Shown here piece by piece: positions 1 through 64,000 of a DNA stretch of 64,000 nucleotides. Position 1 is the stretch's first letter. The number at the start of each line of letters is the position of its first letter. Origin of the DNA: Maribacter zhoushanensis. GTDB lineage: Bacteria; Bacteroidota; Bacteroidia; Flavobacteriales; Flavobacteriaceae. A program made the position numbers and the translations under genes. The notes beneath the pieces were generated by a model. The model was not told where the DNA came from and ran no database searches. It saw only the letters and a program-made list of their open reading frames with translations. Location: positions 682,001-746,000 of the forward strand of contig NZ_JARKMR010000001.1 of assembly GCF_029350975.1 (NCBI RefSeq). The letters run 5' to 3'.

Positions 1-3000
1 GCTGTTGGTACTATAACCTATTATGCGGAAAGTAATGATACCGTAAATGGCTGTCCAAGTGTTGGGAGAACAGCGGTCACCTTAACCATTCAACCTGCAC
101 CGGTAGCGCCAACAAGTGGCGGCGATATCACGGAATGTGAACAAGACCCTATACAGACGTTAACTGCTACGGCAACGGCACCAACCGGTTCTACTTTGGT
201 ATGGTACGATGCTGCTTCTGGCGGAAATGTAGTTGCTAGTCCAGAATGGAATAGTGTAGGAACAGAAATTTATTATGCGGAAAGTCAAGATGATGTTACA
301 GGTTGCCCTAGTGTAACTAGAACAGCGGTTTCTTTAACTATTCAACCTGCTCCAGCTGCACCAACAAGTGGCGGTGATGTTACGGAATGTGAACAAAACC
401 CAATACAAACATTAACTGCGACAGCAACAGTACCTTCAGGTTTTACAATGACATGGTATGATGCCGCTACGGGAGGAAATCTTGTGGCTAGTCCGGAATG
501 GAGTGCTGTTGGTTCGGTAACCTATTATGCAGAAAGTCAAAACAATACTTCAGCGTGTATTTCGCTTTCTAGAACCCCGGTAACTTTAACCATTGATGCT
601 ATACCTGATGCTCCTATTAGTGGAGGTGATCAAATAGAGTGTGAGGCTAACCCAACACAAACTATGACCGCAACGGCAACGGCGCCTACTGGATCAACGG
701 TAGTGTGGTATGCTGCGGCAACCGGTGGTAGTGCAATTGGTAGTCCTACCTTAAATGCAGTAGGTACGGTTACTTATTATGCGGAAAGTAGAACTACGAG
801 TAGTGGGTGTATAAGTGAGACAAGAACGGCGGTAACGCTGACCATGAATTCAAACCCTACTATTGCTATTACGCCAAGCTCACAAACATGTTCTGCAGAT
901 TTGGCAACCTACTCGGTATCTGTTGATGTGGATAGAGGTACGGTAACTTCAACGGAAGGTACGGTAACTGATAATGGAGGAAATAATTGGACAATAGCTG
1001 GAATAACTTCTGGAAACAATATAACCGTTACAGTAACCGATGGAAATTCATGTGCGGAAAGTATTAGTATAAATGCACCAAATTGTGCTTGTCCTACGGT
1101 AAACGCACCAACAAGTGGAGGTGATCAAACAGTATGTGAGCAAGATCCTATACAGACATTGACCGCTACGGCAACGGCACCAGCGGGTGCAAGTGTTGTA
1201 TGGTATGATGCCGCTTCGGGTGGAACTATGGTGGCTAGTCCTACATGGAACACTGTTGGTTCAACTACCTATTACGCAGAAAGTGTTGATGATGTTAACG
1301 GATGTACGAGTACTACAAGAACTGCGGTTAATCTTACGATACAAGCAGCTCCTGCCGCGCCAATAAGTGGTGGTGATCAAGCAGAATGTGAAACTGCGCC
1401 AATACAAACCTTAACGGCAACGGCTACTTGTGCGGCTGGCAATTCTATTGTTTGGTACGATGCGGCAACGGGCGGTAATGTGGTTGCAACACCTGAATGG
1501 AGTTCTGTAGGTACTATGACATTTTATGCGGAAAGCCAAGATGATGCTACTAGTTGTGTTAGTCATTCGCGTACTGCGGTAAGTTTAACAATAGAGCCAA
1601 ATCCAACCGCTCCGATCAGTGGAGGAAATCAAACAGAATGCGAGACTTCACCAATACAGACATTGACCGCTACGGCAACTGCGCCTTCTGGTTCAACAGT
1701 AATTTGGTATGATGCCGCAAGTAACGGTAGTGTTATTACCAACCCTATTTTAGATGCTGTAGGTACAATAACCTATTACGCTGAAAGTGAACATACGACA
1801 ACATCATGTGTAAGTACCAGCAGAACTGCTGTTATGCTTACCATACAAGATTCTCCGGATATTACGATTGCCACAGCTGCAACTTGTGCTCCTGATTTAT
1901 TGACCTATTCAGTTTCGGTAGATGTTAGTGAAGGAACGGTTACAACGACCGAAGGAACAGTAGTGGATAACGGTGGTAATAATTGGACGATATCAAATAT
2001 TACTTCTGGTAACGATATTACATTGACGGTTACGGCACCGAACTCATGTACACAAACTTTAGATGTTACAGCTCCGGATTGTGCTTGTCCGGTGGTTGAT
2101 GCTCCGATTAGTGGAGGTGATCAAACCGAATGTGAAGAGAATCCTATTCAGACATTAACAGCAACAGCGACCCCACCAGCGGGTGCCACGGTAGTATGGT
2201 ATGATGCCGCAACTGGCGGGAATGTAGTAGCCGACCCATCTTTAAGCGCTACAGGTACAGTAACTTATTACGCTGAAAGTCGTGACAATGTTACGAATTG
2301 TGTAAGCGGAACTAGAACGGAAGTAGTATTAACCATAAATGCTACACCAACCGCTCCGGTAAGTGGAGGGGATATTACGGAATGTGAAACATCACCAACA
2401 CAAACCTTGACGGCAACGGCAACTGCCCCAGCAGGTTCAAGTATTGTTTGGTATGATGCCGCTACTGGCGGAAATGTAGTCGCTAGTCCTATTTTAGATA
2501 CAGTAGGTTCGGTAACCTATTATGCGGAAAGTGAAGATAATACCAGTGCTTGTCCAAGTTTTACAAGAACAGCGGTAAACTTGACTATTCAAGATACGCC
2601 CGATATTACGATTGCAACGGCAGCAACTTGTGCTCCTGATCTATTGACATATTCAGTTTCAGTAGATGTTAGCGAGGGTACGGTAACTTCAACCGAAGGA
2701 ACAGTAGTGGATAACGGTGGTAATAATTGGACGATATCAAATATTACTTCCGGTAACGATATTACCTTGACGGTAACTGCTCCAAACAGTTGTGCTCAAA
2801 CTTTAGATATAACAGCTCCAGATTGTGCTTGCCCTGTAGTTGATGCACCGATAAGTGGAGGTAATCAAACGGAATGTGAACAAAACCCGATTCAGACATT
2901 AACGGCAACAGCAACGCCACCTGCGGGAGCAACCGTAATTTGGTATGATGCCGCTACTGGTGGGAATGTAGTAGCCGATCCATCTTTAAGTGCAACAGGT

Positions 3001-6000
3001 TCAACTACCTATTATGCTGAAAGTCGTGACAATGTTACGAATTGTGTAAGCGGAACTAGAACGGAAGTAGTATTGACTATAAATGAAACACCAACCGCTC
3101 CAATTAGTGGAGGGGATATTACGGAATGTGAAACATCACCGATACAAACCTTGACCGCAACGGCAACAGCCCCAGCAGGTTCAAGTGTAGTTTGGTATGA
3201 TGCCGCTACAGGAGGAAATGTAGTCGCTAGTCCTATTTTAGATGCCGTAGGTTCGGTAACCTATTATGCAGAAAGTGAAAGTGATACGAGTGCTTGTCCA
3301 AGTTTTACAAGAACAGCGGTAAACCTGACTATTCAAGATACTCCGGATATTACAATTGCAACAGCGGCAACTTGTGCTCCTGATCTATTGACATATTCAG
3401 TTTCAGTAGATGTTAGCGAGGGTACGGTAACTTCAACCGAAGGAACAGTAGTGGATAACGGTGGTAATAACTGGACGATATCAAATATATCTTCCGGTAA
3501 CGATATTACCTTGACGGTAACAGCACCAAATAGTTGTGCTCAAACTTTAGATATAACAGCTCCGGATTGTGCTTGCCCTGTAGTTGATGCACCGATCAGT
3601 GGAGGTGATCAAACGGAATGTGAAGAGAATCCTATTCAGACATTGACCGCTACGGCAACGCCACCAGCAGGAGCGACCGTAATTTGGTACGATGCCGTTA
3701 CTGGTGGAACTATAGTAGCCGATCCATCTTTAAGTGCAACAGGTTCAACTACCTATTATGCAGAAAGTCGTGATAATGTAACCAATTGCGTGAGCAGTAC
3801 TAGAACAGCAGTTATTTTGACTATTGAAGCTGCTCCAACAGCTCCAACTAGTGGAGGTGACCAGGTTGTATGTGAGCAGAATCCAATCCAGACACTAACT
3901 GCAACAGCGACTGCTCCTGTAGGTTCAAATGTTGTTTGGTATGACGCAGCTACTGGAGGAAATGTGGTTGCAAGCCCAATTTTAAATGCTGTTGGTAATA
4001 TAACGTACTATGCGGAAAGTGATAACGCTACATCATCATGTATCAGTTTAACTAGAACTGCAGTTTCCTTGACCATTGAAGCAGCACCTACCGCTCCAAT
4101 AAGTGGTGGTGATATTACGGAATGTGAGGCTTCGCCAATTCAAACCTTGACAGCTACTGCTACTGCTCCTGCAGGTTCAAGTATTATTTGGTACGATGCT
4201 GCATCCGGAGGAAATGTAATTACAAATCCAATTTTAGATGCTGTAGGGTCAGTGACCTATTATGCGGAAAGTGAAAATACGACCAGTTCTTGTGTAAGTC
4301 TTTCAAGAACTGCGGTAAACCTAACTATACAAGATACTCCTGATATTACAATCGCAACTGCAGCAACATGTGCCCCTGATCTATTGACATATTCAGTTTC
4401 TGTAGATGTTAGCGAGGGTACTGTGACTTCAACTGAAGGAACTGTAGTGGATAATGGAGGTAATAACTGGACCATATCTGGTATCACATCAGGAAATAAT
4501 ATAACATTGACCGTTACTGCACCAAATACTTGTATACAAACTATGGCAGTTACAGCTCCTGATTGTGCCTGTCCTGTAGTTGATGCTCCAATAAGCGGTG
4601 GTAATCAGACGGAATGTGAGCAAAATCCAATTCAAACTTTGACAGCTACGGCAACACCACCTGCAGATGCAACTGTGGTTTGGTATGATGCGGCAATAGG
4701 AGGTAGTATAGTTACTGATCCATCTTTAAATACCGTAGGTACCATATCGTATTTCGCTGAGAGTGTTCAAAATGTAACTAACTGTATCAGCAATACTAGA
4801 ACTGAAGTTGTTTTAACGATAGAAGAAACTCCGCCTGCACCTACTAGTGGTGGTGATCAAGCAGAGTGTGAGCAAAACCCTATTCAGACATTAACGGCTA
4901 CGGTATCTATTCCAACTGGCTATAGTGTGGTGTGGTATGATGCCGCTACGGGCGGTAATGTTGTAACTGACCCAACACTGAATGCTGTGGGCTCAACAAC
5001 ATATTATGCAGAGAAAGTAGATGATGCAAGTTCTTGTACTAGTTTTAGTAGAACTCCGGTGGACTTAACAATTTATGCGTTGCCAACTGTTGTGGCCAAT
5101 GCTTCGGTAACAACAATTAACGCTGGTGAGCCGGTTACTTTAAACGGTTCTGGTGCTACGTCTTACATTTGGGATAATGGCGTTACAGATGGAGATACCG
5201 TATATCCTTTGGTTACTACAACTTATACGGTTGTTGGTACAGATGGCAATACTTGTGAAAATACTGATAGTGTAACCATAACCGTGAATGCTACTTCAGA
5301 TATTGAAATAGCACACTCCGTAGATAATGCGAATCCAAATGTTGGCGATCTGGTTACGTTTACCTTGACTGCGACCAACAACGGTCCTAGTGATGATACA
5401 GGCGGTACTATAATTAATAGCTTGCTTCCTGCAGGATATACTTATGTTAGCGATACAGGTAGTACTGCCAATGGTATTTATGATTCTGCAACAGGAAATT
5501 GGACGTTGCCTAGTTTGTCTAACGGTGCAAGTTTAACGGTAGAAATAACGGCTACGGTTAACCCTCCTACAGGTGCGGTAAATGAATATTTAAATATTGC
5601 CCAGGTAACTTCGGCAACCAATTATGATGCTGATTCCGTACCTAATAATGATGACGGGGATCAAAGTGAAGATGATGAAGCAGCGGCATCTATAGTTCCG
5701 CAAGTAGCAGATTTAGAAGTAACAAATACAATTTCACAGCCAAGTGCAAACCCTGGTGATGCATTGACTATAACTGTTGATGTACTTAATAACGGTCCAG
5801 ATGATGTTACTAATGTAAGTATAGAAAATGTTGTTCCGGTTGGCTTTACGGTAACGGGAATAAATAATGGCGGTATGCAAAGTGGTAATACTATTACTTG
5901 GTCTGGTTTGACCATATCTAATGGTACAACGGAAACATTGACTTTTAACGTTGATGTAAACGACCCGGTAAATACGCCAGACGAATATTTAAACACAGTG

Positions 6001-7560
6001 CAGGTTGTTACGGTGGATCAGTACGATCCAGACTCAACACCAAATAACGATGATGGTGATCAAAGTGAGGATGATGAAGATAATGTTGAATTACGATTAC
6101 AATCTACCGATTTAGAAATTATAAATACAGTTGCCCCGGCTACCGGTAATCCTGGCGATGTATTGACCTTTACCGTTGAGGTGGTCAATAATGGAACCGA
6201 TGATGCTACCAATGTTGTTGTATCCAATATTGTACCTACTGGTTTTACCGTCCTCACTATTAATGATGGTGGATCGCAAACAGATGATGAAATTTTATGG
6301 ACGGTATTGAGTGTTCCTAACGGTACAACTACCACATTAACATTTGAAGCTTCAATTAATGTACCAACTAATAGTACAGATGAATATGTAAATACGGTAC
6401 AGATTGTTAACGTAGATCAGTTAGATCCAGATTCTACGCCTAATAATGATGATGGAGATCAAAGTGAAGATGATGAGGACAATGCTGAAATCGTTTTAAT
6501 TCCGGCAGATTTAAGTTTGGGTATTGCATTAAGTTCAGCATCTAATCCAGCTCCAAATTCGGGTGATACGGTGACTTTTGAACTGACCTTAACAAACGAC
6601 GGACCTGGTATTGCTACAAATGTTAGTATTGAAAACACCTTGCCAGTTGGGTATACATTAGGTACTGTAAATGATGGTGGTAGTGTTTCTGGAAATGTAA
6701 TTTCTTGGAATTTTTCCAGTGTGCCGGTAGGTACACAAGTAGTGACTTATGAGGTGACTTTAAATGCGCCAAATAATGTTGCGGATGAATATACCACTAT
6801 TGCACAGGTAATAGCATCTGATCAATTTGATCCAGATTCAAACCCTAATAACGATGATGGTAACCAGAGTGAAGATGATGAGGACAGTCATATGATCAAT
6901 GCACCAACGGTAGACTTAGAGATTGCCAAGATGGTAGACAAAGAAGAAACTTTCTTTGAAGATACCATTGTGTTTACAGTAACTGTTACCAATAATAGCA
7001 CTTATGAAGCTACAAATATAGGAGTGGAAGATGTGCTGCCCTCAGGTTATGAATTTGTATCTGCGACAGCTACTGATGGTGCCTATAGCGAAACAACTTC
7101 AACATGGGATATTCCTAGTATAGCAATTGGTGCAACGGCATCATTAGAAATGACAGTTTATGTTACTGATATTGATGATTATACCAATGTAGCTGAACTA
7201 ATCTATGTGGATCAAGTAGATCTTAATATAGATAATGATAGGGCAGAGGTAACACCAGTGGTTACCCAGGCACAATGCTTTACTGTATTCAACAAGTTTA
7301 CACCTAATAATGATGGTTTAAACGATGTGTTCTTTATTGAGTGCATAGAGAATTACCCAAATAACAATGTTAAGGTATTTAATAGATGGGGTAACCAAGT
7401 ATTTGAAATGGATAATTATGATAATACCTGGGATGGTACTTCTATGGGGAGAGCCACAATTAGCGCACCAGAGAAATTGCCCGTAGGTACGTATTTCTAT
7501 CTAATAGATTTCGGTGATGGTTCAGAACCAAAAACAGGTTGGTTGTACATAACAAGATAA
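1..7560 (+). CDS. Giant Ig-like/DUF11 repeat adhesin with T9SS type B C-terminal domain (5' partial)
   Basis: The reading frame is open from base 1, so the N-terminus lies outside the window; 2519 codons are visible. It reads as an exported surface protein of the SprB/gliding-associated adhesin type. About fifteen Ig-like modules of roughly 80 residues, each opening with AP(I/T)SGG(D/N)xxEC and containing WYDAATGG and TYYAES, run to about base 5080. Five copies of a different module (core TCAPDLLTYSVSVDV) are interspersed. A PKD-like stretch follows (about 5080-5290), then five DUF11-type modules (about 5296-7230), four of them ending in an acidic linker like DPDSTPNNDDGDQSEDDED. The last ~95 residues (FTPNNDGLNDVF, NRWGNQVFE, GTYFYLIDFGDG) match the gliding motility-associated C-terminal domain used as a type IX secretion signal. 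A PorP/SprF gene follows 15 bp downstream, the usual pairing. The ligand cannot be deduced. Confidence 0.93.
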   Translation, partial: AVGTITYYAESNDTVNGCPSVGRTAVTLTIQPAPVAPTSGGDITECEQDPIQTLTATATAPTGSTLVWYDAASGGNVVASPEWNSVGTEIYYAESQDDVTGCPSVTRTAVSLTIQPAPAAPTSGGDVTECEQNPIQTLTATATVPSGFTMTWYDAATGGNLVASPEWSAVGSVTYYAESQNNTSACISLSRTPVTLTIDAIPDAPISGGDQIECEANPTQTMTATATAPTGSTVVWYAAATGGSAIGSPTLNAVGTVTYYAESRTTSSGCISETRTAVTLTMNSNPTIAITPSSQTCSADLATYSVSVDVDRGTVTSTEGTVTDNGGNNWTIAGITSGNNITVTVTDGNSCAESISINAPNCACPTVNAPTSGGDQTVCEQDPIQTLTATATAPAGASVVWYDAASGGTMVASPTWNTVGSTTYYAESVDDVNGCTSTTRTAVNLTIQAAPAAPISGGDQAECETAPIQTLTATATCAAGNSIVWYDAATGGNVVATPEWSSVGTMTFYAESQDDATSCVSHSRTAVSLTIEPNPTAPISGGNQTECETSPIQTLTATATAPSGSTVIWYDAASNGSVITNPILDAVGTITYYAESEHTTTSCVSTSRTAVMLTIQDSPDITIATAATCAPDLLTYSVSVDVSEGTVTTTEGTVVDNGGNNWTISNITSGNDITLTVTAPNSCTQTLDVTAPDCACPVVDAPISGGDQTECEENPIQTLTATATPPAGATVVWYDAATGGNVVADPSLSATGTVTYYAESRDNVTNCVSGTRTEVVLTINATPTAPVSGGDITECETSPTQTLTATATAPAGSSIVWYDAATGGNVVASPILDTVGSVTYYAESEDNTSACPSFTRTAVNLTIQDTPDITIATAATCAPDLLTYSVSVDVSEGTVTSTEGTVVDNGGNNWTISNITSGNDITLTVTAPNSCAQTLDITAPDCACPVVDAPISGGNQTECEQNPIQTLTATATPPAGATVIWYDAATGGNVVADPSLSATGSTTYYAESRDNVTNCVSGTRTEVVLTINETPTAPISGGDITECETSPIQTLTATATAPAGSSVVWYDAATGGNVVASPILDAVGSVTYYAESESDTSACPSFTRTAVNLTIQDTPDITIATAATCAPDLLTYSVSVDVSEGTVTSTEGTVVDNGGNNWTISNISSGNDITLTVTAPNSCAQTLDITAPDCACPVVDAPISGGDQTECEENPIQTLTATATPPAGATVIWYDAVTGGTIVADPSLSATGSTTYYAESRDNVTNCVSSTRTAVILTIEAAPTAPTSGGDQVVCEQNPIQTLTATATAPVGSNVVWYDAATGGNVVASPILNAVGNITYYAESDNATSSCISLTRTAVSLTIEAAPTAPISGGDITECEASPIQTLTATATAPAGSSIIWYDAASGGNVITNPILDAVGSVTYYAESENTTSSCVSLSRTAVNLTIQDTPDITIATAATCAPDLLTYSVSVDVSEGTVTSTEGTVVDNGGNNWTISGITSGNNITLTVTAPNTCIQTMAVTAPDCACPVVDAPISGGNQTECEQNPIQTLTATATPPADATVVWYDAAIGGSIVTDPSLNTVGTISYFAESVQNVTNCISNTRTEVVLTIEETPPAPTSGGDQAECEQNPIQTLTATVSIPTGYSVVWYDAATGGNVVTDPTLNAVGSTTYYAEKVDDASSCTSFSRTPVDLTIYALPTVVANASVTTINAGEPVTLNGSGATSYIWDNGVTDGDTVYPLVTTTYTVVGTDGNTCENTDSVTITVNATSDIEIAHSVDNANPNVGDLVTFTLTATNNGPSDDTGGTIINSLLPAGYTYVSDTGSTANGIYDSATGNWTLPSLSNGASLTVEITATVNPPTGAVNEYLNIAQVTSATNYDADSVPNNDDGDQSEDDEAAASIVPQVADLEVTNTISQPSANPGDALTITVDVLNNGPDDVTNVSIENVVPVGFTVTGINNGGMQSGNTITWSGLTISNGTTETLTFNVDVNDPVNTPDEYLNTVQVVTVDQYDPDSTPNNDDGDQSEDDEDNVELRLQSTDLEIINTVAPATGNPGDVLTFTVEVVNNGTDDATNVVVSNIVPTGFTVLTINDGGSQTDDEILWTVLSVPNGTTTTLTFEASINVPTNSTDEYVNTVQIVNVDQLDPDSTPNNDDGDQSEDDEDNAEIVLIPADLSLGIALSSASNPAPNSGDTVTFELTLTNDGPGIATNVSIENTLPVGYTLGTVNDGGSVSGNVISWNFSSVPVGTQVVTYEVTLNAPNNVADEYTTIAQVIASDQFDPDSNPNNDDGNQSEDDEDSHMINAPTVDLEIAKMVDKEETFFEDTIVFTVTVTNNSTYEATNIGVEDVLPSGYEFVSATATDGAYSETTSTWDIPSIAIGATASLEMTVYVTDIDDYTNVAELIYVDQVDLNIDNDRAEVTPVVTQAQCFTVFNKFTPNNDGLNDVFFIECIENYPNNNVKVFNRWGNQVFEMDNYDNTWDGTSMGRATISAPEKLPVGTYFYLIDFGDGSEPKTGWLYITR
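100..5080 (+). repeat. Tandem coding repeats (Ig-like modules, ~240-250 bp) with a 744-bp higher-order period
   Basis: Repeats lie inside the adhesin gene. Ig-type modules begin near 105, 348, 612, 1107, 1347, 1608, 2100, 2352, 2844, 3096, 3588, 3840, 4092, 4584 and 4836. The interspersed TCAPDLLTYSVSV module begins near 1861, 2605, 3349 and 4345, with a divergent copy near 861. The spacing 1861-2605-3349 is exactly 744 bp twice; the next step is 996 bp, i.e. one extra Ig module. DNA identity between the 2605 and 3349 copies is visibly high, pointing to recent unequal recombination or conversion. Confidence 0.9.
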
Positions 7561-7575
7561 AATTATAAAATAGGT

Positions 7576-8499
7576 ATGAAGCTTAGCTTATACATAACGA
7601 TAATAATAGTTGCTTTAATAAGTACTACAAACGGATTCTCTCAGCAGGACCCTCAGTATACCCATTACAACTATAATACAATGACCGTTAATTCGGCATA
7701 TACAGGTTCTAGAGGTAACCTTGCAATTATCTCCTTATATCGAAATCAATGGGTGGGTGTTGAAGGTGCTCCAAAAACGCTGACGTTTGGTATTGATTCC
7801 CCAATTGGGAAATATGATGGTGTGGGACTTTCTATTGTACAAGATGAAATAGGACCTTCTTCAGAAACCTATATAGATGGTAATTATGCACACCAATTGG
7901 TCGTAAACCGTAAAGGCGATAAACTTGCCTTAGGATTAAAAGCCGGAGTACGATTTTTAAGTATTGATTGGAGTAAGGGGTTATACCGTGATGATGGGGA
8001 TATTTTTTTAAATGAAAATGTAAATGGAAAGCTCTTACCATCTATTGGGGCAGGTGTGTTTTATTATACTAGAAATGCCTACATAGGGCTATCTACGCCA
8101 AACATCTTGACCAACACCCATTATGATGAAATACAAGAGGCGGAATCTGTAGAGCGTGTACATTTATTCTTAATTGGGGGTTATGTATTCGATTTGAATC
8201 CGTTTTTAAAGTTTAAGCCTTCGTTCTTTGTGAAACATGTTGCAGGTGCCCCGCTTTCTGCAGATGTATCGGCAAACTTCTTAATGAACGAAAAACTGAC
8301 CCTTGGTGTAAATTATAGATGGGATGATAGTGTAAGTGCCCTTTTCGGATTACAGATTACACCACAGTTGAACATGGGGTATGCCTATGATTTTTCTACT
8401 ACGCAATTGACAGCATATAATTCTGGAACGCACGAAATCTTTTTAAGGTTCATGCTGAAATCTAGAGATAGAATAATTAAGTCGCCTAGATTCTTTTAA
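7576..8499 (+). CDS. PorP/SprF family type IX secretion system membrane protein
   Basis: 307 residues with an N-terminal signal peptide (ends near SQQDPQYTHYNYN). The opening QQDPQYTHYNYNTMTVNSAYTGSR-like pattern, followed by NQWVG..GAPKT and a series of predicted outer-membrane strands (GVFYYTRNAYIGLSTPNIL, FKPSFFVKHV), is characteristic of PorP/SprF proteins. These sit in the outer membrane and, by family knowledge, are needed for export or anchoring of the adjacent type B T9SS substrate. The ATG lies 15 bp after the adhesin stop codon, so the two are very likely co-transcribed and this protein probably serves that adhesin specifically. Length is normal for the family. Confidence 0.93.
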   Translation: MKLSLYITIIIVALISTTNGFSQQDPQYTHYNYNTMTVNSAYTGSRGNLAIISLYRNQWVGVEGAPKTLTFGIDSPIGKYDGVGLSIVQDEIGPSSETYIDGNYAHQLVVNRKGDKLALGLKAGVRFLSIDWSKGLYRDDGDIFLNENVNGKLLPSIGAGVFYYTRNAYIGLSTPNILTNTHYDEIQEAESVERVHLFLIGGYVFDLNPFLKFKPSFFVKHVAGAPLSADVSANFLMNEKLTLGVNYRWDDSVSALFGLQITPQLNMGYAYDFSTTQLTAYNSGTHEIFLRFMLKSRDRIIKSPRFF

Positions 8500-8512
8500 A
8501 AGGAAATATATA

Positions 8513-8569
8513 AAACTAAAAAAGCTCCCAATTTCTTGAGAGCTTTTGCGGTCTGGACGGGACTCGAAC
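8513..8569. repeat. Distal direct repeat (candidate att site) containing a tRNA-Asp 3'-end remnant and terminator
   Basis: This 57-bp stretch matches 16180-16237 with one substitution (C versus T at 8527) and one missing T. It contains the hairpin terminator and then bases 8549-8569, the last 21 nt (discriminator, acceptor strand and part of the T arm) of tRNA-Asp in minus orientation. Similarity stops abruptly after GACTCGAAC; the rest of the tRNA is absent. A full tRNA at one end and a 3' fragment at the other, in the same orientation, is the arrangement left by tRNA-targeting integration. Confidence 0.8.
8549..8569 (-). pseudogene. tRNA-Asp 3' fragment
   Basis: Twenty-one bases identical to the 3' end of the intact tRNA-Asp gene at 16217-16290, minus strand. 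It lacks the 5' acceptor strand, D arm, anticodon arm and most of the T arm, so it cannot make a tRNA. It is interpreted as the duplicated crossover end of an integration event. Confidence 0.8.
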
Positions 8570-8668
8570 TTTTATTCAAAACGCCCTGTATATAAGGTCT
8601 GTCAAGGGGGGTGGGCTCAACGAGTGGCTCACCTTTTAATAAAGTTTAACAATCAATTGTAAATATTA

Positions 8669-10633
8669 CTACTTACTTGGCTCAAGTATCAATGTGATTT
8701 TATTGAAGTCTGCCGCTGAATTGATTATTTCTCGATATTCCTCAAATATTGAAGGATGTATAATATTGGTTCTATAATATTCATCCGCTGTAATATTGAT
8801 AACATTTTCATCTCCTTCATAATATGACAGAAAAGAAAAGAGTTCCTCTCCATCCTTTTCATATTTCTTATCAATGTTCAAATCATTTAGATTTGCAATT
8901 GTATATCCTTGTGGCACACTGATATTAATAGTACGCAAATAACTTCTTGTGTGTTCATTTTCCAGAGGAAGAACGCGCTCTTTTTCTTGATACATCTGTA
9001 CTTGAGAACCGATTAGTTCGCCTATTTTAAACAGGTATTTATTTCCTGCTTTTTCAATAAATGCCTCGGATTTCAAATCGACTTCAAATTGTATTGGTTT
9101 TATTCCAAAAAGTTCTGGATTCTCATTGACTACCTGCGTTTTTTCAACCATTATGTTTTCATTCATTGTTTTTGCAAGACCTTCAAGAATGTTTTCCCTA
9201 TCCTCACCTATAATTAAATTCATATAAGGATGAATAGGCAAAGCATAATATCCAGTAAATGAACGCTTTAATTTTATATGACTTGAAGTAATATCTTCTT
9301 TTTCAAACTGAACATCGATTACCATTTTATCTATACTTTCATCAGCATCTAAGGGTTTGATATATTTTATCTTACCTATTCCTGATTTAAAATCCCCTAC
9401 ACTTACCTCTTTTATGAAAAGACCATAATTATCAGTTAAAAAGGCTGGAGGATAACCATACCTTGATTCCATATCCGTTGGGGATAGGTAGGCTTCAAAT
9501 TTGGGAAAATAAATTAAAAAATCCGTTAAAAAATTATGGGCTTCAAAAGCTTTGTCAAATTTCAATTTCGACCTATTGGACGTGATAACAATTTCATGTT
9601 CTATATCTAGGTTTCTGAGTAGTGCCACATAGAGTTTTATTAACCCAGTAGAGCTTGCTACTTTCTTTTCAAGAATATCTTCCAAATTCGTAAGGTTCTC
9701 ATTACCTGATTCTGAGGTGATAAAACTAGATTTAATGATATTATCAATACTTCTGATTTTAGACTCTAAATCATCACCGTCATTTTTTGCAGAGGCTACA
9801 AATTCTTGAATTTGGTTGGTAGCTTTTTTACTTGGTTCATCATAATAATAGTTATAAATATTTTGAGCTACGCTGCCGTAGGAAGAAAGGTCAGTTTTAT
9901 TAGTCTTTAGGTTTTCATCCAGTTTATAAACCAAAAAACCTCGAGAAGCAGCATATGGAGCTTGCTCTTCTTTCTCTAAACGGTCTAATTTTTTTAGACT
10001 TAAATTCCAATGCAATCTATCCTTTGAAAGTGTATCTTTTGCTACCTCGGGTAAACCATTGTAAGTTTTAAACTTAAAAACCAAGTTTGATGGAGCATAT
10101 AAATCAAAGTCAACATTCTTTTTGTAGAAATCTGACTGTAAGCGAAAAGCTGTTCCACTATAACTAGGTCTTGTTTTCTCCACATAAAAGTATTCAATAA
10201 CACTACCTTTTTCTACCCCCTCAAAAGCAAAATACTTGTAGTTTTTTCCAGTTTCTTCATCCTGGGCCGTGAGGATTTTTGATTCGTCCAAGTCTATTAC
10301 TTTTCCAGATTTGGTTATTACTCTGGCCTTACTTTTTAAGAGTATTGAATTAGATGAGTAGGGCAAATAAATTTTATTGTAATCTTCTATTCTGTCATTA
10401 CTATTCAACCAAAGTGCTTTGTGTTCTAAATAATGCTCTGTAAATTCATTTTCATTTGAATAAGCAAATTCGGCAACATACTTTTCTTTGAGAGCCATCA
10501 TAGGTTCTTCATTATCAATGTCTAAGATATATTGTGGTGATTCATCCCAATTATAGCTTAAAACAAAAAGATTGTCTTGACCATAAAATGTGTTTGACAA
10601 AACAACAACAATTAGAAAACAAAAATTTTTCAT
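8669..10633 (-). CDS. DUF3857/transglutaminase-fold protein lacking the catalytic cysteine
   Basis: 654 residues with a clear signal peptide (FCFLIVVVLSNTFYGQ), so exported to the periplasm or surface. The N-terminal half resembles DUF3857 (AKARVITKSGKVIDLDES, EGVEKGSVIEYFY) and the middle has the transglutaminase-like helix and strands. Aligned by eye with the upstream paralogue, the catalytic position (GDCKDNS there) is ASSTG here (residues 326-330), so Cys is replaced by Ser. The candidate His366 and Asp387 are retained. It is therefore probably a non-enzymatic paralogue, perhaps a partner or regulator of the upstream protein; that role is inference. The gene starts 6 bp after the stop of the 10640-12598 gene and is last in a three-gene operon inside the tRNA-Asp-bounded segment. 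Confidence 0.8.
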   Translation of the reverse strand: MKNFCFLIVVVLSNTFYGQDNLFVLSYNWDESPQYILDIDNEEPMMALKEKYVAEFAYSNENEFTEHYLEHKALWLNSNDRIEDYNKIYLPYSSNSILLKSKARVITKSGKVIDLDESKILTAQDEETGKNYKYFAFEGVEKGSVIEYFYVEKTRPSYSGTAFRLQSDFYKKNVDFDLYAPSNLVFKFKTYNGLPEVAKDTLSKDRLHWNLSLKKLDRLEKEEQAPYAASRGFLVYKLDENLKTNKTDLSSYGSVAQNIYNYYYDEPSKKATNQIQEFVASAKNDGDDLESKIRSIDNIIKSSFITSESGNENLTNLEDILEKKVASSTGLIKLYVALLRNLDIEHEIVITSNRSKLKFDKAFEAHNFLTDFLIYFPKFEAYLSPTDMESRYGYPPAFLTDNYGLFIKEVSVGDFKSGIGKIKYIKPLDADESIDKMVIDVQFEKEDITSSHIKLKRSFTGYYALPIHPYMNLIIGEDRENILEGLAKTMNENIMVEKTQVVNENPELFGIKPIQFEVDLKSEAFIEKAGNKYLFKIGELIGSQVQMYQEKERVLPLENEHTRSYLRTINISVPQGYTIANLNDLNIDKKYEKDGEELFSFLSYYEGDENVINITADEYYRTNIIHPSIFEEYREIINSAADFNKITLILEPSK

Positions 10634-10639
10634 TCTACT

Positions 10640-12598
10640 TTATTTTTTCTTTAATACCACCACTTCCTTGTATTGACGCTCTACCTTTTTCACAAGTTGA
10701 TTCACGACTTTTTGAGCCTCAGAATCAAAAACCAGAGCATTTAGTCGAAAGTTGTGTTTATATATAATTTGGTTTCCTTTTAATTTATAATAAATACTAC
10801 TATCAAAGTATTGACTTGTAATATCTACGCCTTCAGGCAAATAGTCAACTTCATAACCATCAGGAATATTTAGTACATAATGGTACTGAACACTGTCTAA
10901 ATAGTCGTGTTCAAGTGGTACTTGACGTTTTTTATCCGTTTTTATATTTGAAACGATAGTTTTGCTCAAATTCATATTAACATAGATTTCATCTCCTAAC
11001 ACTTTGACATAATTTGGAATATTAAAATCATAATCTACAATGAAGTCATTATCGTAACTATATTTATTCGTTTCCTGAAACTTATCAATTAGGAAGCTAT
11101 TGTTGCCCTTTCGAAAGACCGAGTTGTACAATTGAAGAAGTTCGGTCTTAGTTTCCTTTTTTTCTAGATTATAGAAAAAATCCATTTTTCCGTATCCTGA
11201 TAACTCGGACTTTGATTTTCCTTTTAGATTAGTTCCATCCAATTCGATAATGGCATTATCCTTATACCAGTTTTTTGAAGGGTCAATAATTGGAACTTTT
11301 TTAATCATAAAAGAATCTTGACCTACTGAAACTAAAGCTTCTTTTCCCTGAATGAATGAACTAGGTATTTCTATGGGGTTGTACCTGCCTGTTGCATCTA
11401 AGAAATAAGATTTTCCCTGATATTCATAATGTAAAATCATGTGATTATCTGCCGATGGTGTAGGAACGTCATTATAACTATAAGGAATACTTCTCGTGCC
11501 GATCCAAGTTAAGTTTCCTTCAATACCGGCGATATTGAGCATTTTCAGTAATAGGCTTGAGTTATCTTTACAATCGCCATACTTTTTATAAAACACCTCA
11601 TTAGCTTCTCTAGGCACAAAACCGCCTAAGGCATATTCAAAAGCTATATATTTTACGTTCTCTTGAGTCCAATAGTAAATGGCTCTGACTTTTTCCAACT
11701 CATTTTCCTTGTCTGCGATAAGGCTTTCAACAAGCTGAACCAGTTCTTTTGGTGGTATTTCTTTATTTAAATCTTTTACTAAAGAAAAATACCATTCGTA
11801 AAGGTTTGAGACATTTTCCAATAGTTTTATGGTCTCCCCATCTTGCTCATAAGAAACTATAATTGGAATAATATGGGGTAATATGTTTTTATAATCAGGA
11901 GCTTTGTCCTCATACTTAAATTCGTCTGTGTTTTTTATTTGCCAAGTATAAATGTTTTGTTTTCTCGTCTTTTTTTCCGTGAATTCAACCGAGATACCTT
12001 CCATATTGATTTTTTCAAATCGTAGATGTACATTTTTATCTGATACAATGGTGAATTTGTTATTTTCAATCGGATAAAAACTGCCAAAATAAAAAGCACT
12101 TAAAAAACGTGGATTTTTAATCGTTTGCTTATAATTCAGTTTTGTTTTTGCACCTTTCCCAAGGCTGGGAAAAATAAAGTTAATAGACTTAACATCATCA
12201 TAGAATGAACCATCCAATTCATCCTTATCCTTAAAATCAGAAACTTTTAACTCTTCATATTTGTTATCCTTAACAATAAATGATGATGCCTCTATTTTAT
12301 CCAATTCATAGAAAGAAGAATAATTCAAAGATTGCTTCGCATCATACTTGGCACTCTCATAAAGGTATAAGTCTTCTTCAATAGACTCTTTAGATATCAC
12401 AAATTGACCTCTTTCAATACCAATTTTCAAGACGGTTTCTTGGTTTAACCTAACAGACTGGGAATTTGGATATTGTTCCTTGTATTTGTCATAATTTAAT
12501 GCAGTTTGAGCATAAGAAATAGACCCAATTAGTAATAATAAAAGTGATGTTATCCTCAAATTCTTTTTATTTAGACGTGGATGAAATAATGTCTCCAT
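10640..12598 (-). CDS. Exported DUF3857 and transglutaminase-domain protein
   Basis: About 652 residues. I chose the ATG at 12598; a TTG seven codons upstream (12619) and a TTG just before the hydrophobic stretch are alternatives. A signal peptide is visible (LRITSLLLLLIGSISYAQ). DUF3857 occupies roughly residues 50-240. The transglutaminase-like core follows, with YGDCKDNSSLLL (Cys343), HMILHYEY (His386) and YFLDATGRYNP (Asp401), a complete Cys-His-Asp triad. Family members act on peptide amide bonds (cross-linking, deamidation or proteolysis); the substrate here is unknown. The start overlaps the end of the upstream TPR/MORN gene by 32 bp, which implies translational coupling. Confidence 0.88.
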   Translation of the reverse strand: METLFHPRLNKKNLRITSLLLLLIGSISYAQTALNYDKYKEQYPNSQSVRLNQETVLKIGIERGQFVISKESIEEDLYLYESAKYDAKQSLNYSSFYELDKIEASSFIVKDNKYEELKVSDFKDKDELDGSFYDDVKSINFIFPSLGKGAKTKLNYKQTIKNPRFLSAFYFGSFYPIENNKFTIVSDKNVHLRFEKINMEGISVEFTEKKTRKQNIYTWQIKNTDEFKYEDKAPDYKNILPHIIPIIVSYEQDGETIKLLENVSNLYEWYFSLVKDLNKEIPPKELVQLVESLIADKENELEKVRAIYYWTQENVKYIAFEYALGGFVPREANEVFYKKYGDCKDNSSLLLKMLNIAGIEGNLTWIGTRSIPYSYNDVPTPSADNHMILHYEYQGKSYFLDATGRYNPIEIPSSFIQGKEALVSVGQDSFMIKKVPIIDPSKNWYKDNAIIELDGTNLKGKSKSELSGYGKMDFFYNLEKKETKTELLQLYNSVFRKGNNSFLIDKFQETNKYSYDNDFIVDYDFNIPNYVKVLGDEIYVNMNLSKTIVSNIKTDKKRQVPLEHDYLDSVQYHYVLNIPDGYEVDYLPEGVDITSQYFDSSIYYKLKGNQIIYKHNFRLNALVFDSEAQKVVNQLVKKVERQYKEVVVLKKK

Positions 12599-15500
12599 TA
12601 AGGTAGGTTTCTTCAACAATTAATTTCCCGTCTTTATCATATTTCTTGGTGCTGCCCTCTTTTACATTATGCAAGTAAGTTTCTTCCTTTTTCAAATTCC
12701 TATTCTCGAAATACTCTTTAACAATACCGTTTAGATTACCCAATTGATAAGATTGTTCCTTTCGTATTGAGCCATTAGGGAAATACTCTGTTCTTTTACC
12801 ATTAAACTCGCCATCTATGTACGACACTTTCTCTAACAATTGTCCAGAGTAATAATACTCTTCAAAGTTATTTATGAGGTACCCATTTTTATATTCCATC
12901 TCCCTAGAAATAGAACCGTTGTTATAATAAGTTGTGATTTTACCTGATTCATTATCAATTGGAATAATTGGTACTTCCTTGGCGTTTGTATCTAGATAAC
13001 TATACCCTATTAAACGACCGTGCTCATAAAACCTAACCAATTGTAATTCTCCGGTTGGACTGAAATCTTCTCTTCTTCCATGTCTTTGGTCATCATTATA
13101 TTGTCCTTTAGATTGGACTTTTCCATTTTTATGATAGTGAATAACCTCTTTTTGTAATTTGCCTGATTGATAGTTGTATTCGCTTTCTAAAGTTCCATCT
13201 TCGTAATAATAAATATAATCGCCTTGCAACTCTCCATAAACATAGTTTGCTTTTGTTTCGATATTTCCATTATCATGGTACCAAATTAATTCTCCATGTA
13301 ATTTACCATTTAAATATTGACCTTGCATTACTTTTCTTCCATAAAAATCAGAAAAAGAGAATGGCCCATGTCTAACACCATTAACATAGGTTAATTTAGT
13401 ACTTGGTTCGTTACTACTGTGCTGATAGACCAATTCATAATTCTCGTTTTCATTCTCGTAGTTAATGGAGTATGAAATATTACTACCGTTTACATCATAA
13501 AAAATGTCTTTAATCTGATTACCATAATTATAAATGCTTGCTTGTAATTTAACCCCTTTACCCGAAAAAAAAAGTTGTTCCCCATGCAGCGACCCTTTAT
13601 GGTAAAAGTTGATTTCCGTAATATTGCCCTTTGGATTATATGACCTCCATTCTCCATGCATATTGTCTTTCTTGTACCAACCTTGCCTATTAATTTTACC
13701 GTTTTTGTGATAGTTCACATAGTATCCTATTAAACTATCATTTTTGTATTTCGAAATAGACTTTAACTTTTGGTTTGGATAATATATTTTATATTCCCCT
13801 TGCAACTTGTCTTCTTCATATATCCCTTCATCTGTCAAAATCCCATGGGGAGAATAATATTTCCATTTACCTTTCTTTCCTCCTTTAATATCATATTGAC
13901 CTTCAGATTTTATTTTACCATGAGGTGAATAGCCTTTATAATAAAACTCACCTCCTTTTTTTCTATTTTCTTCGATTAAACTGCCTTCTTTGTCAAAGTA
14001 CTTATAGGCAATGAACTCTCCTTTACGATACTCAAAAATATAGTGTAATTTTCCATCGGTATCATAATATTTATACTCACCTTCGATTTCTCCATCGTCG
14101 TTATAGTTAAAATCACTTTCTAACTTGCCATTACTATAAAAAGTTTGCCACCTTCCTACATAATCACCTTTAGAAGTCTTTCCAATCTCCTTCGGAGAAC
14201 CGTTAGGATAGAATAACTTGTAGGAGCCATCTACAAATCCATCTTTACTGTTTAAATCTGTATCCAAAGCCCCGTTTAAATAATATTTTATCTCTTGCCC
14301 ATTGGCCTTTCCGTTTTTAAAATTTATTTTAGAACTTATCTGTCCCGTGGGGAAGTATTCAATATATTCTTCTTTTATATCACCATTAATATAATCGGCT
14401 TGAGCTTTCAATAGCTCGGCACCTACATCATGATATGCTTTATAAAGACCGTTTAATTTTCCATCTTTAAAGTATTTTTTTTGCTGTAATGCTCCTTTTT
14501 CATTGAAGTATAAATATGCTCCATTTAAATTACCGCTGATATAATTAGCGACAATTTTTTGTCTGCCATTATCGTAAAACTCAATATTACTGCCATTAAG
14601 TTTTCCATCTAAGTATTGAGCAGTTTCTCGAATTTTTCCTTGATTGTTATAAAACGTCCAATCTCCGCTTCTGTCTCCATTTGAATTAAATTCACCTTTT
14701 GCTGTAAGCCTACCTTCTTTAGTAAATAATTCCCACGGTCCAAGAATAACATCTCCTTTCGTTTCTCCAATACCTTGAAGATACCCGTCATCAAAATAAT
14801 AGGTCAAGTTTTCTTCAATGCTATTTTGCTCAATAGTATTCTTTTTAACAATTTCAGCCCATTTTTTTTTAGATAAGTCAAAAAACTCAGTAATCTCAGA
14901 CTTTTTTTTCTCAATAACTTTCTTATAGGTTTCGTTCTCGATAGAATATGAAAGTGTATAACTAAAAACATCAAAATATCCGTTATCATTTATCCATTTA
15001 TAAAATGGAACAAATTTCGTGTCCCAAAATCCCCCGTTCCCAGAAAAGTTTTTTATCGATTCTAAAAGGGCATGATTTTGTCTGGTTAATGCAATGTCAA
15101 TTTCGTTGCCTGTATCATACTTTTCGTTCAGGGCAATACGATTATTGATAATTAAATCAATCTCTTCAAATGATTCATCATCATCTGAAATTTTAAGGTT
15201 AGGATTTTTAGAATTATCATTCTTGCTTTTGACAATATTGTTCAAAGATTTTAAGGTATTAAATGCATTGCCAGCATCGGGCTCAAGTAACAAATACATA
15301 TTGTAAGACATTAAGGCTTGACTCATTTTTTCTTGCCTGTAACAGATATTACCCAATTGTAAATAGGAGTTTTTATAAAATGGATCAAGAAGAATTGCCA
15401 TTTGATATGCTGCTATTGCCTCCTCTATCTCTCCAATTGCTTCCAAAGAAACCCCTTTGTTGTACCATAAGGTTTTGTTTTGTGAAAATCGTTTAAGCCC

Positions 15501-15872
15501 TTCTGTGCAAGTATTGAGAGCTTCTTGATTTTTATCTTGTCCCAATAGTACAGCCACTTTATTTATATAAAATGAACTGTGTAAATCATAGCATTCAGTA
15601 TCGAGGCCTTCATCTATTACTTCTATGGCCTTATCATACTTTTTAAGAGTCATTAAATAGTAAGACTTCGATACCAGTACCGTACAATACGTAGAATCAT
15701 TTTTGTTAATTTGATTGAGATGGTCTATTGCTTGTTCATATTCCTTCTTTTCTATAGTCTCTTTCAATTTTTCCTTTACTGAATCATAATCTATGAACGG
15801 AATTTTTTCTTGTGCGTTACTAAGGAGGCTAAATAGTAAAATTGGTAGTAGGAGTAGGTTTTTTTTCTTCAT
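12567..15872 (-). CDS. Exported TPR plus MORN/YwqK-repeat protein
   Basis: 1101 residues with a signal peptide (NLLLLPILLFSLLSNAQ). Residues about 25-210 form TPR-like helical repeats (YEQAIDHLNQINKND, ALNTCTEGLKRFSQN, GEIEEAIAAYQMAILLDPF). A linker follows, then from about residue 355 to the end come some two dozen short beta repeats of the MORN/YwqK type (pattern G.W..Y...G.l......dG.l.G....Y..nG). YwqK-family proteins are annotated as antitoxins in some databases, but this length and the signal peptide fit an exported scaffold or binding protein better. It is first in the operon and overlaps the transglutaminase gene. The base composition looks AT-rich (many Lys, Asn, Ile, Tyr codons). Function unknown. 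Confidence 0.85.
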   Translation of the reverse strand: MKKKNLLLLPILLFSLLSNAQEKIPFIDYDSVKEKLKETIEKKEYEQAIDHLNQINKNDSTYCTVLVSKSYYLMTLKKYDKAIEVIDEGLDTECYDLHSSFYINKVAVLLGQDKNQEALNTCTEGLKRFSQNKTLWYNKGVSLEAIGEIEEAIAAYQMAILLDPFYKNSYLQLGNICYRQEKMSQALMSYNMYLLLEPDAGNAFNTLKSLNNIVKSKNDNSKNPNLKISDDDESFEEIDLIINNRIALNEKYDTGNEIDIALTRQNHALLESIKNFSGNGGFWDTKFVPFYKWINDNGYFDVFSYTLSYSIENETYKKVIEKKKSEITEFFDLSKKKWAEIVKKNTIEQNSIEENLTYYFDDGYLQGIGETKGDVILGPWELFTKEGRLTAKGEFNSNGDRSGDWTFYNNQGKIRETAQYLDGKLNGSNIEFYDNGRQKIVANYISGNLNGAYLYFNEKGALQQKKYFKDGKLNGLYKAYHDVGAELLKAQADYINGDIKEEYIEYFPTGQISSKINFKNGKANGQEIKYYLNGALDTDLNSKDGFVDGSYKLFYPNGSPKEIGKTSKGDYVGRWQTFYSNGKLESDFNYNDDGEIEGEYKYYDTDGKLHYIFEYRKGEFIAYKYFDKEGSLIEENRKKGGEFYYKGYSPHGKIKSEGQYDIKGGKKGKWKYYSPHGILTDEGIYEEDKLQGEYKIYYPNQKLKSISKYKNDSLIGYYVNYHKNGKINRQGWYKKDNMHGEWRSYNPKGNITEINFYHKGSLHGEQLFFSGKGVKLQASIYNYGNQIKDIFYDVNGSNISYSINYENENENYELVYQHSSNEPSTKLTYVNGVRHGPFSFSDFYGRKVMQGQYLNGKLHGELIWYHDNGNIETKANYVYGELQGDYIYYYEDGTLESEYNYQSGKLQKEVIHYHKNGKVQSKGQYNDDQRHGRREDFSPTGELQLVRFYEHGRLIGYSYLDTNAKEVPIIPIDNESGKITTYYNNGSISREMEYKNGYLINNFEEYYYSGQLLEKVSYIDGEFNGKRTEYFPNGSIRKEQSYQLGNLNGIVKEYFENRNLKKEETYLHNVKEGSTKKYDKDGKLIVEETYLNGDIISSTSK

Positions 15873-15947
15873 TTCTCAAATATAAAAAAGCAAGAGGTGT
15901 TTCCGTAATTTTTGTAAGTAATTTCGATATTTAGTATTTAAAATCGA

Positions 15948-16160
15948 TTATAGTATTTTAAGAATTTTCTCTTTTATAAGTGCTTCTTTTTTAGAATCTA
16001 ATTCTTCTGCATAAACGAGTTTCCAGGGTCCTTTGTTTTTGGTGTATGTTGTTTTACCTTGATTATGTTGTTCCAGTCGCATGGTATAATCTGTAGAATA
16101 TCCTTTGTAGTAGACATCGTGCGAAGCAGAATAAATAATGTATACGTAGTGATTGGTCAT
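15948..16160 (-). CDS. Short GIY-YIG nuclease-family protein, C-terminally truncated
   Basis: 70 residues. The N-terminus carries the GIY-YIG fold signature (YVYIIYSASHDVYYKGYS, then RLEQHNQGKTTYTKNKGPW and KKEALIKEK). Proteins of this UPF0213-like group normally continue some 10-20 residues after the KEK helix; here the frame stops at KILKIL. The Tyr-Lys-Gly variant of the second half-motif also occurs in Bacteroidota homologues. The gene starts 20 bp from the direct repeat next to tRNA-Asp, at the inner edge of the candidate island. It may be a decayed remnant or a functional short version; activity is uncertain. Confidence 0.65.
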   Translation of the reverse strand: MTNHYVYIIYSASHDVYYKGYSTDYTMRLEQHNQGKTTYTKNKGPWKLVYAEELDSKKEALIKEKILKIL

Positions 16161-16179
16161 AAAACAGAAAAAAGGTTGT

Positions 16180-16237
16180 AAACTAAAAAAGCTCTCAATT
16201 TCTTGAGAGCTTTTTGCGGTCTGGACGGGACTCGAAC
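16180..16237. repeat. Proximal direct repeat (candidate att site) overlapping tRNA-Asp 3' end
   Basis: 58 bp matching 8513-8569 with one substitution and one extra T. It includes the transcription terminator of tRNA-Asp and the last 21 nt of the intact tRNA. Together with the distal copy it bounds about 7.6 kb. Confidence 0.8.
16186..16215 (-). terminator. Terminator of tRNA-Asp
   Basis: Inverted repeat GCTCTCAA / TTGAGAGC with a 4-nt loop, flanked by A-runs on one side and T-runs on the other, so it can act on both strands. It lies directly after the tRNA 3' end on the minus strand. A nearly identical copy is present at about 8518-8547. Confidence 0.8.
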
Positions 16238-16290
16238 CCGCGACCCCCTGCGTGACAGGCAGGTATTCTAACCAACTGAACTACCAGACC
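16217..16290 (-). tRNA. tRNA-Asp (GTC)
   Basis: The minus strand folds into a standard 74-nt cloverleaf: acceptor GGTCTGG / CCAGACC with discriminator G, D arm with AGTTCAGTTGGTTAGA, anticodon arm with loop CTGTCAC (anticodon GTC), and T arm CGGGTTCGAGTCCCG. No CCA is encoded. The 3' end overlaps the direct repeat described above. Confidence 0.97.
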
Positions 16291-16362
16291 GTGGCGTTTA
16301 GCGAGTGCAAATATATGTGGTTTATTTAATTGCACAAACATTTTTTTTACTTTTTTTTCAAT

Positions 16363-17292
16363 CTAGAGAAATTTATTTCTTTCTACGAGAAAAGTATTGA
16401 GCACTGTTGAGAAATCTCGGTGTATATCTATGTCTACATATTTGATTTTATATTGGGCGCATTTCATTTTTATGTCAGATAAATAAGCTGTAATACGTTC
16501 ATTGTAAGCTTCTTTAATATTATCGGCATATAAGTCTATATGTTCGCCGGTTTCTACGTCGACAAATCTTTTGGGCGTATTTTCAAAATTGAAGTTTAAT
16601 TCACGATTTTTATCCATCGGATGAAAAAGTACAACATCGTGCTTATTATATTTCAAATGACGGAGCGCTTCGAACAATTCATCATCATTTTTTTCGGTTT
16701 GAAACATGTCGGTAAACAGGAAAATGAGACTTCTACGTTTAATATTTTCTGCAATTTGATGTAAATAGGTATAGGTATTTGTCTCTTTTGGCGGATTTTT
16801 AGCCATGCCAACGGCACTTAATTGTGCCAATAACATTTGAAAATGACGCTCGCTACCTTTTTCTGGAGCATAATAATTATAGGCATCAGAATAAATACTC
16901 AAACCAACAGCATCACGCTGCCTTTTAAGCACGTTCATCAGCGCAGCGATTGCTAAGACGCTAAATCCTATTTTATTTAAGGAATCGATGCTTAAATTAT
17001 CGACCTGTGGATAATACATAGACGCAGAGTTGTCCAATATCATATGGCACCTTAAATTGGTTTCCTCTTCATACCGTTTGGTGTAGAGTTTGTCTGTCTT
17101 GGCAAAAAGCTTCCAGTCTATATGTTTGGTGCTTTCACCATTGTTATAGATTTTATGTTCGGCAAATTCAGCAGAAAACCCATGAAATGGACTCCTGTGT
17201 ATACCGCTAATGAACCCTTCTACAACTTGATTGGCAAGAAGCTCTAGGTTAGAGAATAATGATGATTTGTTTAATTCTGATTGTAGATTCAC
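16363..17292 (-). CDS. DUF58 domain-containing protein
   Basis: 309 residues, no membrane segment. The family signature is visible: FISGIHRSPFHGFSAEFAEH, then Y..G...KHIDWKLFAKT, the acidic RYEEETNL, and a von Willebrand A-like metal site LDNSASM. By family knowledge these cytosolic proteins often work next to MoxR ATPases and other vWA proteins in Bacteroidota; no MoxR gene is in this window. The gene lies downstream of trxA in the same direction, separated from it by a strong terminator at 17356-17385, so it probably has its own promoter. Confidence 0.88.
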   Translation of the reverse strand: MNLQSELNKSSLFSNLELLANQVVEGFISGIHRSPFHGFSAEFAEHKIYNNGESTKHIDWKLFAKTDKLYTKRYEEETNLRCHMILDNSASMYYPQVDNLSIDSLNKIGFSVLAIAALMNVLKRQRDAVGLSIYSDAYNYYAPEKGSERHFQMLLAQLSAVGMAKNPPKETNTYTYLHQIAENIKRRSLIFLFTDMFQTEKNDDELFEALRHLKYNKHDVVLFHPMDKNRELNFNFENTPKRFVDVETGEHIDLYADNIKEAYNERITAYLSDIKMKCAQYKIKYVDIDIHRDFSTVLNTFLVERNKFL

Positions 17293-17355
17293 AATTCTAA
17301 AGATACTAAAGACGGTTTAACTTTAAGGATGGTAATAATTAAAATTGTCCCAAAT

Positions 17356-17385
17356 AAAAAGAGCTGGCATATGCCAGCTCTTTTT
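17356..17385 (-). terminator. trxA terminator
   Basis: A 30-bp perfect palindrome centred on GAGCTGGCATATGCCAGCTC, with A5 on one side and T5 on the other. It lies 24 bp beyond the trxA stop and is symmetrical, so it may also act on the opposite strand. Confidence 0.88.
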
Positions 17386-17409
17386 ATATTTTATATAAGT
17401 CTATGAAGC

Positions 17410-17727
17410 TTACAAAGCTGCGTCTATAGCATCTGTATAAACTTTCTTAGGTGATACACCTACTTGTCTGCTTACAATTTCACCACCTTTGAATACTAAT
17501 ACAGTAGGTATGTTACGTACCCCGTATTTAGCGGCGAATTCTTGATTTGCATCTACATCAACTTTACCAACAACAGCTTTGCCGTCATATTCAGTACTAA
17601 CTTCGTCAATGATAGGACCTACCATACGACAAGGACCGCACCATGCTGCCCAAAAATCTACTACTACTGGTTTATCGCTTTTTAATACTACCTCGTCAAA
17701 AGTAGCATCTGTTATTTCTAATGCCAT
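17410..17727 (-). CDS. trxA: Thioredoxin
   Basis: 105 residues, cytosolic, the usual thioredoxin length. The active site WCGPC is at residues 29-33, and the cis-proline region NIPTVLVFKGGE and the buried Asp (VVDFWAAW) are in place. It reduces protein disulfides using thioredoxin reductase. It lies downstream of dnaE on the same strand with a 210-bp gap. A TAAATTTG box lies upstream of the ATG and may be the -7 element of its own promoter. Confidence 0.97.
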   Translation of the reverse strand: MALEITDATFDEVVLKSDKPVVVDFWAAWCGPCRMVGPIIDEVSTEYDGKAVVGKVDVDANQEFAAKYGVRNIPTVLVFKGGEIVSRQVGVSPKKVYTDAIDAAL

Positions 17728-17937
17728 CTTAATTTCTTTTATTGATTATGCAAATTTAGTCAATTATTCTTCTGTTTCCTTACAGCTTGGCAATTCGTTT
17801 TGCCTATTCAGGTATCAAGCTAATTTATATATTTATATAGTTCTTTTCTTACATAGAGTCGTTGGTCATAAAATACAGTTAGCGATTCTAATATGTGAAT
17901 TTTACTATTTCAATAGTCAAATATGATACTCGTTGCT

Positions 17938-20900
17938 TTAATTCAGTTTAAAATGAACGTCTTGTTTCTCTAAAAGTTGTAATAACTCGGTCGAAATATT
18001 TACTTTTTGTCGCCTGCTGTTTAAAGTGACCTTAATTTTTTCTTCCATTTCATAAACGATAAAATTAACCGGATGTTCCCCTACGTGGTCTATGAAGGTG
18101 TCTTTGAGGGTGCGTACCTTCTCTTCTTTTAAATCGGCAATGTTTAGTTTTATCGTAAGCTTTCTGGCATAGGTTTCCATAACTTCTTGTAATAACATAA
18201 AGCTATTGAACTGCATTCTTGGGTCTCCTTTTTTACCCGTGTCCTTATTCATCCATCCATCACGAACAAATAATTTTACATAGGCAAAAGAGTTGATCAT
18301 TAAGAAGTGCCTGAATTTTAAATATTCTTCTCCAAAAATCCGAAATTCATAAGAGTCTGTGTAATCTTCCATAGTAAAAGCGGCCCAGCCTTTTCCATTT
18401 TTAGAAACTCTATGTTGTACATCTGTAATTACGGCGGCAAAGGTGAGTTCTCTATTTACATAGGTAGGCAAATCATTTACACAAGCTATGTTGGCATTAC
18501 AGAATGCTTTTACCTCTGTTTTGAAATCATCTAGAGGGTGACCTGATATATAAATACCAACCACTTCTTTTTCTCTGCGCAGTTTCTCCATAGTTCCCCA
18601 TTCCTCACATGGTGGTACCACAGGTTCTGGTATTTGCACTTCGCTGGCGTCACCAAATAAACTTACTTGACTTGAGTTCTCGCTTTCTTGGAATTTAGCG
18701 CCATACTTTATGGTCTTTTCCAGAAAGGTTACTCCGTCACCTTCATTATGAAAATACTGTGCTCTGTGAGTGTCTCCAAAAGAATCGAACCCACCTGCCA
18801 CAGCTAAACTTTCAAATGCTTTTTTATTGGCTGCGCGAAGTTCTATACGCTTTGCAAAATCGAAAACGGATTTATAGGGTCCGTCTTCTTTTCTGTTCTC
18901 AACGATGGTTTCTACTGCACCACGACCAACACCTTTTACGGCTCCCATGCCAAAACGTACGGCGCCGGCATCGTTCACTGCAAACTTGTAGTAAGATTCG
19001 TTTACGTCTGGACCCAATACTTCTAAGCCCATACGTTTACATTCCTCCATGAAGAAGGTAACTTGCTTAATATCGTTCATATTGTTGCTCAATACCGCAG
19101 CCATATACTCGGCAGGGTAGTGGGCTTTGCAATATGCGGTTTGGTAGGCAATCCAAGCATAGCAAGTAGAGTGAGATTTGTTGAAAGCATAGGCAGCGAA
19201 TGCTTCCCAGTCTTTCCAGATTTTCTCCAGTTTATCAACCGCATGTCCTTTAGCAGAAGCTTGTTCAATGAACTTTGGCTTCATTTTATCAAGTACGTGC
19301 TTTTGCTTTTTACCCATTGCCTTACGCAAGACATCGGCTTCACCCTTTGTAAAGTCCGCCAACTTTTGCGAAAGGAGCATCACTTGCTCTTGGTATACCG
19401 TAATACCGTAGGTTTCCGCTAAGTACTCCTCACAGGCATCTAAGTCATATACAATTTCTTCAGTACCGTGTTTACGGGCAATGAAACTTGGTATGTATTC
19501 CATTGGGCCGGGACGGTACAAGGCGTTCATGGCAATAAGATCCGCAAAAACCGTTGGTTTAAGCGATCTCATGTGCTTTTGCATACCGGGAGATTCATAT
19601 TGGAATACACCAACTGTTTCTCCTCTTTGAAAGAGTTCGTATGTTTTTACATCATCTAGCGGAAAATTCTCTGGGTCTAGCTCAACACCATGTTTTGCTT
19701 TTACGATCTTAACGGTGTCCTTTATCAAGGTCAGCGTTTTCAATCCCAAGAAATCCATCTTCAACAATCCTGCATCTTCCACGACCGAGTTGTCAAACTG
19801 GGTACAGTACATTTCGGAATCCTTGGCTAGGGCAACAGGAACGAACTTGGTAATATCATCTGGAGTAATAATGACCCCACAGGCATGAATACCGGTATTA
19901 CGAACGGAACCTTCTAAAACATATGCTTGGTTCAAAGTTTCCGATTCTGGACCATCGCCCTCGGAAATCGCTAAAAGCTCGTTTATTTTTTCTAAATCTT
20001 CTGATCTAAACTTTGAGCGTAAGACCTTTTCATCGACTCCAATTATCTTTTTTAGCTTAGACATATCGGGTATCAACTTTGCCATGCGATCAGAATCTTG
20101 CAGAGGCAAATCTAAAGCACGTGCCGTATCTCTAATAGCAGATTTGGCGGCCATGGTACCATACGTGATAATCTGTGCCACTTGGTTAGATCCGTACTTG
20201 TCAATTACATAATCCATTACACGACCACGCCCTTCATCATCAAAGTCAATATCAATATCGGGCATACTTACACGATCCGGATTTAGGAAACGCTCAAAAA
20301 GTAGGTCGTACTTAATAGGGTCTAGATTCGTAATCCATAAACAATAGGCTACGGCAGAACCTGCTGCGGATCCACGACCAGGACCAACGGATACATCCAT
20401 GTCTCGCGCTGCTCTAATGAAATCTTCCACAATCAAGAAATAACCAGGGTACCCTGTTTTTTCAATTACTTTAAGCTCAAAATCTAGCCTTTCATCAATT
20501 GCAGGAGTAATTTCCCCATATCTCTTTTTGGCGCCTTCATAGGTAATATGGCGTAGAAATTTATTTTCACCACGCTTACCACCGTCCAGTTTATCTTCCT
20601 CAAATTGAAACTCTTCAGGAATATTAAAGGCAGGTAACAGTACATCACGTGCCAAAGTAAAGGTCTCTACCTTGTCCACGATTTCTTGAATGTTGATGAT
20701 GGCTTCAGGAATATCCTTAAAAAGCTCTTTCATCTCATCAGATGACTTAAAATAGTATTCTTGGTTGGGCAGCCCGTAACGATACCCGCGACCACGACCT
20801 ATTGGTGTAGCCTGTTTTTCACCATCTTTTACACAAAGAAGAATATCGTGCGCATGTGCATTTTCTTTCTCTACATAATAGGTGTTGTTGGTAGCAACCA

Positions 20901-22374
20901 GTTTTACATTGTGCTTTTTTGCAAATTTTATCAATACCTGGTTTACGCGGTCTTCGTCTTCCTGTCCGTGACGCATAATTTCCATGTACAGGTCATCACC
21001 AAAAGTTTCTTTCCACCAAATTAATGCTTCCTCTGCCTGGTTTTCACCAACATTCAATACTTTACTGGGAACTTCACCATAAAGGTTCCCTGTAAGTACC
21101 ATAACATCTTCCTTGTACTGCTCAATAACTTTTTTATCGATACGTGGTACATAATATTTACCGCTAACGAATGCAATTGAAGACATTTTTGCCAAATTGA
21201 GATATCCTTTTTTGCTCTTGGCAAGCATTACAATTTGGTATCCGTTGTCTTTTTGAGATTTGTTGGTGTGGTCTTCACAGACTTGAAATTCACAACCTAT
21301 AATTGGGGTTATTTCCTGTTCAGGTTCCGGTAATTCGTTTAAAGGTTCTTGTCCTTCTTCTAAGGTGCCGTTTTGTGTAGCTTCAAATCTTTTTTGATTG
21401 GCTTCATTTCTAGATACAACACCTTTGTTATGATTTAATACTCCGTTTACAAAATGGAAAGCACCCATCATATTGGCATGGTCCGTCATGGCAACTGCAG
21501 GCATATTGGCTTTTGCTGCGGCTTTCACCAAATCAGGTACGCTTATGGTAGATTGTAATATGGAGAATTGTGTGTGATTGTGTAAATGTGCAAAACTTGC
21601 GTTTTCTAAGTAGGCAAGATTTTCTTCTATTTCTTCTTGAGAAACGCCACCAGTATCTTTTGCCCAAAGTGCATCGGCAATTTTTTTCGATGCTTTCTTA
21701 AGGTTGATATGTTTAAGACCGATAAGTTCTATTTCCTTCGGATTCGCCTCAGAGAAATTCTTGAAATAATCGGGCTGAACATCTAATTGTTCTTTGGTGT
21801 ACTGTTGCTTACGAATAAGTTCTAGAAAACAACGCGTAGTTGCCTCAACATCGGCAGTTGCATTATGCGCTTCGCCAAAAGGCTCGCCAAATAAAAATTG
21901 ATGCAGTTCAGTTAACGTAGGCAGTTTAAATTTACCGCCACGGCCACCAGGAATTTGGCACAATTGTGCCGTATGCTCGGTACAGGTATCTAAAACAGGT
22001 AGTTCCTGTAACGGATTTTCAACTCCTAAACGGTGAAATTCCGCCCCCATAATATTGACGTCGAATCCAACATTTTGCCCAACAATGAATTTTGTTTTAG
22101 ACATGGCAATGTTGAATTTCTCAAGAACCTCTGCTAGCGAAATACCTTTTTGTTCGGCTAGCTCTGTAGAAATACCGTGAATTTGTTCTGCGTCATATGG
22201 AATGTTGAATCCGTCTGGGCGTACTAGGTAATCTTCATGCTCAATGCAATTTCCCATATCGTCATGCAACTGCCAAGCTATTTGAATACAACGTGGCCAG
22301 TTGTCGGTGTCGGTAATAGGTGCGTTCCAGTTTTTTGGAAGACCGGTGGTTTCGGTATCAAAGATGAGGTACAT
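17938..22374 (-). CDS. dnaE: DNA polymerase III alpha subunit with N-terminal 3'-5' exonuclease domain
   Basis: 1478 residues, about 300 longer than E. coli DnaE. Residues 1-190 form a DnaQ-like proofreading exonuclease (FDTETTGLP with Asp6/Glu8, and HNATADVEAT near residue 168). The PHP domain starts near residue 262 (HLHNHTQFS, AMTDHANM). The polymerase core shows GPGRGSAAGSAVAYC near 663 and the catalytic PDIDIDFDDEGRGR near 700-706. The tau-binding/OB region follows (LTFAAVITDVQHR, FRIFGEEY). It is the replicative polymerase. Fusion of exonuclease and polymerase in one chain is, to my knowledge, common in Flavobacteriia. It is divergent from rpsP. Confidence 0.97.
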   Translation of the reverse strand: MYLIFDTETTGLPKNWNAPITDTDNWPRCIQIAWQLHDDMGNCIEHEDYLVRPDGFNIPYDAEQIHGISTELAEQKGISLAEVLEKFNIAMSKTKFIVGQNVGFDVNIMGAEFHRLGVENPLQELPVLDTCTEHTAQLCQIPGGRGGKFKLPTLTELHQFLFGEPFGEAHNATADVEATTRCFLELIRKQQYTKEQLDVQPDYFKNFSEANPKEIELIGLKHINLKKASKKIADALWAKDTGGVSQEEIEENLAYLENASFAHLHNHTQFSILQSTISVPDLVKAAAKANMPAVAMTDHANMMGAFHFVNGVLNHNKGVVSRNEANQKRFEATQNGTLEEGQEPLNELPEPEQEITPIIGCEFQVCEDHTNKSQKDNGYQIVMLAKSKKGYLNLAKMSSIAFVSGKYYVPRIDKKVIEQYKEDVMVLTGNLYGEVPSKVLNVGENQAEEALIWWKETFGDDLYMEIMRHGQEDEDRVNQVLIKFAKKHNVKLVATNNTYYVEKENAHAHDILLCVKDGEKQATPIGRGRGYRYGLPNQEYYFKSSDEMKELFKDIPEAIINIQEIVDKVETFTLARDVLLPAFNIPEEFQFEEDKLDGGKRGENKFLRHITYEGAKKRYGEITPAIDERLDFELKVIEKTGYPGYFLIVEDFIRAARDMDVSVGPGRGSAAGSAVAYCLWITNLDPIKYDLLFERFLNPDRVSMPDIDIDFDDEGRGRVMDYVIDKYGSNQVAQIITYGTMAAKSAIRDTARALDLPLQDSDRMAKLIPDMSKLKKIIGVDEKVLRSKFRSEDLEKINELLAISEGDGPESETLNQAYVLEGSVRNTGIHACGVIITPDDITKFVPVALAKDSEMYCTQFDNSVVEDAGLLKMDFLGLKTLTLIKDTVKIVKAKHGVELDPENFPLDDVKTYELFQRGETVGVFQYESPGMQKHMRSLKPTVFADLIAMNALYRPGPMEYIPSFIARKHGTEEIVYDLDACEEYLAETYGITVYQEQVMLLSQKLADFTKGEADVLRKAMGKKQKHVLDKMKPKFIEQASAKGHAVDKLEKIWKDWEAFAAYAFNKSHSTCYAWIAYQTAYCKAHYPAEYMAAVLSNNMNDIKQVTFFMEECKRMGLEVLGPDVNESYYKFAVNDAGAVRFGMGAVKGVGRGAVETIVENRKEDGPYKSVFDFAKRIELRAANKKAFESLAVAGGFDSFGDTHRAQYFHNEGDGVTFLEKTIKYGAKFQESENSSQVSLFGDASEVQIPEPVVPPCEEWGTMEKLRREKEVVGIYISGHPLDDFKTEVKAFCNANIACVNDLPTYVNRELTFAAVITDVQHRVSKNGKGWAAFTMEDYTDSYEFRIFGEEYLKFRHFLMINSFAYVKLFVRDGWMNKDTGKKGDPRMQFNSFMLLQEVMETYARKLTIKLNIADLKEEKVRTLKDTFIDHVGEHPVNFIVYEMEEKIKVTLNSRRQKVNISTELLQLLEKQDVHFKLN

Positions 22375-22649
22375 ATAGAATATTCTGTGTGTTCAAAAGC
22401 GGTCAAGTCATTGACCTAAAAAGTGTGTATAAAATTACAAAAAAAGTGATGGTTGAAAAGGTGGTTCTTACAAAGAGTTATTAACGTATGATTTTAAAGT
22501 GCGTTTTTTTAATATAAGTCGGTTTTGTTTTATTACTTATACACTTTGGAATAGCTGTTTAAACTGGTGTTTGAAGCTTAAAATATGATTTCTTTGCATT
22601 AGGTAATTAATCAGTAATTTTCTAAAGAATAAATAACTTGAATTCATTG
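22375..22649. other. Intergenic region between dnaE and rpsP
   Basis: AT-rich, with no convincing ORF; a small frame at 22537-22746 on the minus strand overlaps the rpsP promoter and has no protein-like features. Only one dyad stands out: GGTCAA-GTCA-TTGACC at 22401-22416, 27 bp upstream of the dnaE ATG. No tRNA or riboswitch was recognised. Confidence 0.6.
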
Positions 22650-22679
22650 TTGTCAATTCGGCATTTTGAATTATATTTG
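22650..22679 (+). promoter_or_regulatory. rpsP promoter, Bacteroidota type
   Basis: TTG at 22650-22652, a 19-nt spacer, then TATATTTG at 22672-22679. This fits the TTG-N19-TAnnTTTG consensus of the Bacteroidota primary sigma factor. Transcription would start near 22686, giving an untranslated leader of about 90 nt before the rpsP ATG at 22776. Confidence 0.75.
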
Positions 22680-22745
22680 CACCCGCTTTCAGATTAGCTT
22701 TGCTCACTGATGGCGAACGAGTTAAAAAACTAGAATTAATAATCA

Positions 22746-22760
22746 AGGGTCGGGCACCCT
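22746..22760 (+). promoter_or_regulatory. Small hairpin in the rpsP leader
   Basis: AGGGT-CGGGC-ACCCT forms a 5-bp stem with a 5-nt loop, 16 nt before the rpsP start codon. Its GC content stands out in an AT-rich leader. It could modulate translation initiation; this is inference from position only. Confidence 0.35.
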
Positions 22761-22775
22761 ACAAATTAATGTGAT

Positions 22776-23342
22776 ATGCCAGTAAAAATTAGATTACAAA
22801 GACACGGTAAAAAAGGAAAACCATTCTATTGGGTAGTTGCTGCAGATGCAAGAGCTAAAAGAGATGGTAAATTCTTAGAGAAATTAGGTATCTACAATCC
22901 TAATACAAACCCTGCAACAATTGAACTTGATGTTGATAGTTCTGTAAAGTGGTTACAAAACGGTGCACAACCAACTGATACTGCTAAAGCTATTCTTTCT
23001 TACAGAGGTGTTCTTTTAAAGCATCACTTATTAGGTGGTGTACGTAAAGGTGCATTGACTGAAGAGCAAGCTGAAGAAAAATTCAATGCTTGGGTTACTG
23101 AAAAAGAAGCTGCTATTGCCGATAAAGTTGGTGGTATAGATAAAGTTAAAGCTGATGCTAGAGCTGCTGCCTTAAAAGCAGAGAAAGAAGTTAATGATAA
23201 GCGTGCCGCTGAAGCTGCAGCTGCTGCATTACCAGAAACTCCAGAAGGGGAAAGTGCTGAAGAAGAAGTAGAAGCTGTTGAAGCTGCTGGTGAGCCAGAG
23301 CAAGCTACAGAAGCACCTGCTGCTGAAGAAGATAAAGCATAA
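22776..23342 (+). CDS. rpsP: 30S ribosomal protein S16 with long acidic tail
   Basis: 188 residues. The first ~80 are classical S16 ([21 protein letters not shown]-like start, [21 protein letters not shown]). The remaining ~105 residues, absent from E. coli S16 (82 aa), are rich in Ala, Glu and Lys and end in a low-complexity acidic tail. Long S16 proteins are usual in Bacteroidota. It assembles into the 30S subunit. rimM follows 13 bp downstream, an almost universal pairing. Confidence 0.98.
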
Positions 23343-23355
23343 TTTTTAAGAGACG

Positions 23356-23883
23356 ATGCGAAAGGAAGATTGTTTCTACCTAGGTAATATCGTTTCAAAA
23401 TATAGTTTCAAAGGTGAGGTTCTAGTAAAACTAGATACCGATGACCCCGAGATTTACGAAAACATGGAATCAGTATTTGTTTCTTTAGGAAACAATCTGG
23501 TTCCATTTTTTATTAAAAGATGCCGACTTCACAAATCTAACTTACTTCGTATAGATTTTGAAGAGGTGAAATCAGAATCTGATGCTGATCGCATTATGAA
23601 ATCTGGACTCTATTTACCCCTTACCATGTTACCAAAACTTTATGGTAACAAATTTTATTACCACGAAATTATCGGTTTCTCTATGATAGATTCTGTTCAC
23701 GGTGATATTGGTATTATACAAAGTGTCAACGATACTACCGCACAAGCCTTGTTTGAAGTTGAAAAAGATGGCGTACAATTATTGATACCCGTAAGTGATG
23801 ATATCATTACTAAAGTAGATCGTGAGAACAAAAGTATTTTTGTGACTACTCCTGATGGTCTGGTTGAGTTGTATTTGTCTTAA
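23356..23883 (+). CDS. rimM: Ribosome maturation factor RimM
   Basis: 175 residues with the two-domain RimM plan: an N-terminal beta-barrel (CFYLGNIVSKYSFKGEVLVKL) and a C-terminal PRC barrel (LYGNKFYYHEIIGFSMID, LLIPVSDDIITKVD). It binds S19 and promotes late 30S assembly. It is translated from the rpsP transcript, with the ATG 13 bp after the rpsP stop. Confidence 0.96.
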   Translation: MRKEDCFYLGNIVSKYSFKGEVLVKLDTDDPEIYENMESVFVSLGNNLVPFFIKRCRLHKSNLLRIDFEEVKSESDADRIMKSGLYLPLTMLPKLYGNKFYYHEIIGFSMIDSVHGDIGIIQSVNDTTAQALFEVEKDGVQLLIPVSDDIITKVDRENKSIFVTTPDGLVELYLS

Positions 23884-23993
23884 ATGCCATTTTTTTTAGT
23901 ATGTTCTTTATAGTTTAGCATACTTTAATGACGTTTTTTTAATTACCATTATCTTATTATGTATTGTTCGGTTAAAAACACTAATTTTCAATT

Positions 23994-25079
23994 GTGGATA
24001 TTAGATTGAGGAAGTTTTTACGCAGACCAAAGTTTTTTGGTACAAGTGATATTAAACCTTGGCATCATATTCTCTTTTGGTCGGTTTACTTCATCTTCAA
24101 TACATTTCGTTGGACATTTATACATGATGATTTTCTACTCTCACTACGTACCAATTTAATTGGTTTCCCTATTCATATGTTCTTGGCATATTTGAACGCG
24201 TACTATTTAATGCCTAAATTTATTTATACCAAAAAGTACCTTCAATACACTGTATTTATACTGTTGGCCTTGGTTGTAATGCTTTTGTTTAAATATAATC
24301 TTACCTATTACTTGGTGAGTACAGATGTTATGCCTGAAGCAAATGAAGTCGTAGATTCACTGACCATTGGTTTTGCCGTACAGAGTATGATAGGTGAAGT
24401 ATATGTAATTTCATTTTTTACGGCGATAAAGCTTACCGTAGATTGGCTTAGGGAAAGTAGTAAGCTTCATGATCTAGAAAAGAGGCAACTTAAAACGGAA
24501 CTTCGTTTTTTGCGGTCTCAGGTATCGCCACATTTTTTCTTCAATACTTTAAATAATATATATTCTTTAACCTTGGAAAAATCTGATCAGGCACCAGAGG
24601 TTATTTTGAAGTTGTCAGAATTAATGCGCTATTTGTTGTATGCTACTAAAAAACAGCGTCAAGATTTAACCAGTGAAATTAATTGTATTAGAAATTACAT
24701 AGATTTGGAACGTATTCGGTTCGATGATTCTTTGAAAATAGATATGAATATTTCAGGTAGTCTTACTAACTGTAAAATACCACCCATGTTATTGATTCCC
24801 CTAATTGAAAATTGTTTTAAACATGGAGCGAATAAAAATATAGGGGAGATGAAAATTATCATCGATGTTAAAGTCGATGATGGATTTATGGATTTTGAGG
24901 TGTCGAATTCCATACCATTGGTGAATAAAGAATACGTTTATCCTGTAAAAATTGGAGGTATTGGACTCTCGAATGTTAAAAAACGTTTAGAGTTGGGATA
25001 TGGTAAAAACGATTACGATCTAAAGATTTTTGAAGAGGATAATATGTTCAATGTTTTTTTAAAGCTTAAGGTGATATGA
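23994..25079 (+). CDS. LytS/YehU-type sensor histidine kinase
   Basis: 361 residues starting at GTG. About four hydrophobic membrane segments fill the first ~150 residues (HHILFWSVYFIFNTF, LIGFPIHMFLAYLNA, YTVFILLALVVMLLF, IGEVYVISFFTAI). A coiled linker follows, then the His_kinase domain with phosphoacceptor His180 in SPHFFFNTLNNIYSL, and a GHKL ATPase domain (PPMLLIPLIENCFKHG, GGIGLSNVKKRLEL). There is no recognisable sensor domain beyond the membrane part. The stop overlaps the response-regulator start by 4 bp, so the pair is co-translated. Confidence 0.92.
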   Translation: MDIRLRKFLRRPKFFGTSDIKPWHHILFWSVYFIFNTFRWTFIHDDFLLSLRTNLIGFPIHMFLAYLNAYYLMPKFIYTKKYLQYTVFILLALVVMLLFKYNLTYYLVSTDVMPEANEVVDSLTIGFAVQSMIGEVYVISFFTAIKLTVDWLRESSKLHDLEKRQLKTELRFLRSQVSPHFFFNTLNNIYSLTLEKSDQAPEVILKLSELMRYLLYATKKQRQDLTSEINCIRNYIDLERIRFDDSLKIDMNISGSLTNCKIPPMLLIPLIENCFKHGANKNIGEMKIIIDVKVDDGFMDFEVSNSIPLVNKEYVYPVKIGGIGLSNVKKRLELGYGKNDYDLKIFEEDNMFNVFLKLKVI

Positions 25080-25789
25080 TTTTGAAAGTGATAGTAGTTG
25101 ATGATGAACCGTTGGCAATAAATGTGCTAAAAAACTATATAGAAAGAGTAAAAGAATTGCAATTAGTAGCTACTTTTTCTAATGCACTTGATGCCTCTAC
25201 TTTTTTGAGAGATCACAAGGTAGATATCATGTTTTTAGATATTAATATGCCTTTTCTTGACGGATTAGAATTTTTAAGCACCTTACATAATAAACCCTTC
25301 GTTATTATGACGACCGCACATGAAGAACATGCTTTAAAGAGCTTTGAACTTGAGGCTATAGATTATTTGGTGAAGCCTATTCCATTACCTCGTTTCTTTA
25401 AATCTGTTGATCGTGTTATTTGTCTTAAAAAGGGTTCTGGTAACGGTGGTTCAGATAAAGATGAGAAGCCTTCTATTTTTGTAAAAGTCGATAAAAAGAA
25501 ACTTCAAAAAGTATACCTTGAGGAAATTATGGTCGTAGAAAGCCTTAAAGATTACATTAGGATAATTACGCCTACGGCTAAATATATTATTCATAGAACC
25601 TTAAGTAGTTTTACCGATGAGCTACCTGGAGATAACTTTATTAGAATTCACCGCTCTTATACTATTGCTGTAGATAAAGTAAGTGTGGTAGAGGGTAATA
25701 GTGTAGAAATTGGCGGTATTAGATATACTATTGGTAGAAGCTATTTGGCAGATGCCAAAAGTAGAATTTTGAATGATTTAATTAATTAG
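25076..25789 (+). CDS. LytTR-family response regulator
   Basis: 237 residues. Receiver domain: acidic pocket VVDDEPLA, phosphoacceptor Asp55 in LDINMPFLDG, conserved Lys100 in LVKPI. The C-terminal LytTR DNA-binding domain (about 135-237) shows VESLKDYIRIIT and FIRIHRSYTIAVDKV. It is the partner of the kinase that overlaps it by 4 bp. The target genes are unknown. Confidence 0.94.
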   Translation: MILKVIVVDDEPLAINVLKNYIERVKELQLVATFSNALDASTFLRDHKVDIMFLDINMPFLDGLEFLSTLHNKPFVIMTTAHEEHALKSFELEAIDYLVKPIPLPRFFKSVDRVICLKKGSGNGGSDKDEKPSIFVKVDKKKLQKVYLEEIMVVESLKDYIRIITPTAKYIIHRTLSSFTDELPGDNFIRIHRSYTIAVDKVSVVEGNSVEIGGIRYTIGRSYLADAKSRILNDLIN

Positions 25790-25799
25790 GAAATATACA

Positions 25800-26513
25800 T
25801 TGAGCAAACTATTTAAATTTAAGCAATTCAGTATCAACCAAGACCGCTGTGCCATGAAAATTGGTACTGACGGTGTGTTACTTGGTGCTTGGACTACTGT
25901 GGATGCTAATCCGGAATCTATTCTTGATATTGGTGCTGGCACAGGGGTTATTAGTTTGATGTTGGCACAAAGAAGTCATGCAGAAGTTGTTGATGCCTTA
26001 GAAATAGATGCAGATGCCTACGAGCAATGTGTAGAGAATTTTGAGTTATCACCTTGGGGCGATCGTTTATATTGCTATCATGCCGGTCTAGATGAGTTTG
26101 TTGATGAAATTGAAGATCAATATGAGTTGATAGTTTGCAATCCGCCATTTTATTCAGAAACTGTTAGTTCAGGAAACGTACAGCGTGACCAAGCTAGGCA
26201 AAACGAGTTTCTTCCTTTTAATGAATTGTTAGAGGGAGTTTCAAAATTATTATCAGAAAACGGATTGTTCACTACCATTATACCATTCAAGGAAAAAGAT
26301 ACTTTCGTGAAAATGGCATCAGATTTAGGTTTAGTTATAACTGAATGTCTTCATGTAAAAGGTAATCCTACTGCAGAGATTAAACGCGTATTATTGGCTT
26401 TTTCTCGTAAAGGACAAGATTGTAAAGTGTCTGAATTAATAATTGAAACTGGCAGACATCAGTATACCCCTGAGTATGTGGAGCTGACTAAAGAATTTTA
26501 CTTAAAAATGTAA
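25800..26513 (+). CDS. tRNA1(Val) (adenine(37)-N6)-methyltransferase family protein
   Basis: 237 residues beginning at TTG. It is a class I SAM methyltransferase with motif I LDIGAGTGVISLMLA and the N6-adenine catalytic tetrad NPPF at residues 114-117. The opening KFKQFSINQDRCAMKIGTDG matches YfiC/TrmN6 enzymes, which methylate A37 of tRNA-Val. It lies 10 bp after the response regulator and may be read from the same transcript. The TTG start lacks a ribosome-binding site, as is common here. Confidence 0.88.
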   Translation: MSKLFKFKQFSINQDRCAMKIGTDGVLLGAWTTVDANPESILDIGAGTGVISLMLAQRSHAEVVDALEIDADAYEQCVENFELSPWGDRLYCYHAGLDEFVDEIEDQYELIVCNPPFYSETVSSGNVQRDQARQNEFLPFNELLEGVSKLLSENGLFTTIIPFKEKDTFVKMASDLGLVITECLHVKGNPTAEIKRVLLAFSRKGQDCKVSELIIETGRHQYTPEYVELTKEFYLKM

Positions 26514-26546
26514 CTTTACCTTAGTAAACTGTTGTATTTCTTTAAT

Positions 26547-26554
26547 TATATTTG
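26547..26554 (+). promoter_or_regulatory. Possible -7 box of the acyl-CoA dehydrogenase promoter
   Basis: TATATTTG fits the Bacteroidota TAnnTTTG element and lies 14 bp before the ATG. No TTG is found at the expected -33 position, so only half of the promoter is supported. Confidence 0.35.
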
Positions 26555-26568
26555 ATAAAAGCATTGAT

Positions 26569-27747
26569 ATGAGACCAGATTTATTTGAAGCGCCAGACTA
26601 TTATAATTTAGACGATTTACTTTCTGAAGAACATTTACTAATTCGTGATGCGGCTCGTCAATGGGTGAAAAGAGATGTCTCTCCTATTATTGAAGAATAT
26701 GCCCAAAAGGCAGAATTTCCTAAGCAGATTATAAAAGGTCTTGCCGAGATTGGTGCTTTTGGTCCGTACATTCCTGAAGAATACGGCGGTGCAGGGTTAG
26801 ATCAAATTAGTTACGGACTTATCATGCAAGAAATAGAAAGAGGAGATAGTGGTGTTCGTTCTACGGCATCGGTACAAACTTCTTTGGTGATGTACCCAAT
26901 TTTTACCTATGGAACAGAAGAGCAACGTAAAAAATACTTACCAAAATTAGCTTCGGGTGAATGGATGGGTTCTTTCGGTTTAACCGAGCCTAACCACGGT
27001 TCTAACCCTAGTGGTATGGAAACCAAGTATAAAGATATGGGTGATCATTATTTGTTGAACGGTGCAAAACTTTGGATTTCAAATTCGCCTTTTTGTGATA
27101 TAGCCGTAGTATGGGCAAAGAATGAAGAAGGTCGTATACATGGCTTAATAGTAGAACGTGGTATGGAAGGTTTCACAACTCCAGAAACGCATAACAAATG
27201 GTCTTTAAGAGCTTCGGCAACGGGGGAGCTGATTTTTGATAATGTAAAAGTGCCAAAAGAGAACCTTTTGCCCAATAAATCAGGATTAGGTGCGCCATTA
27301 GGTTGTTTGGATTCTGCAAGATTCGGAATTTCATGGGGAGCCATCGGTGCTGCAATGGACTGTTATGATACCGCATTAAGATATGCTAAGGAGCGTGTAC
27401 AATTTGGCAAGCCGATTGCCGCAACACAATTACAGCAAAAGAAATTGGCAGAAATGATTACCGAAATCACCAAGGCGCAATTGCTAGCATTTCGTTTGGG
27501 TCAGTTAAAGAATCAAGGTAAGGCTACTTCGGCACAAATATCAATGGCAAAAAGAAACAATGTGGAGATGGCTATAAAAATAGCCCGTGAGGCAAGACAG
27601 GTGTTAGGAGGTATGGGTATAATTGGCGAGTATAGCATTATGCGCCATATGATGAATTTAGAAAGTGTAATTACTTATGAAGGTACCCATGATATTCATT
27701 TGTTGATTACAGGAGCCGATATTACAGGTATGCCTGCTTTTCAATAA
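26569..27747 (+). CDS. Acyl-CoA dehydrogenase, glutaryl-CoA dehydrogenase-like
   Basis: 392 residues covering the full acyl-CoA dehydrogenase fold: an N-terminal helical domain (LIRDAARQWVKRDVSPII), the middle beta domain with GSFGLTEPNHGSNPSGMET, and a C-terminal helical domain with RVQFGKPIAATQLQQ. The catalytic base is Glu371 in TYEGTHDIH. The YEGTHDIH context resembles glutaryl-CoA dehydrogenases, which oxidise and decarboxylate glutaryl-CoA in lysine/tryptophan breakdown; a decarboxylating role is inferred, not proven. It uses FAD and passes electrons to ETF. It is monocistronic, followed by a strong terminator. Confidence 0.9.
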   Translation: MRPDLFEAPDYYNLDDLLSEEHLLIRDAARQWVKRDVSPIIEEYAQKAEFPKQIIKGLAEIGAFGPYIPEEYGGAGLDQISYGLIMQEIERGDSGVRSTASVQTSLVMYPIFTYGTEEQRKKYLPKLASGEWMGSFGLTEPNHGSNPSGMETKYKDMGDHYLLNGAKLWISNSPFCDIAVVWAKNEEGRIHGLIVERGMEGFTTPETHNKWSLRASATGELIFDNVKVPKENLLPNKSGLGAPLGCLDSARFGISWGAIGAAMDCYDTALRYAKERVQFGKPIAATQLQQKKLAEMITEITKAQLLAFRLGQLKNQGKATSAQISMAKRNNVEMAIKIAREARQVLGGMGIIGEYSIMRHMMNLESVITYEGTHDIHLLITGADITGMPAFQ

Positions 27748-27848
27748 AGTAACAGTTTGGTATAATTGCCTTAACATAGTATAAAGATTGAACATATACC
27801 TTTGAACATCGCGTGTAAGATGTGTGTATGTTTTTTGGATAAGAGCTT

Positions 27849-27874
27849 AAGCCGATGGGAGCATCGGCTTTTTT
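27849..27874. terminator. Bidirectional terminator between converging genes
   Basis: GCCGATG-GGAG-CATCGGC hairpin followed by a T-run, preceded by AA. It lies between the acyl-CoA dehydrogenase (plus) and the GH1 gene (minus), about 100 bp and 12 bp from their stops respectively. Confidence 0.8.
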
Positions 27875-27885
27875 ATGCGCTAAAT

Positions 27886-29265
27886 TTAGTTGGCTAGGAA
27901 TTCTGAAAACCATTTTCCAGATTTTTTAATCGTTCTTTTCAGTGTTTTAAAATCTATATGAACGAGTCCAAATCTTGGGTAGTAGCCTTCTGCCCATTCA
28001 AAGTTATCTGTAAAGGTCCAAACGAAATATCCATGTATATTTAAGCCGTCTTGTTTTGCCTTTAAAACTTGACGTAAATAGCGTTGTAAAAAGCGCACCC
28101 GTTCATCGTCAGTAATGTTCTCTCCCTCTAATTTATCTTTGAATGCGGCTCCATTTTCGGTAATGATCAATTTCTTTATCTGGGGATAATTACTAAACTT
28201 TTCAATCATATTATAAATGCTAGGGGGATACACTTCCCAATCCATCAACGTGGTTTTTACGTTTCGTTTACTCGCTTTTACGATCTTAGCTCGTATGTAG
28301 GGTACCAATAAACTGTATTTAACTTTTTCACGAGTATAGTTCTGAATTCCGATAAAATCAAAATCGAACTTACAATTAATCATGTCGTTCGGTTTAATAT
28401 AAGGTTGTAGTTTTTTTAGGACAGGAGCTTCTTTTACGGGGTAACCTAACCCAAGTGCTGGCTCAATAAACATACGATTCAATAAGGCGTCTACTTTAAC
28501 GGCAGTTTTCTTGTCACGATTATTCTCTCTATATGGTGTAATCTGTGAACATGAAAATGTGGTGCCAATATTAGCGTTGGGCACTAGTTTTCGAAGTATT
28601 CTACCGCCCTCTGCTTGACAAAGAACAGCATGATGCGCAGCTGGCATAAAATTTTTGAGCCTTTTTTTACCTGGTGCATGTACACCTAAAAAATATCCGG
28701 CACCTATAAATACCATAGGTTCGTTCAATACCATCCAATTTTTTACTCGGTCGCCAAATGCATTGGCGCAAACTTTTGTGAATTCTGAAAACCATTGAAT
28801 TATTGCTCTATTGGTCCACCCGCCTTTTTCTTCTAATGATTGTGGTAGATCCCAATGATATAACGTTACCCACGGCGTAATTTCTTGCGCTAAGCAAAAG
28901 TTAATGACATCATTGTAAAATTGTAAACCTATTTCATTTATTGTTCCTGTGCCGTTAGGTAAAACTCTTGCCCATGATATGGAGAAGCGGTAGTTATCAA
29001 TGTTCATGGATTTCATTAATAGGATATCTTCCTTGTACTTATGGTAGAAGTCACAAGATACTTTTGCATTTTCTCTTTTGCGAATAGCTTTTGGTAAAGC
29101 AGTAAATGTATCCCAGATAGATGGTCCTTTGCCGTGAGAATCAAAAGCACCTTCAATTTGATATGCTGCGGTAGAGACTCCCCATGCAAAATTTTCACCA
29201 AATTCTGATGCATTGAATAATAGCTCTTTTTGTTTTTTCAATGAAATGGTGGGCTTTTTTAGCAA
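27886..29265 (-). CDS. Glycoside hydrolase family 1 beta-glucosidase-like enzyme
   Basis: 459 residues, normal for GH1, no signal peptide. Motifs in order: FAWGVSTAAYQIEGA, YRFSISWARVLPNG, TLYHWDLPQSLEEKGGW, acid/base VLNEP (Glu182), nucleophile ITENGAA (Glu370), and GYFVWTFTDNFEWAEGY. It should be a retaining beta-glycosidase in the cytosol; the sugar specificity is not readable. Its start overlaps the end of the glycosyltransferase gene by 7 bp, making it the third gene of an operon with a glycosyltransferase and a phosphoesterase. That suggests glycolipid or cell-envelope sugar turnover rather than polysaccharide feeding. Confidence 0.93.
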   Translation of the reverse strand: MLKKPTISLKKQKELLFNASEFGENFAWGVSTAAYQIEGAFDSHGKGPSIWDTFTALPKAIRKRENAKVSCDFYHKYKEDILLMKSMNIDNYRFSISWARVLPNGTGTINEIGLQFYNDVINFCLAQEITPWVTLYHWDLPQSLEEKGGWTNRAIIQWFSEFTKVCANAFGDRVKNWMVLNEPMVFIGAGYFLGVHAPGKKRLKNFMPAAHHAVLCQAEGGRILRKLVPNANIGTTFSCSQITPYRENNRDKKTAVKVDALLNRMFIEPALGLGYPVKEAPVLKKLQPYIKPNDMINCKFDFDFIGIQNYTREKVKYSLLVPYIRAKIVKASKRNVKTTLMDWEVYPPSIYNMIEKFSNYPQIKKLIITENGAAFKDKLEGENITDDERVRFLQRYLRQVLKAKQDGLNIHGYFVWTFTDNFEWAEGYYPRFGLVHIDFKTLKRTIKKSGKWFSEFLAN

Positions 29266-30257
29266 GTTGCTAAAGATTCTTCTAGAAGTTTTGAAACAAT
29301 TTTATCTGTAATGTCTGGATAATTTACAGGTATAACGGTATCTGAATTTAGCCAAGCTTTTACTTTGTCAACATGTTTCTTTTTAAGTGATTTTATAATA
29401 GGAACTCCCATATCTGCTAAAGCTGCAGCATTACATTGTTGCTCATATTGCCCTTTCATAGGTACAACGAGTAATTTCTTTTGCATGTAAAGACTTTCTG
29501 CAGGAGTCTCAAAACCTGCTCCGCATAGAACACCTTTACTAGAAGCCATGCTTTTTACAAAAGCATTATTAGTTATTGGTTTTATATATATGTTTTTATG
29601 AAAATATTCATAAGTGTTGTGTTTAGAAAATACTTCCCATTTAACACTTTTTATCCGGCTTAAAAATTTTAATAATTTTTCATCACTGTAGGAGGGAAGG
29701 TACACTGTGTAATGGTCACCGTTCGTAATTGGTGCCGACCTAATATCATCTCTGATTATAGGAGTGTAAATATTGTCTTCATAAGATTTAAAATGTAAAC
29801 CGAATTGCTGACTTGTTGGGGCATAGTTATTTAGTATCCATTTGCCCATTCTATCTTTCTTCTTTGGTTTCGGAGCTCGATCGGATAATACCGCTGCTTG
29901 GTGGCTAAAGCTGTAACAGGGTTTGTTCTTTAGTTTACAAGCCCAAGCGGTTACAGGTTCAAAATCGTTTATGACCAAGTCGTAATCTTCTACGGGTATG
30001 CTTTTAATTTCTTTCTGTAAACGCAAAGAATTTGCCTTGTAATAAGTTTTCCATACATCTACGCCACCTTTTTTACCAAAGATGAAGCTGAGTCCTTTTA
30101 ATTGATACTTAACCGGGTAGGGCAACTTAATATCAGCTTGTATGCCGCTAACCAAAATGTCTAACGAAATGTTATGTTTTAAAAGTGCAGGAATTACATC
30201 TCTTGCTCTGCTTAAGTGGCCGTTACCGGTTCCTTGTATGGCGTATAGTACTCTCAT
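29259..30257 (-). CDS. GT28/GT1-like glycosyltransferase
   Basis: 332 residues, no signal peptide. The N-terminus VLYAIQGTGNGHLSRARDVI is typical of MurG/UDP-glycosyltransferase-like GT-B folds. The C-terminal donor site includes GVLCGAGFETPAESLYMQKK and MKGQYEQQCNA, a nucleotide-sugar binding pattern. It probably glycosylates a lipid or small acceptor from a UDP-sugar at the inner membrane. It overlaps the upstream phosphoesterase by 4 bp and the downstream GH1 gene by 7 bp, so the three are translated as a unit. Acceptor unknown. Confidence 0.82.
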   Translation of the reverse strand: MRVLYAIQGTGNGHLSRARDVIPALLKHNISLDILVSGIQADIKLPYPVKYQLKGLSFIFGKKGGVDVWKTYYKANSLRLQKEIKSIPVEDYDLVINDFEPVTAWACKLKNKPCYSFSHQAAVLSDRAPKPKKKDRMGKWILNNYAPTSQQFGLHFKSYEDNIYTPIIRDDIRSAPITNGDHYTVYLPSYSDEKLLKFLSRIKSVKWEVFSKHNTYEYFHKNIYIKPITNNAFVKSMASSKGVLCGAGFETPAESLYMQKKLLVVPMKGQYEQQCNAAALADMGVPIIKSLKKKHVDKVKAWLNSDTVIPVNYPDITDKIVSKLLEESLATC

Positions 30258-31117
30258 TTGCTTTGTTGTGTCATTCCACTAATTCTAAACTCTTCTAATA
30301 AGCTTTGAAAGAGTTCTGCCTTTTCTAAGACAAATGTTTCTTCTTTAGAATCCTCTTTATGGTCTATGGTCAATTGGTCTTCTAAATAAGAGTAAAGTTT
30401 CCATTTGCCTTTATGGTATTCTAAGGCGGTTAAATTTTCTATCCAATCTCCTGAATTTAAGTAGGTGACTTCCCCTTTGTCTGTTTTTATTTTACGTATT
30501 TCTGGTTGGTGAATATGTCCGCATATCACGTAATCATATCCATTTTCTATTGCAATATCTGCTGCAATCTGTTCAAAGTCGTTTATAAATTTTACGGCAG
30601 ATTTAACCCCGTTCTTAATTTTTTTTGACATAGAAATAGGACCCTTGCCCATTTTCTTGCTAATGAAGTTAATTGCCCTATTTAACAAAATTAAAAAGTC
30701 ATAACCTTTAGCACCTAATTTGGCAACCCATTTAGAATGCTGCATGGTTACATCGAACACATCACCATGAAAAATCCATGCTTTTTTATCTTCTAGTGGA
30801 ATGACCATCTTATTTACAATGCTTAAAGATCCCATTCTATTGCCAGAAAATTTGCGTAAAAGCTCATCATGGTTCCCTGTTACATAATGAACGGGAATTC
30901 CTTTTGCCACCCACTCTAATAAAAGCTTAATAACTTTCATATGAGATTTGGGCCAATAGCGTTTGCTAAACTGCCATATATCTACAATATCACCGTTAAG
31001 AATTACTTCTTTTGGCTTTATAGATTTCATATATTTCAATAGTTCTTTGGCGTGGCAACCGTATGTTCCTAAATGAACATCAGAAATGACCACAATATCA
31101 ACTGGTCTTTTTTTCAT
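30254..31117 (-). CDS. LpxH-like metallophosphoesterase
   Basis: 287 residues. The calcineurin-like metal-binding blocks are all visible: VISDVHLGTYG, LNGDIVDIW, TGNHDELL, FHGDVFD and CGHIHQP. This arrangement, especially DVHLG and GDVFD, is found in UDP-2,3-diacylglucosamine hydrolases and their relatives, so a role in lipid A or glycolipid synthesis is likely; the exact substrate is uncertain. It is the first gene of the operon with the glycosyltransferase and GH1 enzyme. Its leader (31118-31353) contains an 11-bp inverted repeat. Confidence 0.86.
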   Translation of the reverse strand: MKKRPVDIVVISDVHLGTYGCHAKELLKYMKSIKPKEVILNGDIVDIWQFSKRYWPKSHMKVIKLLLEWVAKGIPVHYVTGNHDELLRKFSGNRMGSLSIVNKMVIPLEDKKAWIFHGDVFDVTMQHSKWVAKLGAKGYDFLILLNRAINFISKKMGKGPISMSKKIKNGVKSAVKFINDFEQIAADIAIENGYDYVICGHIHQPEIRKIKTDKGEVTYLNSGDWIENLTALEYHKGKWKLYSYLEDQLTIDHKEDSKEETFVLEKAELFQSLLEEFRISGMTQQSK

Positions 31118-31163
31118 ATACTGATTGGAGGTTTCTTACTTAATTTTGAAAAAGTAATGAGGG

Positions 31164-31226
31164 TTACATTGACCTCCAACTTGGCATGCTGTGCAAGATG
31201 TAGTTTTGGACAAACGGTCAATGTAA
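31164..31226 (-). promoter_or_regulatory. Inverted repeat in the leader of the phosphoesterase operon
   Basis: TTACATTGACC at 31164-31174 is perfectly complementary to GGTCAATGTAA at 31216-31226. Between them is a smaller imperfect stem (CTTG..CA / TG..CAAG). The whole lies 47-110 bp upstream of the operon's first ATG. It could be an operator pair or a structured leader RNA; the sequence does not tell which. Confidence 0.4.
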
Positions 31227-31353
31227 TAGATTTCATGTGCTGAAACATATGACCGTAAAGTTTCAAAATATACGGGGATAGATAGGTTACTGCTAACTTA
31301 TATTTGAGTTACCAGATTGTTATGTACTTGAATTTCAATGGTTAATTGGTTAA

Positions 31354-33651
31354 CTATTTCTTTACCAATCTCACTTTAACAGATTTGCTAATTGGTGTTT
31401 TACTACGGTCTGCAAAATGGTTGTAAGGTACAAGTACATTGGTTTCTGGGAAATAAGAAGCCAAATTGCCTGAGGGAATATTATAGGGTACTACCTTGAA
31501 ATTATGGGCAACTCTAATAGTATCGTCATAAGTACTGGTAATATCTACCACATCTAATTTATTGAGACCTACAGCTTTCATGTCATTAATGTTCATGAAA
31601 ATTACGCGTCTTGCATTATAAACACCTCTATAGCGATCATCTAAACCGTAAATGGTAGTGTTGAATTGGTCATGAGAACGAATGGTCATTAACATGTATT
31701 CGTCTTTTGCTAAACTATGTTCGGGTAGTTTATTGATTGAAAATTGTGCTTTTCCGTTGGGTAGCATGCTAAAATCAAGCTCACGCACGTTGTTTGGTAA
31801 ATAGTAGCCTGCGCCTACAGAACGCTCTTCTGTCTTGCTAAAACCTTTTGCTACTTGGTCTATTCGCGTTCTAATCAATTCATAGTCATTTCCTAAAGAT
31901 TTCCAGTTCATAGAATGACCTTCACCAAAATAAGCAAGACCCATATTGGCGATAATCTCAGGTTCGCTCATTATGGTATCTGCTGCGGGCTTAAGTATTC
32001 CTTTCGATCTTTTAACACGACCCATACTATTTTCAACTGTAAAATGGCGTGGCTTGCCATCTTTCATATCTTTTTCTGACCTCCCAATAGTTGGTAGAAT
32101 CAATGCAGTTTTTCCTGTAATTAAATGGGTTCTATTCAGCTTCGTACTTATTTGTACGGTAAGGTCACAATTTTGTAAGCCTTTTGCAGTGTATTCGGTG
32201 TCAGATGCCGCCATTAAAAAGTTACCGCCCAAGCACATGAATACTTTGGCATTACCTTCATACATAGCTTTTAATGTACCTACTACATCTACGCCCTCAT
32301 GATCTGGTGGGGTGAAACCTAAATGTTTTTTTATGCGGGCATTCATGTCTTTATCAACAAAGTGTTGAATGCCAACGCTACGATCGCCTTGTACGTTACT
32401 GTGCCCACGAACTGGACAAGTACCTGCATTTGGTTTACCTATGGCACCTTTTAACAAAAGAAGGTTGATGAATTCTCTTATGTTTTCAACTCCATTCTTA
32501 TGTTGGGTTAGACCCATTGCCCAACACACTATAATTTTAGATTTGTTTGCTAGTAGAGCAACCGTTTCATTGATTTTTTCTTCTGATACGCCCGTTTGTG
32601 ATAAAAGGTCTTCTGAATTGTAATTTTTTAAATCAGAGATTAAAGATTCATATCCATCTGTATATTTTTCAATAAAAGCATGGTCAAATACATCTTTTGA
32701 TTGTTTGTCTAGAGCAACTAATTTTTTAAGAATCAGCTTCACTAAAGGAATGTCTTGATTGATGTTGACCGGCAAATGAATATCTGCCATGTCTTCGCCA
32801 CCACCGATCCATCCACCAAGATGTTGTGGGTTCTTGAAGTTTACTAGCCCAGACTCTTCAAGTGGATTTATACTGATAACCTTACCACCATTCTGCTTGC
32901 ATTTTTCTAATGCAGATAACATTCTTGGGTGGTTGGTGCCTGGGTTTTGTCCGGCAATTAAAATTACCTCAGCCTCATAAAGGTCCTCTAAAGTTGTTGA
33001 TCCCTTGCCTATACCCAAAGTTTCGCCCAATGCAACACCACTACTTTCGTGGCACATGTTAGAGCAATCTGGTAAGTTATTGGTGCCTAATGCACGTGCA
33101 AACATTCCGTATAAAAAGGCAGCTTCATTACTAGATCTGCCAGAGGTATAAAAAATAGCCTCATCTGGGTTGTTCAATTTTTTTAATTCAGTTGCTATTA
33201 AGTCAAAAGCTGCTTGCCATGAAATAGGTTGGTAATGAACACTGCCCGGTTTTAAAACCATTGGTTCTACCAAACGACCAAATTTATTTAATTCGAAGTC
33301 GGTTAATTGAGATAGTTGTTCAACTGAATTTTTCTGGAAGAAACTGGCGTCAATTTTGTCAGTGGTAGCTTCATCTCCCAAAGCTTTAGCTCCATTTTCA
33401 CAATATTCAGCTACGGGTGAAGGATGTTCTGGGTCTGGCCATGCACAACTAGGGCAATCGAAGCCATCTTTTTGATTCATGCTAAGCAAGGTTCGCATAG
33501 ATCTAAGAACGCCCATCTCCTTAAAAGTATGCTTTAAAGCTTCACGCACACCTAAATATCCTGCGGCATGTGTAATTGGATCTTTTAGTTCAATGTCTAG
33601 AAATTCCTCTGAGCCTCTAAAGGAGACCTTACGTTCAGTTTTTGCATCCAT
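31354..33651 (-). CDS. FdhF/YdeP-family molybdopterin oxidoreductase
   Basis: 765 residues, no Tat signal, so cytosolic. The N-terminal cysteines (FDCPSCAWPDPEH, EYCENGAKA) are typical of the YdeP branch. The bis-MGD binding region includes FYTSGRSSNEAAFLYGMFAR and NMCHESSGVALGETLG, where the Cys occupies the place of the molybdenum ligand (SeCys in FdhH). The C-terminal molybdopterin dinucleotide-binding domain (SHDQFNTTIYGLDDRYRG) is complete. The reaction is unknown; formate dehydrogenase activity is not established for this branch. The small gene at 33736 lies upstream in the same direction. Confidence 0.9.
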   Translation of the reverse strand: MDAKTERKVSFRGSEEFLDIELKDPITHAAGYLGVREALKHTFKEMGVLRSMRTLLSMNQKDGFDCPSCAWPDPEHPSPVAEYCENGAKALGDEATTDKIDASFFQKNSVEQLSQLTDFELNKFGRLVEPMVLKPGSVHYQPISWQAAFDLIATELKKLNNPDEAIFYTSGRSSNEAAFLYGMFARALGTNNLPDCSNMCHESSGVALGETLGIGKGSTTLEDLYEAEVILIAGQNPGTNHPRMLSALEKCKQNGGKVISINPLEESGLVNFKNPQHLGGWIGGGEDMADIHLPVNINQDIPLVKLILKKLVALDKQSKDVFDHAFIEKYTDGYESLISDLKNYNSEDLLSQTGVSEEKINETVALLANKSKIIVCWAMGLTQHKNGVENIREFINLLLLKGAIGKPNAGTCPVRGHSNVQGDRSVGIQHFVDKDMNARIKKHLGFTPPDHEGVDVVGTLKAMYEGNAKVFMCLGGNFLMAASDTEYTAKGLQNCDLTVQISTKLNRTHLITGKTALILPTIGRSEKDMKDGKPRHFTVENSMGRVKRSKGILKPAADTIMSEPEIIANMGLAYFGEGHSMNWKSLGNDYELIRTRIDQVAKGFSKTEERSVGAGYYLPNNVRELDFSMLPNGKAQFSINKLPEHSLAKDEYMLMTIRSHDQFNTTIYGLDDRYRGVYNARRVIFMNINDMKAVGLNKLDVVDITSTYDDTIRVAHNFKVVPYNIPSGNLASYFPETNVLVPYNHFADRSKTPISKSVKVRLVKK

Positions 33652-33735
33652 ACTATAAACTTAGTGATTGTTATAGTAATGGCGGTACTCAATGTTATTA
33701 AAAACTATCTTAAAAGATATTAAATACTAAAGAAT

Positions 33736-34101
33736 TTAACTCAATTTAGGGTTTGGGTAATTATCAGATTGATCTTCAATGGTATTATCTAAACAAGTAA
33801 AATCTTTCTCAAGTAAAAGGTATAGGTCGTTCCCAGCAGCTGTTTTCATAGTGTGGTCATATGTAATGATGTCATTTGAAAACCATGCTTTACCTATGGC
33901 TTCTGGCATTTCTAAAATTATGCTATTGTTATCAAAACTAATATGAAGCTGTTCTATAGTACTCTTTAAAACTACGCCGTAGTTGAATTTTATAGTTCCA
34001 AAATTAGTGCTGTCATGTATCTGTCCATTGTCCGATAGAGATTTCACTTCTGTTTGGGTAAGTCTAAACCGAATGGAATCACCTTTTATTCTAATTTTCA
34101 T
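33736..34101 (-). CDS. Small conserved protein (DUF7009-like)
   Basis: 121 residues, no signal peptide or membrane segment. The start MKIRIKGDSIRFRLTQTEV and the FGTIKFNYGVVLKST strand pattern resemble a small Bacteroidota family that I believe is DUF7009; that name is from memory and unverified. It lies 84 bp upstream of the molybdopterin oxidoreductase on the same strand, so a link to that enzyme (maturation or redox partner) is possible but only inferred from position. Confidence 0.6.
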   Translation of the reverse strand: MKIRIKGDSIRFRLTQTEVKSLSDNGQIHDSTNFGTIKFNYGVVLKSTIEQLHISFDNNSIILEMPEAIGKAWFSNDIITYDHTMKTAAGNDLYLLLEKDFTCLDNTIEDQSDNYPNPKLS

Positions 34102-34255
34102 AGCTATAAATTGAGTTCACAACAAAAATAGACCATCTGACAACAAAAAATGAGCAGTTGACATCAATTTGTTTTTAATATTTAATGGTACCTGTACATT
34201 TACAGTGTTATTAAAAACGAAATAAAATTTTTTCATTTTCATATAGTGTTCTCGT

Positions 34256-34290
34256 AAAAGAGTCCGGTCTGTTAAGATCGGACTCTTTTT
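34256..34290. terminator. Hairpin terminator (first of a tandem pair)
   Basis: AAAAGAGTCCG ... CGGACTCTTTT, an 11-bp stem with a 12-nt loop and T-run. No plus-strand gene precedes it, so it either backs up the next terminator for minus-strand transcription or ends an unseen plus-strand transcript. Confidence 0.7.
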
Positions 34291-34313
34291 AGTTTAAGCC
34301 TTTTTTAAATATA

Positions 34314-34349
34314 AAAAGACCCATTAAATAGAAATCTAATGGGTCTTTT
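34314..34349 (-). terminator. Terminator of the nucleotidyltransferase gene
   Basis: AAAAGACCCATTA ... TAATGGGTCTTTT, a 13-bp perfect stem with a 10-nt loop, starting 19 bp after the stop codon of the 34368-35246 gene. Confidence 0.82.
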
Positions 34350-34367
34350 CGTTTTGTTGTAAAAGTC

Positions 34368-35246
34368 TTATTTCCAAATAGGAGCAGGGTATTTGCCCGA
34401 ATCAGATTTTTCTTTTAAACTGTTCATTGCTTTTTCTTTATCACTTGCATACGTAACACCAAACCAATCTCCACCAGAAGGAATACACTTCACTTCAATT
34501 TCGTTGGCCTGTAACATTTCTTGTATCATTAAGGGAATGTATAGTTCGCTGTTTGCAATTCGATCTTCATCTTTCAAGAATATTCTGAATTCAGATTCAA
34601 TTTTATCAAAGATAGATGGTCTACATACCCAAAAGTTCATACTGGCTTGTTCGTCACCGGTAAATTCTAGATTGGTATCTTCATCTACAATGCTGTTCTC
34701 TTTTTGTACAAGTTTAAGTCTTTCTTGTACAGAAACTAGGTTGTCGCCATTTACTTCGCAAACACCTCTAGACACTGATCCATGTTCAGATAATGTATCT
34801 TTCAACGTATAACCTAAAAGGGCATAGGCGTTGTCGTCAGACTTCATAAAATCAGCCGCTTTTTTATAGGCAGATTGACCATAAAAATCATCGGCATTGA
34901 TTACTACGAATGGTCCGTCAATTACTTTTCTTGCCGTCCAAACCGCATGAGCTGTACCCCAAGGTTTTTTACGCTCACCAGTGAACGTAACACCGTCAGG
35001 TAAATCTGTAAGTTCTTGAGCAAGAACGTTTAATTTTATAGTGCTTGGTATTCTTTTAGAAAGGTGCTCTTCTAAAAAAGATACATTCTCCTTTTTAGTA
35101 ATAACTACAATTTGATCAAAATTATTCTGAATGGCATCATAAATGGCAAACTCCATTAAAAACTCTCCATTAGGTCCTAAATCATCAAATTGTTTTAGCT
35201 TTCCATATCTACTACCGCTACCGGCAGCCATTAAAAGTAATGTCAT
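34368..35246 (-). CDS. Sugar-phosphate nucleotidyltransferase-like protein
   Basis: 292 residues with the GT-A-like nucleotidyltransferase fold: LLLMAAGSGSRYGKLKQFD at the start (the GxGxR-type phosphate loop), the metal site VVINADDFYG near residue 115, and DWFGVTYASDKEKA near the C-terminus. Enzymes of this fold join NTP to a sugar phosphate or related alcohol phosphate. The precise substrate cannot be assigned. It is monocistronic, with a good terminator. Confidence 0.82.
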   Translation of the reverse strand: MTLLLMAAGSGSRYGKLKQFDDLGPNGEFLMEFAIYDAIQNNFDQIVVITKKENVSFLEEHLSKRIPSTIKLNVLAQELTDLPDGVTFTGERKKPWGTAHAVWTARKVIDGPFVVINADDFYGQSAYKKAADFMKSDDNAYALLGYTLKDTLSEHGSVSRGVCEVNGDNLVSVQERLKLVQKENSIVDEDTNLEFTGDEQASMNFWVCRPSIFDKIESEFRIFLKDEDRIANSELYIPLMIQEMLQANEIEVKCIPSGGDWFGVTYASDKEKAMNSLKEKSDSGKYPAPIWK

Positions 35247-35390
35247 AATTTTCTGTATTTACGGGTCAAAAATAGCGAATGTGATTAAAATTCGTACAAT
35301 ATATCGGTTTTAACATCTATAAACTTGATGATTAGTTAATCTAGATCGGTAAGTTTTTATAAATTCAAAGTTCATAAACTTTACAACTAA

Positions 35391-36743
35391 ATGGCAACAA
35401 GAAGAAATTTTATTAGAAATATATCATTGGCAGGTATGGGACTATTTGCAGTACCTGGTTTTGCCCAAAATAGCTTTAGCGCTGCAGATAAATTAAATGT
35501 TGGTTTAATTGGAGTAGGGTTAAGAGGAACCAACCATTTACAAAACTTGTTACTTCGAAAAGATGTCAACGTTACCGCTATTTGTGATGTAGACGAAGAG
35601 AGAATAACAATTGCTAAAAAGCATATATCAGATGCAAAAGGAAAGGCTCCAAAAGTGTTTGGTGCAAATGATCATGATTATAAAAATCTATTAGCTTTAC
35701 AAGAGGTTGATGCCGTAATTATTGCTACACCTTGGTTGTGGCACACGCGCATGACGGTAGATGCTATGGAGGCTGGAAAATATTCTGGTGTAGAAGTTTC
35801 TGCTTCTAATACCTTGGAAGAATGTTGGGATCTGGTAAATACCCATGAGCGCACGGGTACGCATATGATGATTTTGGAAAATGTAAATTACCGTAGAGAT
35901 GTTTTGGCGGTTCTAAATATGGTGAAACAAAACGTATTTGGTGAAATGGTGCATTATAGATGTGGGTATCAGCATGATTTACGCCATGTAAAATTTAATG
36001 ATGGTAAAACGGCTTATGGAAAGGGTGTGGAATTCGGTGGAAAAGGAATATCCGAATCTAAATGGCGTACCGATCATTCTCTAAAAAGAAATGCCGATGT
36101 ATACCCAACTCATGGATTAGGACCTATTGCCGTAATGGCAGATGTTAACCGTGGTAATCGTTTTATGTCAATGACTTCTCATGCATCTAAAGGGATAGGG
36201 TTGCATAATTATATTGTAAAGGAAGGAGGAGAAGAACACCCTAATGCTAAATTGAAGTTTAAGCAGGGTGATGTCATTACTTCTACCATAGATACCGCAA
36301 ATGGAGAAACAATTATTATTACACATGATTGTAATCTACCTAGACCTTATTCTTTAGGATTTCGTGCGCAAGGTGCCAACGGACTTTGGGAAGTTGATGG
36401 TAGCAGAATTTATGTGGAAGGCAAATCTGAACCTCATCAATGGGATGATGCGCAACCTTGGTTGGATAAGTATGATCACCCACTTTGGAAAAAATATGGT
36501 GAGTATGCATTAAACGCAGGTCATGGCGGAATGGACTTTTTTGTACTGAACTCATTTGTGGAATCTGCAAAACAGAACATAGCCCCACCTTTAGATGCTT
36601 ATGATGCAGCCGCTTGGAGTGCGGTTACGCCGCTTTCAGAAGTTTCGATTGCCAATAATAGTGAGCCTCAAGATTTTCCAGATTTTACTCGAGGCCTTTG
36701 GATGAAAAGAAATCCTTATCAGTGGATGAAAGAAATATATTGA
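35391..36743 (+). CDS. Gfo/Idh/MocA oxidoreductase, GH109-like, with Tat signal
   Basis: 450 residues. The N-terminus TRRNFIRNISLAGMGLF is a twin-arginine signal (R4, R5), so it is probably exported folded with its cofactor. The NAD-binding fold follows (VGLIGVGLRGTNHLQ, AICDVDEERI). Length, Tat signal and central motifs (PTHGLGPIAVMADVNRGNRF, GHGGMDFFVLNSF) fit GH109 enzymes, which hydrolyse alpha-N-acetylgalactosaminides by an NAD-dependent redox mechanism; that specificity is an inference. It is alone between two minus-strand genes. Confidence 0.87.
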   Translation: MATRRNFIRNISLAGMGLFAVPGFAQNSFSAADKLNVGLIGVGLRGTNHLQNLLLRKDVNVTAICDVDEERITIAKKHISDAKGKAPKVFGANDHDYKNLLALQEVDAVIIATPWLWHTRMTVDAMEAGKYSGVEVSASNTLEECWDLVNTHERTGTHMMILENVNYRRDVLAVLNMVKQNVFGEMVHYRCGYQHDLRHVKFNDGKTAYGKGVEFGGKGISESKWRTDHSLKRNADVYPTHGLGPIAVMADVNRGNRFMSMTSHASKGIGLHNYIVKEGGEEHPNAKLKFKQGDVITSTIDTANGETIIITHDCNLPRPYSLGFRAQGANGLWEVDGSRIYVEGKSEPHQWDDAQPWLDKYDHPLWKKYGEYALNAGHGGMDFFVLNSFVESAKQNIAPPLDAYDAAAWSAVTPLSEVSIANNSEPQDFPDFTRGLWMKRNPYQWMKEIY

Positions 36744-36751
36744 GCATAGCT

Positions 36752-37927
36752 TCAACTAGCCTTTGCTTCGTTTAAGTTTTTTTTGTCTTCGCGGTTAAAA
36801 TTGTTATTCGCAATTGTAATTTGAGAATCGTCAGTTATTATTTTTTGACCGCGATTTGTACTAATTGACTTTATAATATCCGGAGTAAAAGTGATTGCTA
36901 GAATTACTGTGCCAAGTCCAATTAATGTCAACGGATTTATAAAGTAGTCACTAAAAGAAAAGATACCAATAATTAACAATGTAGAAAAAGGCAGCGAACA
37001 TGCCAAAATATTTAATCCGAAGTTGACATCAAAAGTTGGTTTTGGGTGCTCGTCTTTATCTTCCATTGATTGTATGGCGCTCATGTGGGCAAAAGGCCAG
37101 AAGCTACAGGCACTTTGTGGAAATACGACCAATAGTAGAATCATAGCCGGTGTTAATCCCGGTAAAATAAAAGCAAAAACTCCGCTAAGTAAAAATGCTA
37201 GACCACTTCTACGTAAAAGCATGGACAAGATTAGTTTAAACTCCCCCGAATTTATTCTAACTGCCATACCTATAAATAGTAGAACTAATGGGGTCATTAA
37301 GCTTTTTATACTTAACGCAGTGTTTTGAAAAAAAGAAGGAAGAGAAGAAAGGTTCAATCCAAAACCTAGCATAACCAAGCCCACTACAATGACCATATTT
37401 ATAGGCTCATTAATCAATGATACTAGTAGACCTTTTAGTTTGCTTTTAGATGATTCTTTTTTCTCTGTAATTGAATTTTTTCGATACCAATGCATGGCTA
37501 ACATGTACAGTAGTATCAAAACAAATATTTTATTTCCAATATCTGCAAGTGCAGCCAGTGCCAAGGTATCATCACCTAAGTAAGCTACAATAAATGGAAA
37601 ACATGATAGACCAGGTGCAGTAGATGGCAATAGCATCATCAAGGTCCGTTTTTTACTATTCTCTTCATTGGGTAAAGATGCCGCTAAAAAATATTTACTA
37701 GCTAGCAGCATTAACAAATTGAAGGTCAAGGCCATTAATGGGTAGGCCAATAAAGTTCCGTTAAGTTCTATTTTTAGTAGTGCAACAAAGATTGTTGCAG
37801 GTAGGGCAACACTTAATATTAAGACTTTAACTCCTTTTAAATCTTGCTTGGCTACCTTCTTTTGTAGAAGTACACCAAGACCTATAATAAGTATTAATTC
37901 GAGGGTTTTTTGTAGTGCAAAATTCAT
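36752..37927 (-). CDS. AEC-type (auxin efflux carrier family) permease
   Basis: 391 residues, strongly hydrophobic, about ten membrane segments (LELILIIGLGVLLQ, VLILSVALPATIFVALL, LALAALADIGNKIFVLILL, INMVIVVGLVMLGFGL, LAFLLSGVFAFILPGL). A broken-helix proline after the first segments (SVALPATIF) and the two-fold five-helix layout suggest the AEC/bile-acid transporter superfamily. The C-terminus is polar. It is last in a run of four minus-strand genes and follows a long hairpin at 37970-38036. The substrate is not readable; neighbours suggest an amino acid or derived organic acid (inference). Confidence 0.7.
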   Translation of the reverse strand: MNFALQKTLELILIIGLGVLLQKKVAKQDLKGVKVLILSVALPATIFVALLKIELNGTLLAYPLMALTFNLLMLLASKYFLAASLPNEENSKKRTLMMLLPSTAPGLSCFPFIVAYLGDDTLALAALADIGNKIFVLILLYMLAMHWYRKNSITEKKESSKSKLKGLLVSLINEPINMVIVVGLVMLGFGLNLSSLPSFFQNTALSIKSLMTPLVLLFIGMAVRINSGEFKLILSMLLRRSGLAFLLSGVFAFILPGLTPAMILLLVVFPQSACSFWPFAHMSAIQSMEDKDEHPKPTFDVNFGLNILACSLPFSTLLIIGIFSFSDYFINPLTLIGLGTVILAITFTPDIIKSISTNRGQKIITDDSQITIANNNFNREDKKNLNEAKAS

Positions 37928-37969
37928 TTTTAGAGTGTTTTGGATTAAGTATTAAGATGAATTATGAAT

Positions 37970-38036
37970 AGTCCTTAGGAGTTGAATTTAGATCGTTGTT
38001 GTCAAGGCAATTATCTGCATATTCAACTCCTGGACT
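37970..38036 (-). promoter_or_regulatory. Long hairpin before the AEC permease gene
   Basis: AGTCC-TT-AGGAGTTGAAT at 37970-37987 pairs with ATTCAACTCCT-GGACT at 38021-38036: 16 base pairs with one 2-nt bulge and a 33-nt loop. It lies between the aminotransferase stop (38046) and the permease ATG (37927). It has no T-run on the minus strand, so it is not an ordinary intrinsic terminator. It may be an RNA-processing or stability element that sets different expression of the two genes, or an operator. Confidence 0.5.
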
Positions 38037-38045
38037 AATTCAAAC

Positions 38046-39236
38046 TTAAACTAGCACTTTTTCAAGGGCAGTTGTAAACAGCTTCATTTCATCCATAGTA
38101 CCCATACTTACTCGGCACCAGTTTTTTCCGTAGATTTCAAAAGCTCTTACACCAACACCTTCGGCGGTCATTTTTTCTAAGAAAGGTTTACCGTCCATTT
38201 CTATTGGGAATATGATAAAACTTGTAGAAGAAGGCACATATTCGAACCCTAAACGATCAAGGTTTTCATACACATATTCCCTACATTCTTTATTCAATTT
38301 TCTAGATTTATCTTTGAAAGCAATATCTTCCATACTTGCCATTGCAGCATATACAGATGGTAAGGATATACCCATACCACCACGTGTAATTTTTTGTATG
38401 ATGTCTAAAGTTTCCGGTTGTGCAATTACATAACCAACACGTAAGCCTGCCATACCTTGTATTTTAGAGAAAGTACGCGCAATGATTACATTTTTACCTT
38501 CGTTGATAAGTGATACCATACTCTTTTTAGCAGCATCGTCTAAAAAGCCTAAATATGCCTCATCAACAAAAATTGGTGTCTTTTCAGATACTCGAGAACA
38601 AAAATCGATTAGTTCTGCGTGATCCGTCATACTACCTGTAGGGTTGTTCGGGTTACAGATGTATACCAATTTGGTATCTTCATCTATAGCCGCTTCCATT
38701 GCCGCTAAATCGTGAGACCAGTCTTTCTTTAGTGGAATTGGTTTCCAAGTAGCACCGGTAGCTTGAGCTACTTTGATCAAAGACATGTATGCAGGATCTG
38801 CAGAAACAATGTTTCCTCCGTTTTGGAAGAATACCATTGCCGTTTTTTCCAATAAATCAGAGGATCCTGGACCCATCATAATATTCTCTTGCTTAACACC
38901 TTCTTCTACAGCAATTTTATCCATTAATTGATACAGCTCTTTCCAAGCATATCGGTTTCCTTTTGGTGCATATTCCTGCATTGCAGAAACAGCCATTGGT
39001 GATGGACCATAAGGATTTTCGTTTGCATTCAATTTTGCTGCAAGCGCTAAAGGTTCTGTTGGTGCATATGGTAAATACTCTTTAAAAAACGGAGTGTACG
39101 GTATGTTTCCTTTTGCATCTAATGCAATAGGTTGAGAGGGAAAAGCACCATAGGTCAAATAAGGTGCTGCCATTACACCTGCCGCCGTGAGTACGCCTTT
39201 CTTAAGCCAATCTCTTCTGTTTACATTTGTTTTCAT
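38046..39236 (-). CDS. Class I/II aminotransferase (HisC-like) with Tat signal
   Basis: 396 residues. The first ~30 (NRRDWLKKGVLTAAGVMAAPYL, R7 R8) form a twin-arginine signal. The rest is a fold-type I PLP enzyme of the histidinol-phosphate aminotransferase group: LNANENPYGPSP, the substrate loop MGPGSSDLLEKTA, CNPNNPTGS, FVDEAYLGFLD, and the PLP-binding Lys258 in RTFSKIQGMAGLRVGY. A Tat-exported transaminase implies amino-group transfer outside the cytosol, so it is unlikely to serve histidine biosynthesis. It lies 27 bp after the lipoprotein gene in the TonB receptor operon. Confidence 0.88.
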   Translation of the reverse strand: MKTNVNRRDWLKKGVLTAAGVMAAPYLTYGAFPSQPIALDAKGNIPYTPFFKEYLPYAPTEPLALAAKLNANENPYGPSPMAVSAMQEYAPKGNRYAWKELYQLMDKIAVEEGVKQENIMMGPGSSDLLEKTAMVFFQNGGNIVSADPAYMSLIKVAQATGATWKPIPLKKDWSHDLAAMEAAIDEDTKLVYICNPNNPTGSMTDHAELIDFCSRVSEKTPIFVDEAYLGFLDDAAKKSMVSLINEGKNVIIARTFSKIQGMAGLRVGYVIAQPETLDIIQKITRGGMGISLPSVYAAMASMEDIAFKDKSRKLNKECREYVYENLDRLGFEYVPSSTSFIIFPIEMDGKPFLEKMTAEGVGVRAFEIYGKNWCRVSMGTMDEMKLFTTALEKVLV

Positions 39237-39263
39237 AATGTGCTATGTTTAAGTTAAAAGTTT

Positions 39264-39767
39264 CTAGTTTGTTTCTACAGGGTCGGCATTGGCGCCAATA
39301 TTCCCCTCGGCCACTACAGTACTGTCATCTGGACTTAAAGAAATACTTACGTGTGCATCCATTGATTCAATTGAATCGTAGAACGAGGTGTCAGAAATAA
39401 GGAAAAACTTATTTGCTGCCAATTCTCCGGTTGATCCATCTACATCATCTAACGAAACTGATACCGAAGTTCCAACGCCAACGGCTCCATCAATAAGTAC
39501 TGCTGGGTGTAAAGTATCTTCAATAGTATTGTAAAGTGATATTTGTACCAAGGTTTGCTCCAAGTCAGTTTTCCAGAATACGATTCTTCCAAAAACATTG
39601 GATCCCATTGGGTCTGTAGAATCTATGGTATAGGCTGTAAAAGTGTCTAAGGTGCCACCACCTTCGGCTACCTCTTGAGCTGAATCTAGCCGTTCTAAAT
39701 CGCACGACCCAAATGTTATTAAGATTATAGTTAATACACTTAACTTTTTTATATATGTCTTTATCAT
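39264..39767 (-). CDS. Small lipoprotein of unknown function
   Basis: 167 residues with a lipoprotein signal (VLTIILITFGSCDLERL; lipobox Cys23). The mature part is an acidic beta-rich domain (FTAYTIDSTDPMGSNVFGRIVFW, TLVQISLYNTIEDTLHPA) that might resemble CHRD-like folds, but I do not recognise a family with certainty. It sits between the TonB-dependent receptor (28 bp upstream) and the aminotransferase (27 bp downstream), so it is probably the surface or periplasmic lipoprotein companion of the receptor. Confidence 0.75.
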   Translation of the reverse strand: MIKTYIKKLSVLTIILITFGSCDLERLDSAQEVAEGGGTLDTFTAYTIDSTDPMGSNVFGRIVFWKTDLEQTLVQISLYNTIEDTLHPAVLIDGAVGVGTSVSVSLDDVDGSTGELAANKFFLISDTSFYDSIESMDAHVSISLSPDDSTVVAEGNIGANADPVETN

Positions 39768-39795
39768 TTTCTTAATTTTTAATATTAAACATCAA

Positions 39796-42756
39796 TTAGA
39801 AGCTTAGTGTAGCCCTTACTGAATAAAAAGCCCCTAGAGATCCTTGTTGTGCATTACCGTATAGGTAAAAACCTCTTTCTTCTGATCGGTATAAATCGGG
39901 ATAATTATTGAAAATATTTTGTCCGGTAAGGGTAAAGGCCAAGTTCTCAGATGCCTTATATGTAATTCCTAAATCAGAGGTAACCTGAGCAGAAAATGTT
40001 TGATCAGAATAACCCTGTTCTCCAACATTTGGAAAGTTTGCATCGGTCAAAGTGCCAATTCCGTCATCTATTCTGGCGATTTCCCCAAAATAGTTACCTC
40101 TTAACATTCCAGACCATTTTCCTATGCTGTAGGTTGCGGAAGCAATAAATTGCGTATTTGGAACACCTTGCTCATAGGCACCTATTACGGCACGGTCAAT
40201 ATAAAGATCTTCAAGTTCTTGATCGGTCAAATCCGTATTCAAGTCGGGAACGTTTGCACCTTCAAAGGTTCTGTCTGATAGCAATCCGGATACGTTTAGA
40301 TTCAACATTCCTTCACCAACTTTTTCACTATAGTTAGCTACTATTTCTATACCTTTTGTACTAATATCACCACCGTTGATTCTAAAACTTGCCAAACCAG
40401 CACCTATAAGTGGTTCTAAAGCTGGGGCATCATCTGCGCTGAAGTTTCCAGTACTGAACAAGCGGTCTTTAATATCGATTTGAAAGGCATCAATACTAAG
40501 GTCTAACTTATTAAAAAGTTTTGCTGTAATACCTAAACCAATGTTGGTTGATCTTTCTTCCTGTAATTGTTGAATACCAATAGTTTTTGCGACCTGACTG
40601 CTATTTGGGTAAAGTGTTCCGTCAAACGGTTCTAGATCTACAAAAAAGGTAAACGTATGTGAGTAATTCAATTCTTGTAATGATGGTGCTCTAAAGCCAT
40701 TACTTATCGATCCTCTAACTGATAAATTATCTGTAATAGAATAACGAGTAGCAAATTTTCCGGTAAAAACCCCGCCAAAATCTGAGTATTGTTCTGTACG
40801 TAACGCACCACTAACAAACCATTTGTCTGTAACATCTAATTCTAAGTCTAAATAAAGTCCAGTAACAGAGCGAAACTCATTTGCCTCGTTCTCAGGGGCA
40901 AAACCTCTAAAACATTGACAATTTGGACTGTATTGTAGTACAGGATAAGAGCTCACACCGCCATAAGGTAGTACAAGAGCATCTCCATTAGCATCAACAA
41001 TTGGACTGCCGTCCAAACCTTCTAAAGGAAAACCATCTGGTCCAATAAGTTGTTGATTGTCTTCTGTTGCGGTAATAACACCTGCATCGCCTGCAGCGTA
41101 ACTTTCTTCTTGTCCTCTTTCTATAATATAGTTTTCAATTCTAAATTCTCCTCCAATAGCTATGTTAAGGCCAGATAAGAAATCTGGATAGTATCTAGAA
41201 AGGTCAAAATTGGTTGTGTTCTGTGTAAATTTGTGCGTACCCAAATCCATTTCTGTTGGTGAAGCGGATTGTAAACTGGCGTTAAACGTATTAAATTGTC
41301 CAAGTCTTTGAGTATTGGTGCCAAAGGTATTGCTAAAATCAAAGTCCCATTCACCAACTTTTCCTTTAATACCACCTGTAAAAGCCAAATTGGTTTGGTC
41401 ATTAGTCATTTGTGGTCTAAAACCGTTAGGATATAGGTCATAATTGAAACGATCGGTTTGTGCTGATCTTCTATAAAAACATCCAAATAGTTGACCGGAT
41501 TTATACCCGAAATCACCAAAGGAATAAAAGCTGCTTTCAGATGTTTCGGAAAGTGGTATTTCTAAATCATAAGAAACTACACCCAATACACTCGGTGATA
41601 AACCTGCAAAGGTGGATATGTCTCTCGCAGTAAGGCCACGTGCGGCAAGTAGACCCGCATCTGTCTGTAATTCTGCGGCAAGTGCAGCATCTCCAGCTGT
41701 TTGTGCTGCCAATAATTCTGGATTGGTTATTATAGGGTTACCCTGTGCATCTGTTCGTTCGTTATTTAAATAAGAGTCGCCATAAGGTGTAGCGCCGCTA
41801 ATGTTTGGGCGAATTGCGGCTTCATTTTGACGATAGGTTCCTGCAACGTTAAGATATCCTCCGTTTTCAAAAGAGGTTCCGTAATTGATTCCAAGTTGAT
41901 GTGTTATGCCATCTACTCCGTCCGTATCGTTAAGCAAATCTTGGTCAGATTCACTGATATTGGAATCACTGATATCTGGATTGGAATTGGTATAAAAACC
42001 AGCAGTGTAGTTTGCTGTGAATTTGTCTGTACCTTTTCTGGTAACTATATTGATTACCCCTGCAATAGCGTCAGAACCATATTGTGCTGAGGCACCGTCC
42101 CGTAGAACTTCCACACGGTCTATAGCATCCAAGGAAATGAAATCCATATCAACTGAATTTGCAGATCCCCCCGTTGCGGAACTTATCAACTGTGCTCCAC
42201 TATGGCGTCTTTTACCATTTACTAAAACCAATAATTGATTGGGACCCAAGCCTCTTAAAGAAGGAGGTGTAACCGAAGCACTAAGGTCGCCACCCTGTGA
42301 TCTAACGGCGGTAAACGATGGTGCGGAAGCAACAAGTAATTGACCAACATCCAATTGTGGCATGTTAATGGCTTGTTTGCTCACGCTTATAACATCTACA
42401 GGAGCTGCGGTCTGTAATTTTGTTCTTGCTTGTCCTCTAGAACCTACAACAACTGTTTCTGTTAATTGTTCTGCAGATTCTTCAAGAATAGCATTAATTG
42501 TAGTTTTACTATTTACTGGTATTTCTAATTTTGCATACCCTATAAAAGAATATACAAGTATGGCATCGCTAGATGCCGTGATGGAGTAGAGACCATCAAA
42601 ATCTGTAATGACCCCTTTAGTGGTTCCTTTGACCATTACGTTTACACCGGGTAAAGGTCCTTGTGTGTCAGAGACTTTACCGTTAATGGTGATTTCTTGT
42701 GCTTGTACCAACATAGTGAATAAGGACAAGACAGTTAAAAATAGAATTTTCTTCAT
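39796..42756 (-). CDS. TonB-dependent outer-membrane receptor
   Basis: About 986 residues from the ATG at 42756 (an ATG two codons upstream is the alternative). A signal peptide ends at VQAQE. Residues ~23-100 are a carboxypeptidase-like regulatory domain (INGKVSDTQGPLPGVNVMVKG). The plug domain follows (TAAPVDVISVSKQ, PSLRGLGPNQLLVLVNGKRRH, SVDMDFISLDAIDRVEVLRDG) and then a long beta-barrel ending in aromatic FYSVRATLSF. No SusD gene accompanies it, so it is not a typical glycan SusCD pair. It heads an operon with a lipoprotein, an exported aminotransferase and a permease, with a divergent Lrp regulator. This suggests uptake of an amino-acid-like or peptide ligand (inference). Confidence 0.94.
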   Translation of the reverse strand: MKKILFLTVLSLFTMLVQAQEITINGKVSDTQGPLPGVNVMVKGTTKGVITDFDGLYSITASSDAILVYSFIGYAKLEIPVNSKTTINAILEESAEQLTETVVVGSRGQARTKLQTAAPVDVISVSKQAINMPQLDVGQLLVASAPSFTAVRSQGGDLSASVTPPSLRGLGPNQLLVLVNGKRRHSGAQLISSATGGSANSVDMDFISLDAIDRVEVLRDGASAQYGSDAIAGVINIVTRKGTDKFTANYTAGFYTNSNPDISDSNISESDQDLLNDTDGVDGITHQLGINYGTSFENGGYLNVAGTYRQNEAAIRPNISGATPYGDSYLNNERTDAQGNPIITNPELLAAQTAGDAALAAELQTDAGLLAARGLTARDISTFAGLSPSVLGVVSYDLEIPLSETSESSFYSFGDFGYKSGQLFGCFYRRSAQTDRFNYDLYPNGFRPQMTNDQTNLAFTGGIKGKVGEWDFDFSNTFGTNTQRLGQFNTFNASLQSASPTEMDLGTHKFTQNTTNFDLSRYYPDFLSGLNIAIGGEFRIENYIIERGQEESYAAGDAGVITATEDNQQLIGPDGFPLEGLDGSPIVDANGDALVLPYGGVSSYPVLQYSPNCQCFRGFAPENEANEFRSVTGLYLDLELDVTDKWFVSGALRTEQYSDFGGVFTGKFATRYSITDNLSVRGSISNGFRAPSLQELNYSHTFTFFVDLEPFDGTLYPNSSQVAKTIGIQQLQEERSTNIGLGITAKLFNKLDLSIDAFQIDIKDRLFSTGNFSADDAPALEPLIGAGLASFRINGGDISTKGIEIVANYSEKVGEGMLNLNVSGLLSDRTFEGANVPDLNTDLTDQELEDLYIDRAVIGAYEQGVPNTQFIASATYSIGKWSGMLRGNYFGEIARIDDGIGTLTDANFPNVGEQGYSDQTFSAQVTSDLGITYKASENLAFTLTGQNIFNNYPDLYRSEERGFYLYGNAQQGSLGAFYSVRATLSF

Positions 42757-42762
42757 AATCAT

Positions 42763-43291
42763 GTGAGTTTAGTTGTTTCTCAATGATGTATTTACCTAAC
42801 TAGTTATCCTTTGGTTTAGAAGGACAACTATAGGGGGAATACATTATGCGTAAAAGAAAAGTTCCGGACACTTTACAGGTCATATAATCATGTTATTAAG
42901 TGATAGTATGACTTGAACAATATTATAAATTGTTCTACGGATAAAAAAATACACTATTTTTTTAAGTGCCTGCTTTTTAAAGTATTATGAAGGATAATAT
43001 TGAATTATTGATAGTTTTTTCAGTAAAAATTATCAATAATTTAGATTTTTTAAAATTTGAAAATGAAAATGTAACAATATGATATTACGAGCTAAAAAAG
43101 TGCTTTTTATGTAATTAATAATTTGATTAGGAGAAAATCAATAATAACGTATTAATTGGCTATTTTATTGTCATATTTAAACTAAAAATTAGATAAGTAT
43201 AAATTAAATTTGTTAAAAAGGGTCAAATACCTACAATTGTTCAATAAATATTCAGCTTTTATTGAAATAGCCATTTAAACCAACTATACAG
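42763..43291. other. Long AT-rich divergent intergenic region (TonB receptor / Lrp regulator)
   Basis: About 530 bp without a credible gene. It contains a perfect 11-bp inverted repeat, AATTATTGATA at 43003-43013 and TATCAATAATT at 43031-43041, and a TAAATTTG box at 43205-43212 that may belong to the Lrp promoter. The length and AT content suit a divergent control region bound by an Lrp-type regulator. No structured RNA was recognised. Confidence 0.55.
43003..43041. promoter_or_regulatory. Inverted repeat, candidate Lrp-type operator
   Basis: Two perfect 11-bp arms (AATTATTGATA / TATCAATAATT) separated by 17 bp, roughly 250 bp from each flanking start codon. The AT-rich dyad is compatible with Lrp/AsnC binding; the assignment rests on position next to the divergent lrp-like gene. 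Confidence 0.4.
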
Positions 43292-43765
43292 ATGAGAAAC
43301 AAATTAGACCAAGTTGATTTCAATATTTTAAACATTTTAGCAGAAAATGCACAGACCCCCTATACAGATGTAGCGAAGAAATTGATCGTTTCTCCTGGTA
43401 CAGTTCATATGCGAATGCGAAAAATGAGGGAAATGGGTTTGATCACAGGAGCAACCCTTAGTTTAGACTATGCAAAGATGGGGTGGAAGATGACTATTTT
43501 TTTAGGTATTTTCTTAAGTGAAATTAGCCTATTTAAAAAGGTAATGGCACGGTTGAATGAGATTGAGGAAGTGGTCAAAATACACCACGTAACCGGAAAA
43601 TACGATGTTTTTATAAAGATGCATGCAAGAGATAGTTTTCACTACAAACAAGTATATCAAGATGAAATTCTTAGTATTTCTGGTATACGCGGTATAGAAT
43701 CTTTTATTTCTATTGAAGAGAACTTAGAACGCCACATTCAATTCGTAGAAGTAGAAGAAGATTAA
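43292..43765 (+). CDS. Lrp/AsnC family transcriptional regulator
   Basis: 157 residues. N-terminal helix-turn-helix (QVDFNILNILAENAQTPYTDVAKKL, SPGTVHMRMRKMREMGLI) and a C-terminal RAM ligand-binding domain (FLGIFLSEISLFKKVMARL, VVKIHHVTGKYDVFIKM). Lrp-family proteins sense amino acids and form octamers. It is divergent from the TonB receptor operon across a 530-bp region and converges with the Gfo/Idh/MocA gene, whose stop is the next base. It most likely controls the receptor operon and itself. Confidence 0.93.
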   Translation: MRNKLDQVDFNILNILAENAQTPYTDVAKKLIVSPGTVHMRMRKMREMGLITGATLSLDYAKMGWKMTIFLGIFLSEISLFKKVMARLNEIEEVVKIHHVTGKYDVFIKMHARDSFHYKQVYQDEILSISGIRGIESFISIEENLERHIQFVEVEED

Positions 43766-45157
43766 TTACATTAGTTTCATTTCTTTTGGATTCCAATGAA
43801 CCGGCTGTTTTCTTGAATAGCTTTCGTTTGCCAAAAGAGCCGCACCTGCTGCTCTTAATCCAAATTTTGGGTCTTGAATTACTTTTTCGTTGTTTCTAAT
43901 GCTGTTGAAAAAGTTATAGAAATGATCATAGTGCGCTCCTTTATAATCTCTTGGTGCTTGCCAAGTAGTTGATCCCGTAGCTAAACTACTGGCTCTAGTA
44001 TTTAATTCTTTTGACGCGTATTCTTTTCTAATCTGCGCTTGCATATCTTCTGTAAATGATATCATAGAGTATCCGCTAGGTTCCATACTTAATTTAGAAC
44101 GGTTTACGGTAACCGAATTTTGGCCTACTTCCATTTCTCCTTCAGTACCTATTAATTTAAATCCGCCACCACCGCCACTACCAGCAATGAAATTAATGCG
44201 AAATGCGGCATTAAAAGGTGCGTGTGTTTCGGTCTTTGGATAATCATATAGTGTTATAGAAACATCTGGTACGTCTCTACCATCTTTCCAATAACGCAGT
44301 CCACCTGTTGCCAAAGCTCTATTAGGTCCGTCTGAGCTAATGACATAATTTAAAGTTGAAAATGCATGAACAAATAAATCGCCGGCAACACCGGTTCCAT
44401 AATCTTTATAGTTTCTCCATCTAAAAAATCTATTGTTATCATAAGGTACTTTTGGAGCCTTGCCCAAGAATGTATCAAAATCTACGGTTTTTTCACTAGC
44501 ATCGGTTGGTACAGGATATTGCCAAGCGCCTTCTGCAGAATAACGGTCATTATACATATCTAACATAACAATATCACCAATAGCACCATCTTCATAAAGT
44601 TCCTTTGCTTTTTCATTACCAAGGGATGCCATACCCTGACTACCAATTTGACAGATTTTGCCAGAAGCTTGTTGTGCTTTTATGATTTCTTGTCCCTCAT
44701 TGAAATTTTGGACCATTGGTTTTTCGCAATACACATGCTTGCCTGCTTTTAGAGCGGCAACGGTTATCGTTTGGTGCCAGTGATCGGAAGTAGCAATTAA
44801 AACAGCATCAATATCTTTTCTGTTTAAAATTTCGCGGTAATCTCTTGTTAGAAAAATATCATTGCCCCAGAGTTCTTTAGCGCGTTCTAATCTACCGGTA
44901 TATAGATCACATGCGGCAACGATTTTTACACCCGTTACCTGTAGGGCTGCTTGCGTATCATAAATACCTTGTATGCCCGTGCCTATTAAGGCAATGTTTA
45001 TTTGTTCATTTACTCCAAATTCCTTTGTAGAATATATTCTTTGTAAAAGTTGAGGCTGATTTGTAGTTGCCGATATTATAAATGGTGCAGTACTTAATGC
45101 GGCTGAGGTTAGCGAAGCCCGTTTTATAAACGACCTTCTTGAATTTTTTTGACTCAT
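43766..45157 (-). CDS. Gfo/Idh/MocA family oxidoreductase with Tat signal
   Basis: 463 residues. NSRRSFIKRASLTSAALS is a twin-arginine signal. The NAD(P)-binding Rossmann fold (NIALIGTGIQGIYDTQAAL, IVAACDLYTGRL) is followed by the family motif GKHVYCEKPM with the catalytic-type Lys, and a C-terminal alpha/beta domain (GTGVAGDLFVHAFSTLNYV). It probably oxidises or isomerises a sugar or cyclitol derivative outside the cytosol. It is transcribed towards the Lrp gene and its stop abuts that gene's stop. The leader has a (CAA)8 tract. Confidence 0.88.
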   Translation of the reverse strand: MSQKNSRRSFIKRASLTSAALSTAPFIISATTNQPQLLQRIYSTKEFGVNEQINIALIGTGIQGIYDTQAALQVTGVKIVAACDLYTGRLERAKELWGNDIFLTRDYREILNRKDIDAVLIATSDHWHQTITVAALKAGKHVYCEKPMVQNFNEGQEIIKAQQASGKICQIGSQGMASLGNEKAKELYEDGAIGDIVMLDMYNDRYSAEGAWQYPVPTDASEKTVDFDTFLGKAPKVPYDNNRFFRWRNYKDYGTGVAGDLFVHAFSTLNYVISSDGPNRALATGGLRYWKDGRDVPDVSITLYDYPKTETHAPFNAAFRINFIAGSGGGGGFKLIGTEGEMEVGQNSVTVNRSKLSMEPSGYSMISFTEDMQAQIRKEYASKELNTRASSLATGSTTWQAPRDYKGAHYDHFYNFFNSIRNNEKVIQDPKFGLRAAGAALLANESYSRKQPVHWNPKEMKLM

Positions 45158-45180
45158 GAGTTGTTATGCGTTGAAATTAG

Positions 45181-45204
45181 TTGTTGTTGTTGTTGTTGTT
45201 GTTG
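45181..45204. repeat. Trinucleotide tract (TTG)8, (CAA)8 on the coding strand
   Basis: Eight perfect TTG units, 24 bp upstream of the Gfo/Idh/MocA start codon. On the sense strand this is a CAA tract in the leader or promoter. Such tracts can change length by slippage. Confidence 0.9.
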
Positions 45205-45399
45205 TAAGCTATTAAAAATACCAAATAATTACGGGCTGTAGTGCATGCCAATACAGCATATTCTTAGTTTTTTATAAGTCTAGGCTAAGTGTTTTAGGGT
45301 CATTCACCTGAGTAATTGACCAATTGGCAACATTTATGATTTAAATGGCATTAAATTTTTCTAGAACAACGTAATTTTGCATTCGCTTAAAAAAGAGAT

Positions 45400-45858
45400 T
45401 TGTTGAAAGATATACTTATAGCCGCACTTTGGAGTATCTCCCCTTTAGGAGAGGCTAAAGTTGGTATTCCTTATGGTCTACTACAAGGTGGTAATATTTA
45501 TGTGGTATTCATTGTTTGTTTCTTGGCCAATGTTCTTGTTTTTCCTATAATGATGTTTTTTTTAAACACCGTTAATAGGTATTTACTTAGGTGGCATTTT
45601 TATAAAAAGAATGCATTGTTTGTTGCAAGAAGGGCAAAAACAGGTTCTGGAGATCAAATTAAGAAGTATGGTTTTTATGGACTCATATTTTTTGTAATGT
45701 TACCTGTGCCAGGTACTGGTGTTTATGCAGGTAGTATTGCTAGTTACTTATTTAAAATTGAAAGAAAGAAAGCCTTTTTGGCGAACACCATAGGTATATT
45801 TTTATCTTCTTTAATAGTTTGGGCAACTACTTTGTTGACCATGAAGGGAATGGCATAA
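45400..45858 (+). CDS. Small multidrug export (Sm_multidrug_ex) family membrane protein
   Basis: 152 residues, starting at one of two consecutive TTG codons. The opening LWSISPLGEAKVGIPYGLLQGG is the family signature and three or four membrane segments follow (NIYVVFIVCFLANVLVFPI, YGFYGLIFFVMLPVPGTGVY, TIGIFLSSLIVWATTLL). PLPGTG-like VPGTGVYAG is conserved. Despite the family name, transport function is poorly established. No operon partners. Confidence 0.83.
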   Translation: MLKDILIAALWSISPLGEAKVGIPYGLLQGGNIYVVFIVCFLANVLVFPIMMFFLNTVNRYLLRWHFYKKNALFVARRAKTGSGDQIKKYGFYGLIFFVMLPVPGTGVYAGSIASYLFKIERKKAFLANTIGIFLSSLIVWATTLLTMKGMA

Positions 45859-45963
45859 TTTTTAAAATCCAAGATTTTTTATCCATTTTTTTTGTGAATA
45901 ACTATAGCCAATTTTAATTTCATTAAAAGACTTACCCTTTTAAATTTGTAGCTTTTTGAAGCT

Positions 45964-46317
45964 ATGGATACCCTAAAAATTGGAGATAAATTATATAATG
46001 TTGAACAAAACGGGTTCAACGATTTTGCACGATATTCATTCTCTGAAGTAGTACGACTTACCGAAACCCTAGCTGTTTTAAAAAATGGAGTTAGGCTCAT
46101 TAATAGACCCAAACAGTCATACATTATGGAAGATGTGGGTTATTCAGTTAATAGAAATAAAGGTTCTCATTGGCATATTGTTTCTTTAAAAGCGATACGA
46201 AATGCCCAAATTGAAAATCAAAAAATTAAGATTCATGATTGGTTTGAAGAAAAACAATTTACTTTAAAAGAGAAACAATATATCTATAAGTTGTTCAAAG
46301 CTGATGAAGAACGATAA
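45964..46317 (+). CDS. Hypothetical protein, unknown family
   Basis: 117 residues, no signal peptide or membrane segment. The N-terminal part reads as beta strands (LKIGDKLYNVEQNGFNDFARYSFSEVVRLTETLAVLKNGVRLIN) and the C-terminus is helical and charged (HDWFEEKQFTLKEKQYIYKLFKADEE). Codon use and composition look native. It stands alone between the small export protein and the converging hut operon. I do not recognise a function. Confidence 0.7.
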   Translation: MDTLKIGDKLYNVEQNGFNDFARYSFSEVVRLTETLAVLKNGVRLINRPKQSYIMEDVGYSVNRNKGSHWHIVSLKAIRNAQIENQKIKIHDWFEEKQFTLKEKQYIYKLFKADEER

Positions 46318-46377
46318 TATTCAAAAGTAGTATAGTTGTTACAAGAAATGAACAGACCGTTTTTTAATTAAAAAACT

Positions 46378-46491
46378 CTTACTACCTTTACGGCGTTGTG
46401 TTGTGTCTCAAAGAAATTTGAGGCAATTGTGTTTATCGAATTTAATCGATAGAACCCAATGAAAGGCTTTCCATTAAGGGAGGCTTTTTTT
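46378..46491 (+). ncRNA. Candidate small RNA with three hairpins
   Basis: No ORF fits here. Three hairpins follow one another: TGTCTCAAA-GAAA-TTTGAGGCA (9 bp, GNRA-type loop), TATCGA-ATTTAA-TCGATA (6 bp), then GCTTTCC-ATTAA-GGGAGGC followed by seven T residues, which is an intrinsic terminator at 46466-46491 on the plus strand. A weak -7-like box TACCTTTA lies just before. It could instead be only the 3' UTR and terminator of the 45964-46317 gene, which ends 60 bp earlier. Confidence 0.4.
46466..46491 (+). terminator. Intrinsic terminator, plus strand
   Basis: Stem GCTTTCC / GGGAGGC (two G-U pairs), 5-nt loop and a T7 run, just before the converging hutG stop. Confidence 0.65.
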
Positions 46492-46502
46492 GTTTAGACC
46501 AA

Positions 46503-47459
46503 TTATATTTTGTGAATTACATAGTGTATTAATGAAGCTGCTAGTCTTGCAGTTTGATCATCAATATCATACTTAGGATTTAGCTCTACCACATCTAATC
46601 CTACTAATTTTCCTGACTCTATAATCAGTTTCAAGCTTTCAATTACAATATCTGGAGAAAAACCCATTGGTGAAGGAGCACTTACTCCTGGTGCATATGC
46701 GGAGGAAAACCCGTCTAAATCTATTGTAGTGTATACATAATCTACATCCTCAAGAAATTGAATAATCCTTAACTGAACATGTTCTAGGTAGTTCATGTTA
46801 TAATACTGCTGATAAAGGTAGTTGACTTTATGTAGTTCTGCGAATTCAAATAAATTTTTGGTGTTGGCATCTTTTCGAATGCCCAAGGCCATATATTTCA
46901 TTGATTGACCTTTTTTGTTATGGTCTATTGCAATTTGATAAAATGGAGTGCCAGAATTATTACCGTTTGTATTTGACCTTAAATCAAAATGGGCATCAAA
47001 ATTTATAATTCCTATTTTTTCTTTAGGTTTTATATGTTGAAGTAATCCGTTATAATGGGCATAGGCTAAATCATGGCTGCCTCCAATTAAAATTGGAGTT
47101 GTTCTATGTTTTATCAAATGACTTACTGCATTGGTGCACTCTTTCTCCAGCTCTTCTAGGTTTTGATTATTACATTCTAAATTTCCGAAATCTAGTAATT
47201 GAGTGCCGTCATCTAAATGATTGGGCATTTTTCCCAACTGCCTGCGTATAGCATCCGGACCCATTGACGAACCAACTCTGCCAAGATTTCTCCTAACTCC
47301 TTCATCGCTACTATAACCTAATAGCGCTATAGTAGTATTAGTGGTAGCAGGAAAAGGTTCGTTGAGGTTAGTAAAAGCTACTTTTTCATGAAGATAGAGT
47401 TGCTTGTCAGATGTTCTGCCAAACCAATTATCGGTATTCGCTAACTTATAAATGGACAT
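46503..47459 (-). CDS. hutG: Formimidoylglutamase
   Basis: 318 residues, arginase/ureohydrolase fold. Metal-binding motifs: GGSHDLAYAHYNGLL, NFDAHFDLR and TIDLDGFSSAYAPG. With the hut genes upstream it is assigned to the last step of histidine degradation, N-formimino-glutamate to glutamate plus formamide. It lies 170 bp after hutU on the same strand, so it is probably in the operon although the gap allows an internal promoter. Confidence 0.9.
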   Translation of the reverse strand: MSIYKLANTDNWFGRTSDKQLYLHEKVAFTNLNEPFPATTNTTIALLGYSSDEGVRRNLGRVGSSMGPDAIRRQLGKMPNHLDDGTQLLDFGNLECNNQNLEELEKECTNAVSHLIKHRTTPILIGGSHDLAYAHYNGLLQHIKPKEKIGIINFDAHFDLRSNTNGNNSGTPFYQIAIDHNKKGQSMKYMALGIRKDANTKNLFEFAELHKVNYLYQQYYNMNYLEHVQLRIIQFLEDVDYVYTTIDLDGFSSAYAPGVSAPSPMGFSPDIVIESLKLIIESGKLVGLDVVELNPKYDIDDQTARLAASLIHYVIHKI

Positions 47460-47629
47460 ATAATGCTGTTTTTCGGAATTAAAAAATTATAAACTACCTG
47501 AAAATCGAAGTAATTTATAATTCTAGAAAAAGTGTTTTAGTAAAACGAAAAAGTAATACTAATCTTACTTTTTAATATGTTAAATATGAAGGAATAGCTT
47601 TGAGTTACCTTGGTTGTTGACCTTAATCT

Positions 47630-49630
47630 TTAAAATAGGTTTTCTAGATGCTTATCTGCTACCAAAGTAGGGAAAGTTATTTTTAGAGTTTTTGTACGTT
47701 CCATTTCACGCTTTAAGGCAAACATAGCCTCTTTATTTCTAGCCCAGCTACGTCTAGCTATTCCGTTATTTACATCGTAGAAAAGCATATTCTTCAATTT
47801 ACGTGCTGCATCTTCAGAACCATCTAATACCATACCAAAGCCCCCGTTAGTGACCTCTCCCCAGCCAACACCGCCACCGTTGTGTATAGATACCCAAGTT
47901 GCGCCCCTAAAACTATCGCCTATAACATTGTGTATAGCCATGTCTGCGGTGAATTTACTACCGTCATAAATATTGCTTGTTTCTCGGTATGGCGAATCTG
48001 TTCCGCTAACATCATGGTGGTCTCTGCCTAATATAATGGCATCGCTTAATACTCTATTTTCGATAGCCTCATTGAATGCCAGTGCTATTTTTGCTCTGCC
48101 TTCAGCATCGGCATATAAAATTCGTGCTTTTGAACCTACTACCAATCTATTTTGTTTGGCTTCAGATATCCATTTAATATTATCCGCTAGTTGTTGCTGA
48201 ATTTCTGCCGGAGCATCTTTTTTTATTTCCTTTAGAACACGTAATGCAATCGCATCGGTCTTTTGTAAATCTTCTATTTTTCCTGAAGCGCATACCCAGC
48301 GGAAAGGTCCAAATCCGTAATCAAAACACATTGGGCCTAATATATCTTGAACATAAGACGGGTATTTAAAATCTATTTTGTTCTCTGCCATAACATCCGC
48401 TCCGGCTCTTGAGGCTTCTAATAGAAAAGCGTTTCCGTAATCAAAGAAATAGGTTCCTTTTGCTGTATGCTGGTTAATGGCTTTAGCATGTCTGCGTAAT
48501 GATTCTTGAACTTTTGTTTTAAAAGTATTGGGATCTTGATTCATCATTTCGTTGGATTGCTCAAAAGATAACCCGACAGGATAATAACCACCTGCCCACG
48601 GATTATGCAAAGAGGTTTGGTCAGAGCCTAAATGAATGAATAATCCTTCTTCGTAAAATCGTTCCCATACATCTACCACATTGCCAATAAAGGCAAGAGA
48701 AACGATTTGTTTTTTAGAGATGGCTTCCTTTGTTCTTGAAACTAAAACATCTAAAACATCAATAAGTTCATCTACCCAACCTTGTTGATGTCTTTTTTCT
48801 GCCGCAAGTGGATTCACTTCTGCGCAGATAGTAATGCATCCGGCAATGTTTCCGGCTTTTGCCTGTGCGCCGCTCATTCCACCTAATCCGGCAGTTAAGA
48901 ATATTTTCCCAGCGGGATTTTCACCCACTTTCAATACTTTTCTAAAGGCATTCATTACCGTAATAGCAGTGCCATGAACAATGCCTTGCGGACCAATATA
49001 CATATATGAACCCGCAGTCATTTGACCGTATTGCGTTACACCAAGCGCATTGTATTTTTCCCAATCGTTTTGTTTGGAGTAATTGGGAATCATCATTCCA
49101 TTAGTTACCACAATTCTTGGTGCTTCTTTCGATGAGGGAAATAAACCCATGGGGTGACCGGAATAGATATGTAACGTCTGCTCATTGGTCATTTCAGACA
49201 AATACTGCATGGTCAATAGATACTGCGCCCAATTTTGAAATACAGCACCATTACCGCCGTAGGTAATGAGTTCTTGAGGGTGCTGCGCTACGGCTGGATC
49301 TAGATTGTTCTGAATCATGAGCATGATTGCTGCAGCGTGACTCGTTTGTGCTGGATAATCTGAAATAGCTCTTGCATGCATCTCATAAGAGGGTTGAAAA
49401 CGATACATATAGATTCTGCCATAGGTTTGTAATTCCTCAGCAAATTCAGAAGCCAAAAGCGCATGCCAGTCCGCCGGAAAGTAGCGCAACGCATTTCTAA
49501 TAGCCAATAACTTCTCTTCTTTAGTAAGTATTTGCTTTCGGTTTGGCGCGTGACTAATCGCTGAAGAACGCTCCTTTTTTGGAGGTAATTCAGTAGGTAT
49601 TCCCATCTGTAACTGTGCTTTAAAATCCAT
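47630..49630 (-). CDS. hutU: Urocanate hydratase
   Basis: 666 residues, longer than the ~555-residue proteobacterial enzyme but usual for the Bacteroidota form. Recognisable regions: YGGNGAVFQNWAQYLLTM, GHPMGLFPSSKEAPR, TAGLGGMSGAQAKAGNIAG, and RDHHDVSGTDSPYRETSN near the NAD site. It converts urocanate to imidazolonepropionate with tightly bound NAD. It is the third gene of the hut operon, 72 bp after hutI. Confidence 0.95.
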   Translation of the reverse strand: MDFKAQLQMGIPTELPPKKERSSAISHAPNRKQILTKEEKLLAIRNALRYFPADWHALLASEFAEELQTYGRIYMYRFQPSYEMHARAISDYPAQTSHAAAIMLMIQNNLDPAVAQHPQELITYGGNGAVFQNWAQYLLTMQYLSEMTNEQTLHIYSGHPMGLFPSSKEAPRIVVTNGMMIPNYSKQNDWEKYNALGVTQYGQMTAGSYMYIGPQGIVHGTAITVMNAFRKVLKVGENPAGKIFLTAGLGGMSGAQAKAGNIAGCITICAEVNPLAAEKRHQQGWVDELIDVLDVLVSRTKEAISKKQIVSLAFIGNVVDVWERFYEEGLFIHLGSDQTSLHNPWAGGYYPVGLSFEQSNEMMNQDPNTFKTKVQESLRRHAKAINQHTAKGTYFFDYGNAFLLEASRAGADVMAENKIDFKYPSYVQDILGPMCFDYGFGPFRWVCASGKIEDLQKTDAIALRVLKEIKKDAPAEIQQQLADNIKWISEAKQNRLVVGSKARILYADAEGRAKIALAFNEAIENRVLSDAIILGRDHHDVSGTDSPYRETSNIYDGSKFTADMAIHNVIGDSFRGATWVSIHNGGGVGWGEVTNGGFGMVLDGSEDAARKLKNMLFYDVNNGIARRSWARNKEAMFALKREMERTKTLKITFPTLVADKHLENLF

Positions 49631-49702
49631 CTTAAATATTTTAAATTTCGAAAAGTCTAAATTGGTTTAGGACCTTAAAATTTATTTTCCAACAACCAAC
49701 AA

Positions 49703-50950
49703 CTACTTATGTCTATCAAAAACCAACTCCCCATTTTTCCAAATCATACACGGTTTTAGATTCCCTTGGTTGTACAAAATATCTTGATAATTATCTGAAT
49801 GAAAAACTGCTAGGTCGGCTAAAAGTCCTGCTTCCAATTTTCCACGGTCTTCTAATTTCAAAGCAGCTGCTGCTCTAAAAGTGATACCCGCCAAAACCTC
49901 GGCATTGGTAAGTTTTTCAAATGTTCCTAGAATGCTGGCTTGGGTAAGTAAATCTCCCATTGGGGCAGAGCCAGGGTTGTGATCACTAGCTATGGCAAGT
50001 GCTGCACCTGCATCTAATAATTTGCGTGCTGGAGTAAAATCGCATCCTAAACCAATAGAAGCACCAGGTAATGCTACGGCAATGGTATCGCTGTTTGCTA
50101 AAAGTGCTATTTCTGTATCGGTACTAGCTTCAAGATGATCTGCGCTAATGGCGTTATGGTTCACGGCAACTTTGCTTCCGCTTGTTGAGAATTGGTCTGC
50201 ATGTACGGTAATATCAAAATTCATGTCGTGGGCTATTGAAAAATACGCCTGAATATCATCAGTAGAAAAAGCACTTTCTTCAATAAAAGCATCAATTCTA
50301 TGTGTTAGATTTTCTTCTTTAAGAATTGGGAACAACTCCTCGCAGATCATTTTTAAATACTCTTTTTCTGTGCCCTCAAAATCTTTAGGTAACATATGGG
50401 CAGCTAGGCAAGTTGAAATCAATTCAGGCAATGCCTTTTCATTAGCTTCTTTAATTGCACGAAGCATTTTTAGTTCTTCATCTACTGTTAATCCGTATCC
50501 ACTTTTAACTTCTAGTGTTGTAGTGCCATTTTTTAGATGACGATTGGCTCTTTTAATCGTGTTCTTGGTCAATTCTTCAATACTCGCTTTTCGGGTTTCG
50601 GTAACTGTATCCCAAATGCCACCACCTGCATTTGCAATCTCTAAATATGATTTCCCGGCATTTCTCATAGCATAATCTTTGGCGCGAGATCCACCAAAAC
50701 AGATATGGGTATGGGCATCTACAAAGCCAGGTAAGCAAACATGATTGCCTTTTAATAATTGAATGTTTGCATCTGGATGTTCCGATTTTAGATCATCAAA
50801 ATTTCCTGTTGCAAGTATTAGGTTGTTTTCAAATAAAATTCCGCCTTCAGCAATCACCTCAAGTTCACGATCAGAAATTGCACCTTTAAGTGCTAATCCG
50901 GTCATGGGTATGATTTGTTTAAACGGACCTATAAGTGTTCTTTTTGTCAT
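49703..50950 (-). CDS. hutI: Imidazolonepropionase
   Basis: 415 residues, amidohydrolase fold. Metal ligands are visible in FVDAHTHICFGG (HxH), AHMLPKDFEG, HADQFS and ASDHNPGSAP. It hydrolyses imidazolonepropionate to N-formimino-glutamate. The start lies 4 bp after the hutH stop, so the two are translationally linked. Confidence 0.95.
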   Translation of the reverse strand: MTKRTLIGPFKQIIPMTGLALKGAISDRELEVIAEGGILFENNLILATGNFDDLKSEHPDANIQLLKGNHVCLPGFVDAHTHICFGGSRAKDYAMRNAGKSYLEIANAGGGIWDTVTETRKASIEELTKNTIKRANRHLKNGTTTLEVKSGYGLTVDEELKMLRAIKEANEKALPELISTCLAAHMLPKDFEGTEKEYLKMICEELFPILKEENLTHRIDAFIEESAFSTDDIQAYFSIAHDMNFDITVHADQFSTSGSKVAVNHNAISADHLEASTDTEIALLANSDTIAVALPGASIGLGCDFTPARKLLDAGAALAIASDHNPGSAPMGDLLTQASILGTFEKLTNAEVLAGITFRAAAALKLEDRGKLEAGLLADLAVFHSDNYQDILYNQGNLKPCMIWKNGELVFDRHK

Positions 50951-50954
50951 TAGA

Positions 50955-52529
50955 TTAGTAGTTTTCGAACTGTTCTGAGTGTTTTGTTTTTAAAGATATG
51001 CCATGTTCCGCTTGTACGCGGTCTATAACTTTAAGTATTGCCTGATCTTTGATCATGGCAATGCCTTTTTCAATATCATCTGCAAATACACGGTCTTTAC
51101 TGGCAAAAGCTACTTGACTGCGAACGGCATTATGTACTTCTTCTAAATATATGCCCGATTTCAACGGCTTTCTAAATTCAAAAGCTTGGGCAGCGGTCAA
51201 TAGTTCTATCGCCAAAATCTTCTCTACATTACCAATTACTTGCAATGCTTTTCTACCGCCTATTGATCCCATGCTTACATGGTCTTCTTGACCTAGGGAA
51301 GTGGGAATACTATCTGCACTTGATGGAAAGCAAAGTCCCTTATTCTCACTAGCCAATGCCGCGGTAGTGTATTGTAAAATCATGTAACCAGAATTAATGC
51401 CGGTATCGTTCATTAGTAATTTTGGAACACCGGGACTATTTCCTTCCAAGGATAAATAAATGCGACGGTCAGATATATTACCGATTTCCGATGCAGCTAA
51501 ACAAGCATAGTCCAATGCCATTGCTAACGGCTGACCATGAAAATTACCACCACTTATGGTCAGTTCTTCATCTATAATTACTGGATTGTCCGTAACCGAA
51601 TTTAATTCTACTTCTAATAATTTCTTTAAATGTAACCATGCTGTTCTAGAAGCTCCATGAACTTGAGGAATGCATCGAATGGAGTAGGGGTCTTGTACCT
51701 TTTCGCAATCTATATGAGCTTCCATAATTTCAGAACCTTTCAGTAATTTTTTAACCCGTTTTGCCACATGCACATTTCCCTTAAATGGTCGTAACTCGTG
51801 TAATTCATTATAAAATGGTTTTACTGAACCTTGTAAACCTTCTATCATCATAGCGCCAATAACATCTGCCTGCGCTAAAATAGAATGTAATTGTGCTACC
51901 ACTTTTACGGCATGTGCCGCTATAAATTGTGTGCCGTTTATAAGCGCCAGTCCTTCTTTTGGTCCTAAAGCAATTGGTTCCAGTCCTGTTTTTTTGAAAA
52001 GTGCCTCAGTTGTGATTATTTTATTTTTATATTCCACTTTACCTAAGCCAATAAGTGGTAAGAATAAATGGGAAAGCGGTGCTAAATCTCCAGATGCGCC
52101 AACAGAACCTTGTGAGGGAACTATAGGGATGGCATCATTTTCTATATGCCAAATAATTCGGTTTAAAGTGGTTAATGCTATTCCGGAATATCCTTTTGCA
52201 AGTGATTGTGCCTTTAGAATCAGCATTAATTTTGCAATGTCTTTTGCTATTGGTTCACCAACACCAACGCTATGACTTTGAAGTATATTGGTCTGTAAAA
52301 TATTGGTTGCTGACTTAGATATTTTGGTGGTACATAATGGTCCAAAACCTGTGTTGATACCATAAACGGGCTCGCCTTTATCTACAATGTTTTGTACTAT
52401 TTTCCAGCTATTGGTTATTTTTTGTTCTGTAGCTTTTGACAGTGTAGTAGAAAGGTTACCAAGAACAATTTGCGTTGCCTTACCTGCGGTTAGCCAATCT
52501 TCACCCAATTTAAATGTCTGTTTGCTCAT
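50955..52529 (-). CDS. hutH: Histidine ammonia-lyase
   Basis: 524 residues, normal length. GSVGASGDLAPLSHLF carries the Ala145-Ser146-Gly147 triad that cyclises to the MIO electrophile. The conserved YGINTGFGPL and NPVIIDEELTISGGNFHG are also present. It deaminates histidine to urocanate and is first in the hut operon. It is divergent from the LysR gene, with only 85 bp between the start codons. Confidence 0.96.
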   Translation of the reverse strand: MSKQTFKLGEDWLTAGKATQIVLGNLSTTLSKATEQKITNSWKIVQNIVDKGEPVYGINTGFGPLCTTKISKSATNILQTNILQSHSVGVGEPIAKDIAKLMLILKAQSLAKGYSGIALTTLNRIIWHIENDAIPIVPSQGSVGASGDLAPLSHLFLPLIGLGKVEYKNKIITTEALFKKTGLEPIALGPKEGLALINGTQFIAAHAVKVVAQLHSILAQADVIGAMMIEGLQGSVKPFYNELHELRPFKGNVHVAKRVKKLLKGSEIMEAHIDCEKVQDPYSIRCIPQVHGASRTAWLHLKKLLEVELNSVTDNPVIIDEELTISGGNFHGQPLAMALDYACLAASEIGNISDRRIYLSLEGNSPGVPKLLMNDTGINSGYMILQYTTAALASENKGLCFPSSADSIPTSLGQEDHVSMGSIGGRKALQVIGNVEKILAIELLTAAQAFEFRKPLKSGIYLEEVHNAVRSQVAFASKDRVFADDIEKGIAMIKDQAILKVIDRVQAEHGISLKTKHSEQFENY

Positions 52530-52573
52530 AGCTTAAGCTTTTCAAATATTTTAATTAAAATTAATATCTATTT

Positions 52574-52593
52574 TTGATACTTGGTAATATCAA
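52574..52593. promoter_or_regulatory. Candidate LysR-binding dyad between hutH and lysR-type gene
   Basis: TTGATA-CTTGGTAA-TATCAA: perfect 6-bp arms with an 8-bp centre, overlapping a TATTTTTG box (52569-52576) that fits the Bacteroidota -7 element for the regulator gene. A short AT-rich dyad with T and A at the arm ends is the kind of site LysR proteins use. Its place in an 85-bp divergent gap supports control of hut. Confidence 0.5.
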
Positions 52594-52614
52594 TTTTATC
52601 ATCAATTAATAACT

Positions 52615-53508
52615 ATGAGTAATCAGATAGAATTACGTCACCTATCCTATTTTCTAGCGGTTGCGCAAGAATTACACTTTAGAAAGGCTGCTGAAAAATT
52701 ATTTATTTCTCAACCAGGGCTCAGTAGGCAGATAAAGCAGATGGAAGAGATTCTAGAGACCCAATTATTTGAAAGAAATAAGAAAAAAGTAGGGTTAACG
52801 CCTGCCGGGCACTATTTAAAAAAGGAGGTTGAATATATTTTTAGCCACCTGGAAAAGGTAGAACGTCAATTAAAAATGGTGGGCGATGGTAATAGTGGTG
52901 AATTACGCATTGGCTTTTTAGGTTCGGCCATGCAACAGGTAATACCAGAATTGTTACTTGGCTTAAAGGAGCAATACCCAAAGGTGAAAACATCTTTAGA
53001 AGAACTTTCTAATGTTGCGCAAGTTGATGCTGTATTAAAAGATAAATTGGATATGGGGTTTGTTCGGGTTTCTAGGGTTCCAAGCACCTTAGAGATGAAA
53101 ACAGTTTTTACAGATACTTTTTCGCTTGTCTTGCCTGAAAGATACCCTATGCTAACTAGAGAGTTTAAAGGAATGCAGCGCTTTGCAAAAGAAGATTTTA
53201 TACTGTTTAGTCAGGCATATAGTCCGTTGTACTATGAAACAATCATGAGTATTTGTCAAGATGCTGGTTTTGCACCGAAAATCTCACATAAATCTGTTCA
53301 TGCGCATACTATATTTAAATTGGTAGAAAATCATATGGGGATTGCCATTGTGCCAACATCTTTGCAAAACGGGTTTCAAATGCGGGTTAAGTTTGTGGAG
53401 TTAAAAGATATACCACAACGTGCGGAACTATCGGTAATTTGGAAAAAAGAACATACCAATCCTGTTTTGAAGAATTGTATGGAATTGCTTTTGGAAGATA
53501 AGTTTTAA
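52615..53508 (+). CDS. LysR-family regulator, probably of the hut operon
   Basis: 297 residues. N-terminal winged helix (IELRHLSYFLAVAQELHFRKAAEKLF, QPGLSRQIKQMEEIL) and a periplasmic-binding-like effector domain (GELRIGFLGSAMQQVIPELL). It is divergent from hutH with an inverted repeat between them. LysR control of hut is unlike the HutC repressor of Proteobacteria. The inducer (histidine or urocanate) is inferred from context. Confidence 0.9.
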   Translation: MSNQIELRHLSYFLAVAQELHFRKAAEKLFISQPGLSRQIKQMEEILETQLFERNKKKVGLTPAGHYLKKEVEYIFSHLEKVERQLKMVGDGNSGELRIGFLGSAMQQVIPELLLGLKEQYPKVKTSLEELSNVAQVDAVLKDKLDMGFVRVSRVPSTLEMKTVFTDTFSLVLPERYPMLTREFKGMQRFAKEDFILFSQAYSPLYYETIMSICQDAGFAPKISHKSVHAHTIFKLVENHMGIAIVPTSLQNGFQMRVKFVELKDIPQRAELSVIWKKEHTNPVLKNCMELLLEDKF

Positions 53509-53554
53509 TACTTGTCTAACATAGAATGAGTTTTTGAAGGGTTAATTTTACTTT

Positions 53555-53605
53555 GAGTATAACAGAGAGAATAGAAAATAGAGAAGAGAGAATAGAAAAG
53601 AGAGC
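53555..53605. repeat. Low-complexity purine tract
   Basis: Short imperfect repeats of AGAGAATAGAAA type upstream of the nitroreductase, followed by a GC-rich palindromic bit (GCGCTATGCGCGC) and ACGAACA repeats to about 53655. No protein-coding character; the upstream in-frame ATG at 53623 reads through it and was not chosen as a start. Confidence 0.7.
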
Positions 53606-53661
53606 TTGCTGCGAATTGCGCTATGCGCGCAGCGATTAACGAACAACGAACAACGATAATT

Positions 53662-54219
53662 ATGATATTAGATATAATAAAGAAGAGACGATCGGTATTT
53701 CCGGTACAGTATAATGATACACCAATTGCGAAGGCAGATATAGAAAAGGTATTAGAAGCTGCTAATTGGGCGCCTAATCATAAGTGCACGGAACCATGGC
53801 GTTTTAAAGTGATTCAAGGTGAGGCACAGGCAAGACTTGGTGCGTTTTTAGCCAAAAAGTATGAAGAGCTTGACCCTAAGCCAAAGGCAATGAAAATTAA
53901 GAAGTTGCAAGAGAACCCTAAAAAAGCAGGTGCTATTATTGCTATTTGTATGCAACGAGATCCTAATGAATCTATTCCGGAATGGGAAGAGGTTGCCGCA
54001 GTGGCTATGGCGGTACAGAACATGTGGTTGCAGTGCACGGATATGGGCATTGGTTCTTATTGGTCTTCACCAGGACTCATAAAACACATGGGCGATTTTT
54101 TAAACTTAGCCGATGGTGAAAAATGCCTAGGATTTTTCTACATGGGTAATTTTGATGGCGAATTGACCGAAGGTAAACGCGACCCTATCGAAACTAAAAC
54201 CGAATGGATTTCGGAATAA
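53662..54219 (+). CDS. Nitroreductase family protein
   Basis: 185 residues from the ATG at 53662 (MILDIIKKRRSVFP is the normal family start; an ATG at 53623 lies in low-complexity DNA). FMN-binding motifs: KKRRSV near the N-terminus, NWAPNHKCTEPWRF, and GIGSYWSSPG near the C-terminal half. The W-A-P-N-H-K-T/C-E-P-W-R pattern is that of the YdjA-like group. It probably reduces nitro or quinone compounds with NAD(P)H; the substrate is unknown. Confidence 0.9.
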   Translation: MILDIIKKRRSVFPVQYNDTPIAKADIEKVLEAANWAPNHKCTEPWRFKVIQGEAQARLGAFLAKKYEELDPKPKAMKIKKLQENPKKAGAIIAICMQRDPNESIPEWEEVAAVAMAVQNMWLQCTDMGIGSYWSSPGLIKHMGDFLNLADGEKCLGFFYMGNFDGELTEGKRDPIETKTEWISE

Positions 54220-54227
54220 TTACTCCA

Positions 54228-54743
54228 TTAATTAAAGAAAGGAAATAGCGTATTACTATGTTCCCAAGCTTTTGAAATGAAGAGTCCTAAATAAACAATA
54301 GCGACCATAAATTTCAAGAACGTACCTGTTAAGAATCCTAAAAAAGAACCAAAAGCCGCTTTCGTAGCGGTTTTTTTATCTGCCTTGTTCAGTAATTCTC
54401 CCACTAAAGCACCCACAAAAGGCCATATGATAATTCCGAAAGGTCCTAGAACTGGGAATATTAAAGCAACCAATAATCCTATTGTGGTACCAATCACACC
54501 AGCTTTTGTACCTCCAAATTTTTTGGTTCCTATGGCTGGTATGACATAATCTAACCCGAAAACAACAAGAGCAATAGCCAAGGTGATACCTAAGAATGTC
54601 CAGTTCATGGTAATTGCACTGGTAGAGTACAATAACAACAGCCCTACCCAGCTAATTGGTGGTCCTGGTAAAACGGGCAAAAAGCTACCTAAAATACCTA
54701 CGAGCATTAAAATAAAGCCTAGAACTAATAAAAATATATCCAT
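54228..54743 (-). CDS. DUF456 domain-containing membrane protein
   Basis: 171 residues, nearly all hydrophobic, about five membrane segments. The start IFLLVLGFILMLVGILGSFL, followed by PVLPGPPISWVGLLLLY, is the DUF456 signature; glycine-rich helices follow (GTKAGVIGTTIGLLVALIFP). Function unknown. It converges with the nitroreductase, whose stop is 8 bp away. Confidence 0.9.
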   Translation of the reverse strand: MDIFLLVLGFILMLVGILGSFLPVLPGPPISWVGLLLLYSTSAITMNWTFLGITLAIALVVFGLDYVIPAIGTKKFGGTKAGVIGTTIGLLVALIFPVLGPFGIIIWPFVGALVGELLNKADKKTATKAAFGSFLGFLTGTFLKFMVAIVYLGLFISKAWEHSNTLFPFFN

Positions 54744-54831
54744 TGTAAATAGTAAGTGTTGCCTATAAGACTAATATAGGTTGCATTTGTTACATCATCA
54801 AAGGTCAAATTTATTTTTTTTAACTATAAAA

Positions 54832-54885
54832 TTAGTTTAAACTAAATAATTAGTTATATTTGATCGTAGAACTAAAAGATTAGTT
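54832..54885 (+). promoter_or_regulatory. BlaI-type operator/promoter of the blaI-M56 operon
   Basis: Three overlapping or adjacent dyads: TTAGTTTAAACTAA at 54832-54845, AACTAA-ATAA-TTAGTT at 54840-54855 and AACTAA-AAGA-TTAGTT at 54870-54885. The last ends 2 bp before the blaI ATG. A TATATTTG -7 box (54855-54862) lies between the second and third, so a bound repressor would cover the promoter and start site. BlaI/MecI repressors bind such paired dyads, so autoregulation is strongly suggested. Confidence 0.75.
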
Positions 54886-54887
54886 GA

Positions 54888-55250
54888 ATGAAGCAGTTGA
54901 CAAAAGCAGAGGAAGAAGTAATGATCGTATTGTGGGAATTACAGAAATGTAACGTAGCATCGATCATAGAAAAATTACCGGAGCCAAAACCGGCTTATAA
55001 TACCGTTTCTACTATTGTAAGAATTCTAGAAAGTAAGGGTTTTGTAGATCATGAACAGCTAGGTAAAGGGTATTTGTATTTTCCATTGGTACAGAAATCA
55101 GATTACAGTAATCAGTCCATCAACAAATTGGTAGACGGCTATTTTCAAGGTTCATTTAAAAGTATGGTGTCATTTTTTATGAAGAAGAATGATATGAGTC
55201 TGTCTGAATTAGAATCGGTACTAAATGAAATTAAAAAGGATAAACCATGA
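54888..55250 (+). CDS. BlaI/MecI/CopY-family repressor
   Basis: 120 residues. Winged helix with LTKAEEEVMIVLWELQKCNVA and PAYNTVSTIVRILESKGFV, then a dimerisation helix bundle (GYFQGSFKSMVSFFMKKND) at the C-terminus. The stop overlaps the start of the M56 peptidase gene by 4 bp. By family knowledge it represses its own operon and is released by cleavage through the M56 partner. Repeated dyads lie directly upstream. Confidence 0.95.
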   Translation: MKQLTKAEEEVMIVLWELQKCNVASIIEKLPEPKPAYNTVSTIVRILESKGFVDHEQLGKGYLYFPLVQKSDYSNQSINKLVDGYFQGSFKSMVSFFMKKNDMSLSELESVLNEIKKDKP

Positions 55251-56713
55251 TACAATATATTTTGGAGTGCATTGCCTTTCAACTTCTTTTCTTAGTTATT
55301 TATGATTTTTTTCTAAAGAAGGAAACTTTTTTTCAATGGAATAGGGTGTATTTAATGGGAACCTTTGTTTTGTCCTTGATTTTACCTTGGATAAAAATAG
55401 AAGCTTTTAAGCAGCAAGTGCCACAAACGTTTGCCCAATACCCAGAGTATCTATGGGAATTACAAAATACAGGTGTTGCAGTGCAGGTTCAAGAATCATC
55501 GGGTTGGAATTTTACATGGCAAGAAGGAATTTTTTATGGCGGAATGTTAGTGGCGTTAGTACTATTCGTATTAAAAATTAGACAATTATATATCTTGAGA
55601 AAGAGTGGGGAAAAGGTTACATACCCCTTGTTTACACAAATAGTAATAACAAATAGCAACATTGCATTTTCATTCTTAAAGTCCATTTTTATTGGGGATA
55701 AAGTATTGAAAATGAAGCATGATACCATAATTGCCCATGAATTGGTACATATAAAACAAGGGCATACGTACGATTTGTTGTTCTTTGAGCTGATGCGAAT
55801 AGTTGGCTGGTTTAATCCGTTAGTGTACGTGTATCAAAATCGTATTTCAGAATTACATGAATTTATTGCCGATGCTCAAGTATCAAAAGAGCATAAATCA
55901 GATCATTATGAGCAGTTATTAGCTCAGGTTTTTCAGACCGAACATATATCATTCATCAATCAATTTTTTAGACAATCATTAATCAAAAAACGAATAATCA
56001 TGTTACAAAAATCAAAATCAAAAAAAGTTTGGCAGTTGAAGTATTTATTGCTAGTCCCAATGGTGTTAGTGATGTTGTTATATACCAGTTGCGAGATGTC
56101 ACCAAAATCAGAAAGTGACGAATCTATAAATGCTACTTCACTATCTGCAAGTAAAGATGTTCCTTACGCCGTTGTGGAGGAAGCTCCAATTTTTCCTGGC
56201 TGTGAAGATGTAGTTGATAAAAGAGCCTGCTTCAATGAAAAAATACAGCAACATATTGGCAAATATTTCAAATACCCACAGGCTGCTCAAGATGCTAATA
56301 TAGAGGGGCGTGTAAATACTATGTTCGTCATTTCTTCTGAGGGTGAAATTGAAAACATTAAAATGCGTGGTCCAGATAAATTGTTAGAAGACGAGGTGGA
56401 ACGCATTGTGAAACTATTACCAAAAATGACTCCAGGAATGCAGTCTGGGAAAGCGGTTAATGTGCCTTTTTCGATTCCTGTTCAGTTTAAATTACAAGAT
56501 GATAATATTGCAAATATGGTTTCCGAAATTACAAACGAAAGTGAGTTAGAACCTATGTATTATGTTGATGATATAAAAATAACTAAACTAGAAATGGAAG
56601 CTATTGATCCAAATACTATAGAAAGTATTTTTATTCTTAAAGATCAAAAAGCAATAGATACATATGGTGAGGAGGGTAGAAATGGAGTAGTTGAAATTAG
56701 AATTAAAAAGTAA
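55247..56713 (+). CDS. M56 (BlaR1-like) metallopeptidase with TonB C-terminal domain
   Basis: 488 residues. Membrane segments at the N-terminus (FQLLFLVIYDFFL, VYLMGTFVLSLILPW) and around residues 100-115 and 265-280. The zinc site HELVH (His164-Glu165-His168) lies between them. The periplasmic C-terminus contains a TonB-C domain (YPQAAQDANIEGRVNTMFVIS) and ends in a beta segment resembling a TonB plug piece (IESIFILKDQKAIDTYG). It probably senses an envelope signal and cleaves the BlaI repressor. There is no beta-lactamase gene nearby, so antibiotic sensing is not implied. Confidence 0.92.
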   Translation: MIQYILECIAFQLLFLVIYDFFLKKETFFQWNRVYLMGTFVLSLILPWIKIEAFKQQVPQTFAQYPEYLWELQNTGVAVQVQESSGWNFTWQEGIFYGGMLVALVLFVLKIRQLYILRKSGEKVTYPLFTQIVITNSNIAFSFLKSIFIGDKVLKMKHDTIIAHELVHIKQGHTYDLLFFELMRIVGWFNPLVYVYQNRISELHEFIADAQVSKEHKSDHYEQLLAQVFQTEHISFINQFFRQSLIKKRIIMLQKSKSKKVWQLKYLLLVPMVLVMLLYTSCEMSPKSESDESINATSLSASKDVPYAVVEEAPIFPGCEDVVDKRACFNEKIQQHIGKYFKYPQAAQDANIEGRVNTMFVISSEGEIENIKMRGPDKLLEDEVERIVKLLPKMTPGMQSGKAVNVPFSIPVQFKLQDDNIANMVSEITNESELEPMYYVDDIKITKLEMEAIDPNTIESIFILKDQKAIDTYGEEGRNGVVEIRIKK

Positions 56714-56716
56714 TAA

Positions 56717-57855
56717 GTGAAGCACCTTATTTTTTCGATACTACTATTGTTAATGTTTACAGCCGAAGCGCAATCTTCGGCTTTAGCTGTTGCAGATAGT
56801 TTATACATCATTGGTAATTATTCAAAAGCGATTAATGCGTATTCGAAGGTTGGCGGACTTACTGCTGCACTTCAGATAGCAAGAAGTTATAACGCCGTTG
56901 GCAATTATGAGAAAGCTATTACCCAATACCAATATGTAGTTGAAGAAGATGTTGAAAATCAACTCGCACAATTTGAACTTGGAAAATTATTGCTAAAAGT
57001 AAATAGGTTCGAAGAAGCAAAATCTGTTTTTACAAATTTGTCTAATCTCAATACGACTAACCCTGAGTTTCAGTTTTATTTGGGGGAAGCAAATCGTCAT
57101 TTAGAATTAACAGATGAAAGTTTAAAACAATATAAAAAAGCAATTAAATTAGATAGTACACATCTTAGAAGCTTGTTTCAGCTTGCAAAGCATTACACTA
57201 TTAAACAAGAGCGCGACAATGCATTAACGTATATTTTAAAAGGATTGAATTATTATGAGAATGATGTATCACTCATAAATTTGCATGCATTGGTACTATT
57301 CAATGATGCTCAGTTTGAAAAAGCTATTCCTTTATTTGAACGGGTATTGGAGCTTTGGGAGGATAAAAATTATGTGTATGATAAATTAGCCTTTTCATAC
57401 AACAAGAATTGGGAGTTTCATAAAGCGAAAGAAGCCTATAATATTTTATTAAAAAGAGATGATACCAATTCACAAACCTATTTTGACCTTGCCGGTGTTT
57501 ATCAGAAAGAAAATAAAATTGACAGCGCGAAGATTTTCATTAATAAAGCAATGGCAGTTCAAAAACCGATTTTCGCGAATGGTTATAATCAATTGGCATA
57601 TATTGCCCGTGAGCAAAAAGATTTTAAAAACGCATTCAAATTATTTGAAAGGCACATAAAGAAGATTCATCTGATGCGCGTACCTATTTCAATATGGCTA
57701 CAACATACGATCAGTTTGGCAAGGACTTGAAGAAGAAATTAGGCTATTATCAGAATTTTTTGAAGGATTATCCGAATCAGCATCCGTACTATTATGAAAC
57801 TGCCAAAAAACGTATTTCTGAGTTAAAGGAAGAAATCCATTTTGCTAAAGATTAA
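56717..57855 (+). pseudogene. TPR-repeat protein gene with a single-base frameshift near 57658
   Basis: The first frame (GTG start at 56717) gives 337 residues with a signal peptide (HLIFSILLLLMFTAEAQ) and about eight TPRs, but ends in a non-TPR tail after LFERHIK. Moving to the frame that begins at 57658 (KEDSSDARTYFNMATTYDQF) restores TPR-like sequence for 65 more codons to a stop at 57855. One missing A in the A-run at 57658-57660 explains it. It is either a sequencing error, a recent mutation, or programmed slippage. It lies 3 bp after the M56 gene in the operon, so it is probably an exported partner of that signalling system. Confidence 0.75.
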
Positions 57856-57897
57856 ACTCCTTAAAAAAATCGTAATTTCACTTGTAGAACAGGTGTA

Positions 57898-58374
57898 ATG
57901 AAACGAGTTGTATTTTTTCTTTCGATAATACTGATAAGTTCATGTTCGTTCTTTGAGTCTAAACAAAAAAGAACACAAGAACTTATTGATGAAGAATTAC
58001 GCCATTTGGACTGGAACAGTGTAGATTCTTACCCGTTCTTTTACACTTGTGATGAAGCGGTTACCAAAGAACAGCAGAAAATTTGTTTTGAAGAGACATT
58101 AATCTCCCATTTTCAAGAAACCTTAAATGATTTTGAGTTTACACTAACCGATAAGGAAAGTGAAACTGTTGAGGTCATTTTTGTTATTGATACCCTTGGT
58201 CAAATTAAGGTCGACAATATTTACAAAAATGCGCTAGTATTAAATCAAATGCCAGAATTTGATGGCGTTATAACCCAAAGCTTAAAGAATCTTCCTAAAC
58301 TTGCACCCGCTTTAAAAAGAGGAATTCCGGTGAATACCAAATACCGTATTCCTGTTCAATTAAATACAAACTAA
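57898..58374 (+). CDS. TonB C-terminal-like lipoprotein
   Basis: 158 residues. Lipoprotein signal VVFFLSIILISSCSFF (Cys16). The mature part resembles a TonB-C domain (VEVIFVIDTLGQIKVDN, LPKLAPALKRGIPVNTKYRIPVQL), as in the C-terminus of the M56 protein two genes upstream. The N-terminal half has CDEAVTKEQQKICFEE with two Cys, again similar to that protein. It may have arisen by duplication of the M56 protein's tail and may act as a partner of it (inference). It starts 42 bp after the frameshifted TPR gene and ends 5 bp before ruvC. Confidence 0.8.
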   Translation: MKRVVFFLSIILISSCSFFESKQKRTQELIDEELRHLDWNSVDSYPFFYTCDEAVTKEQQKICFEETLISHFQETLNDFEFTLTDKESETVEVIFVIDTLGQIKVDNIYKNALVLNQMPEFDGVITQSLKNLPKLAPALKRGIPVNTKYRIPVQLNTN

Positions 58375-58379
58375 GCATA

Positions 58380-58937
58380 TTGGCGAACGAAAAAATAATA
58401 TTGGGTATTGACCCCGGTACTACTATTATGGGTTTCGGACTCATAAAAGTAGTGGGAAAAAAGATGGAGTTTATTCAAATGAACGAATTGCTCCTTCAAA
58501 AATATAGCGACCCATACACAAAGCTAAAGCTCATTTTTGAGCGTACCATAGAACTCATAGATACCTATCACCCAGATGAGATTGCTATTGAAGCGCCTTT
58601 CTTTGGTAAGAATGTACAGTCTATGTTAAAGCTAGGTCGTGCACAAGGTGTTGCTATGGCTGCAGGGTTGTCACGCCAAATACCCATAACAGAATATCTT
58701 CCTAAAAAGATTAAAATGGCGGTTACAGGTAATGGTAACGCTAGTAAAGAACAAGTGGCTAGAATGCTACAAAGTGTATTAGGATTAAAAACACTTCCAA
58801 AAAATCTAGATAGTACTGACGGACTAGCTGCTGCCGTTTGCCATTTTTATAATCAAGGTAGAATTGATGTTGTTGGTAAAAGCTACTCTGGCTGGGATGC
58901 TTTCGTAAAGCAGAATGAGAAACGAGTTAAGAAGTAG
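58380..58937 (+). CDS. ruvC: Holliday junction endodeoxyribonuclease RuvC
   Basis: 185 residues from a TTG start. Catalytic acids: Asp11 in LGIDPGTTIMG, Glu in EIAIEAPFFGKN, and the C-terminal pair in LDSTDGLAAAVCHF. It resolves Holliday junctions made by RuvAB. The start lies 5 bp after the TonB-C lipoprotein gene, suggesting read-through from the blaI operon. Confidence 0.96.
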   Translation: MANEKIILGIDPGTTIMGFGLIKVVGKKMEFIQMNELLLQKYSDPYTKLKLIFERTIELIDTYHPDEIAIEAPFFGKNVQSMLKLGRAQGVAMAAGLSRQIPITEYLPKKIKMAVTGNGNASKEQVARMLQSVLGLKTLPKNLDSTDGLAAAVCHFYNQGRIDVVGKSYSGWDAFVKQNEKRVKK

Positions 58938-58954
58938 GGTTCAGTTGACAGTAT

Positions 58955-59433
58955 CAGTTTTCAGTTAGCAGTAACAGTAACAGTAACAGTAATAAGTAAA
59001 ATGTTTTATGCAATTTCAGGATTTATTGGCTTATAAGAAGTCTTTTGCGCTTGCCATGAAGATATTTCATGCTTCAAAAAACTTTCCTAAAGAGGAGAAA
59101 TATTCTTTGACTGACCAAATTAGACGTTCGTCTAGAAGTGTAAGCGCTAATATTGTAGAATCTTATCGAAAAAGAAGTTATCCTAAGCACTTTATAAGTA
59201 AGTTGACAGATAGCGACGCGGAAAATTCAGAAACTCAAACCTGGCTAGAGTTTGCATTTAAATGTGACTATATTGACCAAATAACATTTAATGATTTTAT
59301 AAAAGATAGTGAAGAAGTTGGTAAGCTGTTAAACTATATGATTAATAACCCAAGTAAATTTGGTTCAAACTAATAACTGTAAACTTTTTACTGGTATTGC
59401 CTACTGAATACTGGTACTGCCCACTGAAAACTG
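58955..59433. mobile_element. Small inverted-repeat-bounded insert carrying a four-helix-bundle gene
   Basis: CAGTTTTCAGT at 58955-58965 is the perfect complement of ACTGAAAACTG at 59423-59433. Further imperfect copies of TACTG/CAGTA words run inwards from both ends, including an (AACAGT)-type tract at 58968-58992. Between them is one gene (59008-59373). The segment separates ruvC and hemW. No transposase is present, so movement would depend on outside factors; the label mobile is an inference. Confidence 0.5.
59008..59373 (+). CDS. Four-helix-bundle protein (S23/IVS-encoded family)
   Basis: 121 residues, all-helical. The family pattern is clear: FQDLLAYKKSFALAMKIFH, FPKEEKYSLTDQIRRSSRSVSANIVESYRK, and SDAENSETQTWLEFAF. 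This family was first found in 23S rRNA intervening sequences and is related to Avd of retroelements. Here it sits in an intergenic spot between ruvC and hemW, enclosed by inverted repeats. It is basic and may bind nucleic acid; a defined function is not known. A further 70-80 bp of low-complexity DNA lies on each side. Confidence 0.9.
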   Translation: MQFQDLLAYKKSFALAMKIFHASKNFPKEEKYSLTDQIRRSSRSVSANIVESYRKRSYPKHFISKLTDSDAENSETQTWLEFAFKCDYIDQITFNDFIKDSEEVGKLLNYMINNPSKFGSN

Positions 59434-59445
59434 AAAACTAAAAAT

Positions 59446-60579
59446 ATGTCCGGAATTTACATCCACATCCCATTTTGCAAGCAGGCTTGTCATTATTGCG
59501 ACTTTCACTTCTCTACTACTATGGGGAAGAAAGAAGCGATGGTAGATGCGTTATGCAAGGAGATAAAACTTCGTAAAGCCGAGTTTTCTGGGGAAACTGT
59601 AGCTACCATTTATTTTGGTGGTGGTACCCCTTCAGTTTTAGAAACTTCGGAAATTGCGCAGTTGATAGGTAAGGTCCATGAATATTATGATGTTATAGAC
59701 AATCCGGAGATTACGTTAGAGGCGAATCCTGATGATTTATCCGAAGAGAAAATACTGCAGCTGGCAACTAGCCCAATAAACCGATTAAGTATTGGGATTC
59801 AATCTTTTTTTGAGGAGGATTTAAAGTTGATGAACAGAGCGCATAATGCTCTGGAAGCCGAAAAGTGTTTGCAATTGGCAAGCGCACATTTCGATAATAT
59901 TTCCATTGACTTAATTTACGGCATGCCCAATATGACTCTAGAGCGTTGGAAGCAAAATATTGATAAAGCACTTAGTTTCGGTATACCACATATTTCTAGT
60001 TATGCCTTGACGGTAGAACCTAAAACGGCTCTGGCTAAATTTGTTGATGACGGATTGATTACTCCCGCAACCGACGAGGAAGCACAACAGCATTTTAACT
60101 TGCTGAACGAAATATTACTTGCTGAGGGGTTTGATTGTTATGAAATATCCAATTTTGGAAAACCTGGGCATTACTCTAAAAATAATTCCGCTTATTGGCA
60201 GCAGAAAAAATATATAGGTATTGGTCCGTCTGCACATTCTTTTGATGGTGTGCAACGTGGATGGAATATCAACAATAATCCAAAGTATATAAAATCCATT
60301 GAACAAAACATTTTACCTATGGAGGTTGAGGTGCTTTCTTCGACGGATAAATATAATGAATACGTGATGACCGGACTGCGGACTATCTGGGGAGTATCGT
60401 TGGCTAGAATTGCGACTGATTTTGGACCTAAATACAAAGAGTACGTACTACTGCAAGCCGATAAATTTATAGAAGAGCATTTGCTTTTTGTAGATGGTGA
60501 CATCTTAAAAACTACTAAAAAAGGGATGTTTTTAGCAGACGGCATTGCTGCCGATTTGTTTATGGTGAATTTGAAATAA
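59446..60579 (+). CDS. hemW: Radical SAM family heme chaperone HemW
   Basis: 377 residues. Radical SAM cluster YIHIPFCKQACHYCDFHF with Cys11, Cys15 and Cys18, followed by YFGGGTPSVLE, RLSIGIQSFFEEDL and the C-terminal HemN-like domain (YEISNFGKPGHYSKNN, GIGPSAHSF). HemW inserts heme into respiratory proteins; such proteins are often misnamed coproporphyrinogen oxidase. It is monocistronic after the inverted-repeat insert. Confidence 0.94.
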   Translation: MSGIYIHIPFCKQACHYCDFHFSTTMGKKEAMVDALCKEIKLRKAEFSGETVATIYFGGGTPSVLETSEIAQLIGKVHEYYDVIDNPEITLEANPDDLSEEKILQLATSPINRLSIGIQSFFEEDLKLMNRAHNALEAEKCLQLASAHFDNISIDLIYGMPNMTLERWKQNIDKALSFGIPHISSYALTVEPKTALAKFVDDGLITPATDEEAQQHFNLLNEILLAEGFDCYEISNFGKPGHYSKNNSAYWQQKKYIGIGPSAHSFDGVQRGWNINNNPKYIKSIEQNILPMEVEVLSSTDKYNEYVMTGLRTIWGVSLARIATDFGPKYKEYVLLQADKFIEEHLLFVDGDILKTTKKGMFLADGIAADLFMVNLK

Positions 60580-60591
60580 CATATAAGGCAC

Positions 60592-61915
60592 TGTCAGTTC
60601 GAGTGATTTTTTATTGAAGTGAAACGGAAATGAAAAATTGTATCGAGAACAGGTTTTGGAACACGAGAGCTTCTCGATACAAATTTCCTCGTGCCTCAAA
60701 AATTCACTCGAAGTGACATGGTTATAATAAATTAAGAAGGTGAAATAAAACGCATTGTCAGTTCGAGTGTTTTCTGCAAGAAAATGTATCGAGAACAGGT
60801 TTGGAACACGAATCCCTCTCGCTTTTAAGAAAATTTCTTTTTTGCAAGATTTGGTAATTCGTCATATTTTCCAGCAATAAGCGCTCTTTTCTTTGCTTGT
60901 GACCATTTTTTAATGCGTTTTTCGGTTTCAATTGCTATGTTTGGATTGGTGAATTCGCAATAAAAGACGAGTGTAACTGGTTTTCTTTTACTTGTGTAAC
61001 TGTCCTTATATTTTCCTGTTTGGTGCGATTCTAATCTTTGAGTAAGGTTAGAAGTTATCCCTGTGTAAAAAGTGCTGTCGGCACATTTCAATATGTAGAC
61101 GTAGTAATTTATCACTTTTCCAATTTACGATTTAGATTGTAACCGACGAGTTCTCGATACAAATTTCCTCGTGCCTCGGAAATTCACTCGAAGTGACATG
61201 GTAACATTATATTAAGAAGGTGAAATAAAACGTGTTGTCAGTTCGAGTGTTTTCTGCAAGAAAATGTATCGAGAACAGGTTTTGGAACACGCGAGCTTCT
61301 CGATAAAAATTTCCTCGTTCCTCAAAAATTCACTCGAAGTGACATAGTAACATTAAATTAAGAAGGTGAAACAAAACGAATTGTCAGTTCGAGTGATTTT
61401 TTATTGAAGAGAAACGGAAATAATAAATTGTATCGAGAACAGGTTCGAAACACACGAGCTTCTCGATACAAATCTCTTCGTTCCACAGCAATTCACTCGA
61501 AGTAAAATGGTTACAATAAATTAAGAAGGTGAAATAAAACACATTGTCAGTTCGAGTGGTTTTTTTATTGAAGAGACACGGAAATGAAAAATTGTATCGA
61601 GAACAGGTTTGGAACACGCGAGCTTCTCGATACAAATTTCCTCGTACCTCGTAAATTCACTCGAAGTGACATGGTAACATTATATTAAGAAGGTGAAATA
61701 AAACGTGTTGTCAGTTCGAGTGTTTTCTGCAAGAAAATGTATCGAGAACAGGTTTTGGAACACGCGAGCTTCTCGATAAAAATTTCCTCGTTCCTCAAAA
61801 ATTCACTCGAAGTGACATAGTAACATTAAATTAAGAAGGTGAAACAAAACGAATTGTCAGTTCGAGTGTTTTCTGCAAGAAAATGTATCGAGAACAGGTT
61901 TGGAATACGATAACT
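60592..61915. repeat. Array of seven imperfect palindromic repeats
   Basis: Each unit (~110-130 bp) has outer arms TGTCAGTTCGAGTG and CACTCGAAGTGACA and inner arms TGTATCGAGAAC and CTTCTCGATACA, so each can fold into a nested hairpin. Units start near 60592, 60756 (split by a gene), 61236, 61382, 61545, 61709 and 61855 (left half only). They are separated by a conserved spacer (AATTAAGAAGGTGAAA). Two forms exist: long (TTTTTTATTGAAG insert; units 1, 4, 5) and short (TTTTCTGCAAGAAAA; units 2, 3, 6, 7). The 61201-61380 segment recurs at 61674-61853, a 473-bp higher-order duplication. Confidence 0.9.
60825..61115 (-). CDS. GIY-YIG nuclease-family protein nested in a palindromic repeat
   Basis: 96 residues, a complete UPF0213-like single-domain GIY-YIG protein: YYVYILKCADSTFYTGITSN, the conserved RLESHQTGKYKDSYTSKRKP, and Glu in ETEKRIKKWSQAKKRALI. 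The left half of repeat unit 2 ends at 60810 and the right half resumes at about 61147, so the gene and little else (336 bp) interrupt one unit. Proteins of this group are presumed DNA-nicking enzymes of unknown role. The placement suggests targeting to the repeat sequence (inference). Confidence 0.88.
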   Translation of the reverse strand: MINYYVYILKCADSTFYTGITSNLTQRLESHQTGKYKDSYTSKRKPVTLVFYCEFTNPNIAIETEKRIKKWSQAKKRALIAGKYDELPNLAKKKFS

Positions 61916-62005
61916 GCCCTCTTCTATTATCCTTTCTTCATATACCCACAAAAAGTTGTAATTTTCTTATTTCAAAGATTACCATCTAAACTGAGGTTAA
62001 AAACA

Positions 62006-62752
62006 ATGAAAACTACCATAACCCATAATGCTAACCAATATCAAATTAACCTATCTAAACCGTTAGATATTTCAATACCGATCACCAGTAAAAAGGATAA
62101 TGTAAACGCATGGTATGTTGACGCGCCTAAGATGGAGCCACATCGTGAAAAAGGTTTTGTTGGGAGCATTCCGGCAGGTTCTAGTACTAATTTTTATGAT
62201 ATTTCATTTAATCCGCACGCGCATGGTACGCATACGGAATGTGTGGGGCATATATCAAAAGAGCATCAATCTGTAAATCAGTATTTAAAGCAGTTTTTCT
62301 TTTTGGCTGAGGTTATTACCGTTACACCAATAGAACAAAAAGGAGATTTGGTAATTACCAAAGATGAACTAGAAAATGCAGTAGGTAGTAAAACACCAAC
62401 AGCACTGGTCATAAGAACGCTACCTAATACGGCATCTAAATTAAAAAGACAATATTCACATACTAATCCGCCATACATTTTAGAAGATGCAATGGTTTTT
62501 ATTCGAGAATTGGGTGTTGAACATTTATTGATAGATCTACCATCTGTTGACAAAGAAAGAGACAATGGTGAACTATTGGCACACAAAGCATTTTGGAATT
62601 TTAATGGTGAGGTTAGGCTTGGGGCAACCATTACAGAATTTATTTTTGTGCCTGATACCGTTATTGATGGAACTTACTTTTTAAACTTACAGGTGGCACC
62701 ATTTGAAAATGATGCCAGCCCAAGTAGACCGGTGCTTTATAAATTTGAGTAA
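62006..62752 (+). CDS. Cyclase family protein (kynurenine formamidase-like)
   Basis: 248 residues from the ATG at 62006; an in-frame ATG at 61883 lies within the last repeat and was rejected. The metal motif is HAHGTHTECVGH, a variant of the family's HxGTHxDxPxH with Glu for Asp and Val-Gly for x-Pro. Other regions: LDISIPITSKKDNVNAWYVD and LLIDLPSVDKERD. Family members hydrolyse formylkynurenine or related amides; the substrate here is uncertain given the altered motif. The next gene starts 2 bp after its stop. Confidence 0.85.
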   Translation: MKTTITHNANQYQINLSKPLDISIPITSKKDNVNAWYVDAPKMEPHREKGFVGSIPAGSSTNFYDISFNPHAHGTHTECVGHISKEHQSVNQYLKQFFFLAEVITVTPIEQKGDLVITKDELENAVGSKTPTALVIRTLPNTASKLKRQYSHTNPPYILEDAMVFIRELGVEHLLIDLPSVDKERDNGELLAHKAFWNFNGEVRLGATITEFIFVPDTVIDGTYFLNLQVAPFENDASPSRPVLYKFE

Positions 62753-62754
62753 TT

Positions 62755-63114
62755 ATGAAAAATCTTTTAAAATTAGAGGAATTGGCATTGTTGATTCTAG
62801 GTATTTTTATGTTTGGTTTGTTAGGTTATCAATGGTGGTGGTTACCGGTTTTAATATTGACCCCAGATATATCTATGCTAGGTTACTTATTGGGAGCTAG
62901 GGTTGGTGCTGTGTGCTACAATATTTTTCATCATAGAGGTTTTGCAATCCTTTTATACTTTGTAGGCATCTATTTAATGTTGCCCGTAGTTCAATTAATA
63001 GGTACAATTCTTTTTATACATACGGCTATGGACCGTATCTTTGGCTACGGACTCAAATATGATAAAGGGTTTAAGTTTACGCATTTAGGTGAAATAGGAA
63101 ATAACAATGGATAA
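62755..63114 (+). CDS. DUF4260 domain-containing membrane protein
   Basis: 119 residues, four membrane segments (LEELALLILGIFMFG, WWLPVLILTPDISMLGYLLG, AILLYFVGIYLMLPVVQLIG). LTPDISMLGYLLGARVGA and the C-terminal DRIFGYGLKYDKGFKFTHLG are the DUF4260 hallmarks. Function unknown. It overlaps the following DUF4230 gene by 8 bp and starts 2 bp after the cyclase stop. Confidence 0.93.
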   Translation: MKNLLKLEELALLILGIFMFGLLGYQWWWLPVLILTPDISMLGYLLGARVGAVCYNIFHHRGFAILLYFVGIYLMLPVVQLIGTILFIHTAMDRIFGYGLKYDKGFKFTHLGEIGNNNG

Positions 63115-63727
63115 TATTTTTGATACCATTCTTGGTCTGGTTTTAGGCGCTATTGGCATGTATTGGCTTTTTAATTTTTTTAAAGGCAAAAAAAGAAAAG
63201 AGATTACAATACACCAATCTTCGGTGTTGTTAGAAAAGATGAAAAGCGTTTGCAAACTAATATCTGTAGAAGGGGAATTTGCAGAAATCTACCAGTATGA
63301 AAACGTAAAGGATTTCATGAGTTTGGTAAGTAGTAAAAAGAAGGCTTTGGTGGTTATTAAAGCTAAAGCACATATTGGTTATGACTTAAGCAAACTTTTA
63401 ATGCATGCCGATGAGAAAAAGAAAACGATAGTACTTGATAATTTCCCGCAACCAGAGGTATTGAGCATTGAGCCAGAGTTGGAGTTTTATGATATTAAAA
63501 GTGGCTTTTTTAACTTTTTTGCGCCAGATGATCTTACAAAACTAAATGCCGAAGCAAAAACTCATATTAAAGAAAAAATACCTGAAAGCGGATTAATGGA
63601 TACCGCTAGAAAAGAAGCGTTACAGAGCGTTTTAATAATGGAGAAAATTGTGGAGACTATTGGGTGGACATTAGATTACTCCGCTCTTGAAATTCCTCAA
63701 AAACAAATTGACTTACTCGAAGAATAA
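63107..63727 (+). CDS. DUF4230 domain-containing protein
   Basis: 206 residues. One N-terminal membrane anchor (DTILGLVLGAIGMYWLFNFF), then the DUF4230 domain (VCKLISVEGEFAEIYQYEN, KKALVVIKAKAHIGYDLSKL, LEFYDIKSGFFNFFAPDDLTKLN). Probably envelope-facing; function unknown. It overlaps the DUF4260 gene by 8 bp, so the two are co-translated. Confidence 0.9.
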   Translation: MDNIFDTILGLVLGAIGMYWLFNFFKGKKRKEITIHQSSVLLEKMKSVCKLISVEGEFAEIYQYENVKDFMSLVSSKKKALVVIKAKAHIGYDLSKLLMHADEKKKTIVLDNFPQPEVLSIEPELEFYDIKSGFFNFFAPDDLTKLNAEAKTHIKEKIPESGLMDTARKEALQSVLIMEKIVETIGWTLDYSALEIPQKQIDLLEE

Positions 63728-63751
63728 TAACAAACAACTAAAAAAATAAAA

Positions 63752-64000
63752 ATGAAAAACGTAATTTGTATCCTTGTACTAATACTAATGACCAGCGTTT
63801 GTTTTGGTCAAAATGATGATAAAATGACAGAATTCGATGCTAATTTTTCCCATACCGTATTTTTTTGGTTGAAAAACCCTGATAATCAAGCGGACAGAAC
63901 GGCTTTTGAAACTTCTTTACGCAAGTTCTTAGATAATTCGTCGTATGCCAAAACACAGTTTATTGGTACGCCACCAAAAGCAAGTAGAGATGTAGTGGAT
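63752..64000 (+). CDS. Dabb (stress-responsive A/B barrel) family protein, 3' partial
   Basis: 83 codons visible; the gene runs off the right edge. A signal peptide is clear (VICILVLILMTSVCFGQ). The mature start FSHTVFFWLKNPDNQADR, followed by FETSLRKFLDNSS and FIGTPPKASRDVVD, fits the Dabb domain (HxxxFxxK opening). Exported Dabb proteins are frequent in Bacteroidota. The function is unknown. The ATG lies 24 bp after the DUF4230 stop and follows an A-rich leader. Confidence 0.8.
   Translation, partial: MKNVICILVLILMTSVCFGQNDDKMTEFDANFSHTVFFWLKNPDNQADRTAFETSLRKFLDNSSYAKTQFIGTPPKASRDVVD

Follow-up and report, generated by a model that had tools for sequence, protein, structure and literature searches.

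Introduction

In Bacteroidota, IMEs and ICEs with a tyrosine integrase have been described at the 3' ends of tRNA genes, for example NBU1 at tRNA-Leu, and a cis-mobilizable element (CIME) is a decayed one in which the integration and transfer genes are lost and both attL and attR are kept, according to excerpts of one source (PMC5704250). A different kind of element is SegB of phages T4 and T6, a free-standing GIY-YIG homing endonuclease in the tRNA region; tandem tRNA-segB repeats arise, as reported in excerpts of a further source (PMC13096335).

The window analysed here is a 64-kb stretch of the Maribacter zhoushanensis genome. Its segment 8513-~15957 is probably what remains of the right-hand side of an integrative element, inserted at a tRNA-Asp 3' end by a tyrosine integrase. 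The features of the locus are listed in Table 1.

Table 1. Coordinates of the features at the tRNA-Asp locus (positions of the window)
Feature	Position	Strand	Source
PorP/SprF, left flank	7576..8499	+	Pfam
attR: copy of tRNA-Asp 3' end and terminator	8513..8569	-	
Element-side attR arm, homologous to the G020 and G019 tRNA-Asp elements	8570..8651	-	
Cargo gene 3, DUF3857 protein without triad	8669..10633	-	Pfam
Cargo gene 2, DUF3857 and transglutaminase-like protein, Cys/His/Asp triad	10640..12595	-	Pfam
Cargo gene 1, TPR and MORN_2 repeat protein, 1101 aa	12567..15872	-	Pfam
Truncated GIY-YIG gene, 70 aa, tRNA-Asp lineage	15948..16160	-	Pfam, relatives' alignment
Junction: homology to relatives' GIY-YIG genes stops, other DNA starts	15950..15965		By-eye comparison
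Repeat copy at the tRNA: 22 nt of tRNA-Asp 3' end and terminator	16180..16237	-	
tRNA-Asp (gtc), intact, target gene	16216..16290	-	ARAGORN
DUF58 protein, right flank	16363..17292	-	Pfam

Results

The direct repeat and the attachment arm

ARAGORN detected a single tRNA in the window, the tRNA-Asp gene. The tRNA 3' end lies in a direct repeat, and the intact tRNA is present at one end only. Between the two copies, 34 of 35 nt are identical in 8513-8547 versus 16180-16214 and 26 of 26 nt in 8544-8569 versus 16212-16237; the two blocks are offset by one base, which amounts to one mismatch and one gap. The coordinates and counts of the repeat given in the original prediction were reproduced, and so was the terminator in the copy, but the tRNA part comprises the last 22 nt rather than 21 nt. 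This 22-nt core is identical in the tRNA-Asp gene and the 8513-8569 copy. When the region 8450-8620 was searched against the whole 4.26-Mb genome, three matches were obtained at E <= 0.001: the query region, the end of tRNA-Asp (97%) and, at C10:184784, a match of 39 bp (83%). The repeat is therefore not a common dispersed terminator copy, a reading that the original prediction had named as refuting it and that is ruled out by this search.

The attR arm of G020 was used as a query against 36 genomes of the genus. It matched G019 (84%, E 5e-22) and the window (73%, E 3e-9), and the next among the matches listed had an E value of 0.005. In G020, a 418-aa protein with Arm-DNA-bind_5, Phage_int_SAM_5 and Phage_integrase domains adjoins tRNA-Asp, and a BfmA/BtgA mobilisation protein lies ~18 kb inside, on the same contig as the tRNA-Asp copy; the element is split over two contigs and its unity was assumed. 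Integrases also adjoin the tRNA or its copy in G035, G014, G018, G007, G013, G023 and G019. The window thus shares the attachment-arm DNA on the inner side of its copy with an integrase-bearing tRNA-Asp element, in accordance with the predicted geometry of tRNA-targeting integration, and the integrase gene is missing from the window element. On the basis of the core and ~82 bp of arm, the window element appears to belong to the G020/G019 family. In G001, which gave no match in the G020 arm search, an arm was recognised by eye and motif alone, and the interval from tRNA-Asp to the copy holds genes resembling core genes (named by eye).

Composition and cargo genes of the segment

The GC content of 8570-15957 is 31.8%, compared with 41.7% in the left flank and 34.7-38.3% in the right flank, the latter being the range of all 7.4-kb intervals there in 500-nt steps. 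An integrase HMM, derived from 7 integrases of tRNA-Asp islands plus one module locus, gave no match to the window ORFs of >= 120 aa and then of >= 60 aa. Both the AT-richness and the absence of an integrase had been predicted. Judged from this HMM and from the Pfam content of the four enclosed proteins, integration and transfer genes are absent.

The enclosed proteins were assigned by Pfam to MORN_2/TPR, DUF3857 with Transglut_core, DUF3857, and GIY-YIG. These identities agree with those originally proposed, but the GIY-YIG gene had been counted inside the island, and it is part of the resident locus. The cargo module would combine an active and an inactive transglutaminase-like protein with a MORN repeat protein. 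For cargo gene 2, the ATG at 12595 was used as the start codon; its longest ORF begins with TTG at 12619. Cargo gene 3, in which the triad is absent, is a predicted pseudo-enzyme. By eye, the start of the TPR/MORN_2 protein resembles a signal peptide.

None of the PADLOC models matched the three cargo genes or the GIY-YIG gene at E <= 0.01, and anti-phage defence cargo was set aside on this ground. A plasmid source and a virus source were likewise set aside, since the plasmid search for the cargo gave no match at E <= 1e-20 and IMG/VR gave one weak match, of 32% across part of the MORN repeats. Among solved structures searched by sequence, none was found for the DUF3857/transglutaminase protein, and those matching the MORN protein were mainly TPR proteins together with two SET7/9 chains. 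In NCBIfam, all matches of the MORN protein were below the cut-offs and the remaining proteins had no match. Nothing on the DUF3857/transglutaminase/MORN combination was found in the open-licence literature beyond work on cilia.

Distribution of the cargo module

The module is patchy in the genus, occurring in 2 of 36 genomes; a third genome, G021, gave just a partial MORN match (31%, E 2e-23). A tRNA was found near the module in 17 of 77 loci and faces it in all 17, and several tRNA kinds are represented. Of the 77 loci, 58 lack both a tRNA and a recognised fragment of a tRNA 3' end. A search of 5-10 kb of far flank at the 17 tRNA-adjacent loci gave a clear tRNA repeat on the far side at one of them, that of G024; the T-arm-like matches at module loci, except those at L130, L165 and L182, were judged by eye to be chance. 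In G024, the cargo lies between tRNA-Ala and a 23-nt copy of the tRNA-Ala 3' end, and an integrase was searched for at this locus and not found. The orientation of the cargo relative to the tRNA in G000 is opposite to that in G024. Phylogenetic analysis of 78 MORN proteins placed the window protein with that of Allomuricauda amphidinii (local support 0.99), and the protein of G024, of the same genus, fell outside a clade of 6 (support 1.0). The repeated position of the module at tRNA 3' ends suggests that it is a mobile cargo of Flavobacteriaceae.

The resident locus and the junction

The DUF58 gene adjoins tRNA-Asp in all 27 genus loci read around tRNA-Asp (of 36 genomes). G027 and G032 carry the order tRNA-Asp, GIY-YIG, PorP with the MORN island absent, which assigns the GIY-YIG gene to the resident locus and rules it out as island cargo. 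The island had been predicted to extend to the tRNA; instead, the resident gene lies between them and is cut where the island starts. Its relatives in G025 have 87-89 aa and the same start, and the C-terminal part of the window gene is gone, the cut being near codon 68. The DNA upstream of the MORN gene is common to the window and G024 up to ~15933 (BLAST). As to the empty site expected in related genomes, PorP was indeed found behind tRNA-Asp in G032 and G027, but one or three GIY units intervene, and no bare tRNA-terminator-PorP site was present among the 27 loci read. At the window locus attR is kept and attL is missing, the tRNA side consisting of the tRNA's own terminator and the GIY-YIG gene.

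GIY-YIG genes at tRNA genes

Small GIY-YIG genes in the phylum are often found directly beside tRNA genes; they fall into groups according to the kind of tRNA, and a part-tRNA lies at their other end. Residues Y7, Y18, G20, R28 and E64 are invariant across 13 aligned relatives and, as read from the translation, are kept in the truncated window protein; we take them to be the catalytic GIY-YIG residues. In a 0.83-Mb sample of the genus, the perfect TCTCGGCT hairpin occurs in 6 copies, five in part-tRNAs and one near tRNA-Leu, which rules out dispersed repeats as the identity of the hairpins in the tRNA-Asp part-copies of this sample. G025 and G004, which have GIY units, share their downstream flank with G031, which has none; either a gain in the former or a loss in the latter would give this difference. 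The pair G005/G015 versus G014 gave no clear alignment past the terminator. Differences in C-terminal motifs among the GIY lineages, and hairpins in the part-tRNAs of other genera, were seen by eye.

Two solved chains were found by sequence, the UPF0213 structures 1zg2 and 1ywl (E 8.5e-10 and 8.8e-6). To our knowledge, UPF0213 GIY-YIG proteins have not been linked to tRNA. No description of a GIY-YIG/tRNA-gene system was found in the titles and abstract openings of the open-licence papers listed.

Discussion

What was observed directly is the repeat, an arm homologous to that of an integrase-bearing element, the interrupted GIY-YIG gene and the patchy distribution of the cargo. A probable course is that an integrative element entered a tRNA-Asp 3' end by tyrosine-integrase recombination, and that attL, the integrase and any transfer genes were later lost through a deletion or recombination. 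attR (8513-8651) and the three-gene cargo (TPR/MORN, the transglutaminase/DUF3857 protein with an active site and the DUF3857 protein with an inactive one) would have been retained, and the same event would have joined the cargo side to the older GIY-YIG gene behind tRNA-Asp at codon ~68, a gene that is itself probably left over from a family of tRNA-specific cassettes. Since this gene sits between the tRNA and the cargo, unlike in a simple tRNA-Asp integration, a second event is needed. We infer the order of events, the tRNA-Asp copy that was the target and the loss of mobility. A variant of this course, possible though unlikely, is that the element went into the part-tRNA of a GIY unit, a second copy of tRNA-Asp. 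Starting from a G032-like locus, a single integration followed by a single deletion would then give the observed order of tRNA, terminator, GIY, element, attR, terminator and PorP; however, the right half of attR is identical to the real tRNA-Asp 3' end, whereas the part-tRNAs differ after GTTCGAGT, and strand exchange near CCAGACCGC would be required.

The original prediction spoke of an immobilised or satellite-like island. Since attL and the integrase are gone, a decayed remnant is more probable than a satellite. A functional satellite without an integrase, mobilisable in cis or in trans, whose 22-nt cores are still used for excision by the integrases of other elements, would fit the direct repeat with its identical core, the same cargo between tRNA-Ala repeats in G024 with no integrase found, and the cargo facing several tRNA kinds, at every one of the 17 tRNA-bearing loci. 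Nevertheless, we regard it as improbable, because the attL arm is missing, the resident gene on the tRNA side is truncated, the cargo of G024 is reversed, the far repeat occurs in just 1 of 17 loci, and most module loci (58 of 77) lack a tRNA or recognised fragment. We also consider it improbable that the GIY-YIG cassettes, rather than an integrase, produced the 8513-8569 copy; the cassette process leaves part-copies of tRNA-Asp, with terminators, behind the tRNA. Such copies or terminators do lie between tRNA-Asp and PorP in G027 and G032, but these part-copies carry other DNA within their tRNA portion and the window copy is a plain tRNA 3' end, and the adjacent DNA matches the arm of an integrase element.

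The island alone is a decayed integrative element, a kind already known, and the GIY-YIG side is the larger lead. The GIY-YIG genes at tRNA genes look like undescribed tRNA-gene homing cassettes, with a presumed nuclease action. We lean, with some reserve, towards the view that tRNA-specific cassettes of this type are widespread in Bacteroidota, each invading one tRNA kind at the anticodon-arm region and keeping one full tRNA, with a far-side part-tRNA that has lost its anticodon arm or has a hairpin in its place, and with tandem arrays possible; the window would hold a truncated tRNA-Asp member, and the sites would be shared with integrase islands. From the anatomy of the units, we infer that the nuclease may cut the tRNA gene in the stretch encoding the anticodon arm, that repair may copy the cassette, and that the part-tRNA would remain. 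If true, small nuclease genes grouped by tRNA kind across the phylum and accompanied by mirror-image part-tRNAs would amount to a selfish element of the chromosome that lives in tRNA genes. The cassettes could then account for some partial tRNA calls and tandem tRNA-like repeats, and would raise the question of how the remaining full tRNA gene avoids the nuclease.

Compared with known systems, the GIY-YIG protein resembles UPF0213 in being one small GIY-YIG domain, and SegB in being encoded by a free-standing gene beside tRNA genes. Unlike SegB, the family is chromosomal, has a single domain of ~80-95 aa, several tRNA-specific lineages and a far-side part-tRNA, and is known from sequence alone. 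Like an IME/ICE, the window element targets a tRNA 3' end, has direct repeats, leaves the tRNA intact and has a same-arm relative, G020, with an integrase and BfmA; unlike an IME/ICE, the window copy lacks an integrase, a mobilisation gene and attL. It is similar to a CIME in being decayed, devoid of integration and transfer genes, and in retaining cargo and attR, but differs from it in the missing attL, and the G024 locus is the better fit to a CIME.

Probable attachment end of the island

The original prediction that the tRNA-Asp 3' end and terminator are directly repeated on the far side of the island was confirmed, with 34/35 and 26/26 bases identical and a one-base offset. The repeat spanned the final 22 nt of tRNA-Asp plus its terminator. 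When the region 8450-8620 was searched against the whole genome, three matches were obtained, of which one was the self-match, one the tRNA-Asp end, and one a 39-bp stretch at 83%. The GC content of 8570-15957 was 31.8%, versus 34.7-38.3% in the right flank, and was lower than that of all 7.4-kb windows of this flank. The features are listed below.

Coordinates of the features
Feature	Genome or locus	Position	Strand	Remark
Repeat-rich protein	window	196-7560	+	2454 aa, beside PorP/SprF; by eye, of surface or gliding type
Copy of tRNA-Asp 3' end and terminator	window	8513-8569		
Copy plus inner arm	window	8513-8651		
TPR/MORN gene	window	12567-15872	-	
Resident GIY-YIG gene	window	15948-16160	-	truncated
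tRNA-Asp	window	16216-16290	-	sole tRNA gene found in the window
Second small GIY-YIG gene	window	60825-61115	-	96 aa, Pfam 5.8e-17
GIY-YIG gene upstream of tRNA-Ala	G000 (genome of the window), C12 (L224)	12283-12483		tRNA-Ala 5' pieces on the GIY far side
Module, tRNA-Arg-like 3' end + terminator facing it, then integrase	Maribacter algarum (L130)	17198-18853		
tRNA-Ala, two tandem tRNA-Ala-like copies, another GIY gene	G033 (L225)	about 1007-1241	-	TCCCGAAAGCATTCGGGA hairpin in place of anticodon arm of the copies
Eight GIY-YIG matches in tandem	G208 (phylum-sample genome), C34	6982-9772		about 365-bp spacing; 21 matches genome-wide

With the tRNA-Asp end as the query, extra tRNA 3'-end copies were found in at least 12 of the 36 genus genomes, and several of these copies shared a contig with the tRNA, 10-60 kb further downstream. 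A tyrosine integrase adjoined the tRNA or the copy in seven genomes (G035, G014, G018, G007, G013, G023, and G019), and likewise in G020. In the 36 genomes searched, the DNA just inside the G020 copy matched the window at 8570-8651 (73%, E 3e-9) and G019 (84%, E 5e-22), and the next among the matches listed had an E value of 0.005. A similar arm was seen by eye and by motif in G001, where the G020-arm search gave no match. The G020 protein adjoining tRNA-Asp contained the Arm-DNA-bind_5, Phage_int_SAM_5, and Phage_integrase domains, and a BfmA/BtgA mobilisation protein was located about 18 kb inside, on the copy-bearing contig (NCBIfam E 8e-31); the two ends of the G020 element sit on different contigs. 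Since its arm matches that of G020, which has both integrase and BfmA/BtgA, the copy plus its inner arm most likely forms the right-hand attachment end of an integrative element, and the element behind it would probably be mobilisable. In G014 and G035, tRNA-Asp is occupied by an integrase element of another type than that in the window, and at its two ends the arm DNA looks identical between these genomes (attachment copies L068 and L040; tRNA side L067 and L039).

Neither attL nor an integrase was present in the window island. The simplest account would be that the left part of the element was lost through deletion or recombination; the target of integration may have been either the real tRNA-Asp or a second copy. 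The original prediction had also counted the GIY-YIG gene among the enclosed genes, a point that has to be revised. In G027 and G032, tRNA-Asp and its terminator are followed by GIY-YIG genes (three and one, respectively) and then PorP/SprF, and the MORN genes are absent from these loci; therefore, the window GIY-YIG gene is resident. By eye, it tracks its relatives to codon ~68 and then runs into other DNA, the motif-defining residues being kept and the C-terminal part gone. Upstream of the MORN gene, the window and G024 have their DNA in common to about 15933.

Distribution of the cargo module

The MORN, DUF3857/transglutaminase, and DUF3857 genes co-occurred. The cargo was present in 2/36 genus genomes, with a partial MORN match in a third, and the MORN gene was found at E <= 1e-60 in 20/397 family-sample genomes (that of the window included), from 20/237 genera. 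Among the 77 module loci found in the named collection, all three genes were detected in 72; four of the others stop at a contig end, and L170 lacked a detected third gene. The transglutaminase triad (Cys, His, Asp) was kept in 75/75 sequences of the second gene, and the corresponding columns of the third gene held Cys in 0/73, His in 1/73, and Asp in 4/73. The N-termini appeared signal-like by eye. We take the cargo as a secreted set of enzyme, pseudo-enzyme, and repeat protein; that it modifies the envelope is a guess, to which we give slightly less than an even chance. In the MORN tree (78 proteins), the window grouped with Allomuricauda amphidinii (0.99) and G024 fell outside; thus, most simply, the two genus members would have acquired the cargo separately.

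ARAGORN detected a tRNA gene at 17/77 module loci, upstream in 6 and downstream in 11, within 1.5 kb of the module in 11, and with its 3' end facing the module in all 17. Just a tRNA 3' fragment, also facing the module, was present in L130 and L165, and 58/77 loci had neither. An integrase was found at two loci (L130 and L159); L130 looks like elements stacked at one tRNA. In G024, tRNA-Ala flanked the module on one side and a 23-nt repeat of the tRNA-Ala 3' end on the other, and no integrase was found at this locus.

GIY-YIG genes beside tRNA genes

In the genus, the tRNA-Asp lineage of GIY genes had 13 members in 8/36 genomes; six of these genomes carried them directly behind tRNA-Asp, and in G014 and G033 they followed an attachment copy of the tRNA 3' end. 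GIY fragments lay directly behind tRNA-Asp in G034 and G021. The remaining GIY genes formed nine loci, all beside tRNA-Arg, -Phe, or -Ala. In the window's own genome, two of the eight GIY-domain genes were at a tRNA and six away from any; the second small gene of the window had no tRNA within its locus and did not match the tRNA-Asp-type query at E 1e-8. Across the family, GIY was recognised in 55 of 56 loci examined (52 distinct), and 33 of the 52 had a tRNA within 500 nt, always on the same strand; several of the other 19 lay at contig ends. In the sample of the phylum, which is Bacteroidota to judge by the names in the named collection, a GIY match was obtained in 62/99 genomes, and a tRNA lay within 250 nt in 26/29 loci (one per genome, the window's excluded; same strand 26/26), a count biased by a profile from 13 tRNA-adjacent GIY genes and by the use of best loci only. 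As a control, 3/562 small ORFs of module loci lay within 250 nt of a tRNA.

A tRNA was located within 500 nt at 73/96 GIY loci examined. The far side of the GIY gene was searched for pieces of the same tRNA (BLAST, E up to 0.05, at most 230 nt). When the tRNA was upstream (n=45), the best match was to its 3' part at 40 loci and to another part at 3, with no match at 2; when downstream (n=28), 26 loci gave the 5' part, one a longer piece, and one another part. In the profile of tRNA coverage by these matches, computed from 66/73 rows, the upstream layout gave 0.45 at tRNA positions 21-25, 0.18 at 36-40, and 0.68-0.78 from 46 on, and the downstream layout 0.78-0.85 at 1-20, 0.10 at 36-40, and low values thereafter. 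Therefore, the anticodon arm is the part poorly kept in both layouts. In the examples read, hairpins replaced it and tandem units measured ~300-400 bp. At tRNA-Asp, G025 and G004 (GIY-occupied) and G031 (unoccupied) had the downstream flank in common; the alignment of a second such pair was not clear.

Proposed mechanism and known systems

Most likely, the GIY-YIG protein would cut the anticodon-arm part of its cognate tRNA gene, and the cassette would be copied in while the cut is repaired. The main difficulty is that the full tRNA beside the cassette should be cut too. The protein may instead act as an RNase on tRNAs, accompanied by a tRNA-like decoy, a reading that leaves the part-gene duplications unexplained. 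In the GIY tree (45 proteins, from those of 65 loci that had a tRNA within 450 nt; 10 tRNA kinds), the tRNA label switched 11 times, versus 27 times on average and never fewer than 22 across 2000 shuffles, a count that several close relatives of one genus may lower. Such a low count would be expected for target-specific homing genes; it would likewise drop if the genes were inherited together with a single tRNA gene.

Decayed tRNA islands are already known as IME and CIME (PMC5704250), and phage tRNA genes are known to be accompanied by a free-standing GIY-YIG gene (PMC13096335). Among the matches listed in the open-licence PMC literature, none described chromosomal cassettes of a GIY-YIG gene and a part-tRNA that are sorted by tRNA kind. 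For SegB in the T-even phage tRNA region, cutting and copying by repair are described in PMC13096335, and the homing mechanism proposed for the cassettes would be like that of SegB at the T-even phage tRNA genes.
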